Program-made: the position numbers and the translations under genes | Notes under the pieces: generated by a model | The model's database searches: none | What the model was told of the DNA's origin: nothing | The model's input: only the letters and a program-made list of their open reading frames with translations | NCBI GenBank assembly: GCA_030685015.1 | Contig: JAUXWS010000059.1 | Span: 124,001-188,000 of the forward strand | Reading direction: 5' to 3' | From: a bacterium | GTDB taxonomy: Bacteria > CAIWAD01 | DNA length: 64,000 nucleotides | Shown here: in pieces, positions 1 through 64,000 of the stretch | Position numbering within the stretch: position 1 is the first letter of the stretch | Layout: each line of letters opens with the position of its first letter

Positions 1-1388
1 GGCAACCTAAGCTCGGGGGCAAGGGCCTGCATGGGCGGGACCAGCTTGTCCGCCAGGTCCGCCAAGCCGCCCGCGCCCAGGGCGCGCACCAGCACCAGCT
101 GGCGTTGGCGGGCCTCCGGCGTGGCATCCGCCGCCAGGGCGAGCAGAAGTGCCTGGGCGCCCAGGGGGTCCTGGCTTTCGCCCGCCAGATCGGGCGGCAG
201 TCTGCCCAGCAGGCCACGGGCATAGCCCAGGCTGCGCGTGTCCGCCTGGCCGGCCTGATCCAGCGCCTCCAAAGCCGCTGAGACACTCAAGAGGCGGCGG
301 ACCGGAGCGGCCGCAGCCGGGCGGCCCGCCGCGGCGGGCAAGGGGGCCGGATTCCGCGCCCGCGGCAGCGGCTCCTGCCAGCGGCCGTCCCAGTCCGGGT
401 CCAGGCGCCGCACCCGCTCCGCCAGCGGGGGATGCGTGGCCAGCGGATTGCGGAGGGAGGCCTTCACCCCCAGGCTGAAGTAGGCGTGGCTGAACTCCGA
501 GGCGTTCGGCGTTCGCAGGAGGGATCCTTGCGGGGCGCCGCCGATCCTTTTCAGAGCCCCGGCCAGGCCGGCGGGGTGGCGCGTGTATTGCACGGCGGCA
601 GCGTCCGCGTGGAACTCGCGCTGGCGGCTGATGAGCGCCTTGATCAGGTTGCCGAAGAAGGAGCCGATGTAGCCCACGGCCAACAAGGCCAGCGCGGCCA
701 GGCCCAGCGCCGCGCCGACGCTTCCCACGCCGCCACGGCCCCGCGTCCCGCCCAGGCGCACTCCCCGCAGGTGGCGCAGGACGAACTCGCCGGTCAGGCC
801 CAGCAGCAGGATGCCGTGCAGGGTACCCGCCAAATGCAGGTTCCTCGCCATGTCGCCCCCCGTGATGTGGCTGATCTCGTGGGCGACGACGCCCTGCAGC
901 TCATCGCGGGACAAGGATTCCACGGCACCGCGCGTCACCCCGATGACGGCATCGGCGGGAGTCCAGCCGGCGGCGAAGGCGTTGATCGCCGGCTCGTCAA
1001 GCAGAAAGACGGCGGGCACGGGGATGCCGGCGGCCAGGGCCATCTCCTCGACCACGTTGAGCAGCTTCCGCAGCTGTGGGTCCTGGCTGGAGGGGTGCAC
1101 GCGCCGGCCGCCCAGCCCTTCCGCCACGGTTCGGCCGCCGCCGGCCAGCTGCCTCAGCTTGAGCAGGCTGCCCAACACGATCACGGTCAGCACGGCCAAG
1201 GCCACGGCCAGGGCGAGGCCCGGCTCCTGGCCGCTGAGGATTTGCCCCGACCAAGTGCGGGTCCCCTTGAGGGCGAGCAGGACCGCGGCGACGGCCGCCG
1301 CCATGATGCCCGCCACGGCCAGCCCGAAGAGCAGCACCAGCCAGCCCGTGTTGCGCCGGGCGAGATCCTGGGCGTGGTGGAAGTTCAT
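1..1388 (-). CDS. M48-family membrane zinc metalloprotease (HtpX-like), 3' end cut by window edge
   Basis: Membrane-anchored zinc endopeptidase, probably acting in membrane-protein quality control. The frame is open from an ATG at 1386-1388 to the window edge, giving 462 codons; no stop is seen. A hydrophobic segment lies near residues 15-40. The zinc motif HEISH is at residues 170-174 inside VVAHEISHITGGD, and a second hydrophobic stretch follows it, as in M48 proteins. HADAAAVQYTRHPAGLAGAL supplies the downstream acidic zinc ligand region. After the peptidase domain comes a proline/alanine linker and an alpha-helical tail. It lies 19 bases downstream of lemA on the same strand, the common LemA-M48 pairing, so the two are probably co-transcribed. 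The family is clear; the substrate is unknown. Confidence 0.9.
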   Translation of the reverse strand, partial: MNFHHAQDLARRNTGWLVLLFGLAVAGIMAAAVAAVLLALKGTRTWSGQILSGQEPGLALAVALAVLTVIVLGSLLKLRQLAGGGRTVAEGLGGRRVHPSSQDPQLRKLLNVVEEMALAAGIPVPAVFLLDEPAINAFAAGWTPADAVIGVTRGAVESLSRDELQGVVAHEISHITGGDMARNLHLAGTLHGILLLGLTGEFVLRHLRGVRLGGTRGRGGVGSVGAALGLAALALLAVGYIGSFFGNLIKALISRQREFHADAAAVQYTRHPAGLAGALKRIGGAPQGSLLRTPNASEFSHAYFSLGVKASLRNPLATHPPLAERVRRLDPDWDGRWQEPLPRARNPAPLPAAAGRPAAAAPVRRLLSVSAALEALDQAGQADTRSLGYARGLLGRLPPDLAGESQDPLGAQALLLALAADATPEARQRQLVLVRALGAGGLADLADKLVPPMQALAPELRL

Positions 1389-1407
1389 GGCGCGCCCCCG
1401 GTTCTCC

Positions 1408-2001
1408 TCAGAAACTCACCTTGGGCGCCGCCTGGAACTGCGCGCTGTCGGCGAACTCCAGCAGGGAGGCGTCGACGGGGTGGCCGAAGACCGGCGCGAA
1501 CAGGGTGGTCGGAAAGGATTGGCGCGTGCTGTTGTAGTCCGTCACCTGGTCGTTGTAGGCCTGGCGGGCGAAGGCGACCCTGTTTTCCGTGCTGGTCAGC
1601 TCCTCGCTGAGCTGCATCATGGTGGTGTTGGCCTTGAGGTCCGGGTAGGCCTCCATCACGACGCTCAAGCGGCCCAGGGCATCGGAGAGCCCGCCCTCCG
1701 CGCGGCCGAGCCCGGCCATGGCCGCCCCGGCGCCTGGTTGGGCCTTGGCCGCCTCAAGCATGGCCAGCGCCGTGTTGCGCGCGGCGATCACCGCCTCCAG
1801 GGTCTCCCGTTCATGCGAGATGTAGCCCTTGGCCGTCTCCACCAGGTTGGGGATGAGGTCGTAGCGGCGCTTGAGCTGCACCTCGATCTGGGCGAAGGCG
1901 TTCTGGTAGCGGTTGCGCAGGAGCACCAGGCGGTTGTAGATGCCGATCACGTAGAGGAAGAGGACACCCAGCAGCGCCAGCACAATGACGATTCCCAGCA
2001 T
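1408..2001 (-). CDS. lemA: LemA family protein
   Basis: 197 residues, the usual LemA length. One N-terminal transmembrane helix (about residues 2-22) is followed by an alpha-helical domain with the family hallmark RRYDLIPNLVETAKGY near residues 45-60 and an AARN motif further on. The start at 1999-2001 is chosen because AAGGAG sits six bases upstream; the frame stays open further upstream but has no better site. LemA proteins form an antiparallel helical bundle on the membrane and commonly pair with M48 proteases, as here. The biochemical role is not established for the family. Confidence 0.92.
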   Translation of the reverse strand: MLGIVIVLALLGVLFLYVIGIYNRLVLLRNRYQNAFAQIEVQLKRRYDLIPNLVETAKGYISHERETLEAVIAARNTALAMLEAAKAQPGAGAAMAGLGRAEGGLSDALGRLSVVMEAYPDLKANTTMMQLSEELTSTENRVAFARQAYNDQVTDYNSTRQSFPTTLFAPVFGHPVDASLLEFADSAQFQAAPKVSF

Positions 2002-2090
2002 GATCATCTCCTTGATTGGCGGGCGCGGACCGCCCGCGTCGGGGGGACGCCCCAATACGGCGAAATCAGGACGCAAGTGGAAGCGGCATG

Positions 2091-2137
2091 GCCCAGCAGC
2101 CTGTCGGACTTGGCCACTTGGCGGTCTTCATCGCCCC
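2091..2137 (-). repeat. dispersed repeat, copy 1 (long form)
   Basis: Read on the minus strand this is a 47-base element, starting GGGGCGATGAAGACCGC and containing the core GGCCAAGTCCGACAGGCTG. The 61758-61805 copy shares the whole arrangement (first block, AAG spacer, core) with only a few substitutions. Three other sites in the window carry the core only. Confidence 0.7.
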
Positions 2138-2237
2138 ATTCGGTCCGGATTTTCCGCAAGTTTCTTGAACAGACCACCAGTATGCCCTGCGAAACTTCCG
2201 AAAAACCGGCCTCGATTTGGGCGCGAATCCCATCCAA

Positions 2238-2260
2238 GGCCCAAGCCCGACAGGCTGTTA
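2238..2260 (+). repeat. dispersed repeat, copy 2 (core only)
   Basis: Core GGCCCAAGCCCGACAGGCTG, in inverted orientation to copy 1 and about 100 bases from it. Confidence 0.6.
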
Positions 2261-2274
2261 GTCGCCGGGGAAGG

Positions 2275-3588
2275 TCAGGCGCACTCCTGGCCTGGCAACA
2301 GGCCGCGGCGGACGTAGACGGCGTGGGCCATCTGCCGCAGTCGCGGCATGCGCGGCAGCGCCAACGCGGCACAGGCGGCGTAGACCAGGGCGCCGCAGGC
2401 CAGGGCCCAGGGGGCGCTCCAGACATCCGCCAGCCAGCCCAACAACAAGGCCCCCACGGGGAAGCTGCCCATGAAGGACATGGTGTAGAAGCTCATCACG
2501 CGGCCGCGCTGCTCGTCCTCCACCAGGGTCTGCAACAGTGTGTTGCTGCCGGCCATCTGGATCATCTGCCCGAATCCGATGGGCAGCATGAGCAGCAGGG
2601 AGAGCCAGACCGAGGTGGAGAGGGCGAAGGCGACCAGGGCCAGGCAGAAGATGCCCGCCGAGATGACGATGAGTCGGCCGAGACCCAGGACGCTGCGGCG
2701 CGAGGCCAGATGAAAAGCTCCGCCGAGGGCGCCCACGCCCACGCCGCCCATGAGGAAGCCCAGCGTGTCCGGGCCGCCGCCCAGGATGTCGCGGGCGAAG
2801 ACGGGGAGCAGCACGGTGTAGGTCATGCCGACGAAGTTGAAGACCATCAGCAGGAGCAGGATGGCCCAGAGCGGGGGATTACCCATGACATAGCGCCAGC
2901 TCTCGCCCAGGCCCTCCCGCAAGCCGCGCCGCCGCTCCCGGGCACGGGCCTCGTCCCGGGCGGGGAGTCGCATCATCAGCAGGCAGGCCAGCACGGCCAC
3001 ATAGCTCAGGCCGTTGGCCAGGAAACAGACCCCCTCACCGGCCAGCGCGATGAGCAGGCCGGCCAGGGAGGGTCCCAGCAGGCGGGCGCCGTTGAACATG
3101 GAGGAGTTGAGGGCGATGGCATTTCCCAGATCCCGGCGGTCGTCCACCAGCTCCACCAGGAGGGCATGGCGCACGGGCATGTCGAATCCGTTGATGGCGG
3201 CCATCAGCACGCTCAAGGCGACGACGTGCCAGAGCTGGATCCAGCCGCCCAGCACCAGCGCCGCCAGCAGCAGGGCCTGCAGCATGGACATCACTTGGGT
3301 GGCGAAGAGCAGACGGTGCTTGTCCACCCGGTCGGCGATGGCGCCGGCCAGCGGCGCGATGAGGAAGGTGGGCAGGTTGCCGGCGAAACTCAGCAGGCCC
3401 AGCAGGAAGGCCGAGTCGGTCAGGCGGTAGACCAGCCAGGCCAGCGCCACCCGCTGCATCCAGGTCCCCACCAGCGACACGCCTTGTCCCAGGAAGAAGA
3501 GCCGGTAGTTGCGGTGACGCAGGGCGCGCCCCACGATGGCCAGACGGGGGATGGGCGCGAAATCGCGCCAGGCGGAGAGGCGGAGCAT
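2275..3588 (-). CDS. MFS transporter, EntS-like (MFS_3) exporter
   Basis: 437 residues, about twelve transmembrane helices. The N-terminal pattern of a charged lead, then RNYRLFFLGQGVSLVGTWMQ, then LVYRLTDSAFLLGLL and the loop APLAGAIADRVDKHRLL is that of the EntS/MFS_3 drug- and siderophore-exporter group; GALLLGWLADVWSAPWAL closes the second half. It probably exports a small molecule by proton antiport across the cytoplasmic membrane. It stands alone on the minus strand, with the repeat-bearing gap downstream and a NimA-like gene upstream. No neighbour indicates a substrate, and a siderophore role cannot be claimed. Confidence 0.88.
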   Translation of the reverse strand: MLRLSAWRDFAPIPRLAIVGRALRHRNYRLFFLGQGVSLVGTWMQRVALAWLVYRLTDSAFLLGLLSFAGNLPTFLIAPLAGAIADRVDKHRLLFATQVMSMLQALLLAALVLGGWIQLWHVVALSVLMAAINGFDMPVRHALLVELVDDRRDLGNAIALNSSMFNGARLLGPSLAGLLIALAGEGVCFLANGLSYVAVLACLLMMRLPARDEARARERRRGLREGLGESWRYVMGNPPLWAILLLLMVFNFVGMTYTVLLPVFARDILGGGPDTLGFLMGGVGVGALGGAFHLASRRSVLGLGRLIVISAGIFCLALVAFALSTSVWLSLLLMLPIGFGQMIQMAGSNTLLQTLVEDEQRGRVMSFYTMSFMGSFPVGALLLGWLADVWSAPWALACGALVYAACAALALPRMPRLRQMAHAVYVRRGLLPGQECA

Positions 3589-3676
3589 GCGGGCGCCTTC
3601 AGGTCGGGACGGGTCTGTGGTCCTCGCCGGTCGAATCCGATGGGCCGCAAGCTAAGGAACTGGCCGCAAGCAGGGC

Positions 3677-4165
3677 TCAGGCCGCATCCTTGTCGTCCGA
3701 CTGCTTGCCGCTCAGGGACTCGATCTCGATGGCCCACACCCGCGTCCGCTCCAGGCTGGCCGGCTGGTAGTCCCAGGCGCCCTGGCCGCCATAGTGGCGC
3801 ATGATTTCGTCCAGGGCGGCGCGCCGCTCGTCGTGGCTGCGCAACTCCCGCACGAGGCCGGTGCCGATCACCGAGCGGTAGGCGAAGCTCCAGGAGCAGG
3901 CCCTGTCCGGATGCGTCAGCAGGCGCAGGTCGCAGTGGGCCGCGAAACAGACGCGGGGGTTCCTGGCCAGCATCTCCAGTTTGCGGCCCTCCCGCGCCGT
4001 GTGGAAGAAGAGGCGGCGGCCGTCATAACCGAAGGAAAGCGGCACCAGGTAAGGCTCCTGATCCACCGCCATGGCCAGGTGCAGCAGCTCCGCGCCGTGG
4101 AGCACCTCATCCAGGCCGGCCCGCGAGTCCATGGCCTTGTCCCGCCGGCGCAGGGGCCGTTGCAT
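3677..4165 (-). CDS. NimA-like pyridoxamine 5'-phosphate oxidase-family protein
   Basis: 162 residues with the split-barrel flavin-binding fold of the nitroimidazole-resistance (Nim)/PNPOx-like family. Signature stretches are MQRPLRRRDKAMDS, LLHLAMAVDQEPYLVPLSFGYDGRRLFFHTA, the basic GRKLEMLARNPRVCF, and SWSFAYRSVIGTGLV. The family binds FMN (or sometimes haem) and is often annotated as a reductase; substrates are rarely known. The start at 4165 has GGGGGAG about eight bases upstream; an ATG at 4171 is an alternative but too close to that site. The ribosome-binding region directly abuts the terminator of the upstream RRM gene. Confidence 0.85.
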   Translation of the reverse strand: MQRPLRRRDKAMDSRAGLDEVLHGAELLHLAMAVDQEPYLVPLSFGYDGRRLFFHTAREGRKLEMLARNPRVCFAAHCDLRLLTHPDRACSWSFAYRSVIGTGLVRELRSHDERRAALDEIMRHYGGQGAWDYQPASLERTRVWAIEIESLSGKQSDDKDAA

Positions 4166-4180
4166 GTCCATGGCTCCCCC

Positions 4181-4215
4181 AAAAAGACCAGCCCCCGATC
4201 CGGACGGGGGCTGGT
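4181..4215 (-). terminator. rho-independent terminator of the RRM gene
   Basis: Stem CCAGCCCCCG/CGGGGGCTGG (4188-4197 with 4205-4214) with a seven-base loop, followed on the minus strand by TCTTTTTGG. It sits 30 bases after the stop of the RRM protein gene and directly before the Shine-Dalgarno of the NimA-like gene, so that gene needs readthrough or its own promoter. Confidence 0.85.
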
Positions 4216-4244
4216 GGATTGTCCACGTGGGCTGGTTCGAAGGG

Positions 4245-4628
4245 CTAGAAACGACGGTTGCCGCCGCCTCCGTAGCCGCCACCACCGCCGCCGCTGCGAT
4301 TGCCGCCGCCGCCGCCGAAGCCGCCGCGACCGCCCCCGCCCCCGCCGAAACCGCCGCCGCCGCGGGGCCGGCTGCCCTCCTCGCGCGGACGGGCCTCGTT
4401 GACGGTGAGGGCGCGACCGTTGATCTCCTTGCCGTTCAATTCGGCGATGGCCGTGGCCGCCTCGCCGTCATTGGCCATCTCCACGAAGCCGAAGCCTTTG
4501 GAGCGATTCGTGTCGCGATCCATGATGACCGTGGCCGACGTGACCTGGCCGTAGGCTCCGAACAGCTCCTCGAGGTCCTGGCTGCCCATGGTGAAGTTCA
4601 AGTTGCCGACGTACAACTTCTTGCTCAT
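4245..4628 (-). CDS. glycine-rich RNA-binding protein with one RRM
   Basis: 127 residues. A single RNA-recognition motif fills residues 1-80, with RNP2 LYVGNL at 5-10 and RNP1 KGFGFVEM near 44-51. A C-terminal glycine-rich tail with scattered Arg and Phe follows (GGGGFGGGGGGRGGF type). Bacterial proteins of this design bind RNA or single-stranded DNA and are often cold-induced in cyanobacteria and other phyla. The gene has its own terminator and stands alone. The tail resembles low-complexity RGG-type segments. Confidence 0.93.
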   Translation of the reverse strand: MSKKLYVGNLNFTMGSQDLEELFGAYGQVTSATVIMDRDTNRSKGFGFVEMANDGEAATAIAELNGKEINGRALTVNEARPREEGSRPRGGGGFGGGGGGRGGFGGGGGNRSGGGGGGYGGGGNRRF

Positions 4629-4985
4629 CGAAAAGACTCCTGTTGGAAGAACTGTGAGGATCCACGCCGTGCCTTGAACGTGTCAGCCCGGAGCTGCCTC
4701 GTTTCGAACCACGCCCCTGTCACGTCGCCCCGGCCGTCCGGCCCAGCGGAGCGGACCCGGATTCCCGCCCGAATGCTCCTTCCAGCAAGGACATACGCGA
4801 CAAGCGGCGCGGGAATGTAGTGTTAGCGGGGGGGAAGTCCACTCACAATTTCGCATGGACAATCGCCGATCCAGGCCAGGCCGGGATCTCCCTTCACAGT
4901 CCGGAGCATGGCTGGTCGGCGCGATCGCGGTAAATGAAAGAGGGTGCCCGCGGGCACCCTCTTCGGCGTCAGGATGTCGTCGGCC
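4629..4985. other. intergenic region between RRM gene start and selenoprotein gene end
   Basis: The 357 bases hold the 5' untranslated region and presumably the promoter of the RRM gene, and the terminator of the minus-strand selenoprotein gene at 4936-4964. A poor sigma70-like pair (TTGTGA, 17 bases, TAACAC, minus strand) lies roughly 180-220 bases upstream of the RRM start. No gene is seen. Confidence 0.5.
4936..4964 (-). terminator. rho-independent terminator of the first selenoprotein gene
   Basis: Perfect 13-base inverted repeat AAGAGGGTGCCCG/CGGGCACCCTCTT at 4938-4963 with no fixed loop, followed on the minus strand by TTCATTTA. It starts 22 bases after the stop codon at 4986. Confidence 0.8.
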
Positions 4986-6770
4986 TCACTTGACCAGCAT
5001 GACCTTCATCGCGTCGCGGGGCAGGCCGTCCACCACCAGCCGCACGAGGTAGAGGCCGCTGGCCAGCTCGGCGCCGTCCAGGGTGCGGGCGTGGGTGCCC
5101 GCCGCCTGGCGGCCCGCCTCAAGACGCCGCAGCTCCTGCCCCAGGGTGTTGAAGACGGCCAGCGCCACCGCGCCTTCCCGCTCCAGGCGATATTCCACCG
5201 TGGTGGTCGGATTGAAGGGGTTGGGCGTGGCCTGCACCAGGCGGAAGTCCTGCGGGCCGGCCGCCGGCGCCGGCGTCACGCCGGTCCCCATGAAGTAGTC
5301 CATGACGTGCTCGAGGAACATGGGCATGTTCATGGAACCGGTGACCGAGGAATGGATGCGCGTGGCCTCAACGGGGAAACCGCAGAATATGGCGGCGTAG
5401 GGCGTGCCGGTGGTGTAAACCGCCGCCGGGGCGTTGGCCACCTGCCGCCAGGTGCCGAAGACCACGCCGGGTGCCGTCACGTCCAGCACGTCGGGATCCT
5501 GGCTGTTGTTGGCGCCCTGCACGCCGGTGATGACGAAGGCGGTGCCGTCGAACCAGGTGTCGCCCGCCACGCCATCGATCACGAAGACGGAGCCGGCATC
5601 GGTGTCGGTCACGGTCACGCCGAAGTAGTCGGCCAGGAAGTCGGCCCGGGCGGGATTGGTGGACATGAACTGGCTCGACAAGAGCAGCCGTCCTCCGCCG
5701 TCCAGGAAGGTGCGCAGACCAGCCTCCTCGGCGTCGGTGACGTCGTTCTGCTTGATGCCGCCCAGCCACAGGATGCGCTCATAGCGGCCCATTTCGTCGG
5801 CGGCCAGGGGATTGTTCAAGCCGGACCAGACGTCGTGGCCGATCCCGGCCAGATCCAGGGCGGAGGTGACGAAGCTCTCGTTGTCGTCCATGCCGCCGTC
5901 GCTATCCACCAGCAAGGTGGCCGGGCGGCCAATGCGCTGGGTGTGGGTCAGCGTGCCCGTGGCCGTGCCGCCGTTGTAGGGGGCCGAGTACGCGAAGCTA
6001 AAGGTGGCCCAGTGCGGCTCGATGCCGGCGGCGACGGTGTAGACGAAGGGGCCGCTCCCTTCCACGGTCTCGCCCGGTTGGGCGGCTGGGAAGGTGACGG
6101 TGTTCTGGGTGATGGTCACGGCCGGGTCGCTGCAGGTCATGACCACCGTGCAGCCGTTGGCGGGGACGGCGATGGGGCTGTTGCGCAAGCTCAGGTCGTA
6201 GTGGATGGTCTCGCCGCCGTCGGGCCGGCCGTCCCCGTTGTCGTCGGAGACGATGGCCAGCGATTGCACGGTGAACACAGGATAAGCAACCGACATGTAC
6301 TGGTTGATGATGTTGTGCATCGCGCCTTCACTGAACCCGCTAGCCGTGTAGCGGACGATACCGTCTGTGTCCAGAATGACGTTGTATGGTATGTAGTTGT
6401 TGCCGTATTGGCTGTAGATGCTGGCGCAGCCCGTCAACACCAGGAAGGTGGGGTTGTACTGGTCCCAATGGGCATGCAGGGCGGCCGCTGAGGCGTTGTC
6501 CGTGTCGATGTGGACCAGTTCGAAGGCGGCGGGATCGTAGACTTGCTCAAAGTTGGTTTGAAGCACCGGAAACTCGGTGTTGCAGGAGGGTCACCACGTG
6601 GCACCGAAGTTTATCACCACCACCTTGCCCCGCTGGGCGTAGAGGTTCCAGCTGCCACCGTTCCAGTCGTTGCAGGTGAAGTCCGTCGGCGTTTGGCCCA
6701 CCATCCAGGCGGCCTCAGCCGACAGGGCCATGCCCAGGGTGACCACGCCCAGCGCGATCGCGTTCTTCAT
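4986..6770 (-). CDS. secreted thioredoxin-like selenoprotein (U-P-S-C) with C-terminal sorting domain
   Basis: One gene in frame throughout, interrupted only by TGA at 6591-6593 (residue 60). A signal peptide (MKNAIALGVVTLGMALSAEA) leads into a TlpA/thioredoxin-like domain reading VVVINFGATW-U-PSCNTEFPVLQ, so the UGA occupies the first position of the CxxC redox motif. The fold continues with the cis-Pro region YIPYNVILDTDG near residue 130. Next come an Ig-like region (SDDNGDGRPDGGE), a GATase-like domain (LLVDSDGG; ILWLGGIKQNDVT) and a C-terminal PNPFNPTTTVEYRL sorting/FlgD-like domain. Total 594 residues with Sec. GGGAGG precedes both possible starts (6773 and 6770). It is probably a secreted or surface thiol-selenol oxidoreductase. 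Reading it as two genes or a pseudogene is unlikely because the next paralogue has UGA at the same codon. Confidence 0.85.
6564..6579 (-). promoter_or_regulatory. putative bacterial SECIS hairpin for the UGA at 6591-6593
   Basis: In the mRNA, UGA is followed by 11 nucleotides, then CACCG-AGUUUC-CGGUG. The G and U of the apical loop fall at +18 and +19 after UGA. This matches the general bSECIS plan of a small stem-loop directly 3' of UGA with GU in the loop. The stem is only five pairs here but is seven in the neighbouring paralogue. Confidence 0.7.
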
Positions 6771-6788
6771 CATTCCGCCTCCCTGATG

Positions 6789-6812
6789 GGTCCATGTATT
6801 GAACCATGGACC
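6789..6812 (-). promoter_or_regulatory. leader hairpin before the first selenoprotein gene
   Basis: Perfect 8-base stem GGTCCATG/CATGGACC with an 8-base loop, just upstream of the GGGAGG ribosome-binding site. A TTGACA hexamer lies further upstream on the minus strand (6836-6841), but no good -10 box is found at the right spacing. Confidence 0.45.
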
Positions 6813-6844
6813 TGTGTTGTTCCGATTGAATGCTTTGTCAACCG

Positions 6845-6873
6845 CCGGGAGCATGATCGCACCATGCTCCCGG
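6845..6873 (-). terminator. strong intergenic hairpin after the second selenoprotein gene
   Basis: Perfect 11-base stem CCGGGAGCATG/CATGCTCCCGG with a 7-base loop, 49 bases past the stop at 6922 on the minus strand. There is no T-run, so it may be a rho-dependent or processing hairpin rather than a true intrinsic terminator. It separates the two selenoprotein genes. Confidence 0.5.
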
Positions 6874-6921
6874 GAGATTTGGCAATTCCGAAGCAAATTC
6901 AGCAACTCCCGCGCCAGAAGA

Positions 6922-8646
6922 TCAGCGCACGGCCCGCACCTGGAAGTAGAGCTGTTCCACGCCGGGCAGGAACAGAACCGCGGGGGGCTGCTCCGTCTCC
7001 ATCACCGGCTGTCCTGGAAAAGTCCAGGGCTGGGCCGATTGGTACACGCGATATCCGGTGGCGCCGGGCACGGGCGTCCAATGCAGCGTGGCCGCGCCGG
7101 CGGTCATGCCCAGCGACAGGTCCGTCACCGGGTCCGGGGGCGTGGCGGGATGGGCCGCGTGCCAGGCGAAGGCGCGCTGCAGGAAGCCGGCCATGGTCAC
7201 GGAGGCCGGCAGCGGTCCATAGAGACGCAAGGCCTCGAGGGGGAATCCGCAGAAAATGCTGTTGAATCCGCCGCCCGCCAGGTAGGCCGCGGCGGGACCC
7301 AACGTCCCCTGGCGCCAAGCGGCCATCTGCACCGCCGGCGGCGTCACCGCGATGACATCGGGATGCACGTTGTTGTTGGCCGCCGCCGCCCCCGACAGGA
7401 TGAGGTCCATGCCGCCGAACCAGGGGTCGTCGGCCGTGGTGGTGGCCCAGAAGATGTTGCCGCCGGTGAGCGCCGTCGTTTGCACGCCGAAGCGCTGGGC
7501 GAGGAAGGGGGCGTTCTGCGCGTTGCTGGAGGCGTACTGGCTGGAAAGCACCAGCAGGCCGCCACGGTCCAGGAAGGCCTCCAGCACGGCCCGCTCCGCC
7601 GCGGTGATGTCCGGGTTGCGGATGCCGCCCAGCCAGATGATGCGCTGGTATCTCAGCGCCTCCACCTCGCTCAGGGCGCCCTGCTGGTCCAGGGCCCACA
7701 GGTCGGCGGCCACGCCCAGGGCCGAGAGCGCGTTCAGGGCGTAGCTCTCGTTGTCGTCCATCTCGCCGTCGGCATCCACCAGCAGCAGGTCGGGACGGGC
7801 GATGCGCTGCTGGACCAACAGGTTCTGCTCCCAGGTGCCGCCCTCGAAGTTGGCCGACACGTGGATCTGGAAATCCGCCCAGTGCGGCTCCGCTTCGGAC
7901 GACACGATGAAACTGAAGGCCGGCGTCTGCACGACCTGGCCCGGTGCCATGGCCGCCACCGTGGCTTGCGCCACCTGCGGTGACAGGGCGCTGGAGGTGG
8001 TCGACCAACTGATGTTGATGGACTGGGCGGCCATGCCGTTGGGACTGTTGCGCAAGGTGAGGGCGAAGCTCACCTGCTCGCCGGGATCTGGCCGGCCGTC
8101 GCCGTTGTCGTCGGACAGGATGTCCACCGACAGCAGGTTGAAGAAGGGGTTGGGCAGGCTGAGATACTGCTGGATGACGGCGTGGATGGCCGACTCGTTG
8201 AAGCCCGAGGCGGTGTAGCGGACGATGCCCTCCGTGTCCAGCACCACGTTGTAGGGGATGTAGTTGTTGCCGTATTGATTGTAGATGCTGGCGCAGCCCA
8301 CGAGGACGGGAAAGGTGGGGTTGTATTGGTTCCAGTGGGCGTGCAGGGCGGCGGCGCTGGCGTTGTCCGTGTCGATGTGGACGACTTCGAAGGCGGCGGG
8401 ATCGTAGGAGGCCTCGAAGTTGGATTGCAACACCGGAAACTCGGTGTTACAAGACGGTCACCACGTGGCGCCGAAGTTGAGGAGGACCACCTTGCCGCGC
8501 TGGCTGTAGAGATTCCAGCTTTGGCCGTTCCAATCCGTGCAGGTGAAATCGGTGGGCGTGCTGCCGATGGTCCAGACGGCGGCCGCGGGCGCGCAAAGGA
8601 CCATCGACAGAAACAGCCCGGTCAACAAACGGGCGCGGTGCTTCAT
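6922..8646 (-). CDS. secreted thioredoxin-like selenoprotein (U-P-S-C), paralogue with C-terminal FN3-like domain
   Basis: 574 residues including Sec at residue 63 (TGA 8458-8460). The signal peptide ends near AAAVW. The redox region reads VVLLNFGATW-U-PSCNTEFPVLQ, nearly identical to the downstream paralogue, and YIPYNVVLDTEGIVRYTASGF supplies the cis-Pro half of the fold. The middle repeats the paralogue's plan (SDDNGDGRPDPGE; LLLVDADGEMDDNES; RIIWLGGIRNPDITAAE). The end differs: a fibronectin-III-like domain (VTDLSLGMTAGAATLHWTPVPGATGYRVYQS) replaces the sorting domain and the protein stops at QVRAVR, so it may be periplasmic rather than surface-attached. Start 8646 has AGGGGG five bases upstream. 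This TGA is taken as Sec, whereas the TGA at 6922-6924 is the true stop. Confidence 0.85.
8429..8448 (-). promoter_or_regulatory. putative bacterial SECIS hairpin for the UGA at 8458-8460
   Basis: In the mRNA UGA is followed by nine nucleotides and a perfect 7-base stem AACACCG-AGUUUC-CGGUGUU; loop G and U lie at +18 and +19. Compared with the other copy, third-position changes lengthen the stem while the encoded protein changes little, consistent with selection on the RNA. Confidence 0.78.
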
Positions 8647-8819
8647 TAATCCCCCTGGTTCACAAGCGGAACAAACGTAAGGGCTGAGGTGGCTCGCTCC
8701 AAGAGAAAAGAGCCATCACGTCAATTATTCAGCGGGCGGGGATAGGCCTGATGACACCCAGGCAGCTTGATGTCCCACCCCCCCGACACCTTGCCGGCGA
8801 ATCACAAAGGAGGTGTCCC

Positions 8820-9179
8820 ATGATCAAGCAGAAAACCAACAAGCCGGTGATGGTCAGCTTCCGCCGGAGCGTGGGCGAGCTTCGCCTGCTGGGGCTGGTG
8901 GCCTGGGGCGGGCTGTGCCTGGATCTGGCCGGGCTGCGCGGCCGGGACGTGGCGCTGCGCCTGGGGGCGCCCCGCATGTGGATGGAGACGATGCTGGAGG
9001 CCGTGGCGCAGGCGGGATCCCGCCAGCTGGTGCTGGTGGATTTGGATCTCAGCGTCTTCCTGGGCGATCCAAGCGAACTGGCCGGCCGTCTGGAAACTTG
9101 GGCGGCGCGGCAGGGCGTCCGCCTGACCCGCCTGTCCACCCAGGGCCTGTCCGCCGCCGGGTCCGCACGGGCGGCATGA
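8820..9179 (+). CDS. hypothetical small protein
   Basis: 119 residues, not recognised. It starts MIKQKTNKPVMVSFRRSVGEL. The start is supported by an excellent Shine-Dalgarno, AAAGGAGGT, ending five bases before the ATG at 8820. The sequence has an internal hydrophobic stretch (LLGLVAWGGLCLDLAGL) and a helix-strand pattern, with QLVLVDLDLSVFLGDP reminiscent of an anti-sigma-antagonist-like strand, but no family can be assigned. It lies between two minus-strand genes with no partner. The strong ribosome site is the main reason to accept it. Confidence 0.6.
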   Translation: MIKQKTNKPVMVSFRRSVGELRLLGLVAWGGLCLDLAGLRGRDVALRLGAPRMWMETMLEAVAQAGSRQLVLVDLDLSVFLGDPSELAGRLETWAARQGVRLTRLSTQGLSAAGSARAA

Positions 9180-9207
9180 ATGGACGGGGCGGATGCGCTG
9201 GCATGCC

Positions 9208-9891
9208 CTACCAGCCGACCTCCTCTTCATCGCGGATGAAGCGGCCGCTGGGTCCGCCCTCAGGCAGCAGGGCGAGCCGCAAGAGGCCGCGGGCGCCCTC
9301 GTCGGGGCTGCGGTCGGCCTCCGGCCCACCCATGCGGGTCCGCACCCAGCCGGGACTGACGGCGTTGACCAGCACTCCCGGCGGCAGCCCGTGTGACAAA
9401 GACACTGTGAGAGCGTTGAGGGCGGCCTTGCTGACGCTGTAGGAGGCGGGTCCAGCCATGCCCTGGGTGAAGGAGCCCCAGCCCGAGGAGACGTTGACCA
9501 CGCGACCCCAGCCCCGTGCGATCATGGGCGGCATGAAGGTCCGACAGCAGCGCCAGGCGCCCAGCAGGTTCACCTGGAGGGATTCCAGGATGTCGGTCTC
9601 GTCCACCGTCAGCGCGTCGCCCCGCACCAGGACGGCGGCATTGTTGACCAGGATGTCCACGGCCTGGCCCTGCATGTCGAGCAGGCGGGCACAGGTGGCG
9701 ATGGAGGCGGGGTCGGCCACGTCCAGCTCCACGGGTGTGATGGAGCCGGCGCCGGCCACGGCGCGCAGGGCCTCCGCGCCGGCCTCCTCGTCGCGGCATC
9801 CCATCAGCACGTGTACGCCGGCTTGGGCCAGTTGCCCGCAGAGGGCAAGGCCGATGCCGCGGTTGCCGCCGGTGACCAGGGCCGTGCGCAT
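9208..9891 (-). CDS. SDR-family NAD(P)-dependent oxidoreductase
   Basis: 227 residues, a classical short-chain dehydrogenase. The nucleotide-binding glycine motif TGGNRGIG is at residues 7-14, LDVADPAS near 60, NNAAV near 86, the catalytic serine in VNVSSGWGS, and the YSVSK catalytic tyrosine-lysine pair, then the C-terminal VSPGWVRTRMGG. The start at 9889-9891 has AGGAGC upstream. It resembles plant-type carbonyl reductases in its GNRGIG opening. The substrate cannot be inferred; neighbours are unrelated. Confidence 0.92.
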   Translation of the reverse strand: MRTALVTGGNRGIGLALCGQLAQAGVHVLMGCRDEEAGAEALRAVAGAGSITPVELDVADPASIATCARLLDMQGQAVDILVNNAAVLVRGDALTVDETDILESLQVNLLGAWRCCRTFMPPMIARGWGRVVNVSSGWGSFTQGMAGPASYSVSKAALNALTVSLSHGLPPGVLVNAVSPGWVRTRMGGPEADRSPDEGARGLLRLALLPEGGPSGRFIRDEEEVGW

Positions 9892-10309
9892 GGTGCTCCT
9901 CTTGTCTGCTTCCACCTCTGTTTCCGCCGCTGTACGCGGCGAGTCCGCTCCTTCCTGGCAACCCGGTGCCCAAGCAGCTTGTCGGGCTTGGCCATGAGCG
10001 ACGCGTTGTGCGGCGCAAGATGTCGCGCCGGCTTGGGACATCTCGATCACCACGCGACAACCCCTTTGCTCGGTCAACCCTTGCCACGGGGATGGTCGAA
10101 ATCAATGTTTGCTGACGCCCGTGTGCTCGACGACCTGCAAGAGTTCGTGCTCGGCTGCAGCTTGCCGGCCAAGGCATCGAGGTCTCCTCGATATCCTGAC
10201 CCAACCTCACGGTTGTAACACTCATGATCACCTTCAAACATCTGGCAACCATGTAATACAAGGCGGTTGTCGTGGGAATCTTAGATGCAATCCGAATACG
10301 TGAGCCCAG
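9892..10309. other. intergenic region with a dispersed repeat copy
   Basis: 418 bases between two minus-strand genes. Repeat copy 3 lies at 9969-9995. The rest is moderately AT-richer than its surroundings and shows no convincing gene; the SDR reading frame stays open into it but has no good start there. Confidence 0.5.
9969..9995 (-). repeat. dispersed repeat, copy 3
   Basis: On the minus strand GGCCAAGCCCGACAAGCTG followed by CTTGGGC. It matches the core of the other copies with one substitution and shares the CTGCT-GGGC continuation of copy 1. Confidence 0.6.
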
Positions 10310-11641
10310 CTACGCGTTATGCCTCACCCGGAAGCGCACCGTGCGCGTCTCCCCGGCCTTGACGGGCACCTGCATCTCCAGGGTGCCGGCGTCCTTCTTC
10401 TCCCACGCCACGTCGGATGAGAGGACGCTCCAGTCGCCCCACATCCGCTCCCGCACGATGATGGTGGCGGACTCTTTCGCCTTGCGGTTGCGCAGGACGA
10501 CCTCGATCTCGCGGTCAACGCTGCGTCCGCTGCGCTTCTCGTCCAGGACCTTGCGCTCGGCCACCAGGTCGAAGGCCTTGCCGGCGCTGAGCTTCACTCT
10601 CTCATCCACCGGCGTGTGCTTGACGGCATCCTCGCCCACCATCTGCCGGCGGCCGCGGTTGTCCAGCTTGTAGAGGCGCACCGTGCCCTCGGGCAGCGGC
10701 AGGCCGGGGCCCTTGTCCTTGCTGTTGACGAACTCCAGCTCCACCTGCACCTCGTTGCCGCGGTTGCTGTCCGTGATGTAGCGCTTGGCCAGCGTGACGC
10801 GCTTGGGGTCGAAGAGGGAAACCTGCTTGTCCTGGCGGTCGCGGATGGTCACCGGGCGTTCCAGGGTGTAGAGGTGGTACTCGAAGAAGGCCTCCTCGGC
10901 GAAGCCGCCGGCGGCGTCGGCCATCTCGGCCATGGCCATGCGCGGCGCCTTGGCCCAGTTCTCCATGGCGGGCCGCACCCGGTTGACCTTGCCCGCCACC
11001 AGCTGCAGGGTGGCGTCCTCCCAGGTGAGGCCGGTCTGGTTGCCGAGGTTGACCCAGGAGGCCATCTCCATGCTGTTGTCGTCCTCGGCCAGCAGGCAGA
11101 CGTACTCCGCCTTCCAGCCCAGCCCGCCACTCAGGTAGCTGATCGTCGCCTTGCGGTTGCCGGCGTTCTGCGCCTCCAGCTCCCAGCGCAGGGCGGGCCG
11201 CAGGCGCAGACCCTCCGGCAGGCTGGGATAGCGCACGGCGACCAGGGCCTCCGGCCGCAGGCTGGTCACTCCCTGGGCCGTCTGCAGGATGAGGCCCATC
11301 CCGCCGGCGAGCAGGGTGCCGCGCAGCCACTCGCCGCCCTCCAACTGGGCCTCGATCTCCTGGCCCAGGTAGCGGCGCAAGAGGGTGCCCTCGTCCACCA
11401 GGTCGTACTCGTAGTTCTGCTCCAGGAGGCGGACCCCCTCGCAGGAGAAGAGGACGGTGGCCGGCTCGATCTGCTGGCTGACGCCGTCGAAGAGCCACTC
11501 CTGGCGGCCTTTCTTGAGCGGCAACTCGCGCTCCTCGCTGATCAGGCCGAAGCCGTCGCTGTAAATGGTGATGGAGCCGGCGCACCAGGCCACGGGCGCC
11601 ATCAGCGTGGCCAGCAGGGCGGCGGTCAGGGTGCGGGTCAT
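10310..11641 (-). CDS. DUF4139 domain-containing secreted protein
   Basis: 443 residues with an N-terminal signal peptide (MTRTLTAALLATLMAPVAWCAG). The opening SITIYSDGFGLISEERELPLKKG is the usual start of this family. The centre carries the DUF4139 core (ISYLSGGLGWKAEYVCLL, then ASWVNLGNQTGLTWEDATLQLVAG), and the C-terminal half is all-beta with RFRVRHNA at the end. The start has AAGGAG six bases upstream. The function of the family is unknown; it is probably periplasmic. It lies 38 bases after msrB on the same strand and could share its transcript. Confidence 0.88.
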   Translation of the reverse strand: MTRTLTAALLATLMAPVAWCAGSITIYSDGFGLISEERELPLKKGRQEWLFDGVSQQIEPATVLFSCEGVRLLEQNYEYDLVDEGTLLRRYLGQEIEAQLEGGEWLRGTLLAGGMGLILQTAQGVTSLRPEALVAVRYPSLPEGLRLRPALRWELEAQNAGNRKATISYLSGGLGWKAEYVCLLAEDDNSMEMASWVNLGNQTGLTWEDATLQLVAGKVNRVRPAMENWAKAPRMAMAEMADAAGGFAEEAFFEYHLYTLERPVTIRDRQDKQVSLFDPKRVTLAKRYITDSNRGNEVQVELEFVNSKDKGPGLPLPEGTVRLYKLDNRGRRQMVGEDAVKHTPVDERVKLSAGKAFDLVAERKVLDEKRSGRSVDREIEVVLRNRKAKESATIIVRERMWGDWSVLSSDVAWEKKDAGTLEMQVPVKAGETRTVRFRVRHNA

Positions 11642-11679
11642 GACGATCTCCTTGCCGGCGGCGGCCGGCCCGTGGCGGG

Positions 11680-12168
11680 TCATTTCTTCTCGAAATCCAG
11701 GGATGCTGAGTTGACGCAGTAGCGCAGGCCGGTGGGCTGGGGGCCGTCCTCGAAAACGTGGCCCAGGTGGGCGCCGCAATTGGCGCAGACGATCTCCGTG
11801 CGCTGCATGCCGTGGCTGCTGTCCGGCCGGGTGGCGACGCGGTCGTTCTCGGCGGTGAAGAAACTGGGCCAGCCGCAGCCGCTGTCGTACTTGGTCTCCG
11901 ACTGGAAGAGGGTGACGCCGCAGACCACGCAGCTGTAGCGGCCGTCCTCGTGGTGGTTCCAGTACTGGCCGGTGTAGGGCGCCTCGGTGCCGCGCTCCTG
12001 GGTCACGCGGAACTGCTCGGGGCTGAGGCGGGCCTTGAGGTCGGCGGAATCGGGTCGACTTGCCTCGCTCATCGCATGTCCCTCCGCGCTGGGGCTTCGT
12101 CCCGACTCGTGGTGGCAGGCCGCCAACAGCAGCAAGGCCAGGACGGAACAGATCAATGGATGTCGCAT
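11680..12168 (-). CDS. msrB: peptide-methionine (R)-S-oxide reductase, lipoprotein
   Basis: 162 residues. Reduces methionine-R-sulfoxide in oxidised proteins. The MsrB domain starts at [20 protein letters not shown]; both zinc CxxC pairs are present (CVVCG and CANCG), as is [11 protein letters not shown], with the catalytic cysteine in [10 protein letters not shown] lipoprotein signal ([18 protein letters not shown]) puts it in the cell envelope rather than the cytosol. The start at 12166-12168 is preceded by GGAGGTCCC. An envelope MsrB suits a cell that handles reactive redox chemistry at its surface; that link is inference. Confidence 0.95.
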
Positions 12169-12266
12169 GGGACCTCCGCGCGGCTGCCGGACGGCCGGAC
12201 TCCCGGCCTCTGCAGGGCGCGGCGCAAGGTAGGAAATCATCCGCCCGGCGGAGCTCTTGTCGAAGG

Positions 12267-13459
12267 TCAGGCCGTGCGCGTCACGGTCAGCCGCACCTGG
12301 CCGTGGTTGTTCTTGTAGAAGTTCCAGGCCTCGTTGGCGTGGCAGCAAAGGTAGCCGGCGCGGGACGGCGTGCGGCTGTGGGCCGTGCCGATGCGGAAGG
12401 TCTCCAGGGGAGCAGGCGTGCCGTCCGGCCCCGGATCGCCGCCGTTGGCGATGGCGCCCATGAGGGCCATCCAGGGCTCCTGCTCGGCCCGCCGCGTGCC
12501 CCAGAAATCCGCCTCCTCGTTGCCGGTCACCTTCTTCACCAGTTGTTCGAAGCGACCCCAGACCCCCGCGGCGACGTGAATCAATTCACCCTTGTCGAAG
12601 CGGCCATCCTTGGTGCCCCCTGGGGCCGCAGACCAGGTCGCGGTCCATCCACTGGCCCTCGGCACTGGACTCGCAAGTGGCGCCCGCCTACAGCCAGAGG
12701 CCAGTGATGTTCCAACGGTCGGCGGGCGTAAATGGCCAGCTGGCAGGATTCACCCACGGCGAGCTGTTGCGTCCGCCGGCAGGGCGCTTGGAGGATGGGC
12801 GGATCCTCCAGGCGCTTGAGGGCGGTGGAATGGATGTGATCGTCGCCGCTCGTCAGTTTTGGCGTGTGGCGGGGCTGGGTGCGCAGCAGCTTGAAGACGC
12901 CGGAGCAAGAGTCGTGCAGGACGTCCTGGTGGTTGGGGCGGACCTGGCGCAGCATGCCCGGCTTGAAGGCCTAACCCTGGGCCTGGGCCTCCTCGATCAT
13001 CCACTGCAGAGCGCCGTTGGAGAGGCCGGTCTCGGCGTAGCCGCCCCCCACGTCGCAGTGCACGCCGCGCTTCCAGCGGTCGACGTCGGACAAGCCGGTC
13101 AGATCGGGCAGGCCGCAGGCCGACATCAGTCCGGCCAGACTGCGCACCGTGCAGGCGCCGCGGCTGAAGCCGATAAGGAAGAGGCGGCCGCCGTCCTGCA
13201 CGTTGCGGCAGAGCCAGTGCCAGGCGCTGAGGATGTTCTTGCTCAGCCCTTCGCCCACGCTGCCGCCCTTGGCCTTCTCCCACCATCTGTCTTCGGTGCC
13301 CGCGCCGGGATGGTGTTAGGCCAACTGGTGCCTGCCCTGGGCGTCTGTCTCGGCCAGCGCGTTGTGGAGACGCACCACGTTGGCGGGGACAGGAGTGCCG
13401 CTCTCGTCCTGGTCGGGTGTGCTCCAGGTGCCGTCGCAGCAGATAACCAGCCGCCGCAT
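12267..13459 (-). pseudogene. decayed DUF2235 (T6SS phospholipase-like alpha/beta hydrolase) gene
   Basis: An N-terminus MRRLVICCDGTWSTPDQDESG starts at 13459 and is DUF2235. The frame meets TAA at 13316-13318, where the family normally has a tyrosine before HHPGAGTEDRWW. It continues in frame with LFLIGFSRGACTVRSLAGL (nucleophile motif GFSRG) and GGGYAETGLSN, then meets TAG at 12971-12973. The coding similarity goes on (HDSCSGVFKLL), then changes frame at least twice between 12620 and 12720 to reach a C-terminal lectin-like domain ([37 protein letters not shown]). With two stops and two or more frameshifts the gene is non-functional unless the assembly is wrong. Confidence 0.8.
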
Positions 13460-13592
13460 GGGGTTTCCCCGTTTCAGATGTGTATTGGATGTGCCGTGTG
13501 GTGGCCAGCATATCACCGCCATGCGGGGAAGAGGCGATGTCAAGGGGAAAACCGATTCAGGAAGATGCCCGCCACGGCATCCTGCTGACTGG

Positions 13593-15623
13593 TCATGGGC
13601 GCCGACGGTCCGGGTTGTGGAAGTAGTTGAAGCGCCAGAGCGCCTCGTCGCCATGGCAAGTGGCGCACAGGGTCTCGCTGCTCTCGGCCGTGAGGAATTG
13701 CACTCGTCCATGCTCACGACCTTCGCGCCAGGGCTGATGTGGATTGTGACAGGTGCGGCAATCCACATGCAGGTAGCGTCGCTCTTCCGGAACGATGGAG
13801 GGCAGCGGCCCCTTTTCCCAGGCGGGGTGGAACCAGGCCTTGGGCACGCGCTGTCCGACTCCGGAGTCGTGGTGGCAGGCCAAGCAGCCGATGGCGCCGG
13901 TTGTCCAATTGTCGGGCTGCCGTTCCCGGCTTCCTTCGGCCCAGTCCGATTCGGGCATGAGATGACCCAGGTTCGATCCGGCCACGGCGGAGCTGAGCAG
14001 GGCCGGCGTGGCCGCCTGGTGCGGACTGTGGCAGGCTGCGCAGGGATTGGGCGATTCGCCGGGCATTCCGCGCCGGTCGTGCATGCTGCCCAGGATGGAG
14101 CCCTGGTTGGTATGGCAGTCCATGCACAAGGCGCCGTCATGATTGCCCGCGCGAAGGAAACTGGAGGCATCGTCGCCGTTCATGCCCCGTGCCCATGCAG
14201 CCCCGACGGGACTCCACTGGTGTGGGTCGTGGCAGGTTTCGCAGCCGATGCGCTCATCCGCAAGGCGTGGCAGCCAGGAAGGCCGGAGGGCTCCGATTCC
14301 CCTTCCCACCGGATGGCTGAATTCACCCACGGAGCTGAGCCCCGGAGTGTTGGCTGCGGCATCCTCGTGACAGCGAAGGCACAGGCGCGTGGCCGGGCTT
14401 AGCAGGCCGGCCTCGGCGGGACCATCGGGACTGGTGGCCAGCACGTCGCGGCCGTGGGCATCGTGACAACTGCTGCAGCGCCACACCGACTGACCCGAGA
14501 GGGAGATGAAAAGCGGTTCGTCGGCGCCATGGTCGGAGGCCAGAATGGAAGCTTGGCCTGGGTGGCAACTCAGGCAAAGGCCATCTTCAGCCTGGTCCAT
14601 GCGCCGCAGGAAACTGGTTCCCGGCGTGCCGGGCTGGCCTGCGTCGGTCTCGCCTCCGACGGACCACCGATGCGGATCGTGGCAGGTGATGCAAGCCACG
14701 TGGCCTTGTCGCAGGGGCAAGTCGCCACTTCCCTCCGGCACCGCGCCCAAGGGATGGCCCCAGGCATGCGCGGCGTCCTCGCTGTGGGATTGCGGCGCCG
14801 CGTGACAGCGTTGGCAAAGGGCGTTGCCGCGAGAGTCGGGCGAGGCGTTGGCGTGGGGCGCATGACAGGTCGAGCAGGCGTCGTGCTCCCCGGGCTTCCC
14901 ACTGGACAGGCTGTGACGGGTGGACAGGACCTCCTGTTGCGGCTCATGGCATGCGGCACACAGCCTGCCACGATCCTTGCCCTCCGTGTTCCGCGTGGGA
15001 TGCGCGCTGTGCATCTTGTGGCAACTGAGGCATTCCACCCGGTCCCGCGGGGTGAAGGAATTGGTCAGCGAAGCGCCTCGACCATCCTTGAGCTGTGCGT
15101 GGATCGGGTGATTCCCGGCATTGCCCGCGTGGTCCGCATGACAGTTGAGGCAAAGCTCCGAGGCGAGAATGCCGTCTCGGATGAAGGGCGACAGCTCGTA
15201 CTTGCGCCCCATTTTGTGCGTGTGCGGCGTGTGGCAGGTGCCGCAATAGACGTCGCCATTCAGGTCGAGCGGAAGACTGCCCGTGGAAAAACCCTTGGGG
15301 AGTTTCCGCAAATGGATGTCGCCGGGGCGAAACGCAGTGCGGCTGTCCTTCACGTAGCCATCGTGGCAGGACCAGCACATTTCTTCCGAGCTGTTGCGCG
15401 CCGGCTCGCCGTCCAGGATCACCGGGTTCTTCAGGGGAGGCAGGAAGGGCTCCAGGCGGTCAAAATCGTCGCCCCAGTTGATATGGCAGATGATGCACTG
15501 ACGGAGGTGCTCGGCGCGCGATACCACGGCAAGGCTGTTGGATGAAGCACACAGCAATGCCAGCAGGAGGACGCGAAAGGTCAGGTTCTGGCTTGGGATC
15601 ACAAGGGGCCGGATCTTGGCCAT
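13593..15623 (-). CDS. 18-haem c-type cytochrome (cluster A)
   Basis: 676 residues, signal peptide at the N-terminus (FRVLLLALLCASSNSLA), then 18 CXXCH motifs evenly spaced to the C-terminus, so a periplasmic or surface electron-transfer wire. It opens with QCIICHINWGDDF and ends DEALWRFNYFHNPDRRRP. Its haem order, spacing and these terminal blocks match the 18-haem protein at 55073-57250, so the two are paralogues. The start at 15623 has GGAGGCCTCC upstream. It is transcribed divergently from the HAO-like cytochrome, probably under shared control from the 226-base gap between them. Confidence 0.93.
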   Translation of the reverse strand: MAKIRPLVIPSQNLTFRVLLLALLCASSNSLAVVSRAEHLRQCIICHINWGDDFDRLEPFLPPLKNPVILDGEPARNSSEEMCWSCHDGYVKDSRTAFRPGDIHLRKLPKGFSTGSLPLDLNGDVYCGTCHTPHTHKMGRKYELSPFIRDGILASELCLNCHADHAGNAGNHPIHAQLKDGRGASLTNSFTPRDRVECLSCHKMHSAHPTRNTEGKDRGRLCAACHEPQQEVLSTRHSLSSGKPGEHDACSTCHAPHANASPDSRGNALCQRCHAAPQSHSEDAAHAWGHPLGAVPEGSGDLPLRQGHVACITCHDPHRWSVGGETDAGQPGTPGTSFLRRMDQAEDGLCLSCHPGQASILASDHGADEPLFISLSGQSVWRCSSCHDAHGRDVLATSPDGPAEAGLLSPATRLCLRCHEDAAANTPGLSSVGEFSHPVGRGIGALRPSWLPRLADERIGCETCHDPHQWSPVGAAWARGMNGDDASSFLRAGNHDGALCMDCHTNQGSILGSMHDRRGMPGESPNPCAACHSPHQAATPALLSSAVAGSNLGHLMPESDWAEGSRERQPDNWTTGAIGCLACHHDSGVGQRVPKAWFHPAWEKGPLPSIVPEERRYLHVDCRTCHNPHQPWREGREHGRVQFLTAESSETLCATCHGDEALWRFNYFHNPDRRRP

Positions 15624-15849
15624 GGAGGCCTCCGCGGGGATGAAGAGAATGTGCTTCCGTCAGAACAGGAGTCGGTGGCCAACGGCCGCAGGGGGCGATA
15701 GCCTCAATTGTGAAACTGTTGCCAAGTTAATCCCCGTCGTGGGCAATTCAAGTGCAAGCCAGCGGGTTTCCAACTTGACATGGCAGCTTTCGTCACAGAC
15801 CTTGAATCGACGAAAGCCGTTGGCAAGTTGAGTTCATGCTGGCCTTGGG
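15624..15849. promoter_or_regulatory. divergent intergenic region of cytochrome cluster A
   Basis: A 9-base inverted repeat GCTTTCGTC/GACGAAAGC (15786-15794 and 15809-15817) lies 33 bases before the plus-strand start. A CAAGTT(A/G)A-like heptamer occurs three times around it (near 15722, 15771 reversed, and 15822). TTGACA is present at about 15775 without a clear -10. These are candidate operator elements for both directions; no regulator is identifiable. Confidence 0.4.
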
Positions 15850-16593
15850 ATGTGTATGAAGATCCGGATCCTGTTCCTGTTTTTGTTGACGGCGGCGGTT
15901 GCCGCGGGCGCCGCCGGTGCCGGGCGGCCCTCTCCCAAGGGCGCATGCCTGGTCTGTCACAAGTTGAAGACGCCAAATTTGTACGCGGACTGGCACTCCT
16001 CCGCCCATGCCAAGAACGGAGTGACCTGCCTGGACTGCCATGAGGCGCGGGCCAGCGAACCGGATTCCTATGCCCATGGTGGAGCCACCATTTCACTTTT
16101 CGTGACCCCGAAGGATTGCGCCGGATGCCATGAGGTGGAGACAAGCCAGTACGCGCGCTCCGGACACGCCGGCGCCGCTGTGGATCTGGAGAGCATCGAC
16201 CCCGGGCTGCGCGCCAATTACGGCGAGCCCGGGTCCTGCAGCAAGTGCCATGGTGGTCACGCCCGTCGCGATCCCGACCGGCCCATCGGCCAGCCCGTGG
16301 TGCCCCGTCCGGAACACGGCGTGGGTCGCCTGAACCAGGACGGATCGCTGGGGGCCTGCACGCCTTGTCATGCCGAACACCGCTTTGCCAGGGACGTGGC
16401 GCGCAAAGACTCAACTTGCACGGCCTGCCACGGGGAGGAACACCGTCCCCGGCATGAAGGCGCCATTCTTGCCGCCGGCGGACGGCGCGCGGGCGTGCCC
16501 CCCCTGGACAGTCAAGTGGCGTGCGCCAGTTGCCACATGTCCGTGGGGCGGGGGCGGCCAGTGTCGCATCTCATCCAGCGCAAGGGACAGTGA
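15850..16593 (+). CDS. 7-haem HAO-like multihaem cytochrome c
   Basis: 247 residues with a signal peptide (residues 1-25) and seven CXXCH motifs: CLVCH, CLDCH, CAGCH, CSKCH, CTPCH, CTACH, CASCH. The stretch YADWHSSAHAKNGVTCLDCHEA and the VTPKDCAGCHEVETSQYARSGH block resemble the hydroxylamine-oxidoreductase-related family. It is half the length of true HAO and ends shortly after the seventh motif, lacking the C-terminal region with the HAO cross-linking tyrosine. It is therefore probably an electron-transfer or nitrogen/sulfur-oxyanion cytochrome. Start 15850 or 15856. It heads the plus-strand cluster A. Confidence 0.85.
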   Translation: MCMKIRILFLFLLTAAVAAGAAGAGRPSPKGACLVCHKLKTPNLYADWHSSAHAKNGVTCLDCHEARASEPDSYAHGGATISLFVTPKDCAGCHEVETSQYARSGHAGAAVDLESIDPGLRANYGEPGSCSKCHGGHARRDPDRPIGQPVVPRPEHGVGRLNQDGSLGACTPCHAEHRFARDVARKDSTCTACHGEEHRPRHEGAILAAGGRRAGVPPLDSQVACASCHMSVGRGRPVSHLIQRKGQ

Positions 16594-16656
16594 CCGCTGT
16601 GCTTCCGCACGTCCAGTTAGAGTGCCTCAGCCCATTCCAGTAGTCTCGGAGCCGAC

Positions 16657-18255
16657 ATGAACCTGGCGTACTTCAGAAACATCTGGCTGGCGGTGTTGCG
16701 CAGTCTGGCCATCAACAACATCAGTCGCGCCGGCGTGGCCATCACGACCTCGGCATTCGTCTCCTTCTTCTTCTTTGAGATCAGCATGCTGACCGGGGTC
16801 CTTCACAACCCCTACGTGGGCATGATCACCTACCTGGGCATTCCCATGCTGTTCATCCTGGGCCTGATGTTGATCCCGATCAGCTGGGTGTGGGAGGCAC
16901 GACGCCGGAAATGCAGCATCAAGGCCCTGTTGTGGGAGAGGTTCGATCGACGCATGCTGGAGCGTCGTGCGCGCGGCGCATTGGCCTTGCGTGTGCTGGT
17001 CATCATGAGCTTCGTCAATGTGGGCTTCATCAGCGTGGTGGGATTCCAGGCGGCCAAGCACATGGACGAATCTGAATTCTGCGGCACCACGTGCCACACG
17101 GTGATGGGTCCGGAATGGGCCGTGTATCAGGGGTCTCCGCACGCCCGTGTGCAATGCGTGCATTGTCACATCGGCGAAGGCGTGGGTGCCCTGGTGGACG
17201 CCAAGCTCAACGGCGCGTGGCAGATGATCGCCCTGTCCCTGGGCATCTATGAACGGCCGATTCCCACTCCGGTCCACAACTTGCGCCCGGCCCGCTTCAC
17301 CTGCGAGAAGTGTCATTGGCCCGCGCTTTTCCACGGCAACCAATTCAAGAACATCGTTCACTACGAAGAGGACGAAAGCTCCACGCCGCGCCACACGACC
17401 CTGATGATGAAGACCGGGTCGGGCGAGCCGGGGCATGAGCACGGCAGTCATTGGCACGTGTCCCCCAGCAATCAAGTGCATTACGCGTCCCTGGATGACA
17501 AGGGCGAAACCATGGTCTGGGTTGACATGCGGTTGCCCGACGGAGGGGTGCGTCGCTACCACAACAAGTCCTTGTCGAAGGCGGACGCCGAGCGTGCTGG
17601 ACTAACACACACGATGGACTGCGTGGATTGCCACAACCGGGCCACGCATGTCTTCGAGCTGCCTGCGGTTGCCGTGGATCAGCGGATTCGCCTGGGACTC
17701 ATCAGCCGGGATCTGCCCTACATCAAGCGTCAGGCGCTGGCCGCTCTTGTGCAGGCGTACCCTGATCGCGACGCCGCGATGACGGGGATTGACGCAAGCA
17801 TTCGCGGATTCTATCATCAGGAATACCCCGAACTTGCCATGGCCCGCGCCACCGCCCTGGACTCCGCGGTCACGACGGTGCAGGCCATCCACCGGCGCAA
17901 CATTCATCCGGACATGAAGGTGGTCTGGGGGAGCTACCCCAACCACCTGGGTCACGGCAGCACCTCAGGGGGCTGTTTTCGGTGTCACAATCAAGACATG
18001 GTGGATGATTCGGGAGCCGGCATCCCGGACGACTGCGTGCTCTGTCATTCGATCCTCTCCAACGACGAGCCGGAGCCTTATCTCTATCTGTTCCGGCCGG
18101 ACGAGTACGCGCCGCGGGAAACACAGGAGATGCAGCGATTCCTGCGGACGGAATTCTGGGAATACACACGGGATGCAGTGGAAAAGGGCGCCCGCCCGAA
18201 TCAGTCACCACCGGACTGGTTCAACAAGGCGGCGGGCCGCGAATCCGGGGATTGA
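16657..18255 (+). CDS. ImcH-like NapC/NirT-family inner-membrane multihaem cytochrome
   Basis: 532 residues. Three N-terminal membrane helices (about residues 25-50, 55-80, 108-130) are followed by a periplasmic cytochrome domain. The first haem motif is CGTTCH (CX3CH, Cys142), inside EFCGTTCHTVMGPEWAVYQ; CVHCHIGEG, FTCEKCHWPALFHG, CVDCHNRATH, CFRCHN and CVLCH follow, six in all. PIPTPVHNLRPARFTCEKCHW is close to what I remember of Geobacter ImcH, a menaquinol-oxidising NapC/NirT homologue needed for high-potential extracellular acceptors. I infer the same role: taking electrons from quinol into the periplasm. It lies in a run with a 5-haem protein, a slipin and an NrfD module. Confidence 0.88.
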   Translation: MNLAYFRNIWLAVLRSLAINNISRAGVAITTSAFVSFFFFEISMLTGVLHNPYVGMITYLGIPMLFILGLMLIPISWVWEARRRKCSIKALLWERFDRRMLERRARGALALRVLVIMSFVNVGFISVVGFQAAKHMDESEFCGTTCHTVMGPEWAVYQGSPHARVQCVHCHIGEGVGALVDAKLNGAWQMIALSLGIYERPIPTPVHNLRPARFTCEKCHWPALFHGNQFKNIVHYEEDESSTPRHTTLMMKTGSGEPGHEHGSHWHVSPSNQVHYASLDDKGETMVWVDMRLPDGGVRRYHNKSLSKADAERAGLTHTMDCVDCHNRATHVFELPAVAVDQRIRLGLISRDLPYIKRQALAALVQAYPDRDAAMTGIDASIRGFYHQEYPELAMARATALDSAVTTVQAIHRRNIHPDMKVVWGSYPNHLGHGSTSGGCFRCHNQDMVDDSGAGIPDDCVLCHSILSNDEPEPYLYLFRPDEYAPRETQEMQRFLRTEFWEYTRDAVEKGARPNQSPPDWFNKAAGRESGD

Positions 18256-18548
18256 GCGTCGGTGAAGGTCACCTTGGAACCCCGATGCATCGCCGCGGGC
18301 CGGGTCGATCGAATCGGGCGCATTCACAGTCCAGTTGGGCGGCACAGGTAGCGCCTCAGATATACATTAGGCGTAAAACAAAACCGGTCATTTTTTCAAA
18401 CCAAATGTTAGGTTCTTGACGGGCTGGCGATGCGGGTCATTCCACGCTCCGTTCCGTGTTCCAGCCGAACGTTGCGCATTCCTGATCGATCGAACTTCCA
18501 GGGCGGCCGGCCATGGCTGCTTGCGCCCGAAGCCCCAGGAGCCCGCGC
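18256..18548. other. intergenic, AT-rich patch
   Basis: 293 bases with a markedly AT-rich patch at about 18356-18416. TTGACG occurs near 18416 without a convincing -10. An internal promoter for the following genes is possible but unproven. Confidence 0.35.
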
Positions 18549-19310
18549 ATGAAGTCCTGCACCAGACGTTGCGTCCTTGCTGCCCCATTGGCGCTGCTTG
18601 TGTTTGTGGTGGCCATGCCCGCCATATCCGCAACCGACACCTGCCTGGATTGCCACGCGTCTCCAGATTTGAAGGTGCGCGCCCCCGGTCTGCAAGCCTG
18701 CTACCAAGCCTGGCGCAATTCTCCTCATGCCAAGGCCGGCGTAGGGTGCGCGGACTGCCACGGCGGCGGCGATGCGGCCACCCGGGACCAGTGCCCTTCC
18801 ACGTCGGAACGGAATGTCAACGACTTCCGCCGGATACCCGAGACCTGCGGCCAGTGCCATCAGGTTCTTCTGATGACCTTTCGCGAGAGCGTGCACTTCA
18901 CCCAGCTTCAGGAGGCTGAAGCGGGGAAGGAAGGGCCCAATTGCGTGACCTGTCACGGCTCCATGGGAGCATCTCGAGTGGAAACCGCCCAAGTGGAGGC
19001 TTTGTGCGCCACCTGTCATGACGGTGTTCGTGCGTCCGACGATGGAATTCCCGCACGAGCGCGATCCGTTCTTGAGGTTCTATTGGGCGTGCGGCAGTTC
19101 AGCGCATGGCTGGGACTTCATACCCAGGACCCCGAACTGGAGGTGAACGAGCGAAGCAAGCAGATCGCTCATTGGCATAGATTCGAACTGGCCGCCCTTG
19201 AAATGCAAAGCGCAAAACAACTGGAGGAATTGAAAGCCCGAGTGAATGATGTTCGGGTCAAGGAAGGCCAGCTTCGACGTGAAAAGCGAAAACTGGGGCA
19301 GAAGGAATAG
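18549..19310 (+). CDS. 5-haem c-type cytochrome with C-terminal charged helix
   Basis: 253 residues with a signal peptide (CVLAAPLALLVFVVAMPAISA), then CLDCH, CADCH, CGQCH, CVTCH and CATCH. HSPHAKAGVGCADCHGGGD-type and CGQCHQVLLMTFRESVH blocks resemble cytochrome c3/c7-like doubled modules. After the haem domain (to about residue 170) comes about 80 residues of strongly charged helix (SAKQLEELKARVNDVRVKEG, then KRKLGQKE), probably a coiled coil. AGGAG lies eight bases before the ATG at 18549. The coiled coil may tether it to a partner such as the ImcH-like protein or the slipin; this is inference. Confidence 0.85.
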   Translation: MKSCTRRCVLAAPLALLVFVVAMPAISATDTCLDCHASPDLKVRAPGLQACYQAWRNSPHAKAGVGCADCHGGGDAATRDQCPSTSERNVNDFRRIPETCGQCHQVLLMTFRESVHFTQLQEAEAGKEGPNCVTCHGSMGASRVETAQVEALCATCHDGVRASDDGIPARARSVLEVLLGVRQFSAWLGLHTQDPELEVNERSKQIAHWHRFELAALEMQSAKQLEELKARVNDVRVKEGQLRREKRKLGQKE

Positions 19311-19516
19311 AACGGGAAGCGGTTAAGCAGTAGACGGCGTTTGCGATGTGGAGAGAAGTTGATAAACGAAGTTAATTGTCGCCTTAAGGCTACTACAGAT
19401 AACAGCATCAGATCGAGATCATAGATATAAACCGGTACTCAAACATGTGTTGGCTGAAGGTAGCCTACGAGTCCTTATGCAATTTCTAAGCAATCCGATG
19501 AAGAAAGGAGACAACC

Positions 19517-20455
19517 GTGGAGAAGGAAGAACGTGTTCATGACAGGCATGACCCTCGACATGGCAGCAGGACCCAGGGGGAACATGTGTCGTTGGGCGGA
19601 ACCCTGCGCGCCGTTGTCTTCATCCTGCCCGTGGCGGTGCTTGCCCTGATCCTGTTGTCCATGTCATCCCGCGGGGCCATGACGCTGACCTCGGCGATCA
19701 TGGTGTTGGCAATCCTGATGATAATCCTTGGCATCGTTGTATCGGGCATCCGCGTTGCAGCCCAATGGGAGCGCGGAGTCGTCCTGCGCCTAGGCAATTT
19801 CCGCTCGGTCAAGGGCCCCGGACCACTCTACATTGTTCCAATCTTCGAGAGTGTCCGCTTCATCGATACCCGCCTGCTGGTCTTGAACATTCCTCGGCAG
19901 AAGGTCATCACCAAGGACAATGTGCCGGCGGAGATCGATGGCGCGCTCTTCTTCATGGTTTCGGACAGCCAGAAGGCGGTGATCACAATCCAGGACTTCC
20001 GTTTTGCCGTAGCGCAGTATGCCCAGGCTGCACTTAGGGACATCGTCGGCGGATTGACCTTGGACGAACTGCTCTCGGAACGGGAGCAAATCCAGGCCCA
20101 CATCAAGGAGCATGTGGAGCAGCGGGTCAAGGATTGGGGACTGAGCGTGGATTCCATCCAGCTCCAGGACATCGAGCTGCCGGAGGATCTGAAGCGAATG
20201 ATGTCCAGGCAGGCGTCCGCTGAAAGGGAGAAGCGCGCCACCATCACCAAGGCCGAGGGCGACATGCTGGCGGCGACGAATCTGGCGGAGGCAGCCAGGA
20301 TCATGTCGGCCAGCCCCATCACCCTGCAACTTCGGACCCTGCAGATGATCGACGGCCTGGGTGCCAGCCAGTCCAACACGGTCATTTTGTTTCCCGCGCA
20401 GATGGGGGAGCTGCTTGAAAGCCTTGCCGCCGGTCGTGCCAGGGCCAACGAATAG
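19517..20455 (+). CDS. slipin / stomatin-like SPFH membrane protein
   Basis: 312 residues. Two hydrophobic segments (about residues 30-50 and 55-75) precede an SPFH/band-7 domain with the family blocks QWERGVVLRLGNF, PGPLYIVPIFESV, DTRLLVLNIPRQKVITKDNV, LRDIVGGLTLDELLSEREQI and a C-terminal helix with SAEREKRATITKAEGD. Slipins oligomerise into membrane microdomain scaffolds. The GTG start has AAAGGAG seven bases upstream. Its position between cytochrome genes of cluster A suggests it organises the quinol-oxidising complexes; this is inference from context only. Confidence 0.92.
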   Translation: MEKEERVHDRHDPRHGSRTQGEHVSLGGTLRAVVFILPVAVLALILLSMSSRGAMTLTSAIMVLAILMIILGIVVSGIRVAAQWERGVVLRLGNFRSVKGPGPLYIVPIFESVRFIDTRLLVLNIPRQKVITKDNVPAEIDGALFFMVSDSQKAVITIQDFRFAVAQYAQAALRDIVGGLTLDELLSEREQIQAHIKEHVEQRVKDWGLSVDSIQLQDIELPEDLKRMMSRQASAEREKRATITKAEGDMLAATNLAEAARIMSASPITLQLRTLQMIDGLGASQSNTVILFPAQMGELLESLAAGRARANE

Positions 20456-20466
20456 GGGAAGTGCCC

Positions 20467-20559
20467 ATGGTTGAAACATCCTCCAAGGGTGCGCCACAAG
20501 GGCGGTGGCCGGCCTTCCGTTCGCGCTGCAATCATGGCCTGAATCGGGCGCGGATATGA
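20467..20559 (+). CDS. possible 30-codon leader ORF overlapping the 4-haem gene
   Basis: ATG at 20467 is preceded by AGGGGAAG, encodes MVETSSKGAPQGRWPAFRSR and ten more residues, and ends in TGA that overlaps the ATG of the next gene (ATGA at 20556-20559). The next gene has no ribosome site of its own, so this short frame could couple its translation to the upstream slipin. No similarity is recognised. Confidence 0.35.
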   Translation: MVETSSKGAPQGRWPAFRSRCNHGLNRARI

Positions 20560-21386
20560 TCCGGATTTCATTGCTGGTCATGTTGGCGGCCTGTCTGCAT
20601 GGCAGGGTCGGACATGGTGTCGAGACTCCCGCCCACAATGACAGGGTCAAGTTGCTCTGGGAGTTCCATGGCTACTATCCCTGCATGGACTGCCATTTCA
20701 ACCAGGAGACCAACCGGAGGCCCCGGGTGCTTGAAATGGAGCACGAGAAGCCTCTGGATTGGATGGACGACGACGGCGTGATTCACCGCGTGGAATTCGG
20801 CGAGCGCCTGCCTTTGGCGGAACTTCTTGGGAAGGGGCAGGCTCGTGGCCTGCGCCGGGAGACACTGGAGCGCATCGGACGGCGCATGAATCTGCGCGAC
20901 CACATGTCCGCCCAAGGCCTTGGCGTAACGGACTCGATCTGGGTGCTGACGCATGGTGGTGGCAATGTGTGGTGCCTGGATTGCCACTCAGCCAGCGAAC
21001 GGGACATGCTGGTGCTGCATGATGGCAGCCTGTTGAGTTTCAATGAAAGCCAGAGGCTGTGCGGGCAATGTCACGGGCCCACACTGATTGACTGGGATGC
21101 GGGAGCCCACGGCCGCACCAATGGCTACTGGAATCTGGAGTTGGACTCCACGGGCATCAGCAGGCGCTTGTTGTGCGTGGAGTGCCACAACCCTCACGCG
21201 CCAGCCTTCCGCGGCATGATGCCTCTTGCCGGACCCGTCAACCGACTTGACAACATTTCTCAACCCGCCCCTGGCACGCACAGAAAAGAAACCATCAAAG
21301 GGACGCGGGATGATATGGGGCCGCAGCCATGGCAGACTTCGCCGCGAAACGGGACGAGCGATCGCTCCAGGGAGGGCAACCCGTGA
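20556..21386 (+). CDS. 4-haem c-type cytochrome of an NrfD-type complex
   Basis: 276 residues. A short signal peptide (MIRISLLVMLAACLHG) is followed by CMDCH, CLDCH, CGQCH and CVECH, the last as LLCVECHNPHAPAF. It is followed in tight overlap by a Tat-exported four-cluster FeS protein and an NrfD-like membrane protein. The trio has the design of the Geobacter Cbc4 (CbcSTU) type quinol-oxidising complexes. I infer that it carries electrons from the FeS subunit to periplasmic cytochromes. The start at 20556 gives a proper signal peptide; GTG 20505 is an alternative. The stop overlaps the next start (GTGA). Confidence 0.82.
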   Translation: MIRISLLVMLAACLHGRVGHGVETPAHNDRVKLLWEFHGYYPCMDCHFNQETNRRPRVLEMEHEKPLDWMDDDGVIHRVEFGERLPLAELLGKGQARGLRRETLERIGRRMNLRDHMSAQGLGVTDSIWVLTHGGGNVWCLDCHSASERDMLVLHDGSLLSFNESQRLCGQCHGPTLIDWDAGAHGRTNGYWNLELDSTGISRRLLCVECHNPHAPAFRGMMPLAGPVNRLDNISQPAPGTHRKETIKGTRDDMGPQPWQTSPRNGTSDRSREGNP

Positions 21387-22324
21387 AGCCCAGCAAAAAG
21401 AACATGATGCGGGGCCGCGCGGACTCCGTGGACCGGCGCGGATTCCTCAAGGCCATGGCATCCACGGTCGCCGCCCTGAGCCTGCCCGTGTTGAGCAAGG
21501 ACGCCGGGGCCTTCTCCTGGGATGAGTTTTTCCAGAAGCATTTCTATGAGCTAAGTCGGGAAGAACTGGAAAAGCGGATCAAGCGCCTCGAAAAGGAATA
21601 CAACGAGAAGTTCCACAGGACGGACTTCAGCGTGAGCACCGATGGCCCGCTCAAGGATGTGCGCTTTGCCTACGCGCTAAGCCTGTCCAAGTGCATCGGT
21701 TGCAGGAAGTGCGTACACGCCTGCGTGGCGGAGAACAATCAGCACCGGGGTAGCGAATCGCGCCGGGACGTGGTGGAGTACATCCGCGTTCTGGAAATGG
21801 AGAAAGGTTCGCTGGACCTGGAGAAAGCCGTCCACGACTACAGCCACCCGGTTCCCGCGGAAGGCAAGTACTACATGCCCGTGCAGTGCCATCACTGCAA
21901 CAACGCGCCCTGCACGAAAGTCTGTCCCGTGGAAGCCACTTGGCAGGAAGTGGACGGCATCGTTGTCGTCGACTACGAATGGTGCATCGGATGCCGTTAC
22001 TGCCAGGCGGCCTGCCCCTACTTCGCCCGGCGCTTCAACTTCAGCGAGCCCAGGCTTCCGGAGGCGGAAGTCAATCCCGTGACCCATTACCTGGGCAATC
22101 GCCCGCGGAGCAAGGGGGTCATGGAAAAATGCACCTTTTGCATCCAGCGCACACGCAGGGGATTGAATCCCGCCTGCCTGGACGTCTGCCCCACAGGCAG
22201 CCGGAAGTTCGGCAACCTGCTCGACCCAGATAGCGAAATCCGCTACATCATCAATAACAAGCGGGTGTTCATCCTCAAGGAAGAACTGGGCACGATGTCC
22301 AGCTTCTACTATTACTTCGATTGA
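21383..22324 (+). CDS. Tat-exported ferredoxin-like FeS subunit (HybA/DmsB/NrfC type)
   Basis: 313 residues. The twin-arginine signal DRRGFLKAM near residue 20 directs export. Four [4Fe-4S] cysteine sets follow: CIGCRKCVHAC, CHHCNNAPCTKVCP, CIGCRYCQAACP, and CTFCIQR with CLDVCPTG. An amphipathic linker with KRIKRLEKEYNEK precedes the clusters, and the C-terminus GTMSSFYYYFD is typical of HybA-like subunits. It mediates transfer between an NrfD-type quinone site and the tetrahaem protein. The start GTG at 21383 is chosen for the GGAGGG site and the GTGA overlap; an upstream ATG at 21329 would overlap the previous gene by 58 bases. No molybdopterin subunit is encoded nearby. Confidence 0.92.
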   Translation: MKPSKKNMMRGRADSVDRRGFLKAMASTVAALSLPVLSKDAGAFSWDEFFQKHFYELSREELEKRIKRLEKEYNEKFHRTDFSVSTDGPLKDVRFAYALSLSKCIGCRKCVHACVAENNQHRGSESRRDVVEYIRVLEMEKGSLDLEKAVHDYSHPVPAEGKYYMPVQCHHCNNAPCTKVCPVEATWQEVDGIVVVDYEWCIGCRYCQAACPYFARRFNFSEPRLPEAEVNPVTHYLGNRPRSKGVMEKCTFCIQRTRRGLNPACLDVCPTGSRKFGNLLDPDSEIRYIINNKRVFILKEELGTMSSFYYYFD

Positions 22325-22331
22325 AGAGGGC

Positions 22332-23564
22332 GTGGTGGTCCATATCAGTCTTTACCCTCGCTTCGTCATTGATGCCATGCGTTCGATGATGGGGGATTCG
22401 GGGCTTTACCGACTTTGGTTGGTTTCCTTGTCGTGCCTGATTGGAGCAGGAGGATGGGCCTACGCCCAGCAGCTCGAATCCGGTCTGGCCGTGACGGGGA
22501 TGAGCGATCAAGTTTCCTGGGGCGTCTACATCGCCAATTTCACCTTTCTCGTGGGCGTCGCCGCGGCGGCCGTCATGATGGTGATCCCGGGCTACCTGTA
22601 TCACATCAAGGAAGTCAAGGACGGCGTCCTGATCGGTGAAATGGTTGCCATTGGCGCCATCATCATGTGCCTGCTCTTCGTGGTGGTTGACCTCGGCCGC
22701 CCGGACCGGATCTGGCACATGATTCCCGGAATCGGCCGCTTCAATTTCCCCATGTCACTGCTAAGCTGGGATGTGGTAGTCCTGAACGGTTACCTGTTGT
22801 TGAATCTGCACATCCCTGGATACATCCTCTATCAAAGGTGGTTGGGAAAGGAGCCGAGAAGGGGATACTACATGCCCTTCGTTTACATGAGCGTGGTCTG
22901 GGCAGTCAGCATCCACACCGTCACGGCGTTCCTGTACAATGGATTGGGTGGGCGACCTTTCTGGAACACGGCCATCCTTGCCCCTCGCTTCATCGCCAGT
23001 GCCTTCACGGCTGGCCCGGCCTTCATCATCCTCGTGCTTTATCTGGTAAGGCGGTACACGGACTTTCATGTGGATGGCCGGCTCTTCCGCTTCCTGCGCA
23101 TGGTGGTGTTGATCTGCGGCCTGATCAACCTGTTCCTCCTGGGCAGCGAGGTGTTCACCGAGTTCTACACAGACTCCACACATGTGGCAAGCGCCCGCTA
23201 CCTCTACTTTGGCCTGCATGGACACACGGCCCTTGTTCCCTGGATCTGGGCTTCCGTCGGCATGAACGTGCTGGCCATCCTGATGCTGCTGTCGCGACGC
23301 TTCGAGTTCAGCACCACGGCACTGAAAGCCCTGCCCTTGGTACTGCTGATTGTGGCCATCTGGATTGAGAAGGGCATGGGCTTGATCATCCCCGGTTTCA
23401 TCCCGACTCCCCTTGGGGAGATCTTCGAGTACATGCCATCCGCGACGGAGACGTTGATCTGCCTGGGAGTCTGGGCGGTGGGCTTGCTGGTCATGACCCT
23501 GCTGATCAAGTTCGCCACGGACGTGGAGACGGGCCGGATCAGCGCTCCCAGAACGGAGTTCTGA
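22332..23564 (+). CDS. NrfD/PsrC/HybB-like quinone-interacting membrane subunit
   Basis: 410 residues with about ten membrane helices. Family blocks include SDQVSWGVYIANFTFLVGVA, VVDLGRPDRIWHMIPG, FNFPMSLLSWDVVVLNGYL and EKGMGLIIPGFIPTPLGEI near the end. It binds and oxidises or reduces quinone in the cytoplasmic membrane and works with the FeS protein seven bases upstream. GTG start at 22332 (or 22335) after GAAGAGG. It is the last gene of cluster A on the plus strand; valS converges from the other side. Confidence 0.93.
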   Translation: MVVHISLYPRFVIDAMRSMMGDSGLYRLWLVSLSCLIGAGGWAYAQQLESGLAVTGMSDQVSWGVYIANFTFLVGVAAAAVMMVIPGYLYHIKEVKDGVLIGEMVAIGAIIMCLLFVVVDLGRPDRIWHMIPGIGRFNFPMSLLSWDVVVLNGYLLLNLHIPGYILYQRWLGKEPRRGYYMPFVYMSVVWAVSIHTVTAFLYNGLGGRPFWNTAILAPRFIASAFTAGPAFIILVLYLVRRYTDFHVDGRLFRFLRMVVLICGLINLFLLGSEVFTEFYTDSTHVASARYLYFGLHGHTALVPWIWASVGMNVLAILMLLSRRFEFSTTALKALPLVLLIVAIWIEKGMGLIIPGFIPTPLGEIFEYMPSATETLICLGVWAVGLLVMTLLIKFATDVETGRISAPRTEF

Positions 23565-23937
23565 CCCGTGACCCAAGGCTTACGCGAGATGGCCCGAAAC
23601 ATGCGCTGATCCATCCCCAGTGTCAGCGGCTCCATGTAGACAGCCGTGCTGGATCCTTAAAGAACCGGAATGGGAGATTCGCTCCAGGGCCCGTTCACGA
23701 CAGTCGCGCTTTGCATCACACACTGCCAGTTGTCGAACCGGCTACTGTCGAGGCGCCGGGGACCAGTTCCTGGTCAACACGGCTCTGCAGGTGTCCGGGT
23801 AACTGGGACTGCACGATCAAAGAACGCTCTAAGTCAATGTCTGTCAATAGCTTAAGCTGACGGAGCGGACAAGGCTGTGACTGGCTTGTCTTGGATCGGG
23901 CACTTGGAGGAACGGGACACGCCAAGCGGTCAAGGGC
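23565..23937. other. intergenic between convergent genes, nothing identified
   Basis: 373 bases between the NrfD-like gene and the valS stop. A weak hairpin GACCAG-TTC-CTGGTC at 23761-23775 is the only structure seen. No T-rich terminator, RNA gene or ORF with a good start is apparent. Confidence 0.5.
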
Positions 23938-26631
23938 TTAGCCCAGCTCCGCCAGATTGTGCTGGAGCTTCTCCAGATCCAGCCGCACGGCCTCCCGCTT
24001 GGCCTGCTCCTTTTCGACCACCTCGGCAGGCGCCCGGGCCAGGAAGTCCTGATTTCCCAGCTTGGCGTCCTGACCTTTCAATAGACCTGCCACACGCAGG
24101 ATTTCCTTTTTCAGGCGGAAACGCTCCACGTCGAGATCGATGAGACCGGCGAGCGGCACCCACACGTCGATCCCCTCCACCACGTTGGCGGCAACGGGCG
24201 TGGGCCGCTCCGCGTTGAGGCGGATCTCCGCGGCCTGGGCCAGGTCGCGGATGTAGGGCAGGGCCGGCTCGAGCAGGGCCAGGCGTTCCCGGTCGCCGTG
24301 CAGCACGACCGAGATGGGCTGCCGCGGCTTGAGGTTCTGCTCGGCACGGATGTTGCGCAGCGCCGTGGTGACGCCCTGGACCAGGGCGAACTCCTCCTCG
24401 ACGGCGGGCAGGACCAGGCCCGGGTCGACGATGGGGAAGTCGTGACACATGAGATGCGCGCCCCAGGGCAGGGGCAGGCCGCGCCCGGCCAACTCCTCCC
24501 GCGTGACACGCCAGACCTCCTCGGCGATGAAGGGCATGAAGGGCGAGAGCAGTTGCATGGCCCGCAGGAAGACGTGGAGGGCGTGCTCGAGGGCGGCCTT
24601 GCGCGCCGCGGGTTCGCCTTCCTTGTAAAGGCGCGGCTTCACCAGCTCCACGTACCAGTCGCAGAACTCGCCCCAGATGAAATCGTAGAGCGCCGCCTGT
24701 GCCTCGTTGGGCCGGAAGCGGGCGAAGCCCTCATCCACCTTGGCAATGGTGCTGTGCAGGCGGCTGAGGATCCACTCGTCGGCCAGCTCCCGCGGGCAGG
24801 GGGCGGCCAGGTCGGTCGCCGCGTCGAGCAGATCCCAGTCCTGCATGTGCAGGAAGCGGAAAGCCTGCCAGATCTTGTTGGCGAAGTTGCGCCCCATCTC
24901 GAACTTCTGCTCGGAGAGCTTGATGTCCTGGCCTTCCGTGTTGAGCGCGATCATGCAGTAGCGCACGGCGTCCGCCCCGTAGCGCTCCACCATCGCCAGC
25001 GGATCGATCCCGTTGCCCAGGCTCTTGGACATCTTGCGGCCCTGGGCGTCCTTGACGATGCCGGTGAAGTAGACGTCGCGGAAAGGCGGGCGGCCGGTGA
25101 ACTCCACGCCGGCCATGATCATGCGGCTTACCCAGAAAAAAATGATGTCGTAGCCCGTCACCATCAGGTCCGTGGGGTAGTACTTGCGGAAGCGCGGGTC
25201 GTCCGTGTCGGGCCAGCCCAGCGTGGTGAAGGGCCACAGCCAGCTGGAGAACCAGGTGTCCAGCACGTCCTCGTCCTGGGCCAGGTGCGCCGAGCCGCAG
25301 GCCGCACAGGCCGTCGGATCCTCCCGTGTCACCATCACGTGGCCGCACTCGCCGCAGGTGAAAACGGGGATGCGGTGCCCCCACCACAGCTGGCGGCTGA
25401 TGCACCAGTCACGGATGCCTTCCAGCCAGTGGAAGAAGACGTTCTCCCAGCGCTTCGGGTGGAACTGCACCTCGCCCCGCCGCACCGAGTCCATGGCGGC
25501 CTCGGCCAGGGGTTTCATCCGCACGAACCACTGCCGCGAGAGGTAGGGCTCCACCACCGTGTGGCAGCGCTGGCACTGGCCCACCGCGTTGCTGTGGTCC
25601 TCAGTCTTGCGCAGCAGGCCCTGGGCCTCCAGATCCTCCAGCACCTTCTGGCGGGCCTCGTAGCGGTCCAGCCCGGCGTAGGGGCCACCCTGGTCGTTGA
25701 TGCGGCCGTCCACGTCCAGCACTTTGACCGGTGTCAGACCGTGGCGGCGTCCCATCTCGAAATCGTTGGGGTCGTGGGCGGGCGTCACCTTGACGCAGCC
25801 GGTGCCGAAGGCCGGATCCACAAAGTCGTCGGCGATCACCACCAGCTCGCGGCCCAGCAGCGGCAGGCGCAGCCGGCGTCCCGGCAGATGCCGGTAGCGG
25901 GCGTCCTCCGGGTGGACGGCCACGGCCACGTCGCCCAGCATGGTCTCCGGGCGCGTGGTGGCCACCACCAGCTCCTCGCCCGTGGGCCGGCCCTGGTCGT
26001 CCAGCACGGGATAAGCCATGTGCCACAAGTGGCTGGCTTTCTCCTCGTGGTCCACCTCCTCGTCGGAGATGGCCGTGTGGCAGCGCGGGCACCAGTTGAC
26101 GATGTAGTCGCCCTGGTAGATGAGGTCCTTCTCATGGAGGCGGACGAAGACCTCGCGCACGGCGCGGGAGGGCCCGGGGTCCATCGTGAAGACCTCGTGG
26201 CGCCAGTCCGCGCTGTCCCCCAGCTTGCGCTTCTGCTCCATGATGATGTCGCCGTAGGTGCGGCGCCATGCCCAGGCGCGCTCCAGGAAGGCCTCGCGGC
26301 CCAGGGCGTGGCGGCTGCTGCCTTCCTGGGCCAGCAGCTTCTCCACCACGTTCTGGGTGGCGATGCCGGCGTGGTCCTTGCCCGGCTGCCACAGGGCGTC
26401 GAAGCCCTTCATGCGCTTGTAGCGGATGAAGGCGTCCTGCACGGCGTCCTGCAGGCCGTGGCCCATGTGGAGCTGCCCGGTCACGTTGGGGGGCGGCATG
26501 TTGATGACGAAGGCGGGCCGGCCGCCGGCGGGATCCGTGTGGAAGCAGCCGTGCTCCTCCCACATGCGGTACAGAAGGGGTTCCAGCTCCTGGGGTTCCC
26601 AGGTCCGCGACAGCTCCGTGCGCGTCATCAT
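23938..26631 (-). CDS. valS: valyl-tRNA synthetase
   Basis: 897 residues, normal length. Charges tRNA-Val in the cytosol. The class I motif HMGH is at residues 55-58 in PPPNVTGQLHMGHGL, and KMSKS at 533-537 in GRKMSKSLGNGIDP. The CP1 editing domain lies between (EELVVATTRPETMLGDVAVAV; GTGCVKVTPAHDPNDFEMGRRHGL). A zinc-ribbon insert FTCGECGHVMVTREDPTACAACG precedes DTWFSSWLWPF. The C-terminus ends in the ValRS coiled-coil arm (about 835-897). The start at 26631 or 26628 follows AGGAGAC. The only housekeeping translation gene in the window. Confidence 0.98.
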   Translation of the reverse strand: MMTRTELSRTWEPQELEPLLYRMWEEHGCFHTDPAGGRPAFVINMPPPNVTGQLHMGHGLQDAVQDAFIRYKRMKGFDALWQPGKDHAGIATQNVVEKLLAQEGSSRHALGREAFLERAWAWRRTYGDIIMEQKRKLGDSADWRHEVFTMDPGPSRAVREVFVRLHEKDLIYQGDYIVNWCPRCHTAISDEEVDHEEKASHLWHMAYPVLDDQGRPTGEELVVATTRPETMLGDVAVAVHPEDARYRHLPGRRLRLPLLGRELVVIADDFVDPAFGTGCVKVTPAHDPNDFEMGRRHGLTPVKVLDVDGRINDQGGPYAGLDRYEARQKVLEDLEAQGLLRKTEDHSNAVGQCQRCHTVVEPYLSRQWFVRMKPLAEAAMDSVRRGEVQFHPKRWENVFFHWLEGIRDWCISRQLWWGHRIPVFTCGECGHVMVTREDPTACAACGSAHLAQDEDVLDTWFSSWLWPFTTLGWPDTDDPRFRKYYPTDLMVTGYDIIFFWVSRMIMAGVEFTGRPPFRDVYFTGIVKDAQGRKMSKSLGNGIDPLAMVERYGADAVRYCMIALNTEGQDIKLSEQKFEMGRNFANKIWQAFRFLHMQDWDLLDAATDLAAPCPRELADEWILSRLHSTIAKVDEGFARFRPNEAQAALYDFIWGEFCDWYVELVKPRLYKEGEPAARKAALEHALHVFLRAMQLLSPFMPFIAEEVWRVTREELAGRGLPLPWGAHLMCHDFPIVDPGLVLPAVEEEFALVQGVTTALRNIRAEQNLKPRQPISVVLHGDRERLALLEPALPYIRDLAQAAEIRLNAERPTPVAANVVEGIDVWVPLAGLIDLDVERFRLKKEILRVAGLLKGQDAKLGNQDFLARAPAEVVEKEQAKREAVRLDLEKLQHNLAELG

Positions 26632-26775
26632 GTCTCCTGATCGGCCTTCCCGCGTCCCGCCATCCTCATTGTCGGGCAAGAAGGTAGGGCCTGGGGCGCG
26701 GAGCACAAAGCCGGACCGGGCGCCTGGCTGGACATGGGCGCAGGGCTTGTCCACAGGGGGCGGCAAGCCTTGCCG

Positions 26776-26802
26776 AGGTGTCCGACCATGGGTCGGACAC
26801 CT
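26776..26802. repeat. palindromic repeat, copy 1
   Basis: Perfect 12-base arms AGGTGTCCGACC/GGTCGGACACCT around ATG, followed by GTTC. Confidence 0.7.
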
Positions 26803-26966
26803 GTTCGTAGGCTCAGACACCATCCGGCCGCCTCACCAAAATGGGGCAACAGCTCGCCCGCCCGGCGCGACACCCGCCCGCCGGCAAGTTCTCCGGCCCT
26901 GGCGAGACGCACCCGCCGACAGCTGTCTCAGCGAAGGGCCGTACATGCGGGCGGCAACAACTGCCA

Positions 26967-26993
26967 GGGTGTCCGACCCATGGTCGGACACCT
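26967..26993. repeat. palindromic repeat, copy 2
   Basis: Arms GGTGTCCGACC/GGTCGGACACC around CAT, followed by TGTTC like copy 1; about 190 bases away in the same orientation. Confidence 0.7.
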
Positions 26994-27108
26994 GTTCCGC
27001 CATCATTACACAGGAGCGGTCCTCCTCCCGACCTGTCCACCGTTGTCCAGCCGCCACCCCATCATTTCCCTTGCTCCGCCCCGCCGCCTTTCCCTTCTTG
27101 TCGTCCGT

Positions 27109-29550
27109 ATGACACCACGAACCTTCATCCTGCCCGTGCTGCTGTTCATCCTGTGCTTCACAGGCCCTGCCGCTGCCGCCATCCTGGAGGTTCCTGCCGG
27201 GCATGCCACCATTCAGGCGGCCCTGGATTCCTCGGCGGGCGGCGACACAGTGCGCGTGGCGCGGGGCATCTGGGCCGAGCATCTCGTGGGACCCACCCAC
27301 AGTGTCAGCTTGCTTTCCCACTACCCCTTCACGGGAGATACGCTGGATGTGCAAGAGACGGTGCTGGATGGCCAGGGGAGCGGAACCATCCTGCGCGTGC
27401 GCGGCATCCTGCCGGATTCCCTCGTGCTGTGCGGATTCACGCTGGCCCATGGCTTCGGCGTGGGCTACACGGGCGGGGCCCTGCAGCTGGAACCGGATGT
27501 CGCCCTCCATGTGTCCCACTGCCACTTTGAGGACAACCAGGGCGATCACCATGGCGCCGTCCTATGGACAGAAGGCGTGCTGCCAAACACGCGGGTCCGC
27601 CTGGACCACGTGACCTTGCACGACAATGCCCGCTCAGAGCAGCTGGACCCCATAAATTTCGGCATATACATCAAGACGGTTGAACCGGTGTGGATCTCGG
27701 ACCTGAGCGTCTTGGCCATCGACAGCGGCTTCAATGCTGGGATACTTGTCAACAGGGCCGATACCTTGACCCTGAAGCGGGTGCGCGTTTCAGGCGCTCA
27801 TGGCTTTCGCATTGGGGTGAGCAATGGCAACGTGCTGCTCATCGACTCCCTGATCATGCGCGACATGCGGGTTGGAACCACCTATCTGCGCGCCGCGCAG
27901 GTGCAGGCCAAGCGCTTGCACTTCCTGGGGCTGGAGATGTGGGGTCAAACAGGCATCAGATTGTGGGGCGACAGCTCCATCACGGTCGACTCCCTGGCCG
28001 TGCGGGGCTGCTGGACTCATGTGCCGCACTCAACAAGTCTCAGTGTGTTCAACTTGCTGGTATTGGGCTGCATCAATGCCACCAGCACCCATCATTCGCG
28101 GCTCTCCCACTTCCAGTTCGTCGACAACCTGGGGGGCGACACCCTGGCCATTCCCGGGCACAACATGATCACTGGCTTGTTCACGATTATCAATGCACGG
28201 GTAGAAGATGGTCTCGTCGCCGGCAATGTGATGCACCTGTGGGCCGCAACCCCAACAAGCATGGCAGCTGCAAACTATCCACTTATGTGGCTGCAGTACA
28301 CAAGTGACCTTGATTCGGCGCGGGTGACACGCTGCGTCTTCGAGAACAACCTGGTGCTGGACCACGATGTCTATAGTCTGAACCCGACTGATTCACAACC
28401 CAACAACGACGGCCGCTCGCTGGGAGTCACCGTCAGTGGCAACGCCCAGATGCATGTGCGACGCCTGGAGATCGACCACCTGCTCTTCCGCAATGAGCGC
28501 CAGCCTAATCATGTGCCGGAGGTGAGCGCAATCATGACCATGAGTGTGGGCTCGGCCTTTGAGGTCGACGCGCCGAGCAGCTTGGTGGAGATGATCCACA
28601 TCCACGACATCGTGATGGACGGCATCGACGACGGTGGCATGTATCTGGGTCTTGGCGCCACGACGAACGTGGTGGAGCGTGTGACTTTGCGCGATGTGAA
28701 GCGCATGGGCATCTTCGCCGGCCAGACACAGGCCCAAGATCATCAGATTCGCAACATCTTTGTTGACGGGGTGGTGGAGCAGGACATGTATCTGTCCTAT
28801 CCCTATGCCTGGAGTATGCAATCGGCTCTGTTGATCACGGACGCCTTTGTCACATCAAACATCACCGTGGTGAACAGCAACCTGACGAACCTCCTATGCA
28901 CATATGGCCCTTCGACGGGCATCCTGACGGCGAACAACACCTACACCTACTTCAACAATCCCTCCGGCGCCATCTACGGCAACCCGAGCTTTGCCTACTC
29001 GTTCGCGGACCAGACCTTGCCCGGCACCGGCAATCTGACGGGCAGCGATCCGCACTTCGACAATCTGCTGGGTGCGCCCTGGCTGGCCGCCGACTCGCCC
29101 TGCATCGACGCCGGCCATCCCGCCTCGGCCCTCCGAGACCGTCAGGACCCGGACAACCCCGGTTTCGCCTTGTGGCCCAGCCAGGGCACCCGGCGCAATG
29201 ACATGGGCTTCACGGGCGGTCCCGGCGCAGCGGTTCTTGACACGGCCTGGGTGGCCCTGCCCCGCTGGGAGCCGCGCACCGAGCCCCAGGCCTTCACCCT
29301 GGGCGCGCCCTGGCCCAACCCATTCAACCCGGTGACACGCATCCCCGTCACGCTTCTGCGTCCCATGCCCGTCCGCCTCGTTGTGCACAACCTGCTGGGG
29401 CAGCAGGTGGCCGTGCTGGTGGATGGCATCCTGCCGGCGGGCACGCACCACCTGCCCTTCCACGCCGGCCACCTGGCCAGCGGGGTCTACCTGGTCACGC
29501 TGGAAGCGGCGGGGCGGGCGCAGACGAGGACGGTGACGCTGCTGCGGTAA
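27109..29550 (+). CDS. secreted right-handed beta-helix protein with C-terminal sorting domain
   Basis: 813 residues. A signal peptide (TFILPVLLFILCFTGPAAAA) is followed by ILEVPAGHATIQAALDSSAGGDTVRVARG, the usual entry to a pectate-lyase-like parallel beta-helix. Repeated short strands and Asn/Asp turns run to about residue 690 (for example VWISDLSVLAIDSGFNAGIL). Then DSPCIDAGHP and the terminal domain WPNPFNPVTRIPVTLLRP, with NLLGQQVAVLVDGILPAGTH and ASGVYLVTLEA, the sorting/FlgD-like module also present on the first selenoprotein. It is probably surface-attached or secreted; no catalytic residues can be assigned. Function unknown. Confidence 0.85.
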   Translation: MTPRTFILPVLLFILCFTGPAAAAILEVPAGHATIQAALDSSAGGDTVRVARGIWAEHLVGPTHSVSLLSHYPFTGDTLDVQETVLDGQGSGTILRVRGILPDSLVLCGFTLAHGFGVGYTGGALQLEPDVALHVSHCHFEDNQGDHHGAVLWTEGVLPNTRVRLDHVTLHDNARSEQLDPINFGIYIKTVEPVWISDLSVLAIDSGFNAGILVNRADTLTLKRVRVSGAHGFRIGVSNGNVLLIDSLIMRDMRVGTTYLRAAQVQAKRLHFLGLEMWGQTGIRLWGDSSITVDSLAVRGCWTHVPHSTSLSVFNLLVLGCINATSTHHSRLSHFQFVDNLGGDTLAIPGHNMITGLFTIINARVEDGLVAGNVMHLWAATPTSMAAANYPLMWLQYTSDLDSARVTRCVFENNLVLDHDVYSLNPTDSQPNNDGRSLGVTVSGNAQMHVRRLEIDHLLFRNERQPNHVPEVSAIMTMSVGSAFEVDAPSSLVEMIHIHDIVMDGIDDGGMYLGLGATTNVVERVTLRDVKRMGIFAGQTQAQDHQIRNIFVDGVVEQDMYLSYPYAWSMQSALLITDAFVTSNITVVNSNLTNLLCTYGPSTGILTANNTYTYFNNPSGAIYGNPSFAYSFADQTLPGTGNLTGSDPHFDNLLGAPWLAADSPCIDAGHPASALRDRQDPDNPGFALWPSQGTRRNDMGFTGGPGAAVLDTAWVALPRWEPRTEPQAFTLGAPWPNPFNPVTRIPVTLLRPMPVRLVVHNLLGQQVAVLVDGILPAGTHHLPFHAGHLASGVYLVTLEAAGRAQTRTVTLLR

Positions 29551-29877
29551 GGCGGGGCGGACAGTCCTCCCGGGACAGTTTCCTCCCGGGACAGTCTCCT
29601 CCCGGGACAGTCTGTGGACTGTCCGCAGACTGTCCCCTGCCCATCCGGGCGCACAGATCATCCCTCTCACAGCCCGCAACCGCCGTCACTCCTCGGCCGG
29701 GGTCGAGGCGCCTGGACACCCGCCTGCCGCAGGGTCGCCGCGTCCAGGGTCCGTCGCGGGTGGATGGTACACTCCATGGCCTGGGCCAGGGGGAGGGCCG
29801 GGGCGGGGGGAATGAGGGCCGCTCCCGCCGCGTCAGACGCGTGTCCTACTTTCGCGGTCAGGAGCAAGGAGTTTTCC
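29551..29877. other. intergenic region with tandem repeat and large palindrome
   Basis: 327 bases between co-directional genes. It holds the tandem repeat and hairpin at 29561-29636 directly after the beta-helix gene, and presumably the promoter of the efflux operon. No gene is seen. Confidence 0.5.
29561..29636 (+). repeat. tandem ACAGTYTCCTCCCGGG repeats ending in a 16-base-pair hairpin
   Basis: Three tandem units (14, 16 and 16 bases) at 29561-29606 run into a palindrome, 29604-29636. Arms GGGACAGTCTGTGGAC and GTCCGCAGACTGTCCC pair with a single G-T wobble around one base. The hairpin lies 54 bases after the stop codon and lacks a T-run; it could act as a transcript-end structure. Confidence 0.7.
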
Positions 29878-31149
29878 GTGGTGCGCATGGTCAAACGAGT
29901 CCTCTGGTGGATGCTGCCGGTCCTGGCGCTGGCGGCGGGGTGGTGGTACTGGCAGGGGTGGACGGCGGGCGAGGCCCCCCAGTGGCGCCTGGTGGAGGTG
30001 AGCCGCGGGGACGTCACGGCCACGGTGGGGGCCACCGGCACCCTGGGCGCCATCCGCACGGTGGAGGTGGGCACCCAGGTCTCGGGCCAGATCGTCGAGC
30101 TGAAGGCCGACTTCAACGACCGCGTGCGCCAGGGCCAGCTCATCGCCCGCCTGGACGACACCCTGCTCGAGCAGGCCGTGCGCCAGGCCGAGGCGGACCT
30201 GGTGCGGGCCGAGGCGGACTTGGTCTACAAGCGCTATCTGCTGGAGCAGGCGGAGACCCTGCGCGCCGCCGCCAGCCTGGCCGAGAGCGATTTGCGGGCG
30301 GCCGCCCTGGCCGTCGCCCAGGCCGAGGCCACGCGCATTTCGGCCGATGCCGGACTGGACCGCGCCCGCCGCAACCTGTCCTATGCCGAGATCGTGGCGC
30401 CCATCAGCGGCATCGTCATCAACCGCAACGTGGAACTGGGACAGACTGTGGCGGCCAGTTTGCAGGCGCCGCAGCTTTTTCTCATCGCGGAAAGCCTGGA
30501 GCGCATGCAGATCCTGGCCTCGGTGGACGAGAGCGACATCGGGCGGGTGCGGGAAGGTCAGCTGGTGGAGTTCACCGTCCAGGCCTGGCCGGAGCGCCGC
30601 TTCGGCGGGAAGGTGCGCCAGATCCGCATGCAGCCCGCCACGAGCGAGAACGTGGTCAATTACACGGCGGTGGTGGAGGTGGACAACCCCGGCGGCGTGC
30701 TCATGCCGGGCATGACCGCCACCCTTGATTTCATCGTGGACCGGGCCGCGGAGGTCTTGCTCGTGCCCAACGCCGCCCTGCGCTTCCGCCCCTCCGAGGA
30801 GCTGCTGGCCCAGCTGCGGCAGGAGCGCCAGGCCCGCCGGGACAGCAGCGCGGTCCCGGGAGATGCGCGGCGGGACAGCGCGGGTGGCGGACAGCGTCAG
30901 CCGGGCATGGCCCGCGGCGGCGTGACCGATGGCAGTGTGTTGTGGGTGCTTGTCGAGGGACGTCCCCGGCCGCTCCGCATCAAGACGGGCCTGACCGACG
31001 GCAGCCGGACGGAGGTGAGCGGCGAAGGCCTGGCGGTGGGCCTTCAGGTGATCGCCGGCCAGTTGAGCAGCGGCGCCGCGACGGGAACGGCCAGTCCCTT
31101 CCAGACGCAGCAGGCCGCCCAGCCGGGACCGCCGCGGGGAGGCTTCTGA
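29878..31149 (+). CDS. MacA-like periplasmic adaptor (HlyD/RND family)
   Basis: 423 residues. One N-terminal membrane anchor (VLWWMLPVLALAAGWWYWQ) is followed by barrel-sandwich/lipoyl halves (GTLGAIRTVEVGTQVSGQIVEL; NLSYAEIVAPISGIVINRNVELGQTV), a helical hairpin (about 95-160) and a beta-barrel domain (ASVDESDIGRVREGQLVEFTVQAWP; GMTATLDFIVD). A low-complexity Arg/Gly/Ser insert lies near 320-345 before the final GLTDGSRTEVSG domain. It links the inner-membrane transporter encoded downstream to an outer-membrane channel. The start GTG at 29878 has AAGGAG six bases before; ATG 29887 is less likely. No TolC gene is present here. Confidence 0.9.
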   Translation: MVRMVKRVLWWMLPVLALAAGWWYWQGWTAGEAPQWRLVEVSRGDVTATVGATGTLGAIRTVEVGTQVSGQIVELKADFNDRVRQGQLIARLDDTLLEQAVRQAEADLVRAEADLVYKRYLLEQAETLRAAASLAESDLRAAALAVAQAEATRISADAGLDRARRNLSYAEIVAPISGIVINRNVELGQTVAASLQAPQLFLIAESLERMQILASVDESDIGRVREGQLVEFTVQAWPERRFGGKVRQIRMQPATSENVVNYTAVVEVDNPGGVLMPGMTATLDFIVDRAAEVLLVPNAALRFRPSEELLAQLRQERQARRDSSAVPGDARRDSAGGGQRQPGMARGGVTDGSVLWVLVEGRPRPLRIKTGLTDGSRTEVSGEGLAVGLQVIAGQLSSGAATGTASPFQTQQAAQPGPPRGGF

Positions 31150-31151
31150 AG

Positions 31152-31900
31152 ATGGACGGCGCCCCCCGGCCGGTGATCCAGGTGGAGGCCCTGGCCCGCA
31201 CCTATACCACGGGCAGCACGGCCGTGCAGGCCTTGCGCGGCGTGGATCTGGAGGTGCGGCCAGGCGAGATGCTGGCGATCATGGGCGCCTCGGGCAGCGG
31301 CAAGTCCACCCTGATGAACCTGCTGGGATGTCTTGACTCGCCCAGCGCCGGCCGTTATTGGCTGGACGGCGTGCGGGTGGACGTGCTGGGGCGCAACGAG
31401 CTGGCCGACATCCGCAACACGCGCATCGGCTTCGTTTTCCAGGGCTTCAACCTGCTGGCCCGCACCAGCGCCCTGGACAACGTGGAGCTTCCCCTTCTTT
31501 ACAACCATCACGGGCGGCGCATGAACCGCAAACGCGTGGCCATGGAGGCGCTGGCGAGCGTGGGCCTGGCCGACCGCATCCACCACGAGCCGAGCGAGTT
31601 GTCGGGCGGTCAGCAGCAGCGCGTGGCCATCGCGCGCGCCCTCGTCATGAAACCCGCCATCCTGCTTGCCGACGAGCCCACGGGCAACCTGGACAGCCGC
31701 ACCTCGCTGGAGGTGATGGCCCTCTTCCAGCAGCTCAACCGGGAGGGCGTGACCATCCTGCTCGTCACCCATGAGCATGACATCGCCCAATGCGCCACCC
31801 GCCTGGTCGAACTGCGTGATGGCCTCATCCTGCGCGACCTGCCGGTGACGGATCGGCGCGACGCCGAGGCGGAGTTGCGCGCGGTGGGAGAAATCGTGGC

Positions 31901-31904
<4 letters not shown>
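31152..31904 (+). CDS. MacB-like ABC transporter ATP-binding subunit
   Basis: 250 residues. Walker A GASGSGKST near residues 43-51, Q-loop FVFQGFNLLARTSALDNVELPL, signature LSGGQQQRVAIARAL near 150, Walker B ILLADEPTGNLDS, and H-loop LLVTHEHDIA. This is the LolD/MacB clade. It energises the permease whose ATG overlaps its stop (ATGA at 31901-31904) and follows the adaptor by two bases, so the three form one operon. Confidence 0.95.
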
Positions 31905-33118
<1,214 letters not shown>

Positions 33119-33291
33119 GGTATTCGAGACGAAATTGGTCCATTCTTTCCAGTCAGCAAGATTTTACCCGCCCAGCCCAGCCTGCTGAACGCCCAACTTG
33201 TTGGAATGCAAATACTTACCTGCATGTGCTTGACTTCCGGGAGCCATTCGTCACGTTTATGTCGATTCACACCAACCCCCCCGGAGGATCC

Positions 33292-34464
33292 ATGCGCAAC
33301 TCGTTTCAGGCCGTAGGCCTCTTCGTCGTCTGTGCCCTTGCCTTTGCTTCTCCCCAACAGGTCCAGGATCTCACCATCACGCCCAGCTGGGCGGGGACCA
33401 TCCTGGTCTGGTCGCCTGTCAACCTGGATGTCCAGGGTCAGCCCATCATCGGCGTGTCCTATGATGTTCATCGCCACAGCGGTCCCTATTTCCTGCCCAA
33501 TGCGAACACGCACCTGGGCAACACGCCGAACACCTTCTTCCAGGACGTGGAGGCGGCCAGCGAGGCCTTCTACCGCGTGGTGGTGCGAGGTTATCCCATT
33601 CCCCAGCCCGACCTGGTGACGGTGCCGGCCGGCAGCTACCTCCAGGGCGAGGACCAGATGGCCATGCCGGTCCATGTCACGCTTCTGACGAACGCCTTCG
33701 CCCTCGGACGGCGCGAGGTGACGAACGGGGAGTACCTGCTGGCCGCGCAGTGGGCCCTTGACCAGGGCCGGGCCACGCTCGTGGACGGCGACCTGATGTC
33801 CAACGGCAAGGCCCTGCTCATGACGTCGGACCCGGCCTGCGAGATCACGCACGGGGAGGATGGCCTGGCCTTCCGCTCCAGCACCCTCGCCACCCAGGCC
33901 TATCCCAATGGCTACGACCCGACCCATCACCCGGTCAAGATGGTCACCTGGCGCGGCACCGCCTCCTATTGTGACTGGCTCTCCCTCATGAGCGGCCTCG
34001 ATCCCTATTACCAGGACGACTTCGACACCCTGCCGGACGGGCGCGATCCTTACGCCGCGACAGGTTATCGGCTGCCCACCGAGGCGGAGTGGGAATACGC
34101 GGGGCAGCACGACAACGACCGCATCTACCCCTGGGGCAACCAGAACCCCAATTGCACGCGGACCATCTACTCAAGCTGCCTGACCTGGACGATGCCGGTG
34201 GGCAGCAAGCCCACGGGTGTCAGCGCCCTGGGCCTGCTCGACATGGCGGGCAACGTCTACGAGTGGTGCAACGATTGGTCCGGCGACTACGCGGAGGAGA
34301 CTGTGACCAATCCGGTGGGCGCGCTCTCGGGGGTCCAGCGCATCGTGCGCGGCGGCGGGTGGACCAGCTTGTCCAACCAGCTGCGGCTCTCCCAGCGTTA
34401 CCACAACGAACCGCTGAACTATTACCACGGGCTGGGCTTCCGGGTCTGCCGGACGCTGCCTTAG
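33292..34464 (+). CDS. secreted formylglycine-generating-enzyme (FGE-sulfatase) domain protein
   Basis: 390 residues. A signal peptide (residues 1-19) leads to an FN3-like N-terminal region, then the FGE/SUMF1 fold from LVTVPAGSYLQGED. It contains REVTNGEYLLAAQWAL, HPVKMVTWRGTASYCDWLS, YRLPTEAEWEYAGQ, IYPWGNQNPNCT, GLLDMAGNVYEWCNDWSGDY, RIVRGGGW and LGFRVCRTLP. True FGE enzymes convert a sulfatase cysteine to formylglycine; the many secreted bacterial relatives often lack activity. No sulfatase gene is nearby, so the role is undetermined. GGAGG lies four bases before the ATG. Confidence 0.88.
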   Translation: MRNSFQAVGLFVVCALAFASPQQVQDLTITPSWAGTILVWSPVNLDVQGQPIIGVSYDVHRHSGPYFLPNANTHLGNTPNTFFQDVEAASEAFYRVVVRGYPIPQPDLVTVPAGSYLQGEDQMAMPVHVTLLTNAFALGRREVTNGEYLLAAQWALDQGRATLVDGDLMSNGKALLMTSDPACEITHGEDGLAFRSSTLATQAYPNGYDPTHHPVKMVTWRGTASYCDWLSLMSGLDPYYQDDFDTLPDGRDPYAATGYRLPTEAEWEYAGQHDNDRIYPWGNQNPNCTRTIYSSCLTWTMPVGSKPTGVSALGLLDMAGNVYEWCNDWSGDYAEETVTNPVGALSGVQRIVRGGGWTSLSNQLRLSQRYHNEPLNYYHGLGFRVCRTLP

Positions 34465-34468
34465 GGGG

Positions 34469-34493
34469 GCTTTCGCCCCAACAGGGCGAAAGC
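34469..34493 (+). terminator. hairpin after the FGE-domain gene
   Basis: 10-base stem GCTTTCGCCC/GGGCGAAAGC with a CAACA loop, starting five bases after the stop codon. There is no T-run, so an intrinsic terminator is only likely, not certain. Confidence 0.5.
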
Positions 34494-34498
34494 GCCAG

Positions 34499-34783
34499 GT
34501 CCACAGGTGGCGGACATTGTCGCGGCGGGATGAGTGCCGGTTCTGGGCCACCCACTCCGGCGCCAAACTGGACCTGCTGGTGGTGCGCGGCCAAGCCCGG
34601 TGGGGTTTCGAAATCAAGCGCACCAGTTCCCCCCGCCTGACGCGCTCCCTGGCTTCGGCACGGGAGACGCTGCACCTGGACCGGGCCTTCCTGGTCCACG
34701 TCGGCGAGCACAGCTTCCCCCTGGCGGAAGGTTTGCAGGCCCTGGCCTTTCACCGCTTGGAGATGGAACTGCAACGCTTGTAG
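34499..34783 (+). pseudogene. C-terminal fragment of a DUF4143 AAA ATPase
   Basis: An open frame gives RWRTLSRRDECRFWATHSGA, then KLDLLVVRGQARWGFEIKRT and a tail LDRAFLVHVGEHSFPLAEGL. This is the C-terminal DUF4143 region (FWATHxGAELDLL, FEIKR) found at the end of AAA ATPases such as the gene at 34879-36078. The ATPase part is missing and the fragment starts right after the hairpin of the previous gene. Its sequence differs from the full-length neighbour, so it is the remnant of another family member. Confidence 0.75.
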
Positions 34784-34878
34784 CGGATTCAGCCTTGTCA
34801 TCGGCAGCCGCTGCTCGCCACCCGTGCGGCAACAAGTCGAGCTGGCAATCGCACAGTTGAGGTTGAAAACTCGACACG

Positions 34879-36078
34879 TCATGTTTGGATTTCAGCCCCT
34901 GGTTCTGTTCCACATCCACCACGGGTCAGTCGTCGCATGAGGTCCACCAATGAGACGACCTCCACACCTTCGCCCAGCGGATAGGCCTCGCTGCCCGGGT
35001 AAACGATGAAGCGGCCCTCCGGCTGAAGGTCCGCACAACTGGAATGGAAACCCCGGGTGGGCCGAGGCGCCAAGCTGCGTTTGATCTCCACCGCCCACTT
35101 GCGGCCGCTGGGCCAAACCAGCAGGAGGTCCAGCTCCGCGCCACCGCCGGTCCTGAAGTGGTAGGCCTGCACGCCCTCCGGAACCGCCGACAGCAGATTT
35201 TCCACCACGTGGCCTTCCCAGGACGCCCCGGCCACGGGGTGTCCCAGCACGGCGTCGCGATCCCCCAGCCCCAGCAGGGCGTGGACCCAGCCGCTGTCCC
35301 GCCAGTAGAGCCTGGGCGATTTGACCAGCCGCTTGCCGGTGTTGGCATGCCAGGCCGGCAGACGGCGCAGCAGGAGCAGGTCCACCATCAGGTCCAGGCA
35401 CGAGTTGATCGTCCGCACATCCATGCCCAGACTGCGGGCCAGGGTGGCCGCGTTGTGCAGCCCGCCTTGCTGGTGGGCGAGCATGGTCCAAAGGCGACGC
35501 AGCGTCTCGGCGGGCAGGCGGCTGCCGAAGCGCGGGATCTCGTGTTCCAGGTAGCTGCGCAGGAAACTCTGCCGCCAACGCAGGCTGGCGGCGTCACTGG
35601 CGGCCAGGAAGCTTGACGGGTAACCGCCGCGGATCCACAGCGGCTCGTCCGGATCCGCCTGGGTCTCCAGGGCGGTGAAGGGACCCAGCTCCATGTAGGA
35701 AATCCGGCCGGCCAGGGACTCCCCGGCGCGGCTGAGCAGGTCCAGGGAGGCCGACCCCAACAGCAGGTAACGGCCCGCGCCGTGGCCTTCCCGCCGCGCC
35801 CGGTCGATGAGCCCGCGCAGCACGGGAAAAAGGTCGGGCGTCCGATGCACCTCGTCCAGGATCACCAGACGGGAAAGGTGGCCGGCCAAATACAGTTCAG
35901 GCTGGGCCAGCCGGCCGCGGTCGGCCTCCGATTCCAGATCCAGGTACAGGGCGTCACGTTCCCGGGCCAGTTCCAGGGCCAGGGTGGTCTTGCCCACTTG
36001 GCGGGGGCCCAGCAAGGCCACGGCCGGCGCCTCGTTCAGGCGTTCACGCAGGATGGCTAGCAGCGTTCGTATCTTCAT
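34879..36078 (-). CDS. AAA ATPase with C-terminal DUF4143
   Basis: 399 residues. Walker A GPRQVGKTT near residue 25 and Walker B LVILDEVHR near 75 define the ATPase, followed by YLLLGSASLDLLSRAGESLAGRI, WIRGGYPSSFLA, the winged-helix-like region and the DUF4143 nuclease-like end GGAELDLLLVWPSGRKWAVEIKR. Such proteins are common in bacteria and archaea and have no settled function. The start at 36078 is chosen because it lies just inside an inverted repeat that looks like an operator; upstream in-frame starts (ATG 36105, TTG 36114) would run through it and have no ribosome site. Confidence 0.88.
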   Translation of the reverse strand: MKIRTLLAILRERLNEAPAVALLGPRQVGKTTLALELARERDALYLDLESEADRGRLAQPELYLAGHLSRLVILDEVHRTPDLFPVLRGLIDRARREGHGAGRYLLLGSASLDLLSRAGESLAGRISYMELGPFTALETQADPDEPLWIRGGYPSSFLAASDAASLRWRQSFLRSYLEHEIPRFGSRLPAETLRRLWTMLAHQQGGLHNAATLARSLGMDVRTINSCLDLMVDLLLLRRLPAWHANTGKRLVKSPRLYWRDSGWVHALLGLGDRDAVLGHPVAGASWEGHVVENLLSAVPEGVQAYHFRTGGGAELDLLLVWPSGRKWAVEIKRSLAPRPTRGFHSSCADLQPEGRFIVYPGSEAYPLGEGVEVVSLVDLMRRLTRGGCGTEPGAEIQT

Positions 36079-36081
36079 GTG

Positions 36082-36113
36082 TGCAAATCTGACATCACGA
36101 TGCATGATTTGCA
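36082..36113 (-). promoter_or_regulatory. inverted repeat at the start of the DUF4143 ATPase gene
   Basis: TGCAAATC (36082-36089) and GATTTGCA (36106-36113) form perfect 8-base arms 16 bases apart, three bases upstream of the chosen ATG. The spacing of 24 bases between arm starts suits a dimeric regulator. The binding protein is unknown. Confidence 0.45.
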
Positions 36114-36212
36114 AGGATAAATTCTTGATCTTCCAGGCGGAAGCCGGGCCGGTGCCTGGACGCGTCGGGAAAACGCCCGTCAGACTGCCGAAACGATCCA
36201 GGGAGAGTGAGG

Positions 36213-36881
36213 ATGATCAAGGCACTGTTCTGGGACAACGACGGCATCCTGGTGGACACGGAGCGCCTCTACTTCCAGGCCACCCGGGAGTCGCTGGGTT
36301 CGGTGGGCATCGACCTCAGCCCGGCGCAGTACCTGGAGTGGTTCATGGTCCAGGGCTGCGGCGCCTGGCACCTTGCGGAGGAACGGGGTCTCGCGCCCGA
36401 GGCCGTCGAGGCCTTGCGCCGGGAGCGCAACGAGCGCTACCACGAGCTGCTGCGCCGGGAGGACCTGGTCATCCCCGGCGTGCGGGAGGTGCTGGAAACG
36501 TTGTTCGGCAGGTTCACCATGGGGATCGTCACCAGCTCCGAGAGGGAGCCCTTTGAGATCATCCACCGCCGGGCGGGGCTGCTACCCTTCTTCCAGTTCG
36601 TCCTGGCCCATGGCGACTTCACCCATAGCAAGCCCCACCCCGAGCCGTACCTGCGGGCGCTGGAACGCAGCGGCTTCCGCCAGGACGAGTGCCTGGTCAT
36701 CGAGGACACGGAGCGCGGCCTCGCCGCTGCCACGGCCGCCGGCCTGCGCTGCGTGGTGGTGCCCACGGAACTCGCACGCGGCTGCGCCTTCCACGGAGCG
36801 TGGCGCGTCCTGGAGATCCTTGCAGATCTCCTCGACCTCCTGCCTGACTCCGCCGACGCGGAGCGGCCCTGCGACACCTGA
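36213..36881 (+). CDS. HAD-family hydrolase (beta-phosphoglucomutase-like phosphatase)
   Basis: 222 residues. Motif I is DNDGILVDTE at residues 8-17 with the nucleophile Asp8 and Asp10. Motif II is IVTSSE near 106, motif III lysine is in HSKPHPEPYLRAL, and motif IV is VIEDTERGLAAATAAGL. The helical cap between motifs I and II places it in the beta-PGM/phosphatase subgroup. Probably a cytosolic sugar-phosphate or general phosphatase; substrate unknown. GAGAGTGAGG precedes the ATG. Confidence 0.92.
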   Translation: MIKALFWDNDGILVDTERLYFQATRESLGSVGIDLSPAQYLEWFMVQGCGAWHLAEERGLAPEAVEALRRERNERYHELLRREDLVIPGVREVLETLFGRFTMGIVTSSEREPFEIIHRRAGLLPFFQFVLAHGDFTHSKPHPEPYLRALERSGFRQDECLVIEDTERGLAAATAAGLRCVVVPTELARGCAFHGAWRVLEILADLLDLLPDSADAERPCDT

Positions 36882-36988
36882 GGCCGGGCAGCATGCTCCC
36901 TTCCCGCTGGTGCGAACCTGGCCTCCGGAGGGTGAAAGCCGCGCTGTGGTAGATTCTGGCCAAAGGGTCCAATCCGCGAGTTCACACC

Positions 36989-39900
36989 ATGTCCAAGCGA
37001 CACACGCTTCAGCATCCCGTCCGTGTGGTCACCGCCGCCAGCCTCTACGACGGCCATGACGCCGCCATCAACATCATGCGGCGGGTGTTCCAGGCCGCCG
37101 GCGCCGAGGTCATCCACCTGGGACACAATCGCAGCGTGCTGGAGATTGTGCGGGCCGCCGTGCAGGAGGATGCCCAGGCCGTGGCCGTCTCCAGCTACCA
37201 GGGCGGCCACGTCCTCTTCTTCAAATACATGAAGGAGTTGCTGGCGCAGCGGGGCGCCGGCCATGTGAAGATCTTCGGCGGGGGCGGCGGTGTCATCGTC
37301 CGGGCGGAGATCGAAGAGCTGCACGCCGCCGGCATTGATCGCATCTTCAGCCCCCAGGATGGCACCGAACTGGGTCTGGAGGGCATGATCGACCTCGCCC
37401 TCGCCCTGAGCGATTACGATCCCGCCTCCTTGCCGATGGCGGACCTGGAGGCCCGCGTCCTGGCCCGCGACGAGGCGGCCCTGGGCCGGGCCCTCACCCT
37501 CTGCGAAAGAGGCGCGGCCGGGGCCACGCCCCGACCTGAACTTGTCCAGCTTCTCGCGGCGGGCCGAGCCTCGTGCACACCGGTTGTCGGCATCACGGGA
37601 ACGGGCGGCTCCGGCAAGAGCAGCCTCACCGATGAGATCCTCCGGCACTTTCAGGCCGCTTTCCCGGACAAGAGCGCGGCCGTGGTGAGCGTGGACCCCA
37701 CCAAGCGCAAGAGCGGCGGGGCCCTGCTGGGGGACCGCATCCGCGTCAACAGCCTGACAGGGGAGAGGGTTCTCCTGCGGAGCCTGGCCACGCGCGGCAG
37801 CGGCAGCGAGTTGTCGGCCGCCACCGGCGACGCCGTCGCCCTGCTCAAGGCGGCCGGCTACGATCTGGTGCTGCTCGAGACCAGCGGCATCGGCCAGGGC
37901 AGCTCCGCGGTGGTGGACCTGGCCGACTTCTCGATCTACGCCATGACCGCCGAGTATGGCGCGGCCAGCCAACTCGAGAAGATCGACATGATCGACTTTG
38001 CCGACATGGTCGTGCTCAACAAGTACGAGAAGCGGGGCAGCGAGGACGCCCTGCGCGACGTGCGCCGCCAGTACCGCCGCGCCCACTCCATTTCCTGGGA
38101 GGTGCCGGACGAGGATCTGCCGGTGTTCGGCACGGTGGCCAGCCGCTTTGACTGCAACGGCACCAACTGGTTCTTCGACCGCTTGATGGAGGCCCTGGAA
38201 TCGCGCTTCGGCGGCGGCTTTGCCCATGCGCCCTTGGCGCGGGACGCCCATGTGCTGCGTCGCCAGCTCATCCCCGAGGAGCGCACCACCTACCTGGCCG
38301 AGATCGCCCGCAGCGTCCGTGACTACAAGTCCCGCGTGGCGCGGGACGCCGAGCTGCTGCGCCGTCGCGCCCACCTGGCCTCCGCCATCGAGGAGCTGGA
38401 CGGCGGACACGCCGCCCTGGAGCTTTCGGCCCGTCGGGCCGACCTCGAGCGCCAACTCCACCCCGCCACCCTGCCCGCCCTGGAGGAGTACCGCGCCACC
38501 GCCGCCTGCTACACGGGCGATGTCTACGAGTACACCGTGCGTGGCCAGGTCCACCGGCAGGACCTGACCCGCGGGAGCCTGTCCGGCACCCGCGTCCCGC
38601 GCGTGGCCCTGCCCCGCCTCAGCGACGAGGGCGATCTTTACCGCTTCGTGGCCCTGGAGAACCTGCCCGGCTTCTTCCCCTACACGGCGGGCGTCTTCCC
38701 CTTCAAGCGCCAGGGCGAGGATCCCACCCGCCAGTTCGCCGGCGAGGGTCCGCCCGAGCGCACCAACCGCCGCTTCCATTACTTGTCCAGGGACAGCGGG
38801 GCCAAGCGTCTGTCCACCGCCTTCGACAGCGTCACGCTCTATGGCGAGGACCCCGACGAACGTCCCGACATCTTCGGCAAGGTGGGCGAGAGCGGCGTCT
38901 CCATCTGCACGCTGGATGACATGAAGCGCCTCTACGCCGGCTTCGACCTCTCCGCGCCCAACACCAGCGTCTCCATGACGATCAACGGGCCGGCCCCCAT
39001 GATCCTGGCCATGTATCTCAACACGGCCATCGACTTCGCCGTGGACAGGTTCCAGGCGGAACAGGGTCGCGCCCCCAACGCCGTGGAGCGCGCCGAGCTG
39101 CGCCGCCTCACGCTCTCCAGCGTGCGCGGCACGGTGCAGGCGGACATCCTCAAGGAGGACCAGGCCCAGAACACCTGCATCTTCTCCACCGAGTTCGCCC
39201 TCAAACTGATGGGCGACATCCAGGAGTGGTTCATCGCCCAGCAGGTGCGCAACTACTACAGCGTGTCCATCAGCGGCTACCACATCGCCGAGGCGGGGGC
39301 CAACCCCATCTCCCAGCTGGCCTTCACCCTGGCCAACGGCTTCACCTACGTGGAGTACTACCTGAGCCGCGGGATGGCGGTGGACGATTTCGCGCCCAAC
39401 CTCTCCTTTTTCTTCAGCAATGGACTGGACCCGGAGTACAGCGTGATCGGCCGCGTGGCGCGCCGCATCTGGGCCGTGGCCATGCGCGAGGTCTACCGCG
39501 GCAATGAGCGCAGCCAGAAGCTCAAGTACCACATCCAGACCAGCGGCCGCAGCCTGCACGCCCAGGAGATGGATTTCAACGACATCCGCACCACGCTGCA
39601 GGCGCTGCTGGCCGTTTACGACAACTGCAACAGCCTGCACACCAACGCCTACGACGAGGCGGTGACCACCCCCACCGAGGAGAGCGTGCGTCGCGCCCTG
39701 GCCATCCAGCTCATTGTCAACCACGAGTTCGGTGTGACGAAGAACGAGAATCCGCTCCAGGGCTCCTTCCTCATGGAGGATCTGACGGAGCTGGTGGAGG
39801 AAGCCGTTCTTGCCGAGTTCGTCCGGCTGAGCGAGCGCGGTGGCGTGCTGGGCGCGATGGAGACCCAGTACCAGCGGAGCCGCATCCAGGAAGAGTCCAT

Positions 39901-40225
39901 GCTCTATGAGTTGAAGAAGCAGTCCGGCGAGCTGCCCATCATGGGCGTGAACACCTTCCTGCGGCCCGGCGGCGACGAGGTGCCGGCGCACATGGAGCTG
40001 GCCCGGGCCAGCGACGAGGAGAAGGCGGGCCAGGTGACACGCCTGCGGGACTTCCAGGCCGCCCACGCCGCGGAAGCCGGCCCGGCCCTGGCGCGGCTCA
40101 AGGCGGTGGCGGCGGCGGGCGGCAACATCTTCGACGAGCTGATGGAGACGGTCCGCGTGGCCAGCCTGGGGCAGATCACGCGCGCCCTCTTCGAGGTGGG
40201 GGGCCAGTACCGGCGCAACATGTAG
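36989..40225 (+). CDS. icmF: fused isobutyryl-CoA mutase with MeaB-like G-protein (IcmF)
   Basis: 1078 residues, the length of IcmF. The B12-binding domain is N-terminal (AASLYDGHDAAINIMRR with His23 in DGHD; GAEVIHLGHNRS; IFGGGGGVIV). The MeaB-type GTPase chaperone follows, with P-loop GTGGSGKSS near residue 204, VVSVDPTKRKSGGALLGDRIR and NKYEKRGSEDALRD. The C-terminal half is the acyl-CoA-binding TIM barrel, with FDSVTLYGEDPDERPDIFGK, SVSMTINGPAPMILAMYLN and NAYDEAVTTPTEESVRRALA. It rearranges isobutyryl-CoA and n-butyryl-CoA via adenosylcobalamin. It stands alone, just downstream of the HAD gene, without epimerase or carboxylase partners. Confidence 0.95.
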   Translation: MSKRHTLQHPVRVVTAASLYDGHDAAINIMRRVFQAAGAEVIHLGHNRSVLEIVRAAVQEDAQAVAVSSYQGGHVLFFKYMKELLAQRGAGHVKIFGGGGGVIVRAEIEELHAAGIDRIFSPQDGTELGLEGMIDLALALSDYDPASLPMADLEARVLARDEAALGRALTLCERGAAGATPRPELVQLLAAGRASCTPVVGITGTGGSGKSSLTDEILRHFQAAFPDKSAAVVSVDPTKRKSGGALLGDRIRVNSLTGERVLLRSLATRGSGSELSAATGDAVALLKAAGYDLVLLETSGIGQGSSAVVDLADFSIYAMTAEYGAASQLEKIDMIDFADMVVLNKYEKRGSEDALRDVRRQYRRAHSISWEVPDEDLPVFGTVASRFDCNGTNWFFDRLMEALESRFGGGFAHAPLARDAHVLRRQLIPEERTTYLAEIARSVRDYKSRVARDAELLRRRAHLASAIEELDGGHAALELSARRADLERQLHPATLPALEEYRATAACYTGDVYEYTVRGQVHRQDLTRGSLSGTRVPRVALPRLSDEGDLYRFVALENLPGFFPYTAGVFPFKRQGEDPTRQFAGEGPPERTNRRFHYLSRDSGAKRLSTAFDSVTLYGEDPDERPDIFGKVGESGVSICTLDDMKRLYAGFDLSAPNTSVSMTINGPAPMILAMYLNTAIDFAVDRFQAEQGRAPNAVERAELRRLTLSSVRGTVQADILKEDQAQNTCIFSTEFALKLMGDIQEWFIAQQVRNYYSVSISGYHIAEAGANPISQLAFTLANGFTYVEYYLSRGMAVDDFAPNLSFFFSNGLDPEYSVIGRVARRIWAVAMREVYRGNERSQKLKYHIQTSGRSLHAQEMDFNDIRTTLQALLAVYDNCNSLHTNAYDEAVTTPTEESVRRALAIQLIVNHEFGVTKNENPLQGSFLMEDLTELVEEAVLAEFVRLSERGGVLGAMETQYQRSRIQEESMLYELKKQSGELPIMGVNTFLRPGGDEVPAHMELARASDEEKAGQVTRLRDFQAAHAAEAGPALARLKAVAAAGGNIFDELMETVRVASLGQITRALFEVGGQYRRNM

Positions 40226-40294
40226 CGTCCCCCTTCCGACATTGGCGCCGTTTTTCCGGTGGCGCCGTCACTCCTTCCTCGCCACCTTGGCGCC

Positions 40295-41413
40295 ATGCAA
40301 GCAGTCACCCTTCCTCCCCTTGATGAGATGTGGCGGGCCTTCGCTGGCCGCGACAGCAGCTACGACGGCATCTTCCTGGCCGCCGTGCGCACCACCGGGA
40401 TCTTCTGCCGGCCGGGTTGCCCAGCCCGGACACCCCGGCGCGAGCACGTGGAGTTCTTCGCCCATGCCCGGGACGCGCTCTTCTCCGGTTACCGGCCCTG
40501 CCTGCGCTGCCGACCGCTGGAGGCCGCGGGCGCGCCGCCGGCGGACATTGGCGCCCTTCTCCAGCATGTGGAGGCGGACCCCGGTCGACGCTGGCGGGCG
40601 TCGGATCTGCGCGACCTGGGCCTGCATCCCGACCGTGTGCGGCGCTGGTTCCAGCAGCATCACGGCATGAGTTTCCACGCCTACGCCCGTGCCCGCCGGC
40701 TCGGCGGCGCGCTGGCGGCCATCCGGGAGGGGGGGACCGTGACACGCAGCGCATTCGACGCCGGCTACGAATCGCTCAGCGGCTTCAGCGAAGCCCTGCG
40801 CAAAGTGGCCGGGACGGGTCCGACGGCGGCGGCAGGGAGGCGGATCATCCACCTGCGACGCTTGGACAGTCCGCTGGGGCCGCTCCTGGCCGGCGCCGTG
40901 GATGAGGGACTCTGCTTGCTGGAGTTCGCCGGGCGCCGCATGCTGGAAGGTCAGCTGGCCACCCTCGCCCGGCACTTGCAGGCCATCTTCCTGCCTGGAC
41001 CCCACCCCCTGCTCGACCAGGTCGAGGGGGAGCTGGCGGCCTACTTCGCCGGTGGCGGCGCGGGCTTCGCCACGCCCCTGCTCCTGCCGGGAACCGCTTT
41101 CCAGCGCCTGGTGTGGGACAAGCTGCGCCGCATCGAGCCCGGCACGACCATCAGTTACGGCGAACTGGCGGCACGAATCGGCCGGCCCTCCGCCTCGCGG
41201 GCGGTGGCCCGGGCCAACGGCGACAACCGGGTGGCCATCCTTGTTCCCTGCCACCGCGTCATCGGTGCCGACGGCCGCCTCACCGGCTACGGTGGTGGCC
41301 TCTGGCGCAAGCAGCGCCTGCTGGAGCTGGAGGGGCCAGGAGCCGGACTCTCCGCTCCGGCGGGTCAGCCGGCCGGCCGGGACGAAAGGGCCAGCCAGCG
41401 CAGGACGGTGTAG
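40295..41413 (+). CDS. ada: bifunctional Ada: methylphosphotriester/O6-methylguanine-DNA methyltransferase and AraC-type regulator
   Basis: 372 residues in three parts. The N-terminal Ada zinc domain (DSSYDGIFLAAVRTTGIFCRPG) carries the four cysteines FC..GC and CLRC. An AraC-like helix-turn-helix lies at about 90-180. The C-terminal methyltransferase has AFQRLVWDKLRRIEPGTTISYGELA and the acceptor cysteine in VPCHRVIG, then GGLWRKQRLLELEG. It repairs alkylated DNA and in its methylated form activates the adaptive response. GTG 40259 would add an implausible lead, so ATG 40295 is preferred. Its end overlaps a convergent gene by 49 bases. Confidence 0.93.
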   Translation: MQAVTLPPLDEMWRAFAGRDSSYDGIFLAAVRTTGIFCRPGCPARTPRREHVEFFAHARDALFSGYRPCLRCRPLEAAGAPPADIGALLQHVEADPGRRWRASDLRDLGLHPDRVRRWFQQHHGMSFHAYARARRLGGALAAIREGGTVTRSAFDAGYESLSGFSEALRKVAGTGPTAAAGRRIIHLRRLDSPLGPLLAGAVDEGLCLLEFAGRRMLEGQLATLARHLQAIFLPGPHPLLDQVEGELAAYFAGGGAGFATPLLLPGTAFQRLVWDKLRRIEPGTTISYGELAARIGRPSASRAVARANGDNRVAILVPCHRVIGADGRLTGYGGGLWRKQRLLELEGPGAGLSAPAGQPAGRDERASQRRTV

Positions 41414-41742
41414 ACCGAGCCGGCCACGAAAAGGCTGCCGAAGATGAGCTTGTTGTGGCGGGCCAGCCACTCGGGCAGATGGATGTCGAAGTTGTCCCGG
41501 CGGTCCTGTGTGTGTCGGGCCGCCACGTCGGTGAGCGGACAACGCCAGCGGTTGAGCAGCAGCACCAGGGTCTCACCCAGCACGCATCCGATGCAGAGCA
41601 GGGCCAAGCCCAGCCGCCCGGTGGCCGCGGCCAGTGGAATGGCCGCAACGCAGGTGGCGAAGAAAGCCCACACCACCGTGTGCAGCAGCTTGATCCGGCG
41701 CAAGGACCGCGCTCGATCCTCTGGTGAGACGCCTGCCGACAC
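41365..41742 (-). CDS. small conserved membrane protein
   Basis: 125 residues with three hydrophobic segments (about 22-42, 46-64, 100-117). It contains IKLLHTVVWAFFATCVAAIP, LLLNRWRCPLTDVAARHTQD and FDIHLPEWLARHNKLIFGSL, blocks I recognise from a widespread family of small uncharacterised inner-membrane proteins. GTG start at 41742 without a clear ribosome site. It overlaps the end of ada on the opposite strand and is followed upstream by a lipoprotein gene nine bases away. Confidence 0.75.
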   Translation of the reverse strand: MSAGVSPEDRARSLRRIKLLHTVVWAFFATCVAAIPLAAATGRLGLALLCIGCVLGETLVLLLNRWRCPLTDVAARHTQDRRDNFDIHLPEWLARHNKLIFGSLFVAGSVYTVLRWLALSSRPAG

Positions 41743-41751
41743 GCGGGGCGT

Positions 41752-42333
41752 CTACTTGCGCACCATCACCGTCGGATCGCCGAACAGCCCCGGATCCAGC
41801 AGGCGCCCGGCGAGGAAGGCCGCCATTTCGGCGCGGCTGCCCGTGAAAATCCAGCGGTCCTCCCGCCGGTCCAGCGGCGGATGTCCACCCAGGGCCAGCA
41901 CGTTTTCCAGGGACTCGGGCCGCAGCGAACTAAGGCGCAGGGTGTCCCCGTCCACACTCCAAAGATGCAGGCCATGCATGGGCAGCAGGTACCAGCCGGC
42001 CGGACCCTCGTCCCAGGCGCCGGGCGCGGGCGACAGGTCCAGGAATCCCTGGCCGCCCACGTGGAAGCTGGCGGCGGCGAACTCGCTGGTGCGGCCCTTC
42101 TCCCGGTAGAGCAGGCGCAGGGTGTCGCCCGTGGCCATGAAAACCCAGCTCTCCTCATCCTCCGCATCCTGCCAGACACCCAGCAGGGCGGGGTCGGCCC
42201 CGCCGGCGCCCGCCTCATACCAGGGCTGGATGGAGTAGATGCACCCTCCCAACAGAAGCGTCAGCAGCCAGATGGCGGGCCACAGCTTGCGGATGAGGCC
42301 GCTCTTCCTTTGGTTGATCCCATGCTGATCCAT
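41752..42333 (-). CDS. hypothetical lipoprotein
   Basis: 193 residues. A lipoprotein signal (LWPAIWLLTLLLGGC) gives a mature N-terminal cysteine near residue 31. The rest is predicted beta-rich, with LLGVWQDAEDEESWVFMATGDTL suggesting a small beta-sandwich or lipocalin-like domain. No family is recognised. AGGAGG lies eight bases before the ATG at 42333. Its 5' end overlaps the divergent gene at 42322 by 12 bases. Confidence 0.78.
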   Translation of the reverse strand: MDQHGINQRKSGLIRKLWPAIWLLTLLLGGCIYSIQPWYEAGAGGADPALLGVWQDAEDEESWVFMATGDTLRLLYREKGRTSEFAAASFHVGGQGFLDLSPAPGAWDEGPAGWYLLPMHGLHLWSVDGDTLRLSSLRPESLENVLALGGHPPLDRREDRWIFTGSRAEMAAFLAGRLLDPGLFGDPTVMVRK

Positions 42334-42798
42334 CGGTTCATCCTCCTCTTCGTCCTGTTGCTTGCCCCCCTCGTGTCCGGGGACGAGGGTCAAAGCACGC
42401 CCTCGCCGGAGGGCGCTTCGCCAACCTTCCGCTATGATGCGGCGGTGGCCTCCTTCAACGCGGGACGCCACCAGGCCGCGGGGCGGGATTTCGAGGCCCT
42501 GCTGCGCGACCCGGCCCTGCCCGACGACCTGCGCGACAACTGCATGTACTGGCTGGGGGAGTCCCACTACGCGCGTCGACAGTGGCTGGACGCCCTCGCC
42601 TGCTTCCAGAAGGTGTTGGAGCACGTCCAATCCAACAAGGAGGAGGATGCCCGCCTGAAGATCGCCCTCTGCTGGCTCAACCTGGGAGACACGGGTCGCG
42701 CCTGCCGGGAGGCCCGCGCCCTGGTGGAGCGCTTCCCGGATTGCGAGGCGGCGCCCCGCGCCCGTCGCCTGCTGGAGCGTTGCCCGCGCAGTGATTGA
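42322..42798 (+). CDS. secreted tetratricopeptide-repeat protein
   Basis: 158 residues. A signal peptide (MLIHRFILLFVLLLAPLVSG) is followed by three TPR-like helix pairs: FRYDAAVASFNAGRHQAAGR, NCMYWLGESHYARRQWLDAL and LKIALCWLNLGDTGRACREA. It resembles the C-terminal TPR half of CpoB/YbgF, a periplasmic envelope-coordination protein. It overlaps the start of the M23 peptidase gene, suggesting a joint cell-wall role (inference). The start codon overlaps the divergent lipoprotein gene and has no obvious Shine-Dalgarno. Confidence 0.75.
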   Translation: MLIHRFILLFVLLLAPLVSGDEGQSTPSPEGASPTFRYDAAVASFNAGRHQAAGRDFEALLRDPALPDDLRDNCMYWLGESHYARRQWLDALACFQKVLEHVQSNKEEDARLKIALCWLNLGDTGRACREARALVERFPDCEAAPRARRLLERCPRSD

Positions 42799-44902
42799 GC
42801 AGGCTCCGCCCCCGCGCGTCCCTGGATGCCGCCCTGCCCTCGGCGGCAATCCCGCCCGCCCCCTGCTCGTGTTGTCGGCCGCTCTCCTGGGCCTGCTGCT
42901 GCTGGCCGGCCCTTTGCTGCACCAGGGCGACAGCGGCGAGGCGGCGGGTTCGCCGGAACCACCCCGTCCTGCCATCGTCATCGCGCCCATCGGGCCTTTG
43001 CTGGCGGAGCGCACCCGCTTCACCGCCGGATTCGGCGAGCCGCGCAGCCTGCGCCTGCATGCCGGCGTGGACTTCTCCACCAACCAGCGCACGGGCATGC
43101 CCGTGCTGGCGCCGGCCGGGGGCTGGCTCTCGCGCATCGCCGCCGACTACACGGGTTATGGCCTGCAGCTCATGCTGACCGACTCCCTGGGCCGCCGCCA
43201 CCTCTTCGCCCATTTGAAGGCCTTTCGCGCGGACGTGGAGGCGGAGCTGGAGCGCCTGCGCCAGGAAAGCGGCCTCTACCCGCAGCTCCTGCATCCCCAC
43301 CCCGGCGCCTTCCCGGTACGTGGCGGCGAGGTGATCGCCTGGAGCGGCGACACGGGCATCGGCTCCGCCCATCTGCATTATGAGCTGCGCTCCACCGACG
43401 AGGACCGCTGCTGGAATCCCCTCCGCCACGGGATGGCTCTGCCCGACAACCTGCCCCCCGCCATCGAGGGGCTGGCCCTGGTCCCGCTGATGGTCGGCTC
43501 CCGCGTGGAGGGAGGACTCTTCCCGCACCGCCTGGCGCCGCTCCAGTCAGGCTCCGGGCGCTACCAGGCGCCCGACACGTTGGACTGCCAGGGAGCGGTG
43601 GGGCTTGCCCTCCAGGTCATCGACCGCCTGCCCGGCACGGGAGGCCGCCTGCCCGTCTGGAGGGTGGCGCTGGTGGAGGAGGGCGACACCCTCTTCAACA
43701 TCCGCCTGGATTCCTTTCCCCTGGACCACAACCCGCAGAGCGGACGCCTCTTCCACCGATGGTTGAAGTGGGAGAGCGGGCAGCACCACATGCGGCTCTG
43801 GGGAGATGGCGGTGGACTGGGCTTGTGGGACCAGGCGGCGGGCGACGGCGTCCTGCGCCCCGATCCGACCCGCCCCCTGCGTCACCTGGAGATCCTGGTC
43901 TGGGACGCCGCGGAGAACCCGGCCCGGCTCAACCTGCTGCTCCGGCAGCGACCCGGCCGCCCGCTGGATCCCGTCTTCTCGGCCGGACGGGCCGGCGGCC
44001 AGGCTGGAGAGAAGGAGAAGGCGGCCTGGTCCCTGTTCCCCTTGCCGGATGGCCTGCATCTGCGCCTGGCGCCGCTGCCGGCCTCGGCCGCCGCGCGATG
44101 CCCCGTGCTGGTGGCCGGAGCGGACACGCTGCGCGCATGGGGCCAGTGGCGCGCTCGCGGCTGGGAATGGGCGCTGGACAAAGGGGAGGAAGCCCGCGCC
44201 CTGGCCCACGGCCAATTGGAAGTGGGGGACCGGCGGGATCTGCCGACGCTGGCGCTGCGGGGATTGCGCCTGGAACCTGATCGGGCGGTCCGCTGGCGAC
44301 ACCCGGATGGCGGCCTGGGCATCGTGGCCGACAGCGCAACAGTGGAGCAATCCACCCTGCTCCTCGTCAACGGTTGGCGTGACGCCCGGCGACCCTTCAC
44401 CCTGGATCCCCCCCACCTGCAACTGGAGCGGCCCCTGACGCTGGAGCTGGAGTTGGAAGCCTGGCCGGCTGACGACTGGGCGGAGCTGGCTCTTTTCCAG
44501 GCGGGAGCGAAGGGACAGCCGGCCTCCCTCGTCGCGGGAGGGGGCGGGCGCGAACGCAACCTGTTCAGGACGACGGTGGGGCGCACGGGCGACTATGTCC
44601 TCCACGCGGACCGGAGCGGCCCTGCCGTCACGCTGCACAAGCCGGGTACGAAGTCCGGCCGCCATCCGACCCGGCCCACCCTCGTCTGGACCATCGGGGA
44701 CGACCCGTCCGGCATTGCCAACGTGGAGCTGCGCGAGGGCGGACGGCGCCACTATCCGCATTATGAACCGGATACGCGGCGGGTGGAGTTCAGGCCGGAT
44801 CGGCCCTGGGATCCGGGCGAGCATGAAGTGGAGCTGCGCGTGCGGGATCGCTCCGGCAACGAGACCATCCTGTCGTCCACCATCCGGATCGCCAAGCCCT
44901 GA
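42791..44902 (+). CDS. M23-family peptidase domain protein, membrane-anchored
   Basis: 703 residues. One N-terminal membrane helix (PLLVLSAALLGLLLLAGPLL) is followed by an M23/LytM domain at about 65-215: TAGFGEPRSLRLHAGVDFST holds the zinc His and Asp, LMLTDSLGRRHLFAHLKAF the next His, and GSAHLHYELR the HxH pair, so the site looks intact. The remaining 480 residues are beta-rich Ig-like domains ending VELRVRDRSGNETILSSTIR. It probably cuts peptidoglycan cross-links or regulates another hydrolase. GTG start overlapping the previous gene by eight bases. Confidence 0.85.
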   Translation: MIEQAPPPRVPGCRPALGGNPARPLLVLSAALLGLLLLAGPLLHQGDSGEAAGSPEPPRPAIVIAPIGPLLAERTRFTAGFGEPRSLRLHAGVDFSTNQRTGMPVLAPAGGWLSRIAADYTGYGLQLMLTDSLGRRHLFAHLKAFRADVEAELERLRQESGLYPQLLHPHPGAFPVRGGEVIAWSGDTGIGSAHLHYELRSTDEDRCWNPLRHGMALPDNLPPAIEGLALVPLMVGSRVEGGLFPHRLAPLQSGSGRYQAPDTLDCQGAVGLALQVIDRLPGTGGRLPVWRVALVEEGDTLFNIRLDSFPLDHNPQSGRLFHRWLKWESGQHHMRLWGDGGGLGLWDQAAGDGVLRPDPTRPLRHLEILVWDAAENPARLNLLLRQRPGRPLDPVFSAGRAGGQAGEKEKAAWSLFPLPDGLHLRLAPLPASAAARCPVLVAGADTLRAWGQWRARGWEWALDKGEEARALAHGQLEVGDRRDLPTLALRGLRLEPDRAVRWRHPDGGLGIVADSATVEQSTLLLVNGWRDARRPFTLDPPHLQLERPLTLELELEAWPADDWAELALFQAGAKGQPASLVAGGGGRERNLFRTTVGRTGDYVLHADRSGPAVTLHKPGTKSGRHPTRPTLVWTIGDDPSGIANVELREGGRRHYPHYEPDTRRVEFRPDRPWDPGEHEVELRVRDRSGNETILSSTIRIAKP

Positions 44903-44936
44903 TCCTGGCAAGGCGCAACTGATCGGCGATTGTCAC

Positions 44937-44964
44937 TTGACTCTCTGCGGATTCGAGTTATATT
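44937..44964 (+). promoter_or_regulatory. putative sigma70-type promoter of cytochrome cluster B
   Basis: TTGACT (44937-44942), a 16-base spacer, and TATATT (44959-44964), in an AT-rich island inside GC-rich DNA about 190 bases before the first ATG of the cytochrome operon. The leader would be about 180 nucleotides. Inferred from sequence alone. Confidence 0.6.
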
Positions 44965-45153
44965 GTCAAAGTGCTAACAGTTTTGAATCTGAACCGCCCC
45001 GAGATTGTGGCAGAACAGTTCAATACTATAGCCCAATCTGTCGATGGAAGGGTCGGCGTGACAGGATCGCAGGGGCGCTGGACGCCTCACGCGCCAACAG
45101 GAACCACCTTGTCTCGCTACATTCTGTTAGCCAAGTAACACCAGGAAGGTGTC

Positions 45154-46713
45154 ATGGCAATGCACTCCACAGCAGGCGGTTCTTGGCGCATCCTTGTTGC
45201 CGTGCTGGCCATGGTGATGCTGCAAGGCTGCGAGCGCATCAGTCCAGTGGGGCGGGATCCCGCCCTGGGCGCTGATGCCGTTGTCCTCACCTGCGAGAGC
45301 TGTCATACCACCCGCTCCTACCTGCGCCGGCTGGCCCTGGAAGAGGAGAGCGGCGGCGGTGGGGGCGGTGGCTGAGGCGGCTCGGTGGCTCCGTTGGAGC
45401 CATTCGAGAAGGTGTTCATCAACGCCGCCAGCTACGCCGAGGTGGATCCCCGCCACGCGGCCATCGGCTGCGTCACCTGCCACGGCGGCACGGAGCCGGT
45501 GGTGGCCGCCAGCGAGGCGCGGGACGACCTTTGGGTGGCCATGGCGTCCGCCCACGAGTTCACGGTGGAATACACGGGCAACGGCACCGTCATCCGGCGC
45601 AAGCCGGCGGTCAAGGGCGTGGTGCGCGATCCCTCCGCCCAGGCCGAGCTGAACTGCAATGGAGCGGGATGCCACTCCACCATCGTGGAGCTGAACGCCA
45701 CCTCCATGCACACGCAGCTCTGGGGAGAGAAACACAAGGTGGCCCTGCGCGCCGGCTACGAGCGCTTCGAGGACTGCCCGCAGCTGCTCAAGGACGGCTA
45801 CAACGGCGAGTGCACCAGCTGCCACACCACGTGCGGCCAGTGCCATGTCTCGCGGCCCAACTCCGTGCACGGCGGCCTCCTGGAGAGTCACCGTTTCAAG
45901 CGCACGCCGGAGATCGAGAACAACTGCACGGCCTGCCACGGCAGCCGCGTGGGCAACGACTTCACCGGCCACCTGGAGGGCAACCAGCCCGACGTCCATT
46001 ACGACCTGGGCTATGACTGCTTCTTCTGTCACCGGGAGAACCTGCATGGGGATGGGCGGATGGACTACACCACCCGCTATGAAGTGGCAGGCCTGCCGCA
46101 GTGTGTCAATTGCCACCAGCTGGCGTCCGACGACAACCTCTTCCACGAATACCATTGGCCCAGCGGCAATTCCATCGAAGAGGGCCTTTCCTGCCACGTC
46201 TGCCACAGCCAGCCCTACACCAATTGTCTCAACTGCCATGCGGGCGGGGTGTGGAGCAGCGGCAATCCCGAGGGCTACGCCGAGTACGGCGACTTCCGCA
46301 TCGGGCGCAACACGGGGCAGTGGCCCAACCATCCCGTCTCCAAGGAGGAGTGGGTGACGGTGCGTCACATCCCGGTCATCAAGGACGGATTCCGGGAGTG
46401 GGGCTGGCCCGTCCTGGACAACTGGGTCGCCTTCGAGACCTGGGAGTACGCCAGCCCGCACAACATCCAGCGCTACACGCCGCAGACGGAGATCGCGCTG
46501 GTCAATCCCGCCTATTCCATGGCCGACTGCTGGATGAACTGCCATGTGCAGGGTCCGCACGAGACGGTGAACGCCGGTCGCTTCCTGTGGTTGAGCCATT
46601 TGGACAGCCTGAAGCACCACGTGACCGGCCTGGAGGACGCGGACGAATACGTGCGGGCCAACCGGCGGGTGGCGGTGGATGACAGCATCAGCCGTTATTG
46701 GAACCGCCACTAA
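45154..46713 (+). CDS. selenocysteine-containing multihaem cytochrome c lipoprotein
   Basis: 519 residues counting Sec at residue 74 (TGA 45373-45375); the frame before and after is the same. A lipoprotein signal (LVAVLAMVMLQGC) anchors it to a membrane. Haem 1 is CESCH, then a glycine run SGGGGGGG-U-GGSVAPLEPFEKV. The later motifs are CVTCH, CNGAGCH (CX4CH), CTSCH, CGQCH, CTACH, CFFCH, CVNCH, CHVCH, CLNCH and CWMNCH (CX3CH), so up to eleven haems. Translating only from 45385 would leave a cytochrome without export signal, while the first part alone ends in oligoglycine, so one recoded gene fits best. AGGAAGG precedes the ATG. It heads the conduit operon. Role: surface or periplasmic redox protein; substrate unknown. 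Confidence 0.82.
45386..45402 (+). promoter_or_regulatory. putative bacterial SECIS hairpin for the UGA at 45373-45375
   Basis: Ten nucleotides after UGA begins a perfect 7-base stem UGGCUCC-GUU-GGAGCCA, extendable by G-U wobble pairs. The loop G and U are at +18 and +19, the same positions as in the two thioredoxin-like genes, although the sequence is unrelated. Confidence 0.75.
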
Positions 46714-46770
46714 GGGTCTGCCGGGCTTGGGCATGCCGCTGGTTGAGTGAAATTGATTGAAGGAGCGCAT

Positions 46771-47976
46771 GTGGGACGACACATTCACCTGTGTGCGATG
46801 GTTTTCGCCAGCGGGCTGCTGCTAGGCCTTGGCTGCTCAGATGACGAAGACGCCAACGCCAGGCCTCAAATCCAATCCCTGACGGCCAGCAACTTGAATC
46901 CGGCCCCGGCGGAGACGATCACCTTGACCTGTGAGGCGACGGATGCCGACGGCGACGAGTTGTCCTACGCCTGGCGGGCCAACGGACTCCCTTTCGGGGC
47001 CGATGCCGCCCAGGTCCAGTGGCAAGCGCCGGCGTCCAGCGGCCTGGTCACAGTGTCGGTCACGGTGTCGGACGGCATCGACACGGCCAGTCGCTCACTT
47101 CCGATCCAGGTCGGGCAGAACGAGTTCGCCCTGCTCACGGGCGTGACCGATCCCTCCTTTCCGGCCTGGAACGTCGATTGGCTCAAGGAGCCGACCTACG
47201 TCTACAACCATCAGGCGCAGCTCTTCATCGTTGATCTGCGCAGCTCGCTCGCCTACGCCAACGGCCACATCACGGGCGCCCGCAACACCAGCGTGGCCAA
47301 CCTGGCCGCCTATGTCGCCGCCAACAACTCGGGGGGAGATGAGATCGCCCTGGTCTGCGACACAGGCCAGATCGCCGCCTTCGCCGCCATGGGCTTGCGC
47401 ATGCTGGGGCACGACGCCTTCTGCATGAAATGGGGCATGGCCGGGTGGAACGATCTGCTGGCAGGGCCGTGGGATTCCGGCATCAGCAATCAATACGCGA
47501 ACATCATGTCCAACAGCGCCAGCCCGAACCTGCCCGTCAACAACTGGCCGACCCTGGCCACCGGGTTGTCCAGCGGACAAGCCATCCTGCAGGCGCGCGT
47601 GGCGGCCATCTTCGCCGAGGGGTTCGGGAACAACGTGATCAACGCCTATGAAGTGATGGACAGCCCTGGCACCTATCACATCCACAACTACTGGGTGACC
47701 CAGGACTACGAGGATGTCGGACACATCGCCGGCAGCTACCAGTTGACACCGGGCGCCGTCACCACGGCCACCGCCCTGTCCGCCCTGCACCCCACTCAAA
47801 TCAACGTCTTGTACTGCTGGACAGGCCATACCAGCGCATTCGTCGGCTTCTACCTCAATGTCTTGGGGTACGACCTTCTGAGCATGCGGTTCGGGGCCAA
47901 CGCCCTCATGCATGACGACCTGCCCCGGGAGCGGTGGGTGCATCAAGGGCACAACTTCCCGACGGTCACCAACTGA
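46771..47976 (+). CDS. lipoprotein with PKD-like domain and two rhodanese domains
   Basis: 401 residues. A lipoprotein signal (FASGLLLGLGC) is followed by an Ig/PKD-like domain (AETITLTCEATDADGDELSYAW). Rhodanese 1 has LFIVDLRSSLAYANGHITGA and the active cysteine in IALVCDTGQIAA. Rhodanese 2 has AYEVMDSPGTYHIHNYWVTQ, HIAGSYQLTPGA and cysteine in NVLYCWTGHTSA. Rhodaneses transfer sulfane sulfur; rhodanese-like lipoproteins also occur in putative outer-membrane conduit clusters (ext) of Geobacter. The start GTG at 46771 has AAGGAG six bases upstream. It follows the Sec-cytochrome by 57 bases. Confidence 0.88.
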   Translation: MGRHIHLCAMVFASGLLLGLGCSDDEDANARPQIQSLTASNLNPAPAETITLTCEATDADGDELSYAWRANGLPFGADAAQVQWQAPASSGLVTVSVTVSDGIDTASRSLPIQVGQNEFALLTGVTDPSFPAWNVDWLKEPTYVYNHQAQLFIVDLRSSLAYANGHITGARNTSVANLAAYVAANNSGGDEIALVCDTGQIAAFAAMGLRMLGHDAFCMKWGMAGWNDLLAGPWDSGISNQYANIMSNSASPNLPVNNWPTLATGLSSGQAILQARVAAIFAEGFGNNVINAYEVMDSPGTYHIHNYWVTQDYEDVGHIAGSYQLTPGAVTTATALSALHPTQINVLYCWTGHTSAFVGFYLNVLGYDLLSMRFGANALMHDDLPRERWVHQGHNFPTVTN

Positions 47977-48026
47977 CCAGGCCGGGGCCGTGGCGTGACG
48001 TCGCCAATAGATGACGCGGGGAGACC

Positions 48027-48959
48027 TTGACCTTCTCCGATCTTTCTTGGACGAAGCGGGCGGCGCTGGTGGCAGCGCTGCTTGTCGGCCTCATGTATGC
48101 GACGACAGGGATCGCTCCCGCCGCCGATCCCGGCAAGTCCTCCTGCGGGCTGTGCCTGCCCCTTTCGACCGCTCGCGCCGAGGCGCCGCCGCCGCCGGTC
48201 CACCATCATGTGAGCATCCCCGGCAAGGTCAACCCGCACGGGCGGAGCGGCCGCTGCGCCTCCTGCCACCTGCCCGGCCGCGAACCGGCGGCCGAGAGCT
48301 GGCGTCCCGGCGCCTGCCTGGAATGCCATGACGCCCAGGCCCACCTGCGGGCGATCCATCCCACGGACTTCGCGGGGGACAGCCCGAAAGCGCCTGCCTT
48401 CGCCGGGGCGCCCCTGCAGGATGGCCGCTCCACCTGCCTGACCTGCCATGCCGTCCACTGCGCCCCGGAGACCAGGCACCGCGTCTCGCGGGAGAACCGC
48501 AGCATGCTGCGCGGCGGCCCCTGGCCCCGGGAGACGGATTTCTGCTACCAGTGCCACGACCGCGGCCTCTACCAACCGGTCAATCCCCATCTTGCCGGAG
48601 CGGAGGGCCGGGTCTGCTGGTACTGCCATGTTGGCAGCGGAGGGACGGGCCCCGTCCCGGGCACCGACCTGCAGTTGCTGCAGGGCGAGCTGTGCCTGAA
48701 GTGCCACAAGGACGTCAAGCACGAGCGGGAGCACATGGGCCGCTCGGTGCTGCACAACCGGCTGAAGATGGACACGGCCGCCGCGCTGGCGAGCTTCCAG
48801 GCCGGGAGTGGCGTCGTGCTGCCCCTGGATCCCGAGGGCCGGGTGGCCTGCGCCACCTGCCACAGCCCCAATCCCGCCTGCTCGCGGGGCGCACCGCCGG
48901 CCTCGAAGCTGCTGCGGGCAGCCAAGGAACGGATCTGTTATGCCTGTCATGACTTGTAG
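48027..48959 (+). CDS. 8-haem c-type cytochrome
   Basis: 310 residues with a signal peptide (about residues 10-33), a proline-rich linker, and eight CXXCH motifs: CASCH, CLECH, CLTCH, CYQCH, CWYCH, CLKCH, CATCH, CYACH. Pairing of motifs and the CLKCHKDVKHEREHMG block resemble doubled-CXXCH proteins that deliver electrons in the periplasm. The TTG start at 48027 after GGGGAGACC is the best available; an ATG at 48011 lies in another frame. The stop overlaps the next gene by 20 bases. Confidence 0.82.
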   Translation: MTFSDLSWTKRAALVAALLVGLMYATTGIAPAADPGKSSCGLCLPLSTARAEAPPPPVHHHVSIPGKVNPHGRSGRCASCHLPGREPAAESWRPGACLECHDAQAHLRAIHPTDFAGDSPKAPAFAGAPLQDGRSTCLTCHAVHCAPETRHRVSRENRSMLRGGPWPRETDFCYQCHDRGLYQPVNPHLAGAEGRVCWYCHVGSGGTGPVPGTDLQLLQGELCLKCHKDVKHEREHMGRSVLHNRLKMDTAAALASFQAGSGVVLPLDPEGRVACATCHSPNPACSRGAPPASKLLRAAKERICYACHDL

Positions 48960-49980
48960 TCGACCGCGGGTCCGTCCGGGCTGCCGGCTTTTGCCCATGC
49001 TGCTCGTACTGGCGGCAACGGTGACAGCCCATGCCCGCCTGGCGGACTCCGAGAACTGCGAGCTGTGCCACGGTCTGCCGCTGCTGGCACGCCTCGACGA
49101 AGGGGGCCAGCTGCGGCTCTTCGAGGTCAGCGCCACCATGGTGCAGCACTCTTCGCACCGCGGCATCGGCTGCCGGGACTGTCACAGCGACATCGACGCC
49201 TTTCCCCACCCCGAGCGCGTCCAGCCTGTGGATTGCGGCAAGACCTGTCACGTCAACCGGCCCTTCGAACTGACCGTCTTCTCCCACCGCGCCGAGGTGG
49301 AAGCGCTGGCCCTCAGTATCCACGGCCGCAACGACAAGGAGAACGAGGAGACCAACGCCGCCAAGCCCACCTGCAAGTACTGCCACGGCAGCCACCTGAT
49401 GGCCCAGCCATCCCAGCGGGTGCAGGAGCAGGCGCGGCACTGTGCCAGTTGCCACGACGGCAACTCCCTGGAGAGCGTCATCGAGCATGTGGACCGCCAC
49501 ACCTCCCACCGCAGCGCCGAGAACTCGATCAACATCGTCAAGCTCTGCGCCAGCTGCCATGGGGACGCCACCCTGATGGAGAGCGTCAATTTGAGCAGCA
49601 CGCAGGTGGCGGGGTTCCAGCATCACTTCCACGGCAAGGCGATGCGGCGCGGTCTGGACGGAGTGGCCAATTGCGCCGATTGCCACACCAGCCACCTGGT
49701 GTTGCCCCAGGACGACCCGGCGTCCACCCTCTCGACGGCGAACATCCGCCAGACATGCGGCACCGTCAATTGCCACGTCAATCCCAGCCTCGAATTCGCC
49801 CGCTCGGCCATTCATTCGCAGCCCACGATGAAAAGCAATCCCGTCGTCTACGCCGTGAGCTGGGGATTCATCCTGCTCACGGCCATCACCATGGCCCTGC
49901 TTTTCAGCCACATCCTGCTGGATTTTGGCCGCTGGCTGCACGACCGCTTCACGACGGGAGGGCGCCATGAGGGTAAGTGA
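48940..49980 (+). CDS. octahaem c-type cytochrome with C-terminal membrane helix
   Basis: 346 residues. A signal peptide is followed by CELCH, CRDCH, CGKTCH (CX3CH), CKYCH, CASCH, CASCH, CADCH and CGTVNCH (CX4CH), then one membrane helix (VVYAVSWGFILLTAITMALL). The motif order, including the CX3CH at place 3 and the CX4CH at place 8, is identical to the N-terminal third of the fused protein at 51555-54131. It is the first of a three-gene set (octahaem c, cytochrome b, trihaem c) joined by overlaps. It likely passes electrons from the cytochrome b into the periplasm. Confidence 0.87.
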   Translation: MPVMTCSRPRVRPGCRLLPMLLVLAATVTAHARLADSENCELCHGLPLLARLDEGGQLRLFEVSATMVQHSSHRGIGCRDCHSDIDAFPHPERVQPVDCGKTCHVNRPFELTVFSHRAEVEALALSIHGRNDKENEETNAAKPTCKYCHGSHLMAQPSQRVQEQARHCASCHDGNSLESVIEHVDRHTSHRSAENSINIVKLCASCHGDATLMESVNLSSTQVAGFQHHFHGKAMRRGLDGVANCADCHTSHLVLPQDDPASTLSTANIRQTCGTVNCHVNPSLEFARSAIHSQPTMKSNPVVYAVSWGFILLTAITMALLFSHILLDFGRWLHDRFTTGGRHEGK

Positions 49981-50755
49981 CCGCATCCGCGTCATCGGCG
50001 AACGCCGCGAGTATCTGCGCTTCACCACTTCGCAACGCCTGCAGCACGTCTTCATGTTCGTGCCCTTCACCGTCCTGGTGGTGACGGGCTTTCCCATCAA
50101 GTTCCCTGACAGCTCTTTCTGGACCTGGGTGGTGGACGTGTTCGGGGGAATTGGAAACATCCGCAGCCTGCACCGCATCGCCGCGGTGGTGATGATCGTC
50201 GACTTCTGCTTCCATGTCGTCTATATGCTGTTCAACATCGTTCGCAACCGCACGAGAGTGAAGGACATGCATCTGCTGCCCGACCGGCAGGACCTGCGCG
50301 ACATCCGGGACAACCTGCGCCACTTCCTGTTCCTCACGGACGAGCGGCCGCGCTTCCGCCGCTTTTCCTACCTGGAGAAGTTCGACTACTGGGCGGTCTT
50401 CTGGGGCATGTTCATCATGGCCGGCAGCGGACTCATCCTCTGGCATCCGGAGGAGGCGGGGCGCTGGCTGCCCGCCTCGGCGATCCAGATCGCTTACGTG
50501 GCGCACAGCGACGAGGCGCTCCTCGCCTTCCTCGCCATCGTCATCTGGCACTTCTACAACGTGCACTTCAATCCCCGCGTCTGGCCGGCCAACAAAGTGT
50601 GGTACAAGGGCGCCCTGTCCGAGGAGCGCATGCGGGAGGAGCACCCCCGGGAGCTTGAGGAGATTCTCGAACAACTGAAGCGGGGCCGGCAGCGGCGGCA
50701 CGACGATGTGGGCGATGGTCAAGGGCCACAGGACGGCCGGGACGGTGGGGCATGA
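49967..50755 (+). CDS. membrane cytochrome b (b561/FdnI-like)
   Basis: 262 residues with four membrane helices. Histidines positioned as b-haem ligands occur in SQRLQHVFMF, RSLHRIAAVV, FCFHVVYM, VAHSDEALLAF and WHFYNVHF. Each has an equivalent in the central part of the fused protein downstream (ISHVIMF, WSHRVAAI, YHVGYAL, VHSLEAI, WHFWNVHW). It probably oxidises quinol and passes electrons to the octahaem protein encoded upstream, whose gene it overlaps by 14 bases. GGGAGG precedes the ATG. Confidence 0.87.
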   Translation: MRVSDRIRVIGERREYLRFTTSQRLQHVFMFVPFTVLVVTGFPIKFPDSSFWTWVVDVFGGIGNIRSLHRIAAVVMIVDFCFHVVYMLFNIVRNRTRVKDMHLLPDRQDLRDIRDNLRHFLFLTDERPRFRRFSYLEKFDYWAVFWGMFIMAGSGLILWHPEEAGRWLPASAIQIAYVAHSDEALLAFLAIVIWHFYNVHFNPRVWPANKVWYKGALSEERMREEHPRELEEILEQLKRGRQRRHDDVGDGQGPQDGRDGGA

Positions 50756-51555
50756 ACACCAGAGCCGTGGGACGGATCCTTTACGCCCTGGCCGTGTTCG
50801 CCGTGGGCAGCGCCATTTCCATCCTCTTGGTGCGATGGGCGAATCAGCCCCACCGCGCGGACGAGGAGGCGGCCCCGGACAAGCGCCAGTTCGCCGACCA
50901 CATCCGCCAGTTGGAGAGCTGGTTCGAGGATTACCGCAACCAGGAGCGGCACTTCCACACCATCGAGATCCACCCCCTGCTTCCTCTGGGACAGCAAGAG
51001 GCCTGCCTGACCTGCCATCCCCTCTTCCCGCACACCAAGGATGCCAAGCGCCGGGCCTTCTACAACCAGCACTCCCACTTCCTCAGCTGCCTGGCCTGCC
51101 ACCTGGACGACGAATCGAGGGGAAGGACGCGCCTGGAGTGGACCACCTTCGGGGTTGAGAACTCGATCACGGCCCGCGGCCCCTACGGACTGGAACGTCT
51201 GGAGAACGGCGGTCTGACGGGCGCGGGGAACTATATAAGCCGGATGGTGCCTGTGCTGTCCGCAGGTGGAAGCTCCACGCTGCTCTTCACTCCCTACGAC
51301 GACAAGCGCTACCAGGCCTTCCGCGCCGACGCCGAGGGCGGACTTGAGATCGATGAGGCCGAATTCCGGGAGTTCGCCGAGGAGCATGTGGGCGACAAGC
51401 CGCTGGCCTGCCTGTCTTGTCATGCCCCGGAGACGGAGTTCCCCTGGAGCCCCCTCGGCTTCAGCCAGGGCCGCATCCACGAGTTGACACACTCCGCCGC
51501 GGTGGGCATGGTGGAGAACTACGAGCCATTCCACTTCCCGATCCTGGAGGACTGA
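50752..51555 (+). CDS. trihaem c-type cytochrome with N-terminal membrane anchor
   Basis: 267 residues. One N-terminal helix (ILYALAVFAVGSAISILLV) anchors a periplasmic domain with CLTCH in HPLLPLGQQEACLTCHPLFPH, CLACH in HSHFLSCLACHLDD, and CLSCH near the end. It matches the C-terminal third of the fused protein downstream (LLCHSLLPH; LHSRFMSCEGCHAH; FDEGRIRQLRSSA against FSQGRIHELTHSA). The start overlaps the cytochrome b stop (ATGA) and the stop overlaps the next start (TGATG). Confidence 0.87.
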   Translation: MNTRAVGRILYALAVFAVGSAISILLVRWANQPHRADEEAAPDKRQFADHIRQLESWFEDYRNQERHFHTIEIHPLLPLGQQEACLTCHPLFPHTKDAKRRAFYNQHSHFLSCLACHLDDESRGRTRLEWTTFGVENSITARGPYGLERLENGGLTGAGNYISRMVPVLSAGGSSTLLFTPYDDKRYQAFRADAEGGLEIDEAEFREFAEEHVGDKPLACLSCHAPETEFPWSPLGFSQGRIHELTHSAAVGMVENYEPFHFPILED

Positions 51556-54131
51556 TGAGCCGCGTGCCCATCCCCATCCTGCTCCTGGCCCTGCTGTTGG
51601 CGGGGCTGGCCCGTGCCCAGGACACGCGGTTCGATCCGGAGAACTGCCTTTACTGCCACGGCAAGCCGTGGATGGCGGTGCTGGATTCGGCGGGGGTCCG
51701 CAACTTCCACATCGACGAGAACGTCCACCGGGAGTCCGTCCATGGGCGCTTCGCCTGCCGGCAGTGCCATGTGGACATCGACCAGGTGCCGCACCGCACG
51801 CCTGTGCAGAAGGTGAACTGCGCCGTCGCCTGCCATGTGATCGACCCCTACACGGGCAGGGACTTCAGCCATCTCCAGATGGCCCAGGATCTGGCCAACT
51901 CCGTGCACGGCAAGTCGGGCAAGGGTGCCCTCGACCACCGCAAGCCGGTCTGCAAGGACTGCCACGTCAATTCCATCTACTGGCAGAAGCTGCCGAGCAA
52001 CCTGGAGCGGGCCAGGAACAAGTGCCTGGCCTGCCACGAGAACTACAACGAGCTCGAGGGGGACTTCAAACACCTGGCCCTGCACATCAGCGAGAGCGAG
52101 TACTGGCGCACCCAGAAAAACTTCGAGGCCTGCATCCGCTGCCACACGGACAACGAACTGGTGTCGGACAGCCTGGCCACCCTGCTCATTGACGGGACGA
52201 TGGTCTCCAGCTTCCTCAAGTCCTTCCACGGGCGCGGCTTCAGTTTCGGTGACCGCCGCAGCCCGGTGTGCGCGGACTGCCACGGCTACCACAAGGTGCT
52301 GAGCCACACGGACGAGCGATCCATGATCCACTCGTCCAACCTGCGGCAAACCTGCAGCGCCACGGGCTGCCACGACGGCGCCACCGTCGCCTTCGCCACG
52401 GCCGGCTCCATGCACGACCTTTACCAGGGCGTCAAGGTGCACGTGTTGGTGTGGGTGAAGCGGGTGTACATCTGGCTCATCGTGCTCACCATCGGCGGCA
52501 TGATGCTGCACAACCTGCTGGACTGGTGGTCCTGGCGCCGCCATCGCAAGGCCCACGCCGCAGCCGCGGCGAAGGCGGAGCAGGCGGGGGCGGTGCGCCG
52601 CGTCTTCCGGCGCTTGACGCCCGCGGAGCGCATCTCCCACGTCATCATGTTCGTCAGTTTCACGCTGCTCGCCCTCACCGGCGTCATCCTGTGGATTCCA
52701 CCGGAGCGCTTCGGCACGCTGACGCACTGGGTGTATTTCATGCCGGTGCGCGACTGGAGCCACCGGGTGGCGGCCATCATGCTGACGCTGGTCAGCGTCT
52801 ACCACGTGGGCTACGCCCTCTTCACCCGGCGCGGGCGCGCCTTGCTGGGGACCATGCTGCCTGGTCCCTCCGACATCCGCCTCTTCTTCCACAACCTGGC
52901 CTTCATGCTGGGCAGGCGGAAGGACAGGCCCCCCTTCGGTTTCTTCAATTACAGCGAGAAGATGGAGTACTGGGCCTTCGCCTGGGGCTCCCTCGTCATG
53001 ACCGCCACCGGCATCATCCTGTGGTGGGAGCACCTGGGCAGCAAGTTCATCGTGGATCTTGCCCGCCTGGTCCACTCCCTGGAAGCGATCCTGGCCGTGG
53101 CGGCCATCGTCGTCTGGCACTTCTGGAATGTCCACTGGAAGCCGGCCCGCTGGCCCATGAGCGAAGTGTGGATCGACGGCAGGATGGGCGAGGAGGACAT
53201 GGAGGAGGAACACGGCGCGCTGATGGCGGCGGACGCCGTGACGACCCACGGATCGATTCTCATGCAGGAGGTGACGGGAACACCGGAGCGCCGCCGCCAC
53301 ACCCGCAAGGTGCTGGCCCGCACCCTGGGCTGGTCTTTTCTCACGTTGACCATTCTCACCTGCGCGGCGATGGTCTGGTCCTTCCGTCTCTACCTCGGCT
53401 TGGGTGGAAGGGACTCCGACACCATGGTCGCCCAGTGGCTGAAGCGTCCCCTGGCCGACAAGGAGGCCGCCCTCGCCGATCCCACCTACCCGCTGCGGGT
53501 GGCCCACGAGGACGTGGACTGGCGGCACCGCCGCTTCCACGACCAGCAACCGGTGGTGGTGGAGGACAGCCAGTTGCGCCGCAGCGAGTGCCTGCTTTGC
53601 CACTCCCTGCTGCCGCATCAGGGGAATGTCAAGACCCGGTCCTACATCAATCTGCACAGCCGCTTCATGTCCTGCGAGGGCTGCCACGCGCATCCCGTGG
53701 ATCGGCAGCCTTCCAACTGGGCCTGGCTGGACCTGCGCCGCAACCCCGCCGGTCAACCGGACCTGCCCTACAAACTACTGTCGGAGCCCGCGGGCACGGG
53801 TCTGGGAAATTACACAAGCCTTCTGGGCCTGAAAGTGGATGGCGCCCACCTCTTTGCCGACCTGGACAGCGAGCGGGCCCGCGAGTACCTGGGCGGCACG
53901 GCGCCCATGACCCAGGCCCGCATGAAAGAGACGAAGGACCGCTTCCACGACCGCATCCGGGCGGAACCGGGGTCCGGCGCCCAGTGCAGCGAGTGCCACG
54001 CCGCCGAGGGAGGCCTCCTCGACTACCAAGCCCTGGGCTTTGATGAAGGCAGAATCCGCCAACTGCGCAGCAGCGCCATAACCGCGAGCGTGACCGACAA
54101 TGAAATCTTCTATCTGCCGCCGGCCTACTGA
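51555..54131 (+). CDS. fused octahaem c / cytochrome b / trihaem c membrane protein (CbcL-like plan)
   Basis: 858 residues. After a signal peptide, residues 25-290 hold eight haem sites: CLYCH, CRQCH, CAVACH (CX3CH), CKDCH, CLACH, CIRCH, CADCH and CSATGCH (CX4CH). One helix (IWLIVLTIGGMMLHNLL) joins to a cytochrome b domain at about 345-560 with five candidate ligand histidines. Another helix (LGWSFLTLTILTCAAMVWSF) leads to a trihaem domain (CLLCH near 678, CEGCH, CSECH near 810). Each part corresponds to one of the three genes just upstream, so this is a fused paralogue of that set. Geobacter CbcL is a comparable c-type/b-type fusion that oxidises menaquinol; the same role is inferred. Confidence 0.9.
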   Translation: MSRVPIPILLLALLLAGLARAQDTRFDPENCLYCHGKPWMAVLDSAGVRNFHIDENVHRESVHGRFACRQCHVDIDQVPHRTPVQKVNCAVACHVIDPYTGRDFSHLQMAQDLANSVHGKSGKGALDHRKPVCKDCHVNSIYWQKLPSNLERARNKCLACHENYNELEGDFKHLALHISESEYWRTQKNFEACIRCHTDNELVSDSLATLLIDGTMVSSFLKSFHGRGFSFGDRRSPVCADCHGYHKVLSHTDERSMIHSSNLRQTCSATGCHDGATVAFATAGSMHDLYQGVKVHVLVWVKRVYIWLIVLTIGGMMLHNLLDWWSWRRHRKAHAAAAAKAEQAGAVRRVFRRLTPAERISHVIMFVSFTLLALTGVILWIPPERFGTLTHWVYFMPVRDWSHRVAAIMLTLVSVYHVGYALFTRRGRALLGTMLPGPSDIRLFFHNLAFMLGRRKDRPPFGFFNYSEKMEYWAFAWGSLVMTATGIILWWEHLGSKFIVDLARLVHSLEAILAVAAIVVWHFWNVHWKPARWPMSEVWIDGRMGEEDMEEEHGALMAADAVTTHGSILMQEVTGTPERRRHTRKVLARTLGWSFLTLTILTCAAMVWSFRLYLGLGGRDSDTMVAQWLKRPLADKEAALADPTYPLRVAHEDVDWRHRRFHDQQPVVVEDSQLRRSECLLCHSLLPHQGNVKTRSYINLHSRFMSCEGCHAHPVDRQPSNWAWLDLRRNPAGQPDLPYKLLSEPAGTGLGNYTSLLGLKVDGAHLFADLDSERAREYLGGTAPMTQARMKETKDRFHDRIRAEPGSGAQCSECHAAEGGLLDYQALGFDEGRIRQLRSSAITASVTDNEIFYLPPAY

Positions 54132-55053
54132 GCGCCGGACATCGCTTCACCTTGTCGCCCTGGTGCTGGCCGCCCTCATGGTGCGCGTCGCGGCGGCCGT
54201 CGAGGTGCGTGTTCTCCAGAACCTGTCGGCGGGGACGACTTATCCCACCGATCTGGCGGCGGACGCCCGCGCCAACGCCTATGTGGTGGACGGACTCAAC
54301 AAGCGAGTCGTCGTGCTGAGTCCGCAGGGCCAGGTCCTGCGCGAGATCACACACGAGGCCTTCGTCAATCCGGTGGGCAACGACGTCTGGCAGGACCGTC
54401 TCTACGTCAGCGATCCGGAGGCGGGCGCCATCTTCATCATGACCCTGGACGGCCGCCTCCTGCAGACCATCGAGATGCCCGGAAACTGCGATCCGGTGGA
54501 CGTGCTGGCCCTGGAGGACAAGCTGGTGGTGTCGGACAACGACAACCATCGCCTGCTCTTCATCAGCTACGACGGCGCGCTGCTCAAGGCGATCGGGCGT
54601 GGCGCCGAACAGGTCCGTCCCATGCGCCGCATGGCCGGTATGACCCTGCCCGACGGCCGGCCCGGCGACCGGGTCGAGGAGTTCAAGTTTCCCGGCATCC
54701 TCTCCCGGCACCAGAACGGCTTCATGGTGATCGATGTGCTGGGCGGCCGCATCCAGGCCTACACGCGGCTGGGGAACTTCGACCGGATGGTGGGCAGCTT
54801 CGGTACCGATGGCGACCGCCTCTACCGGCCCAAGGGTGCCTGCGCCTGCTGGAACGGCAAGGGCCTGCTCATCACGGACAGCTACATGGGCATGGTCCAT
54901 GCCTATGACGAGTTCGCCCAAAGCCAGGGCCTGCTCACCCTGAAAGGCCAGCCCTGGCGGCTGGAGGGTCCCACGGCCATCGTCTGCTGCGGCGAATCCT
55001 GGTGGATCGTGGACAGCAAGGCGAGCCGCATCCTGCGCTTCGACATTCCTTGA
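54100..55053 (+). CDS. secreted NHL-repeat beta-propeller protein
   Basis: 317 residues with a signal peptide (LHLVALVLAALMVRVAAA) and about six NHL-type blades: TYPTDLAADARANAYVVDGL, DRLYVSDPEAGAIFIMTLDG, LVVSDNDNHRLLFISYDG, NGFMVIDVLGGRIQAYTRLG, GLLITDSYMGMVHAYDE and WWIVDSKASRILRF. Such propellers usually mediate protein contacts. It overlaps the fused cytochrome by 32 bases and precedes the 18-haem gene, so it may be a structural partner of the conduit. Confidence 0.85.
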   Translation: MKSSICRRPTERRTSLHLVALVLAALMVRVAAAVEVRVLQNLSAGTTYPTDLAADARANAYVVDGLNKRVVVLSPQGQVLREITHEAFVNPVGNDVWQDRLYVSDPEAGAIFIMTLDGRLLQTIEMPGNCDPVDVLALEDKLVVSDNDNHRLLFISYDGALLKAIGRGAEQVRPMRRMAGMTLPDGRPGDRVEEFKFPGILSRHQNGFMVIDVLGGRIQAYTRLGNFDRMVGSFGTDGDRLYRPKGACACWNGKGLLITDSYMGMVHAYDEFAQSQGLLTLKGQPWRLEGPTAIVCCGESWWIVDSKASRILRFDIP

Positions 55054-55072
55054 GGTGGTGGAGGCAGTGACC

Positions 55073-57250
55073 ATGATCGGCCGAGCATCCTCCCGCCGCG
55101 CCCCGCTGCTGCTGGTGGCCGTGCTGCCGGCCCTGCTGGCGCAGGGGAATCCGGCGGCGGCCCAGCTCAAGATGGACCGCTCCAAGGAATGCGTGATCTG
55201 CCACATCTCGTGGGGCGAGGGCTATGAGAAAATGGCCCGCCTCCTGCCGCCGGTGGACCATCCCATTGTCATCGACGGCCGGGAAGCCCGCGTCTCCACC
55301 CAGGACATGTGCTGGTCCTGTCACGACGGCTACGTGGGGGATTCCCGCCGCTTTTTCCAAAAGGACGATCCGCACTTCCGACCGCCCGGCAACCCGGCGG
55401 CGGTGGCGGCCAGCGGCCTGCCGCGCGACCTGAACGGCGAGATCTATTGTGGGACCTGCCACACGCCGCACATCCACAAGATGGAGCGCGAGTTCGTCTA
55501 CGTGCCCTTCCTGCGCGCTGAGGCGAACAACTCCGCCCTCTGTCTCAGGTGCCATTCCGACCGCGGCCGCCGCGGCACGGACCACCCCTTGCGCGTGCCA
55601 CTGGAGGAGGGACTGCCCGCCGCGCTGGCCGGCCGCCATGTCTCGACCACCCAGGTGGAATGCATGACCTGCCACGACATGCACAGTCCGCACAAGGCCC
55701 GTCTGATGGAGGGCAACGACCGGACCCAGCTCTGCCGCAGCTGCCACGAGTCCAGCTTCGCCATCCTGCAGAGCGACCACCACCTCGCCCTCTCCCACCC
55801 GGACCTGCCCATCGGCGACTCGCGCAAGACGGCGGGCGCAGCGGACGCCTGCGCCGCCTGCCACCTCAGCCATGGCGGGCGCGGGCCAGCCATGTGGGCC
55901 TGGCCGTTGCCCGGAACGCGCAACGGCAACCAGGTCGTGCAGAACGGCGTGGACGCCCGCTGCCTCAGTTGTCACCAGGACAAGGGCGCGGCGGGGGCGA
56001 TGAGCTGGGTGGGGCACGGCCATCCGCTGAACAAGCCGGTGCGCGAGCAGGATCTGGCCTTGCCTCTGCGGGCCGGTGGCATGAGCTGCACCACCTGCCA
56101 CGACCCCCACGCCTGGAGCGCCCTGCCCGAGCACGCCCCCGGCCCCGGCAACGAGGAGGGAACGGCCCTCACCAGCTTCCTGCGATTGCCCGATGACGAG
56201 AACGGCCGTCTCTGCATCAATTGCCACCGCAGCCAGGCGCAGACGCTTGTCTCGGACCACAACTCCTTCAACTGGAGCGAGCCGAGCCGCGGACAGTGCA
56301 CGTCCTGCCACAACACGCACGCACCCAAGGCTTTCAGCGACAACCACGCCACGCCCGGCGTCTCGGAGTTCACCAGCCTCTGCCTCTCCTGCCACGGCGG
56401 AACGGGCCGCCACGGCGCCACACCGCTGGGCCGGCACGGTCATCCCCTGGGCGTGGCCCTGACGGGGAGCAAGGAGCTGCCCGCCTTCCGCAGCGACAAC
56501 CTGCGGCCCTGGAGGCCGGGCCAGGCGGAACCGGCCGACGCCCGGCTCCTGGTCGGCTGCGAGTCCTGCCACGATCCGCACCGCTGGAATCCCGCCGGTC
56601 CGCCCTCCTGGCAGGGACCCAACGCCCGGGGCGACGACGCCAGCTCCTTCCTCCACGTGATCAACACCGGAGCCCAGCTCTGCGCCGCCTGCCACCCGCA
56701 TGAGACCCAGGTGCTGGGCAGCGCCCACGACCTCAGCGCCCGGCGACCGGGCGAGAGCGCCTGCCGCGCCTGCCACACCACACACCGCGCCGTCTCCGAT
56801 TGGGCCATCATCGCCAGCAGCCTGAGCGACGGCGAGATGGCGCAGGTGGCTGACGCCACGCCGGCGGGCAGCTTGGAGCGCAACCCTGGGAACTGGTCAC
56901 CCGGGGCCCGCCACTGCCTCTCCTGCCACCGCGGGAACGGAGCCAGCCAACGCGTTCCCGAAGCCTGGGGCCACCCCCAGAAGTACACGACCCTGGTGGG
57001 CAATGTGCGGCCGGACGGCCGCGCCATGCCTCTCTTCGATCATGAGGGCCGGACCCAAGGCGCCATCGGCCACGTTGACTGCACCAGCTGCCACAACCCG
57101 CACGTGGCCCATCCGGCGACCGGCGGCGAGCATGCGCCCGACTTCCTGCGCCAGGAGACAAGCGAAGCCATCTGCTCCGATTGCCATGGAGACAAGGCGC
57201 TGTGGAAGTACCGCTACTATCATTCGAGCGACAAACGGGTGCTGCCATGA
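55073..57250 (+). CDS. 18-haem c-type cytochrome (cluster B)
   Basis: 725 residues. Signal peptide MIGRASSRRAPLLLVAVLPA and onward, then 18 CXXCH motifs from CVICHISWGEGYEKM to CSDCHGDKALWKYRYYHSSD. The order, spacing and flanks (MCWSCHDGYVGDSRRFF; DLNGEIYCGTCHTPHIHKME; NWSPGARHCLSCHRGNGASQRVPEAW) match the 18-haem protein of cluster A, so the two are paralogues. ATG 55073 with GGAGG eight bases upstream is preferred over GTG 55055. It sits just before a lipoprotein propeller and an outer-membrane barrel, so it is a candidate for the conduit's periplasmic or outer cytochrome. Confidence 0.93.
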   Translation: MIGRASSRRAPLLLVAVLPALLAQGNPAAAQLKMDRSKECVICHISWGEGYEKMARLLPPVDHPIVIDGREARVSTQDMCWSCHDGYVGDSRRFFQKDDPHFRPPGNPAAVAASGLPRDLNGEIYCGTCHTPHIHKMEREFVYVPFLRAEANNSALCLRCHSDRGRRGTDHPLRVPLEEGLPAALAGRHVSTTQVECMTCHDMHSPHKARLMEGNDRTQLCRSCHESSFAILQSDHHLALSHPDLPIGDSRKTAGAADACAACHLSHGGRGPAMWAWPLPGTRNGNQVVQNGVDARCLSCHQDKGAAGAMSWVGHGHPLNKPVREQDLALPLRAGGMSCTTCHDPHAWSALPEHAPGPGNEEGTALTSFLRLPDDENGRLCINCHRSQAQTLVSDHNSFNWSEPSRGQCTSCHNTHAPKAFSDNHATPGVSEFTSLCLSCHGGTGRHGATPLGRHGHPLGVALTGSKELPAFRSDNLRPWRPGQAEPADARLLVGCESCHDPHRWNPAGPPSWQGPNARGDDASSFLHVINTGAQLCAACHPHETQVLGSAHDLSARRPGESACRACHTTHRAVSDWAIIASSLSDGEMAQVADATPAGSLERNPGNWSPGARHCLSCHRGNGASQRVPEAWGHPQKYTTLVGNVRPDGRAMPLFDHEGRTQGAIGHVDCTSCHNPHVAHPATGGEHAPDFLRQETSEAICSDCHGDKALWKYRYYHSSDKRVLP

Positions 57251-58278
57251 CGCGGCCGCTGGTCATGATCCTGCTGACAGCCCTGCTGGCGGCGGGCTGC
57301 GCCACCGTGCGCCACGAGGGCCCCCGCGCCCTGGTGGCCGACGGCCGCGACACGCTCTTCCTGCATGAGGGCGACCTCTTGGCCCAAGTCCGCTCGGTCG
57401 AGGGGCTGGGCCTCAAGGCGCTGCGCTGGGTGACAGGCAGCTGCGTCACGGCCTCCATCGGGCGCCCGACGGACGTGGCGGTGGACGGTGAGGGGCGGGT
57501 GCTGGTCTGCGACGGCGACCTGTCCCGCGTGGTGCGGCTCAGCCCGGAGGGCTGCTCGCCCCGTCCCTTCGAGGTGTTCAGCGCCCCTGAGTTCGCCACG
57601 CCCACCGGCGTCGAGGTCTTTCCGGCCGGCATCGCCGTGGCCGACGCCGGCCGCGCCAAGGTCTTCCTGCTGTCCAGCGGGACGGGTCGCTTGGCCGGCG
57701 AGCTGAGCACCCCGGAGGGCTGGTCGCGCCCCGGACAGATGCACTGGGACGGCAGCCGCCTGCGCGTGGTCGACGGCGGCCGCCATGTGGTGGAGAGCTT
57801 CGACGCCCAGGGCCACTGGCTGGGCACCCTGGGGCGTGAGGGCGGCGGCCCCGGCGAGTTCCTGCATCCCGTGGCCGTGGCCGTCGATCCCGATGGGCAG
57901 GTGTGGGTGCTGGACGCCCTCAACCACCGCGTCCAATCCTTCACACCGGAGGGCCGCCATCTGCTGAGCTTCGGCGTCTACGACCATGCGCCGGGCGGTT
58001 TCATGTTCCCCAAGGGCTTGGCCTTCGACGAGGACGGCAACCTCTACGTCAGCGACGCCGGCTTCAGCCGCATCCAGGTCTTCAGCCGCACGGGGGCGCT
58101 GCTCTACTGGTTCGGCGGCCCCGGCCGCGAGGGGGACCGCTTCCTCATGCCCGGCGCCCTTTGCGCCCGCGGCAATCGCATCTACATCGCCGACCAGTAC
58201 AACCGGCGCATCCAGGTCTACCGCTACCTGCCCTACCTCGCCGGCGAGGGGCTGGACGTGGGGGAGGCGCGGCCATGA
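57247..58278 (+). CDS. NHL-repeat lipoprotein
   Basis: 343 residues. A lipoprotein signal (LVMILLTALLAAGC) is followed by six NHL blades such as RPTDVAVDGEGRVLVCDGDL, HPVAVAVDPDGQVWVLDALN, FPKGLAFDEDGNLYVSDAGF and GNRIYIADQYNRRIQVYRYL. The start overlaps the 18-haem stop (ATGA) and its stop overlaps the barrel start (ATGA), so it is tightly coupled to both. Probably an outer-membrane-attached scaffold of the conduit. Confidence 0.88.
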   Translation: MTRPLVMILLTALLAAGCATVRHEGPRALVADGRDTLFLHEGDLLAQVRSVEGLGLKALRWVTGSCVTASIGRPTDVAVDGEGRVLVCDGDLSRVVRLSPEGCSPRPFEVFSAPEFATPTGVEVFPAGIAVADAGRAKVFLLSSGTGRLAGELSTPEGWSRPGQMHWDGSRLRVVDGGRHVVESFDAQGHWLGTLGREGGGPGEFLHPVAVAVDPDGQVWVLDALNHRVQSFTPEGRHLLSFGVYDHAPGGFMFPKGLAFDEDGNLYVSDAGFSRIQVFSRTGALLYWFGGPGREGDRFLMPGALCARGNRIYIADQYNRRIQVYRYLPYLAGEGLDVGEARP

Positions 58279-60059
58279 TCACACGCCTCCTCTGCCGCAT
58301 GCTGCTCGTCTGCTGCCTGGGCACGGTCGCGGGGGCCGCCTGGCAACCCGCCGCCTGGCCGCGCGTCCCCGCCTATCAGCCCAGTCGCGCCTTCACGCTG
58401 GACGGCTGGATCGACCACACCAGCACCTGGGTGAGCGACAGCAGCTACGCCGGCGCGTTCAACGAGGACCTCAGCCTGCACACGGCGCGGCTGGTCGTGG
58501 GCGCCCACGGCCGCCTGTCGCCGGCCGGCCGGGTCCGCTACCTGGTGCGGACAGGCGCCACCCTGGCGCAGAACAGCCTGCACGAGCAACGGATCTACAC
58601 GCCCGAGTTGCAGACCGATCTGGGCTGGACGCCGTGGTCGCGTCTCGAGCTGGGCCTCTTCGGACGCTACGGCTGGCGGCGCCCCAACGCCTTCCTGGTG
58701 GACAGCCTGCGCCTGCGCGATCTCATCCTGGGCGCCCGTCTCGCATCCCATCCCACGGATCACACCGAGCTGTCGGTGGTGGCGGGCAACCGTCGCGTCC
58801 TCAATGAGCACGACGAATCCGACCATCGCTTCCTGCGCGCCGAACTGGAGCAGCGCCTGCCCGCCTGGAACCAGTTCATGCTGCGGGCCTGGGGCGAGAG
58901 CACCTGGTTCGGCCTGGCCGACAGCCTGGACTTCGACCTGCAACGCAGCCTGGCCGGCCTCAGCTTGGCCGGCGAAGTGCCCGGCGGCGTCCATCTGCAC
59001 AGCAGCACGGCCCTGGTGCAGCGGAAGGGGGTCCGGCGGGTGCTGGGGCAGAACCGCGTGCGCTCGCAGCTGGGCTCCCATCGCCTGGCCGCCAACCTGG
59101 GGGCTGACTTCACCGAGCTGGACGAGCGCAATGTCACGCGCCACCACGCCGACGCCTCCTGGCGCTGGATGCCGCTCACGGCCGTGGGCACCGAGCTGCG
59201 CCTCTCCACCGAGCGTGTCCAGCTGGACGATGTGGACCACAGCCACCGGCGCGACGCGCTGGCCCTGGCCGTGTGGGATTGGAAGCCCCTGGCCGGCCCC
59301 GCCGCCCGGCTGGAGGAGCAGGAGGCCCATCGCAGCTGGTCGCAGCCCCTGCGCCGCGCCCTCTGGTTGAAGCGCGCCACCACGCTGCGCGGCGAGCTGG
59401 GCGGCGGCTGGGCTGAAACGCGCCAGTATGGCAAGGGCATCACGGGGCGAGGCAGCCTGGAGCTGCTCACGCCGGTGGAGCCCCTGCCCTGGCTGGGGCT
59501 CAGCTTCCGCGAGCTGGTGCGGGGTGATCTCTTCCGCATCCAGGACCTGGAGGTGGTGCCCCTTGGCGTGGACCAGCTCCAGAAGGAAGTGGACAACATC
59601 CTGGGCTTCGGCACCACCCTGCTTCCGCACGGCACCATCCAGGGCGGGCATCGCATCGAGTGGCGCCGCCACGTGGGCAGCACGCTGGTCTACAGCGGCG
59701 ACACCCTGCGCAACACCCTGCACAACGAGCTGTGGATGAAGTGGCGGCGGCCCCGCCTGCAGGCCCAGGCCTCGGGCATGGTGATCCACCATCTGGTGGA
59801 GGAGGATCCGGTCGGACTGGAGCACCGCCTCTCGCTGCACCTGCGCTGGCAGCCGGTCAGGCTGGCCTCCCTCAACGTGCGCGGCGTGTGGCGGCCCGAG
59901 CATGACCCGCTGCCCGAACGCATGTGGCTGCGCTCCTTTGTCGAGTTCGAGATGAACAAGCTGACCCTGAGCACCGACCTGCGCTTCGTGGGCGATCCCG
60001 CCCACTTCGGCGATAGGGACACGGAGGCTTGGGTACATGTGGTGCGGAGGCTCTGGTGA
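58275..60059 (+). CDS. outer-membrane beta-barrel, candidate conduit porin
   Basis: 594 residues. A signal peptide (LCRMLLVCCLGTVAGA) is followed by alternating strands throughout, for example ARLVVGAHGRLSPAGRVRYL, TELSVVAGNRRVLNEHDESD, SLRLRDLILGARLASH and LSTDLRFVGDPAHF, with a C-terminal aromatic end HVVRRLW as in many outer-membrane proteins. No haem motif. Flanked within overlaps by an NHL lipoprotein and a 12-haem cytochrome, it has the context of the MtrB/Omb-type porin that sheathes cytochromes through the outer membrane. I see no clear sequence match to MtrB itself; the role is inferred from fold and context. Confidence 0.78.
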   Translation: MITRLLCRMLLVCCLGTVAGAAWQPAAWPRVPAYQPSRAFTLDGWIDHTSTWVSDSSYAGAFNEDLSLHTARLVVGAHGRLSPAGRVRYLVRTGATLAQNSLHEQRIYTPELQTDLGWTPWSRLELGLFGRYGWRRPNAFLVDSLRLRDLILGARLASHPTDHTELSVVAGNRRVLNEHDESDHRFLRAELEQRLPAWNQFMLRAWGESTWFGLADSLDFDLQRSLAGLSLAGEVPGGVHLHSSTALVQRKGVRRVLGQNRVRSQLGSHRLAANLGADFTELDERNVTRHHADASWRWMPLTAVGTELRLSTERVQLDDVDHSHRRDALALAVWDWKPLAGPAARLEEQEAHRSWSQPLRRALWLKRATTLRGELGGGWAETRQYGKGITGRGSLELLTPVEPLPWLGLSFRELVRGDLFRIQDLEVVPLGVDQLQKEVDNILGFGTTLLPHGTIQGGHRIEWRRHVGSTLVYSGDTLRNTLHNELWMKWRRPRLQAQASGMVIHHLVEEDPVGLEHRLSLHLRWQPVRLASLNVRGVWRPEHDPLPERMWLRSFVEFEMNKLTLSTDLRFVGDPAHFGDRDTEAWVHVVRRLW

Positions 60060-61714
60060 TGCGCTTGCGACGCGTGCTTCTGCTGGCCCTGCCCACTGTG
60101 GCGCTGCCGGCGCTGGTGATGCTGGCCGGGGCCGACGGCCGGGCCACCCAGCCCGTCAACCTGTCGCGCGTGCAGGCCTCGCCCCACAACCTGACGCACT
60201 GGCACGACGGCATGGCGCCCGACCCGTCCATGGAGCGCCAGCTCTGCCGCGTCTGCCATGGTCCCCGCGTCCATGAGCAGCTCATCCCGCTGTGGGACCG
60301 CACCCTGCCCCGCGGCCCCTTCGAGCTGGGCGCCCACCTGGACGACGATGAGCCGGGCTTCCCGGCCGACCCTGGCAGCCAGCTCTGCCTGGCCTGCCAC
60401 GACGGCGGCATCGCCCGCGCCTTCCCCGTGGATCCCGCCGAGCACATCAGCCGCGAGACGGACCTGGGCGAGCGGGCGGAAGTGGCGCCCACCCACATGA
60501 ACACGCATCTCTTCAGCTTCAATTGGAGCAACCGGGAGCTGGTGCGGCCGGACAGCCTGGCCACGGGCATGACCCTGCGCGGCGACCGCATCCGCTGCTC
60601 CACCTGCCACGATCCCCACGACAACACGCGGGGCAATTTCCTCAGGGTGGGCGCCGCCGGGGGCGAGATCTGCCTCACCTGCCACCGGTTGGAGAGCTGG
60701 TCCCACTCGGTACATGCCAATCCCGACGACCCGCTCTACGCCGAGATGCAGGACTTGTCCTGCTATCAGTGCCACTCAATCCACGCCTCGCCGCCCCAGC
60801 CGGGCCTCTTGCTGGCCGAGGAGAACAGCCTTTGCTTCCGCTGCCATGACGCCAGCGTGGACGGCCCGCGCGAGATCGCCTCACCGCAGAATCTGAAGCG
60901 GGAGTTCGACAAGCTCTTTACCCACCCCGTCAGCCTGCACACCGGTTCCGGCTTTATCCGCCCCGACGAGTCCGGCTTCGTGGGCTTCCTGGCCGGCAGC
61001 CGCGAGAACCGCGCCGTGCGCTGTTCGGACTGCCACAATCCCCATGCCGCCTCCGCCCAGTCCACCGTGCGCACCCTGCCATCCAGCATGGAGGGCGTGA
61101 GCGGCATCAGCCGCCTGGGCATGGTCAAGCCCTTCGCCGATTTCGAGTACGAGGTCTGCCTCAAGTGCCACGGCTTCACCAGCAGCACGCTGCCCGGCCA
61201 GCGCGACGTGGCCCGCGACTTCGACCTGGGCAACCGCTCCCATCACGCCGTGATGGGTCCCGGGCTCAACCCCGAGGTGCCCAGCCTCAAGCCCGGGTGG
61301 AGTCCCCTGGACCAGCTCACCTGCTCCGATTGCCACGGCAACGACGATCCGCACGGTCCGCAGGGACCGCACGGCTCGAACATCGAGCACCTGCTCAAGG
61401 CGCCTTTCAATCCGTCGCCCTATCTCAGCGGCGCCGCCGAGGAGAACGGCCTCTGCTTCAGCTGCCACCGGGAGAACTGGTTCACCAGCGGTCAGGGCTG
61501 GCGCTGGCACCGCCTGCACATCCTGCAGGGCGGCTATTCCTGCGCCGCCTGCCATGACCCCCACGGCTCGCCGGACCAGCCCGGCCTGCTGCGGCTGGAC
61601 AAGCCGTGGATCGCGCCGCTGAACGGCGTGCTCAAGGTGGAGCGTTCCTCCCTCTCCCTGGGCAACTGCACGCTCAGTTGCCACGGCCACCCGCACCGGA
61701 GCGCCGCCTATTGA
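60059..61714 (+). CDS. 12-haem c-type cytochrome
   Basis: 551 residues. Signal peptide VLLLALPTVALPALVMLAGA, then eleven CXXCH motifs (CRVCH, CLACH, CSTCH, CLTCH, CYQCH, CFRCH, CSDCH, CLKCH, CSDCH, CFSCH, CAACH) and a final CTLSCH (CX3CH) near the C-terminus. Doubled-CXXCH patterns such as CSTCHDPHDNTRGNFLR and CAACHDPHGSPDQPGLLRL are typical of conduit cytochromes. Start TGATG-coupled to the barrel gene with GGAGG eight bases before. Likely inner or outer partner of the barrel. Confidence 0.9.
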   Translation: MRLRRVLLLALPTVALPALVMLAGADGRATQPVNLSRVQASPHNLTHWHDGMAPDPSMERQLCRVCHGPRVHEQLIPLWDRTLPRGPFELGAHLDDDEPGFPADPGSQLCLACHDGGIARAFPVDPAEHISRETDLGERAEVAPTHMNTHLFSFNWSNRELVRPDSLATGMTLRGDRIRCSTCHDPHDNTRGNFLRVGAAGGEICLTCHRLESWSHSVHANPDDPLYAEMQDLSCYQCHSIHASPPQPGLLLAEENSLCFRCHDASVDGPREIASPQNLKREFDKLFTHPVSLHTGSGFIRPDESGFVGFLAGSRENRAVRCSDCHNPHAASAQSTVRTLPSSMEGVSGISRLGMVKPFADFEYEVCLKCHGFTSSTLPGQRDVARDFDLGNRSHHAVMGPGLNPEVPSLKPGWSPLDQLTCSDCHGNDDPHGPQGPHGSNIEHLLKAPFNPSPYLSGAAEENGLCFSCHRENWFTSGQGWRWHRLHILQGGYSCAACHDPHGSPDQPGLLRLDKPWIAPLNGVLKVERSSLSLGNCTLSCHGHPHRSAAY

Positions 61715-61757
61715 AATCCGCCGGCCAGGTGTGACCTTGGCCACCCCGGCCCCCGGC

Positions 61758-61805
61758 CGGGGCGATGAAGACCGCGAAGCGGCCAAGTTTGATAGGCTGC
61801 CAGTG
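61758..61805 (+). repeat. dispersed repeat, copy 4 (long form)
   Basis: GGGGCGATGAAGACCGC then the core with two transitions (GGCCAAGTTTGATAGGCTG), directly upstream of the next gene's ribosome site. It matches copy 1 across its whole length. Confidence 0.7.
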
Positions 61806-61818
61806 GGTGGGGGAAACC

Positions 61819-62271
61819 ATGCAACTGATCCTGGTTCGCCGGCGCATGCTGCTCCTGCAGGCGGGAGGCTTCCTCGTCCTCATCGCCGTGCTCTGGATGA
61901 ATGAAGTGCTCGATCTTCCCCACCGCCTCTTCGGCGCCGCGGCCACGCCGGTCAACTGGGTGGAAGGGCTGATCGAATCGGCGCTGGTCCTGGCCTGCGC
62001 CGCCCTGGTGACGGCGCCGTCCCATCGGCTGCTGCGCTGCCTCCGCCTCCGCCTCCTTCAGGGCATTCTGCCCGTCTGCGCCAACTGCCATCGCATCCGC
62101 GACGAGCGGGGCCGTTGGGAGCGCATCGAGTCCTATGTGCGCGACCACAGCGAGGCCGAGTTCAGCCACGGCATCTGTCCGGATTGCATGCGGGTCCTCT
62201 ATCCGGAGATCCCTGCCTCGCCGCAGGGGCCGGACCCGGCCTCGCCCACCATCGGCCCGGGAGGTTGCTGA
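61819..62271 (+). CDS. membrane protein with C-terminal ICPDC-type cysteine module
   Basis: 150 residues. Two membrane helices (LLLQAGGFLVLIAVLWM; LIESALVLACAALVTAP) precede a cysteine module LPVCANCHRIRDERGRWERI and EFSHGICPDCMRVLYPE. This module is well known as the C-terminal tail of many sensor kinases and response regulators, where the four cysteines probably bind a metal; here it is attached to a bare two-helix anchor. CANCH matches the haem pattern, but the four-cysteine context and predicted cytoplasmic side argue against haem. GGGGG lies five bases before the ATG. Confidence 0.75.
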   Translation: MQLILVRRRMLLLQAGGFLVLIAVLWMNEVLDLPHRLFGAAATPVNWVEGLIESALVLACAALVTAPSHRLLRCLRLRLLQGILPVCANCHRIRDERGRWERIESYVRDHSEAEFSHGICPDCMRVLYPEIPASPQGPDPASPTIGPGGC

Positions 62272-63122
62272 TGCGCTGGATCGCCCTGCTCCTCGTCCTG
62301 GTGTCCGGATGTTGGGCCGATCTTCCGGCCCGTCCCGGCGACTCCCCGCCCGCTCCCCCCGATTCCCTCCAACTGCTGGTGCTGACCGACGGCTCGCGGC
62401 TGGTGGGCCGGGTGGAGCAGGAGACGGCGGAGCGGCTCTGGTTCCGCACCAGCGCCGGCGTGCTGGTGGAAGTGGAGACGGGACAGGTCAGCCGCCTGGA
62501 GCCCCTTGCCTCGGACCAACCGCACGCGGAGCTTGGCCCGACCGGCGGCACGCGCCTCTTCTTCGCCCCCACCGGCCGCTCTCTGCGGCGGGGCGAGAGC
62601 ACCCTGGGTGTCTATGAGGTGCTGCTGCCTTTCGCGCAGTATGGCCTCACCGACTGGTTCGCCCTGGGTGGCGGCACGCCGCTCATCTTTGGCAGCGGCA
62701 TCGAGCACCCTGTCTGGCTCACGCCGCGCTTCCAGCTGGTGCGTCGAGCGGACCTGGGCGTGGCCGTGGGCGTCATGCACCTGCTCCTGATGGGGAAGAG
62801 CGACGCCGGCATTGTCTACGCCGTGGGCACAAGGGACTGGCAGGGTCGGGCCCTCACCCTGGGCTTCGGCTATCCCTATGGCGTGGAGGGGGACCGGGGC
62901 CTCGCCCTGGCCGGTGGCGAGTGGCCCCTCTCGCCGCGCCTGACGCTGATCACGGAGAACTACGGCACCTTGGATGGAGGCCTGGCCAGCCTGGGCCTGC
63001 GCTTTCGCAGCGGGGCCCTGTCCGCCGATCTGGGCATGGCCGCGCCCATCTCCAGCAGCGACTTCTTCGCCTTCCCCCTGGTCAACTTCGTTTGGAGCAC
63101 CGGCCGCCGGGGCGGCACATGA
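62271..63122 (+). CDS. hypothetical lipoprotein, beta-rich
   Basis: 283 residues. Signal MRWIALLLVLVSGC with lipobox cysteine. The N-terminal part resembles a small SH3-like strand set (LQLLVLTDGSRLVGRVEQET). The rest alternates hydrophobic strands (GESTLGVYEVLLPFAQYGLT; LGVAVGVMHLLLMG; ALTLGFGYPYGVEGDRGLAL), suggesting a small outer-membrane barrel. Start is TGATG-coupled to the previous gene. No family recognised; possibly a lipid-anchored accessory of the conduit. Confidence 0.7.
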   Translation: MRWIALLLVLVSGCWADLPARPGDSPPAPPDSLQLLVLTDGSRLVGRVEQETAERLWFRTSAGVLVEVETGQVSRLEPLASDQPHAELGPTGGTRLFFAPTGRSLRRGESTLGVYEVLLPFAQYGLTDWFALGGGTPLIFGSGIEHPVWLTPRFQLVRRADLGVAVGVMHLLLMGKSDAGIVYAVGTRDWQGRALTLGFGYPYGVEGDRGLALAGGEWPLSPRLTLITENYGTLDGGLASLGLRFRSGALSADLGMAAPISSSDFFAFPLVNFVWSTGRRGGT

Positions 63123-63664
63123 CAGGTGTGCAAGGACGCACGGAGGATGGACGGCCGGCCTGGCTGCTGTCGGTACGACGCCGGGAATGGGTGGTGGTGG
63201 ACGAGGAAACGCAGGCCCGCCTCATCAAGGAGCGGCACCGCTTCTGGCAAAAGGGCCTCTACCTGCTGATCATCCTGCTGGTGCTCAATCCGCTGGTCGA
63301 CTACCTGTTCTCGTTGCGCACGACCCCCTGGCTGGCGCTGTTGCTGGCGCACCTCCATCTGCTGCAGGAGAACCGCGCCTGGACCCGCCTGCTGCAGGGC
63401 GCGGGGCGGCTCCAACAGGGCGGCGTCGTGCCGGTGGCCCGGCCCCGTGAAGCCTTCTGGCAGCTTCTCTCCTTCGTGCCCCTGCTGCTCGCCCTGCCCG
63501 TCGTCTTCCTGGACTGGAGCCCGGGCGGGATGGGACCCCGCCCCTTCCTGCTTCTCATGCTCCTTTTCTGGGTCCTGATCGCCCTGGAGATCCACCAGGT
63601 ACGCGGCGTGCGCGCTTTGGACGACGAAGAAGACGGCAGAGGAAACGCCCCGCCTCAAACTTGA
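63119..63664 (+). CDS. hypothetical membrane protein
   Basis: 181 residues with about four hydrophobic segments: GLYLLIILLVLNPLVDYLF, TTPWLALLLAHLHLL, LLSFVPLLLALPVVFLDW and PFLLLMLLFWVLIALEI. Charged lead RRREWVVVDEETQARLIKER. Not recognised. Its start overlaps the previous stop (ATGA), and it is the last gene before the terminator at 63900. Confidence 0.68.
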   Translation: MTGVQGRTEDGRPAWLLSVRRREWVVVDEETQARLIKERHRFWQKGLYLLIILLVLNPLVDYLFSLRTTPWLALLLAHLHLLQENRAWTRLLQGAGRLQQGGVVPVARPREAFWQLLSFVPLLLALPVVFLDWSPGGMGPRPFLLLMLLFWVLIALEIHQVRGVRALDDEEDGRGNAPPQT

Positions 63665-63852
63665 AGGAATACGACGTGACCAAGCGGCAGTCGATCAGCG
63701 GCGAGGCCGATGGTCGACATTTGAACGGCATCCATGCCGCTCACAGAGGCGATCAAGGCCGGTTACGGCGACCAGGACAACGAAGGCGGCGCCGACAAGA
63801 GCGCCTCCGACCTTCGTCTTCTCCTGACCTGGAAATTGTTGGAGTCACCACT

Positions 63853-63878
63853 CCGGCCAAGTCCGACAGGCTGCGAGG
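63853..63878 (+). repeat. dispersed repeat, copy 5 (core only)
   Basis: CCGGCCAAGTCCGACAGGCT then GCGAGG; identical to copy 1 over the 19-base core. Confidence 0.65.
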
Positions 63879-63899
63879 TCAGCCCAACCCTGAAGGTGT

Positions 63900-63928
63900 G
63901 GAGCCGGTCCCGGACCGGCTCCGCTTTT
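63900..63928 (+). terminator. rho-independent terminator closing cytochrome cluster B
   Basis: Arms GGAGCCGGTCC (63900-63910) and GGACCGGCTCC (63912-63922) followed by GCTTTTG. It is the first clear intrinsic terminator after 45154, consistent with a single long operon of about 18.9 kb. Confidence 0.82.
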
Positions 63929-64000
63929 GTATACTCGGCGGCGACAGGCGGATGCGACCGGGATCCACGTCCGGGACATGCCTCAGCAAGGGAAAGGGCC

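Follow-up and report, generated by a model that had tools for sequence, protein, structure and literature searches.

When an in-frame TGA interrupts the gene of a multihaem cytochrome c, two questions arise, namely how this codon is read and what the residue inserted there would do. The gene concerned lies in a stretch of 64,000 nucleotides of a bacterial contig, which is the whole stretch of DNA that was analysed and is called the window below. An initial annotation of the window had taken the TGA for a probable selenocysteine (Sec) codon. The features on which the first question turns are the following.

45154–46713, plus strand: 11-haem c-type cytochrome lipoprotein of 519 amino acids with Sec at residue 74 (translation, family alignments)
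45229–45231, plus strand: lipobox cysteine C26 in LQGC (translation)
45373–45375, plus strand: in-frame TGA read as Sec, residue 74, in the loop GGG-U-GG (translation, codon census)
45386–45402, plus strand: SECIS hairpin with a stem of 6 bp (45387–45392 with 45396–45401), loop GUU (45393–45395) and an extra U-A pair (45386/45402)

Translation of 45154–46713 confirmed the annotated frame with its lipoprotein start, CESCH, oligoglycine and TGA. It reads M...LQGC-ERI...CESCHTTRSYLRRLALEEESGGGGGGG-TGA-GGSVAPLEPFEKV... up to the stop codon TAA at 46711–46713, and its sole interruption is the TGA, within GGGGGGG-U-GG. The N-terminus consists of a signal peptide and the lipobox LQGC, followed by haem motif 1 (CESCH), seven glycines, the TGA, GG and further haem motifs. 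Altogether there are 11 motifs, the first upstream of the TGA and the other ten downstream, as had been annotated, once variant spacings are counted: nine are CxxCH, CNGAGCH (168–174) is CX4CH and CWMNCH (459–464) is CX3CH. Among 52 relatives CX3CH or CX4CH likewise stands in for CxxCH at some sites, and 11 motifs are a constant of the family (51 of the 52, the remaining one having 12); only nine non-motif histidines are conserved for these 11 haems. The predicted model has a mean pLDDT of 85 with values below 50 at residues 68–72, in the Sec loop, and at 363–374, and in this model the glycine-rich arm carrying Sec74 between haems 1 and 2 is flexible and disordered, more so than any other part. 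Judged from the lipobox and the operon, a location of the cytochrome in the outer envelope or at the surface is plausible. Antisense to the gene runs a minus-strand open reading frame of 553 amino acids (45127–46788), probably a high-GC shadow of the coding frame.

Homologues of the cytochrome are widespread and were found in at least 581 loci. Named hosts belong to Neomarinimicrobiota, Calditrichota, Delongbacteria, Krumholzibacteriota, Ignavibacteriota, Bacteroidota, Chlorobiota and Thermodesulfobacteriota; the sample of named loci comprises the 80 best among at least 581, and distant members may differ. Within the host's own class, the closest relative with a name is a Candidatus Delongbacteria MAG (G004/L078). 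At the position of residue 74, 98 sampled loci had TGA in 70 cases, TGC or TGT in 19 and a codon for another residue in six, three being unreadable; a few loci were duplicated across two collections, and without the duplicates the numbers are 66 TGA, 19 Cys and six others. The TGA persists down to about 31–35% protein identity, and the homologue alignment gave G-[U/C]-G-G as the motif at this site, i.e. the U or Cys at residue 74 which the initial annotation had predicted. A chance TGA is excluded by its conservation (70 of the 98 loci, with Cys in 19 more), and a sequencing error, be it a frameshift or a misread sense codon, because dozens of independent genomes have the identical TGA. Three switches between U and Cys were placed on a tree of 91 proteins. 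The Cys form is carried, for instance, by an Ignavibacteriota MAG named Melioribacter roseus (L111). Three Cys members (L066, L105 and L112) are nested among Sec members and look like recent conversions from Sec; the genomes of L066 and L112 retain SelB, and some remnants of the hairpin are left among the three.

All four sel genes, which had been proposed as a check, were found in the window's genome (G000, 97% complete): selA (E 1e-115) and selB (E 1e-86) by profile search, selC as a tRNA-Sec with anticodon tca on the same contig as the window, and selD (C37:12407–13327, locus L136), which is itself a selenoprotein with an in-frame TGA in CSGGU-AAK. The CSGGU of selD is a second independent Sec site in this genome. 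SelB scored above the curated cut-off in 34 of 38 TGA genomes (33 of 37 others and the window's own) as compared with three of 19 Cys genomes; of the four TGA genomes without SelB, two are drafts of 67% and 90% estimated completeness, and for the remaining two there is no such figure.

Directly 3' of the UGA the sequence GGCUCC-GUU-GGAGCC (45387–45401) can fold to a hairpin with a G in its apical loop. The annotated hairpin of seven pairs with GU in the loop proved to be real, with six pairs and U45386-A45402 as a possible seventh. Its minimum free energy is −19.1 kcal/mol, with a z of −2.9 against dinucleotide shuffles and again of −2.9 when this peptide was recoded with synonymous codons. 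Among 61 distinct sequences all six pairs vary on both sides, and 64 compensatory cells were counted, against 18.6 ± 3.1 for shuffled data and 7–22 when the partner was slid. At least five of the six stem pairs are formed in 52 of 66 TGA genes but in only two of 19 Cys genes. The loop is GUU in 51 of the 66 TGA genes, and nine further ones have GCU at the loop position, several of which fold as a hairpin in a shifted register. Since the peptide fixes part of the hairpin, Sec and Cys genes differ only modestly in folding energy (mean z −1.12 versus −0.60, p about 0.02), and the decisive tests are pair counting and covariation. Rfam at gathering thresholds gave no match within the 64-kb window; short bacterial SECIS hairpins may lie outside its coverage.

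A reassignment of UGA to a sense codon throughout the genome, for which nothing but the in-frame TGA itself speaks, has a negligible probability and is refuted, because at least 12 neighbouring genes in the window use TGA as their stop codon and the Sec machinery is present. It is hardly more credible that the TGA at 45373 is a real stop, the gene being broken or frameshifted or translation restarting at GTG 45385. The listing of open reading frames does split the gene at this codon, but the same TGA recurs in 70 loci, with Cys partners and a covarying SECIS stem, and a restart at the GTG would drop the conserved signal peptide, the lipobox and haem 1; conservation refutes the stop. The reading of the UGA as Sec is borne out by the codon census, the covariation of the hairpin, the sel genes and the distribution of SelB, and on this comparative evidence it is very well supported that the cytochrome is a true selenoprotein with Sec at residue 74.

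As to what this residue would do, the gene behind the cytochrome, which the earlier reading had missed, is the place to look.

46747–47976, plus strand: partner gene; its product is a secreted lipoprotein in which an Ig/PKD-like domain is combined with two rhodanese domains, with C204 and C357 in their active sites (PF00581, conservation, model)

The gene matches Pfam PF00581 with E 4e-16. Counted in loci with enough downstream sequence, a rhodanese gene follows the cytochrome directly in 76 of 77 Sec/Cys loci (58 of 59 with Sec, 18 of 18 with Cys) with a median gap of 39 nucleotides, and it adjoins none of five cytochrome genes in which the Sec/Cys residue is lost. The active-site cysteines C204 and C357, in the loops CYxGQ and CxTGQ, are each kept in 68 of 70 proteins and the lipoprotein cysteine C30 in 66 of 70. 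The predicted model (pLDDT 84, mostly above 90 over both rhodanese domains) matches rhodaneses in the PDB, and the second domain was recognised from it. Two rhodanese domains with active-site Cys loops are shared with the secreted tandem-domain rhodaneses of PF00581, from which the window's copy differs in being a lipoprotein with an N-terminal Ig/PKD-like domain and in being tied to a Sec/Cys cytochrome. This near-obligate rhodanese is a better functional lead than the ligation of a metal or the two-electron chemistry that had been suggested for the selenol.

The genes further downstream share this strand, and most of them overlap or are separated by short gaps:

48027–48959, plus strand: 8-haem cytochrome
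48868–49980, plus strand: multihaem cytochrome with a C-terminal membrane helix
49967–50755, plus strand: b-type cytochrome, likely the quinol-side membrane subunit (PF01292, E 5e-14)
50752–51555, plus strand: 3-haem cytochrome
51555–54131, plus strand: fusion of 6-haem, cytochrome b and 3-haem parts, repeating the three preceding genes in one chain
54100–55053, plus strand: NHL-repeat protein
55055–57250, plus strand: multihaem cytochrome with 18 motifs
57247–58278, plus strand: NHL-repeat lipoprotein
58293–60059, plus strand: likely outer-membrane beta-barrel (sequence and position only)
60059–61714, plus strand: multihaem cytochrome with 11 motifs

The cytochrome thus stands at the head of an electron-transfer operon, as had been annotated, with b-type cytochromes, multihaems, NHL proteins and a putative barrel behind it. 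Of the components of a porin-cytochrome electron conduit, which comprises a beta-barrel, multihaems of the periplasm and the surface and a quinol cytochrome of the inner membrane, cytochrome b and multihaems are present, and the barrel candidate, proposed from its sequence and position, had no Pfam match. The multihaem upstream of cytochrome b (48868–49980) is the 6-haem member, with the membrane helix, of a trio with cytochrome b and the 3-haem cytochrome (48868–51552); the trio recurs fused at 51555–54131, apparently a duplication with fusion. Many Neomarinimicrobiota loci (L042–L047, L052, L070) have the same gene order after the Sec gene, which supports one functional unit in that group. 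In loci from Calditrichota, Ignavibacteriota and Krumholzibacteriota it is mainly the pair of cytochrome and rhodanese that is kept. Elsewhere in the window, 36989–40225 encodes an IcmF-like fusion of methylmalonyl-CoA mutase, B12-binding domain and MeaB GTPase, and the CxxCH in 61765–62271 (CANCHRIRDERGRWERIESYVRDHSEAEFSHGICPDCM) resembles a zinc-type motif, not a haem site.

Family members which have lost the residue give the most direct view of its role. Six of them (L072, L064, L065, L058, L071 and L075) carry R, D, Y, H, D and A, respectively, in place of Sec/Cys; the adjacent rhodanese is gone in the five with enough downstream sequence, and the genomes keep SelB, which is partial in that of L071. 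A new function of these cytochromes is possible. On the tree of 91 proteins the loss of the residue coincided with that of the rhodanese on three independent branches with good support (on five in the best tree), and the sampled pairs contained no case of either being lost alone. With so few independent co-losses (three to five) a tree-aware sign test did not reach significance, and Fisher values for the link treat related loci as independent and hence overstate their independence. Proteins without Sec/Cys retain all 11 haem motifs and every conserved histidine; drift is confined to the G-U-G motif and a few positions (R308, N357, N437), and at least two of these members (L058, L064) remain in the same electron-transfer operon. 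As the haem set is intact after loss of the residue, Sec or Cys would have a chemical function separate from the electron wire. On the sequences compared, the Sec site is separable from this wire and is lost together with the rhodanese.

The simplest reading of residue 74 from these patterns is a mobile selenol or thiol arm which would exchange sulfane sulfur or selenium. We regard it as fairly probable that the Sec cytochrome works with the tandem rhodanese in such a way that chalcogen is exchanged on the Sec/Cys arm and electrons run via the haem chain. SelB would decode the UGA at the hairpin directly 3' of it, by which Sec74 would come to lie on the glycine-rich arm, and the cytochrome would act together with the rhodanese lipoprotein encoded downstream. 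The cysteines of the latter would take up sulfane sulfur as persulfide from thiosulfate, polysulfide or elemental sulfur, and possibly selenite-derived selenium as another cargo. The Sec (or Cys) arm would then exchange chalcogen with the rhodanese persulfide, as a selenosulfide, and the haem chain would supply or remove electrons, so that the rhodanese would load the substrate and the cytochrome would do the redox work. The exchange of chalcogen between arm and rhodanese, its direction and its substrate are what we infer from the sequences. The operon headed by this pair also encodes membrane b-type cytochromes, periplasmic multihaems, NHL proteins and a barrel candidate, which makes it probable that the electron path links the quinone pool with the cell surface.

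Two other functions have to be weighed. The pair might reduce selenite or tellurite or otherwise handle selenium, with Sec as the site of selenium exchange, a function of the kind proposed for the ext cluster of Geobacter. In this cluster, too, a rhodanese lipoprotein and a Sec cytochrome are encoded together, and deletion of ExtI weakens the reduction of selenite and tellurite (PMC5877670, PMC6148476). The Cys versions, however, are stable and common (19 loci) and occur in genomes mostly without SelB, which argues that selenium is not required, and the window's rhodanese has no significant similarity to ExtH, so that this function appears improbable. Somewhat better, though still unlikely, stands the proposal that Sec or Cys is a haem ligand or is located at an open catalytic haem to which the rhodanese delivers its substrate. 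A cysteine at a haem, as a ligand or at an open catalytic haem site, is found in SoxAX, TsdA and DsrJ. In the present family two of the 11 haems have no conserved distal histidine, given the nine conserved non-motif histidines, and the family is distantly related to octahaem tetrathionate reductase (PDB 1sp3; profile E 1.6e-8, and a structural Z of 6.8, where values below 8 may mean a common arrangement only). Against this proposal, a long, glycine-rich loop that the predicted model shows as disordered does not resemble a fixed ligand, and the haem set is unaltered when the residue is lost.

With chalcogen exchange between cytochrome and rhodanese as the preferred reading, the widespread Sec/Cys 11-haem family and its rhodanese could constitute an undescribed respiratory chalcogen reductase or oxidase that does without molybdenum and sirohaem; a swinging selenol arm would ferry sulfane sulfur between the rhodanese and the surface-linked haem wire. 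We put this forward tentatively, as a proposal with the balance slightly against it. The linkage of cytochrome and rhodanese in many anaerobic bacteria suggests, from gene content and conservation, an undescribed connection of extracellular electron transfer with reactions of sulfur or selenium, and it provides a concrete hypothesis of uncultured anaerobes that would couple the chemistry of sulfane sulfur or selenium to this process. The family adds at least 581 loci to the selenoproteins, in which gene callers are expected to cut the protein at the UGA. It also offers a natural comparison of Sec with Cys in a common scaffold: the switch between them happened three times independently, and the partner is co-lost with the residue.

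Among known systems the closest in kind is ExtKL of Geobacter (GSU2937-2936), a Sec-containing multihaem cytochrome (PMC1914089, PMC5877670). The remark in the initial annotation that such cytochromes had been proposed in other bacteria was correct in this sense, but ExtKL is a different protein with its Sec elsewhere. Both are multihaem c-type cytochromes of the periplasm or outer envelope with an in-frame UGA (PMC1914089, PMC5877670, PMC6148476), and both are clustered with a rhodanese lipoprotein and other multihaems (PMC5877670, PMC6148476). In the Geobacterales ExtKL (L165, L167) there are five haems and the Sec follows the haem domain in GH[AG]IPDG-U-PTPNRL, whereas the window's cytochrome has 11 haems and its Sec lies in the glycine loop that separates haem 1 from haem 2. 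Membership in ExtKL was rejected, as the motif differs and NF040886 (cut-off 250 bits) matched neither the protein nor the locus nor the 52 relatives; a search for ExtKL over 290 relatives yielded no match, controls included, and is uninformative on absence. A real relation exists to ExtM, the 12-haem cytochrome of the ext cluster (NF040943), which 23 of the 52 relatives match weakly (best E 7e-13), far below the cut-off of 800 bits, so that membership in ExtM was rejected as well; in ExtM haems 1 and 2 are joined by about 12 residues without a Sec/Cys loop. No NCBIfam model matched the cytochrome family. ExtH was likewise rejected as ortholog of the partner rhodanese. The tail of the Geobacterales ExtH proteins (L165, 2016–3518; L167, reverse complement 2469–3839) is rich in glycine and has Cys as its last residue (GGAGGGC, GTGDASGC), which recalls the glycine-Sec arm of the window's cytochrome.

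The best relative in the PDB, by profile and also by structural comparison, is the octahaem tetrathionate reductase of Shewanella mentioned above, with eight haems as compared with 11. The structural comparison covered 247 residues at 4.3 Å, and Foldseek with the cytochrome model gave no significant match in the PDB; the relation is remote. For the corresponding family TIGR04315, one Sec member is listed (PMC13188914). Membership in TIGR04315 was rejected, no member of the present family having matched at E 1e-3 and the haems being 11, not eight. An inventory of 119 selenoprotein families published in 2026 contains in its Table 1 ExtKL, a GSU2204-type barrel and the TIGR04315 octahaem; the family of the window's cytochrome is absent from this table (PMC13188914). 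Hypothetical selenoprotein DG (NF049953, motif GUxG) was also rejected, being a different protein of 172 positions without a match at the locus. In the open-access literature on such a Sec cytochrome, work related to ExtKL and the 2026 inventory were all that was found, and an earlier description may have gone undetected. A SirA-like octahaem cytochrome of Dethiobacter (DealDRAFT_1917) is a multihaem encoded together with rhodaneses and is upregulated on thiosulfate; it is set apart by its description as an octahaem, with no Sec reported (PMC10376724). Clusters of a rhodanese with multihaem cytochromes are thus known from Geobacter, with ExtH, and from Dethiobacter (PMC6148476, PMC10376724), which makes a role of the present pair in the chemistry of sulfur or selenium plausible.
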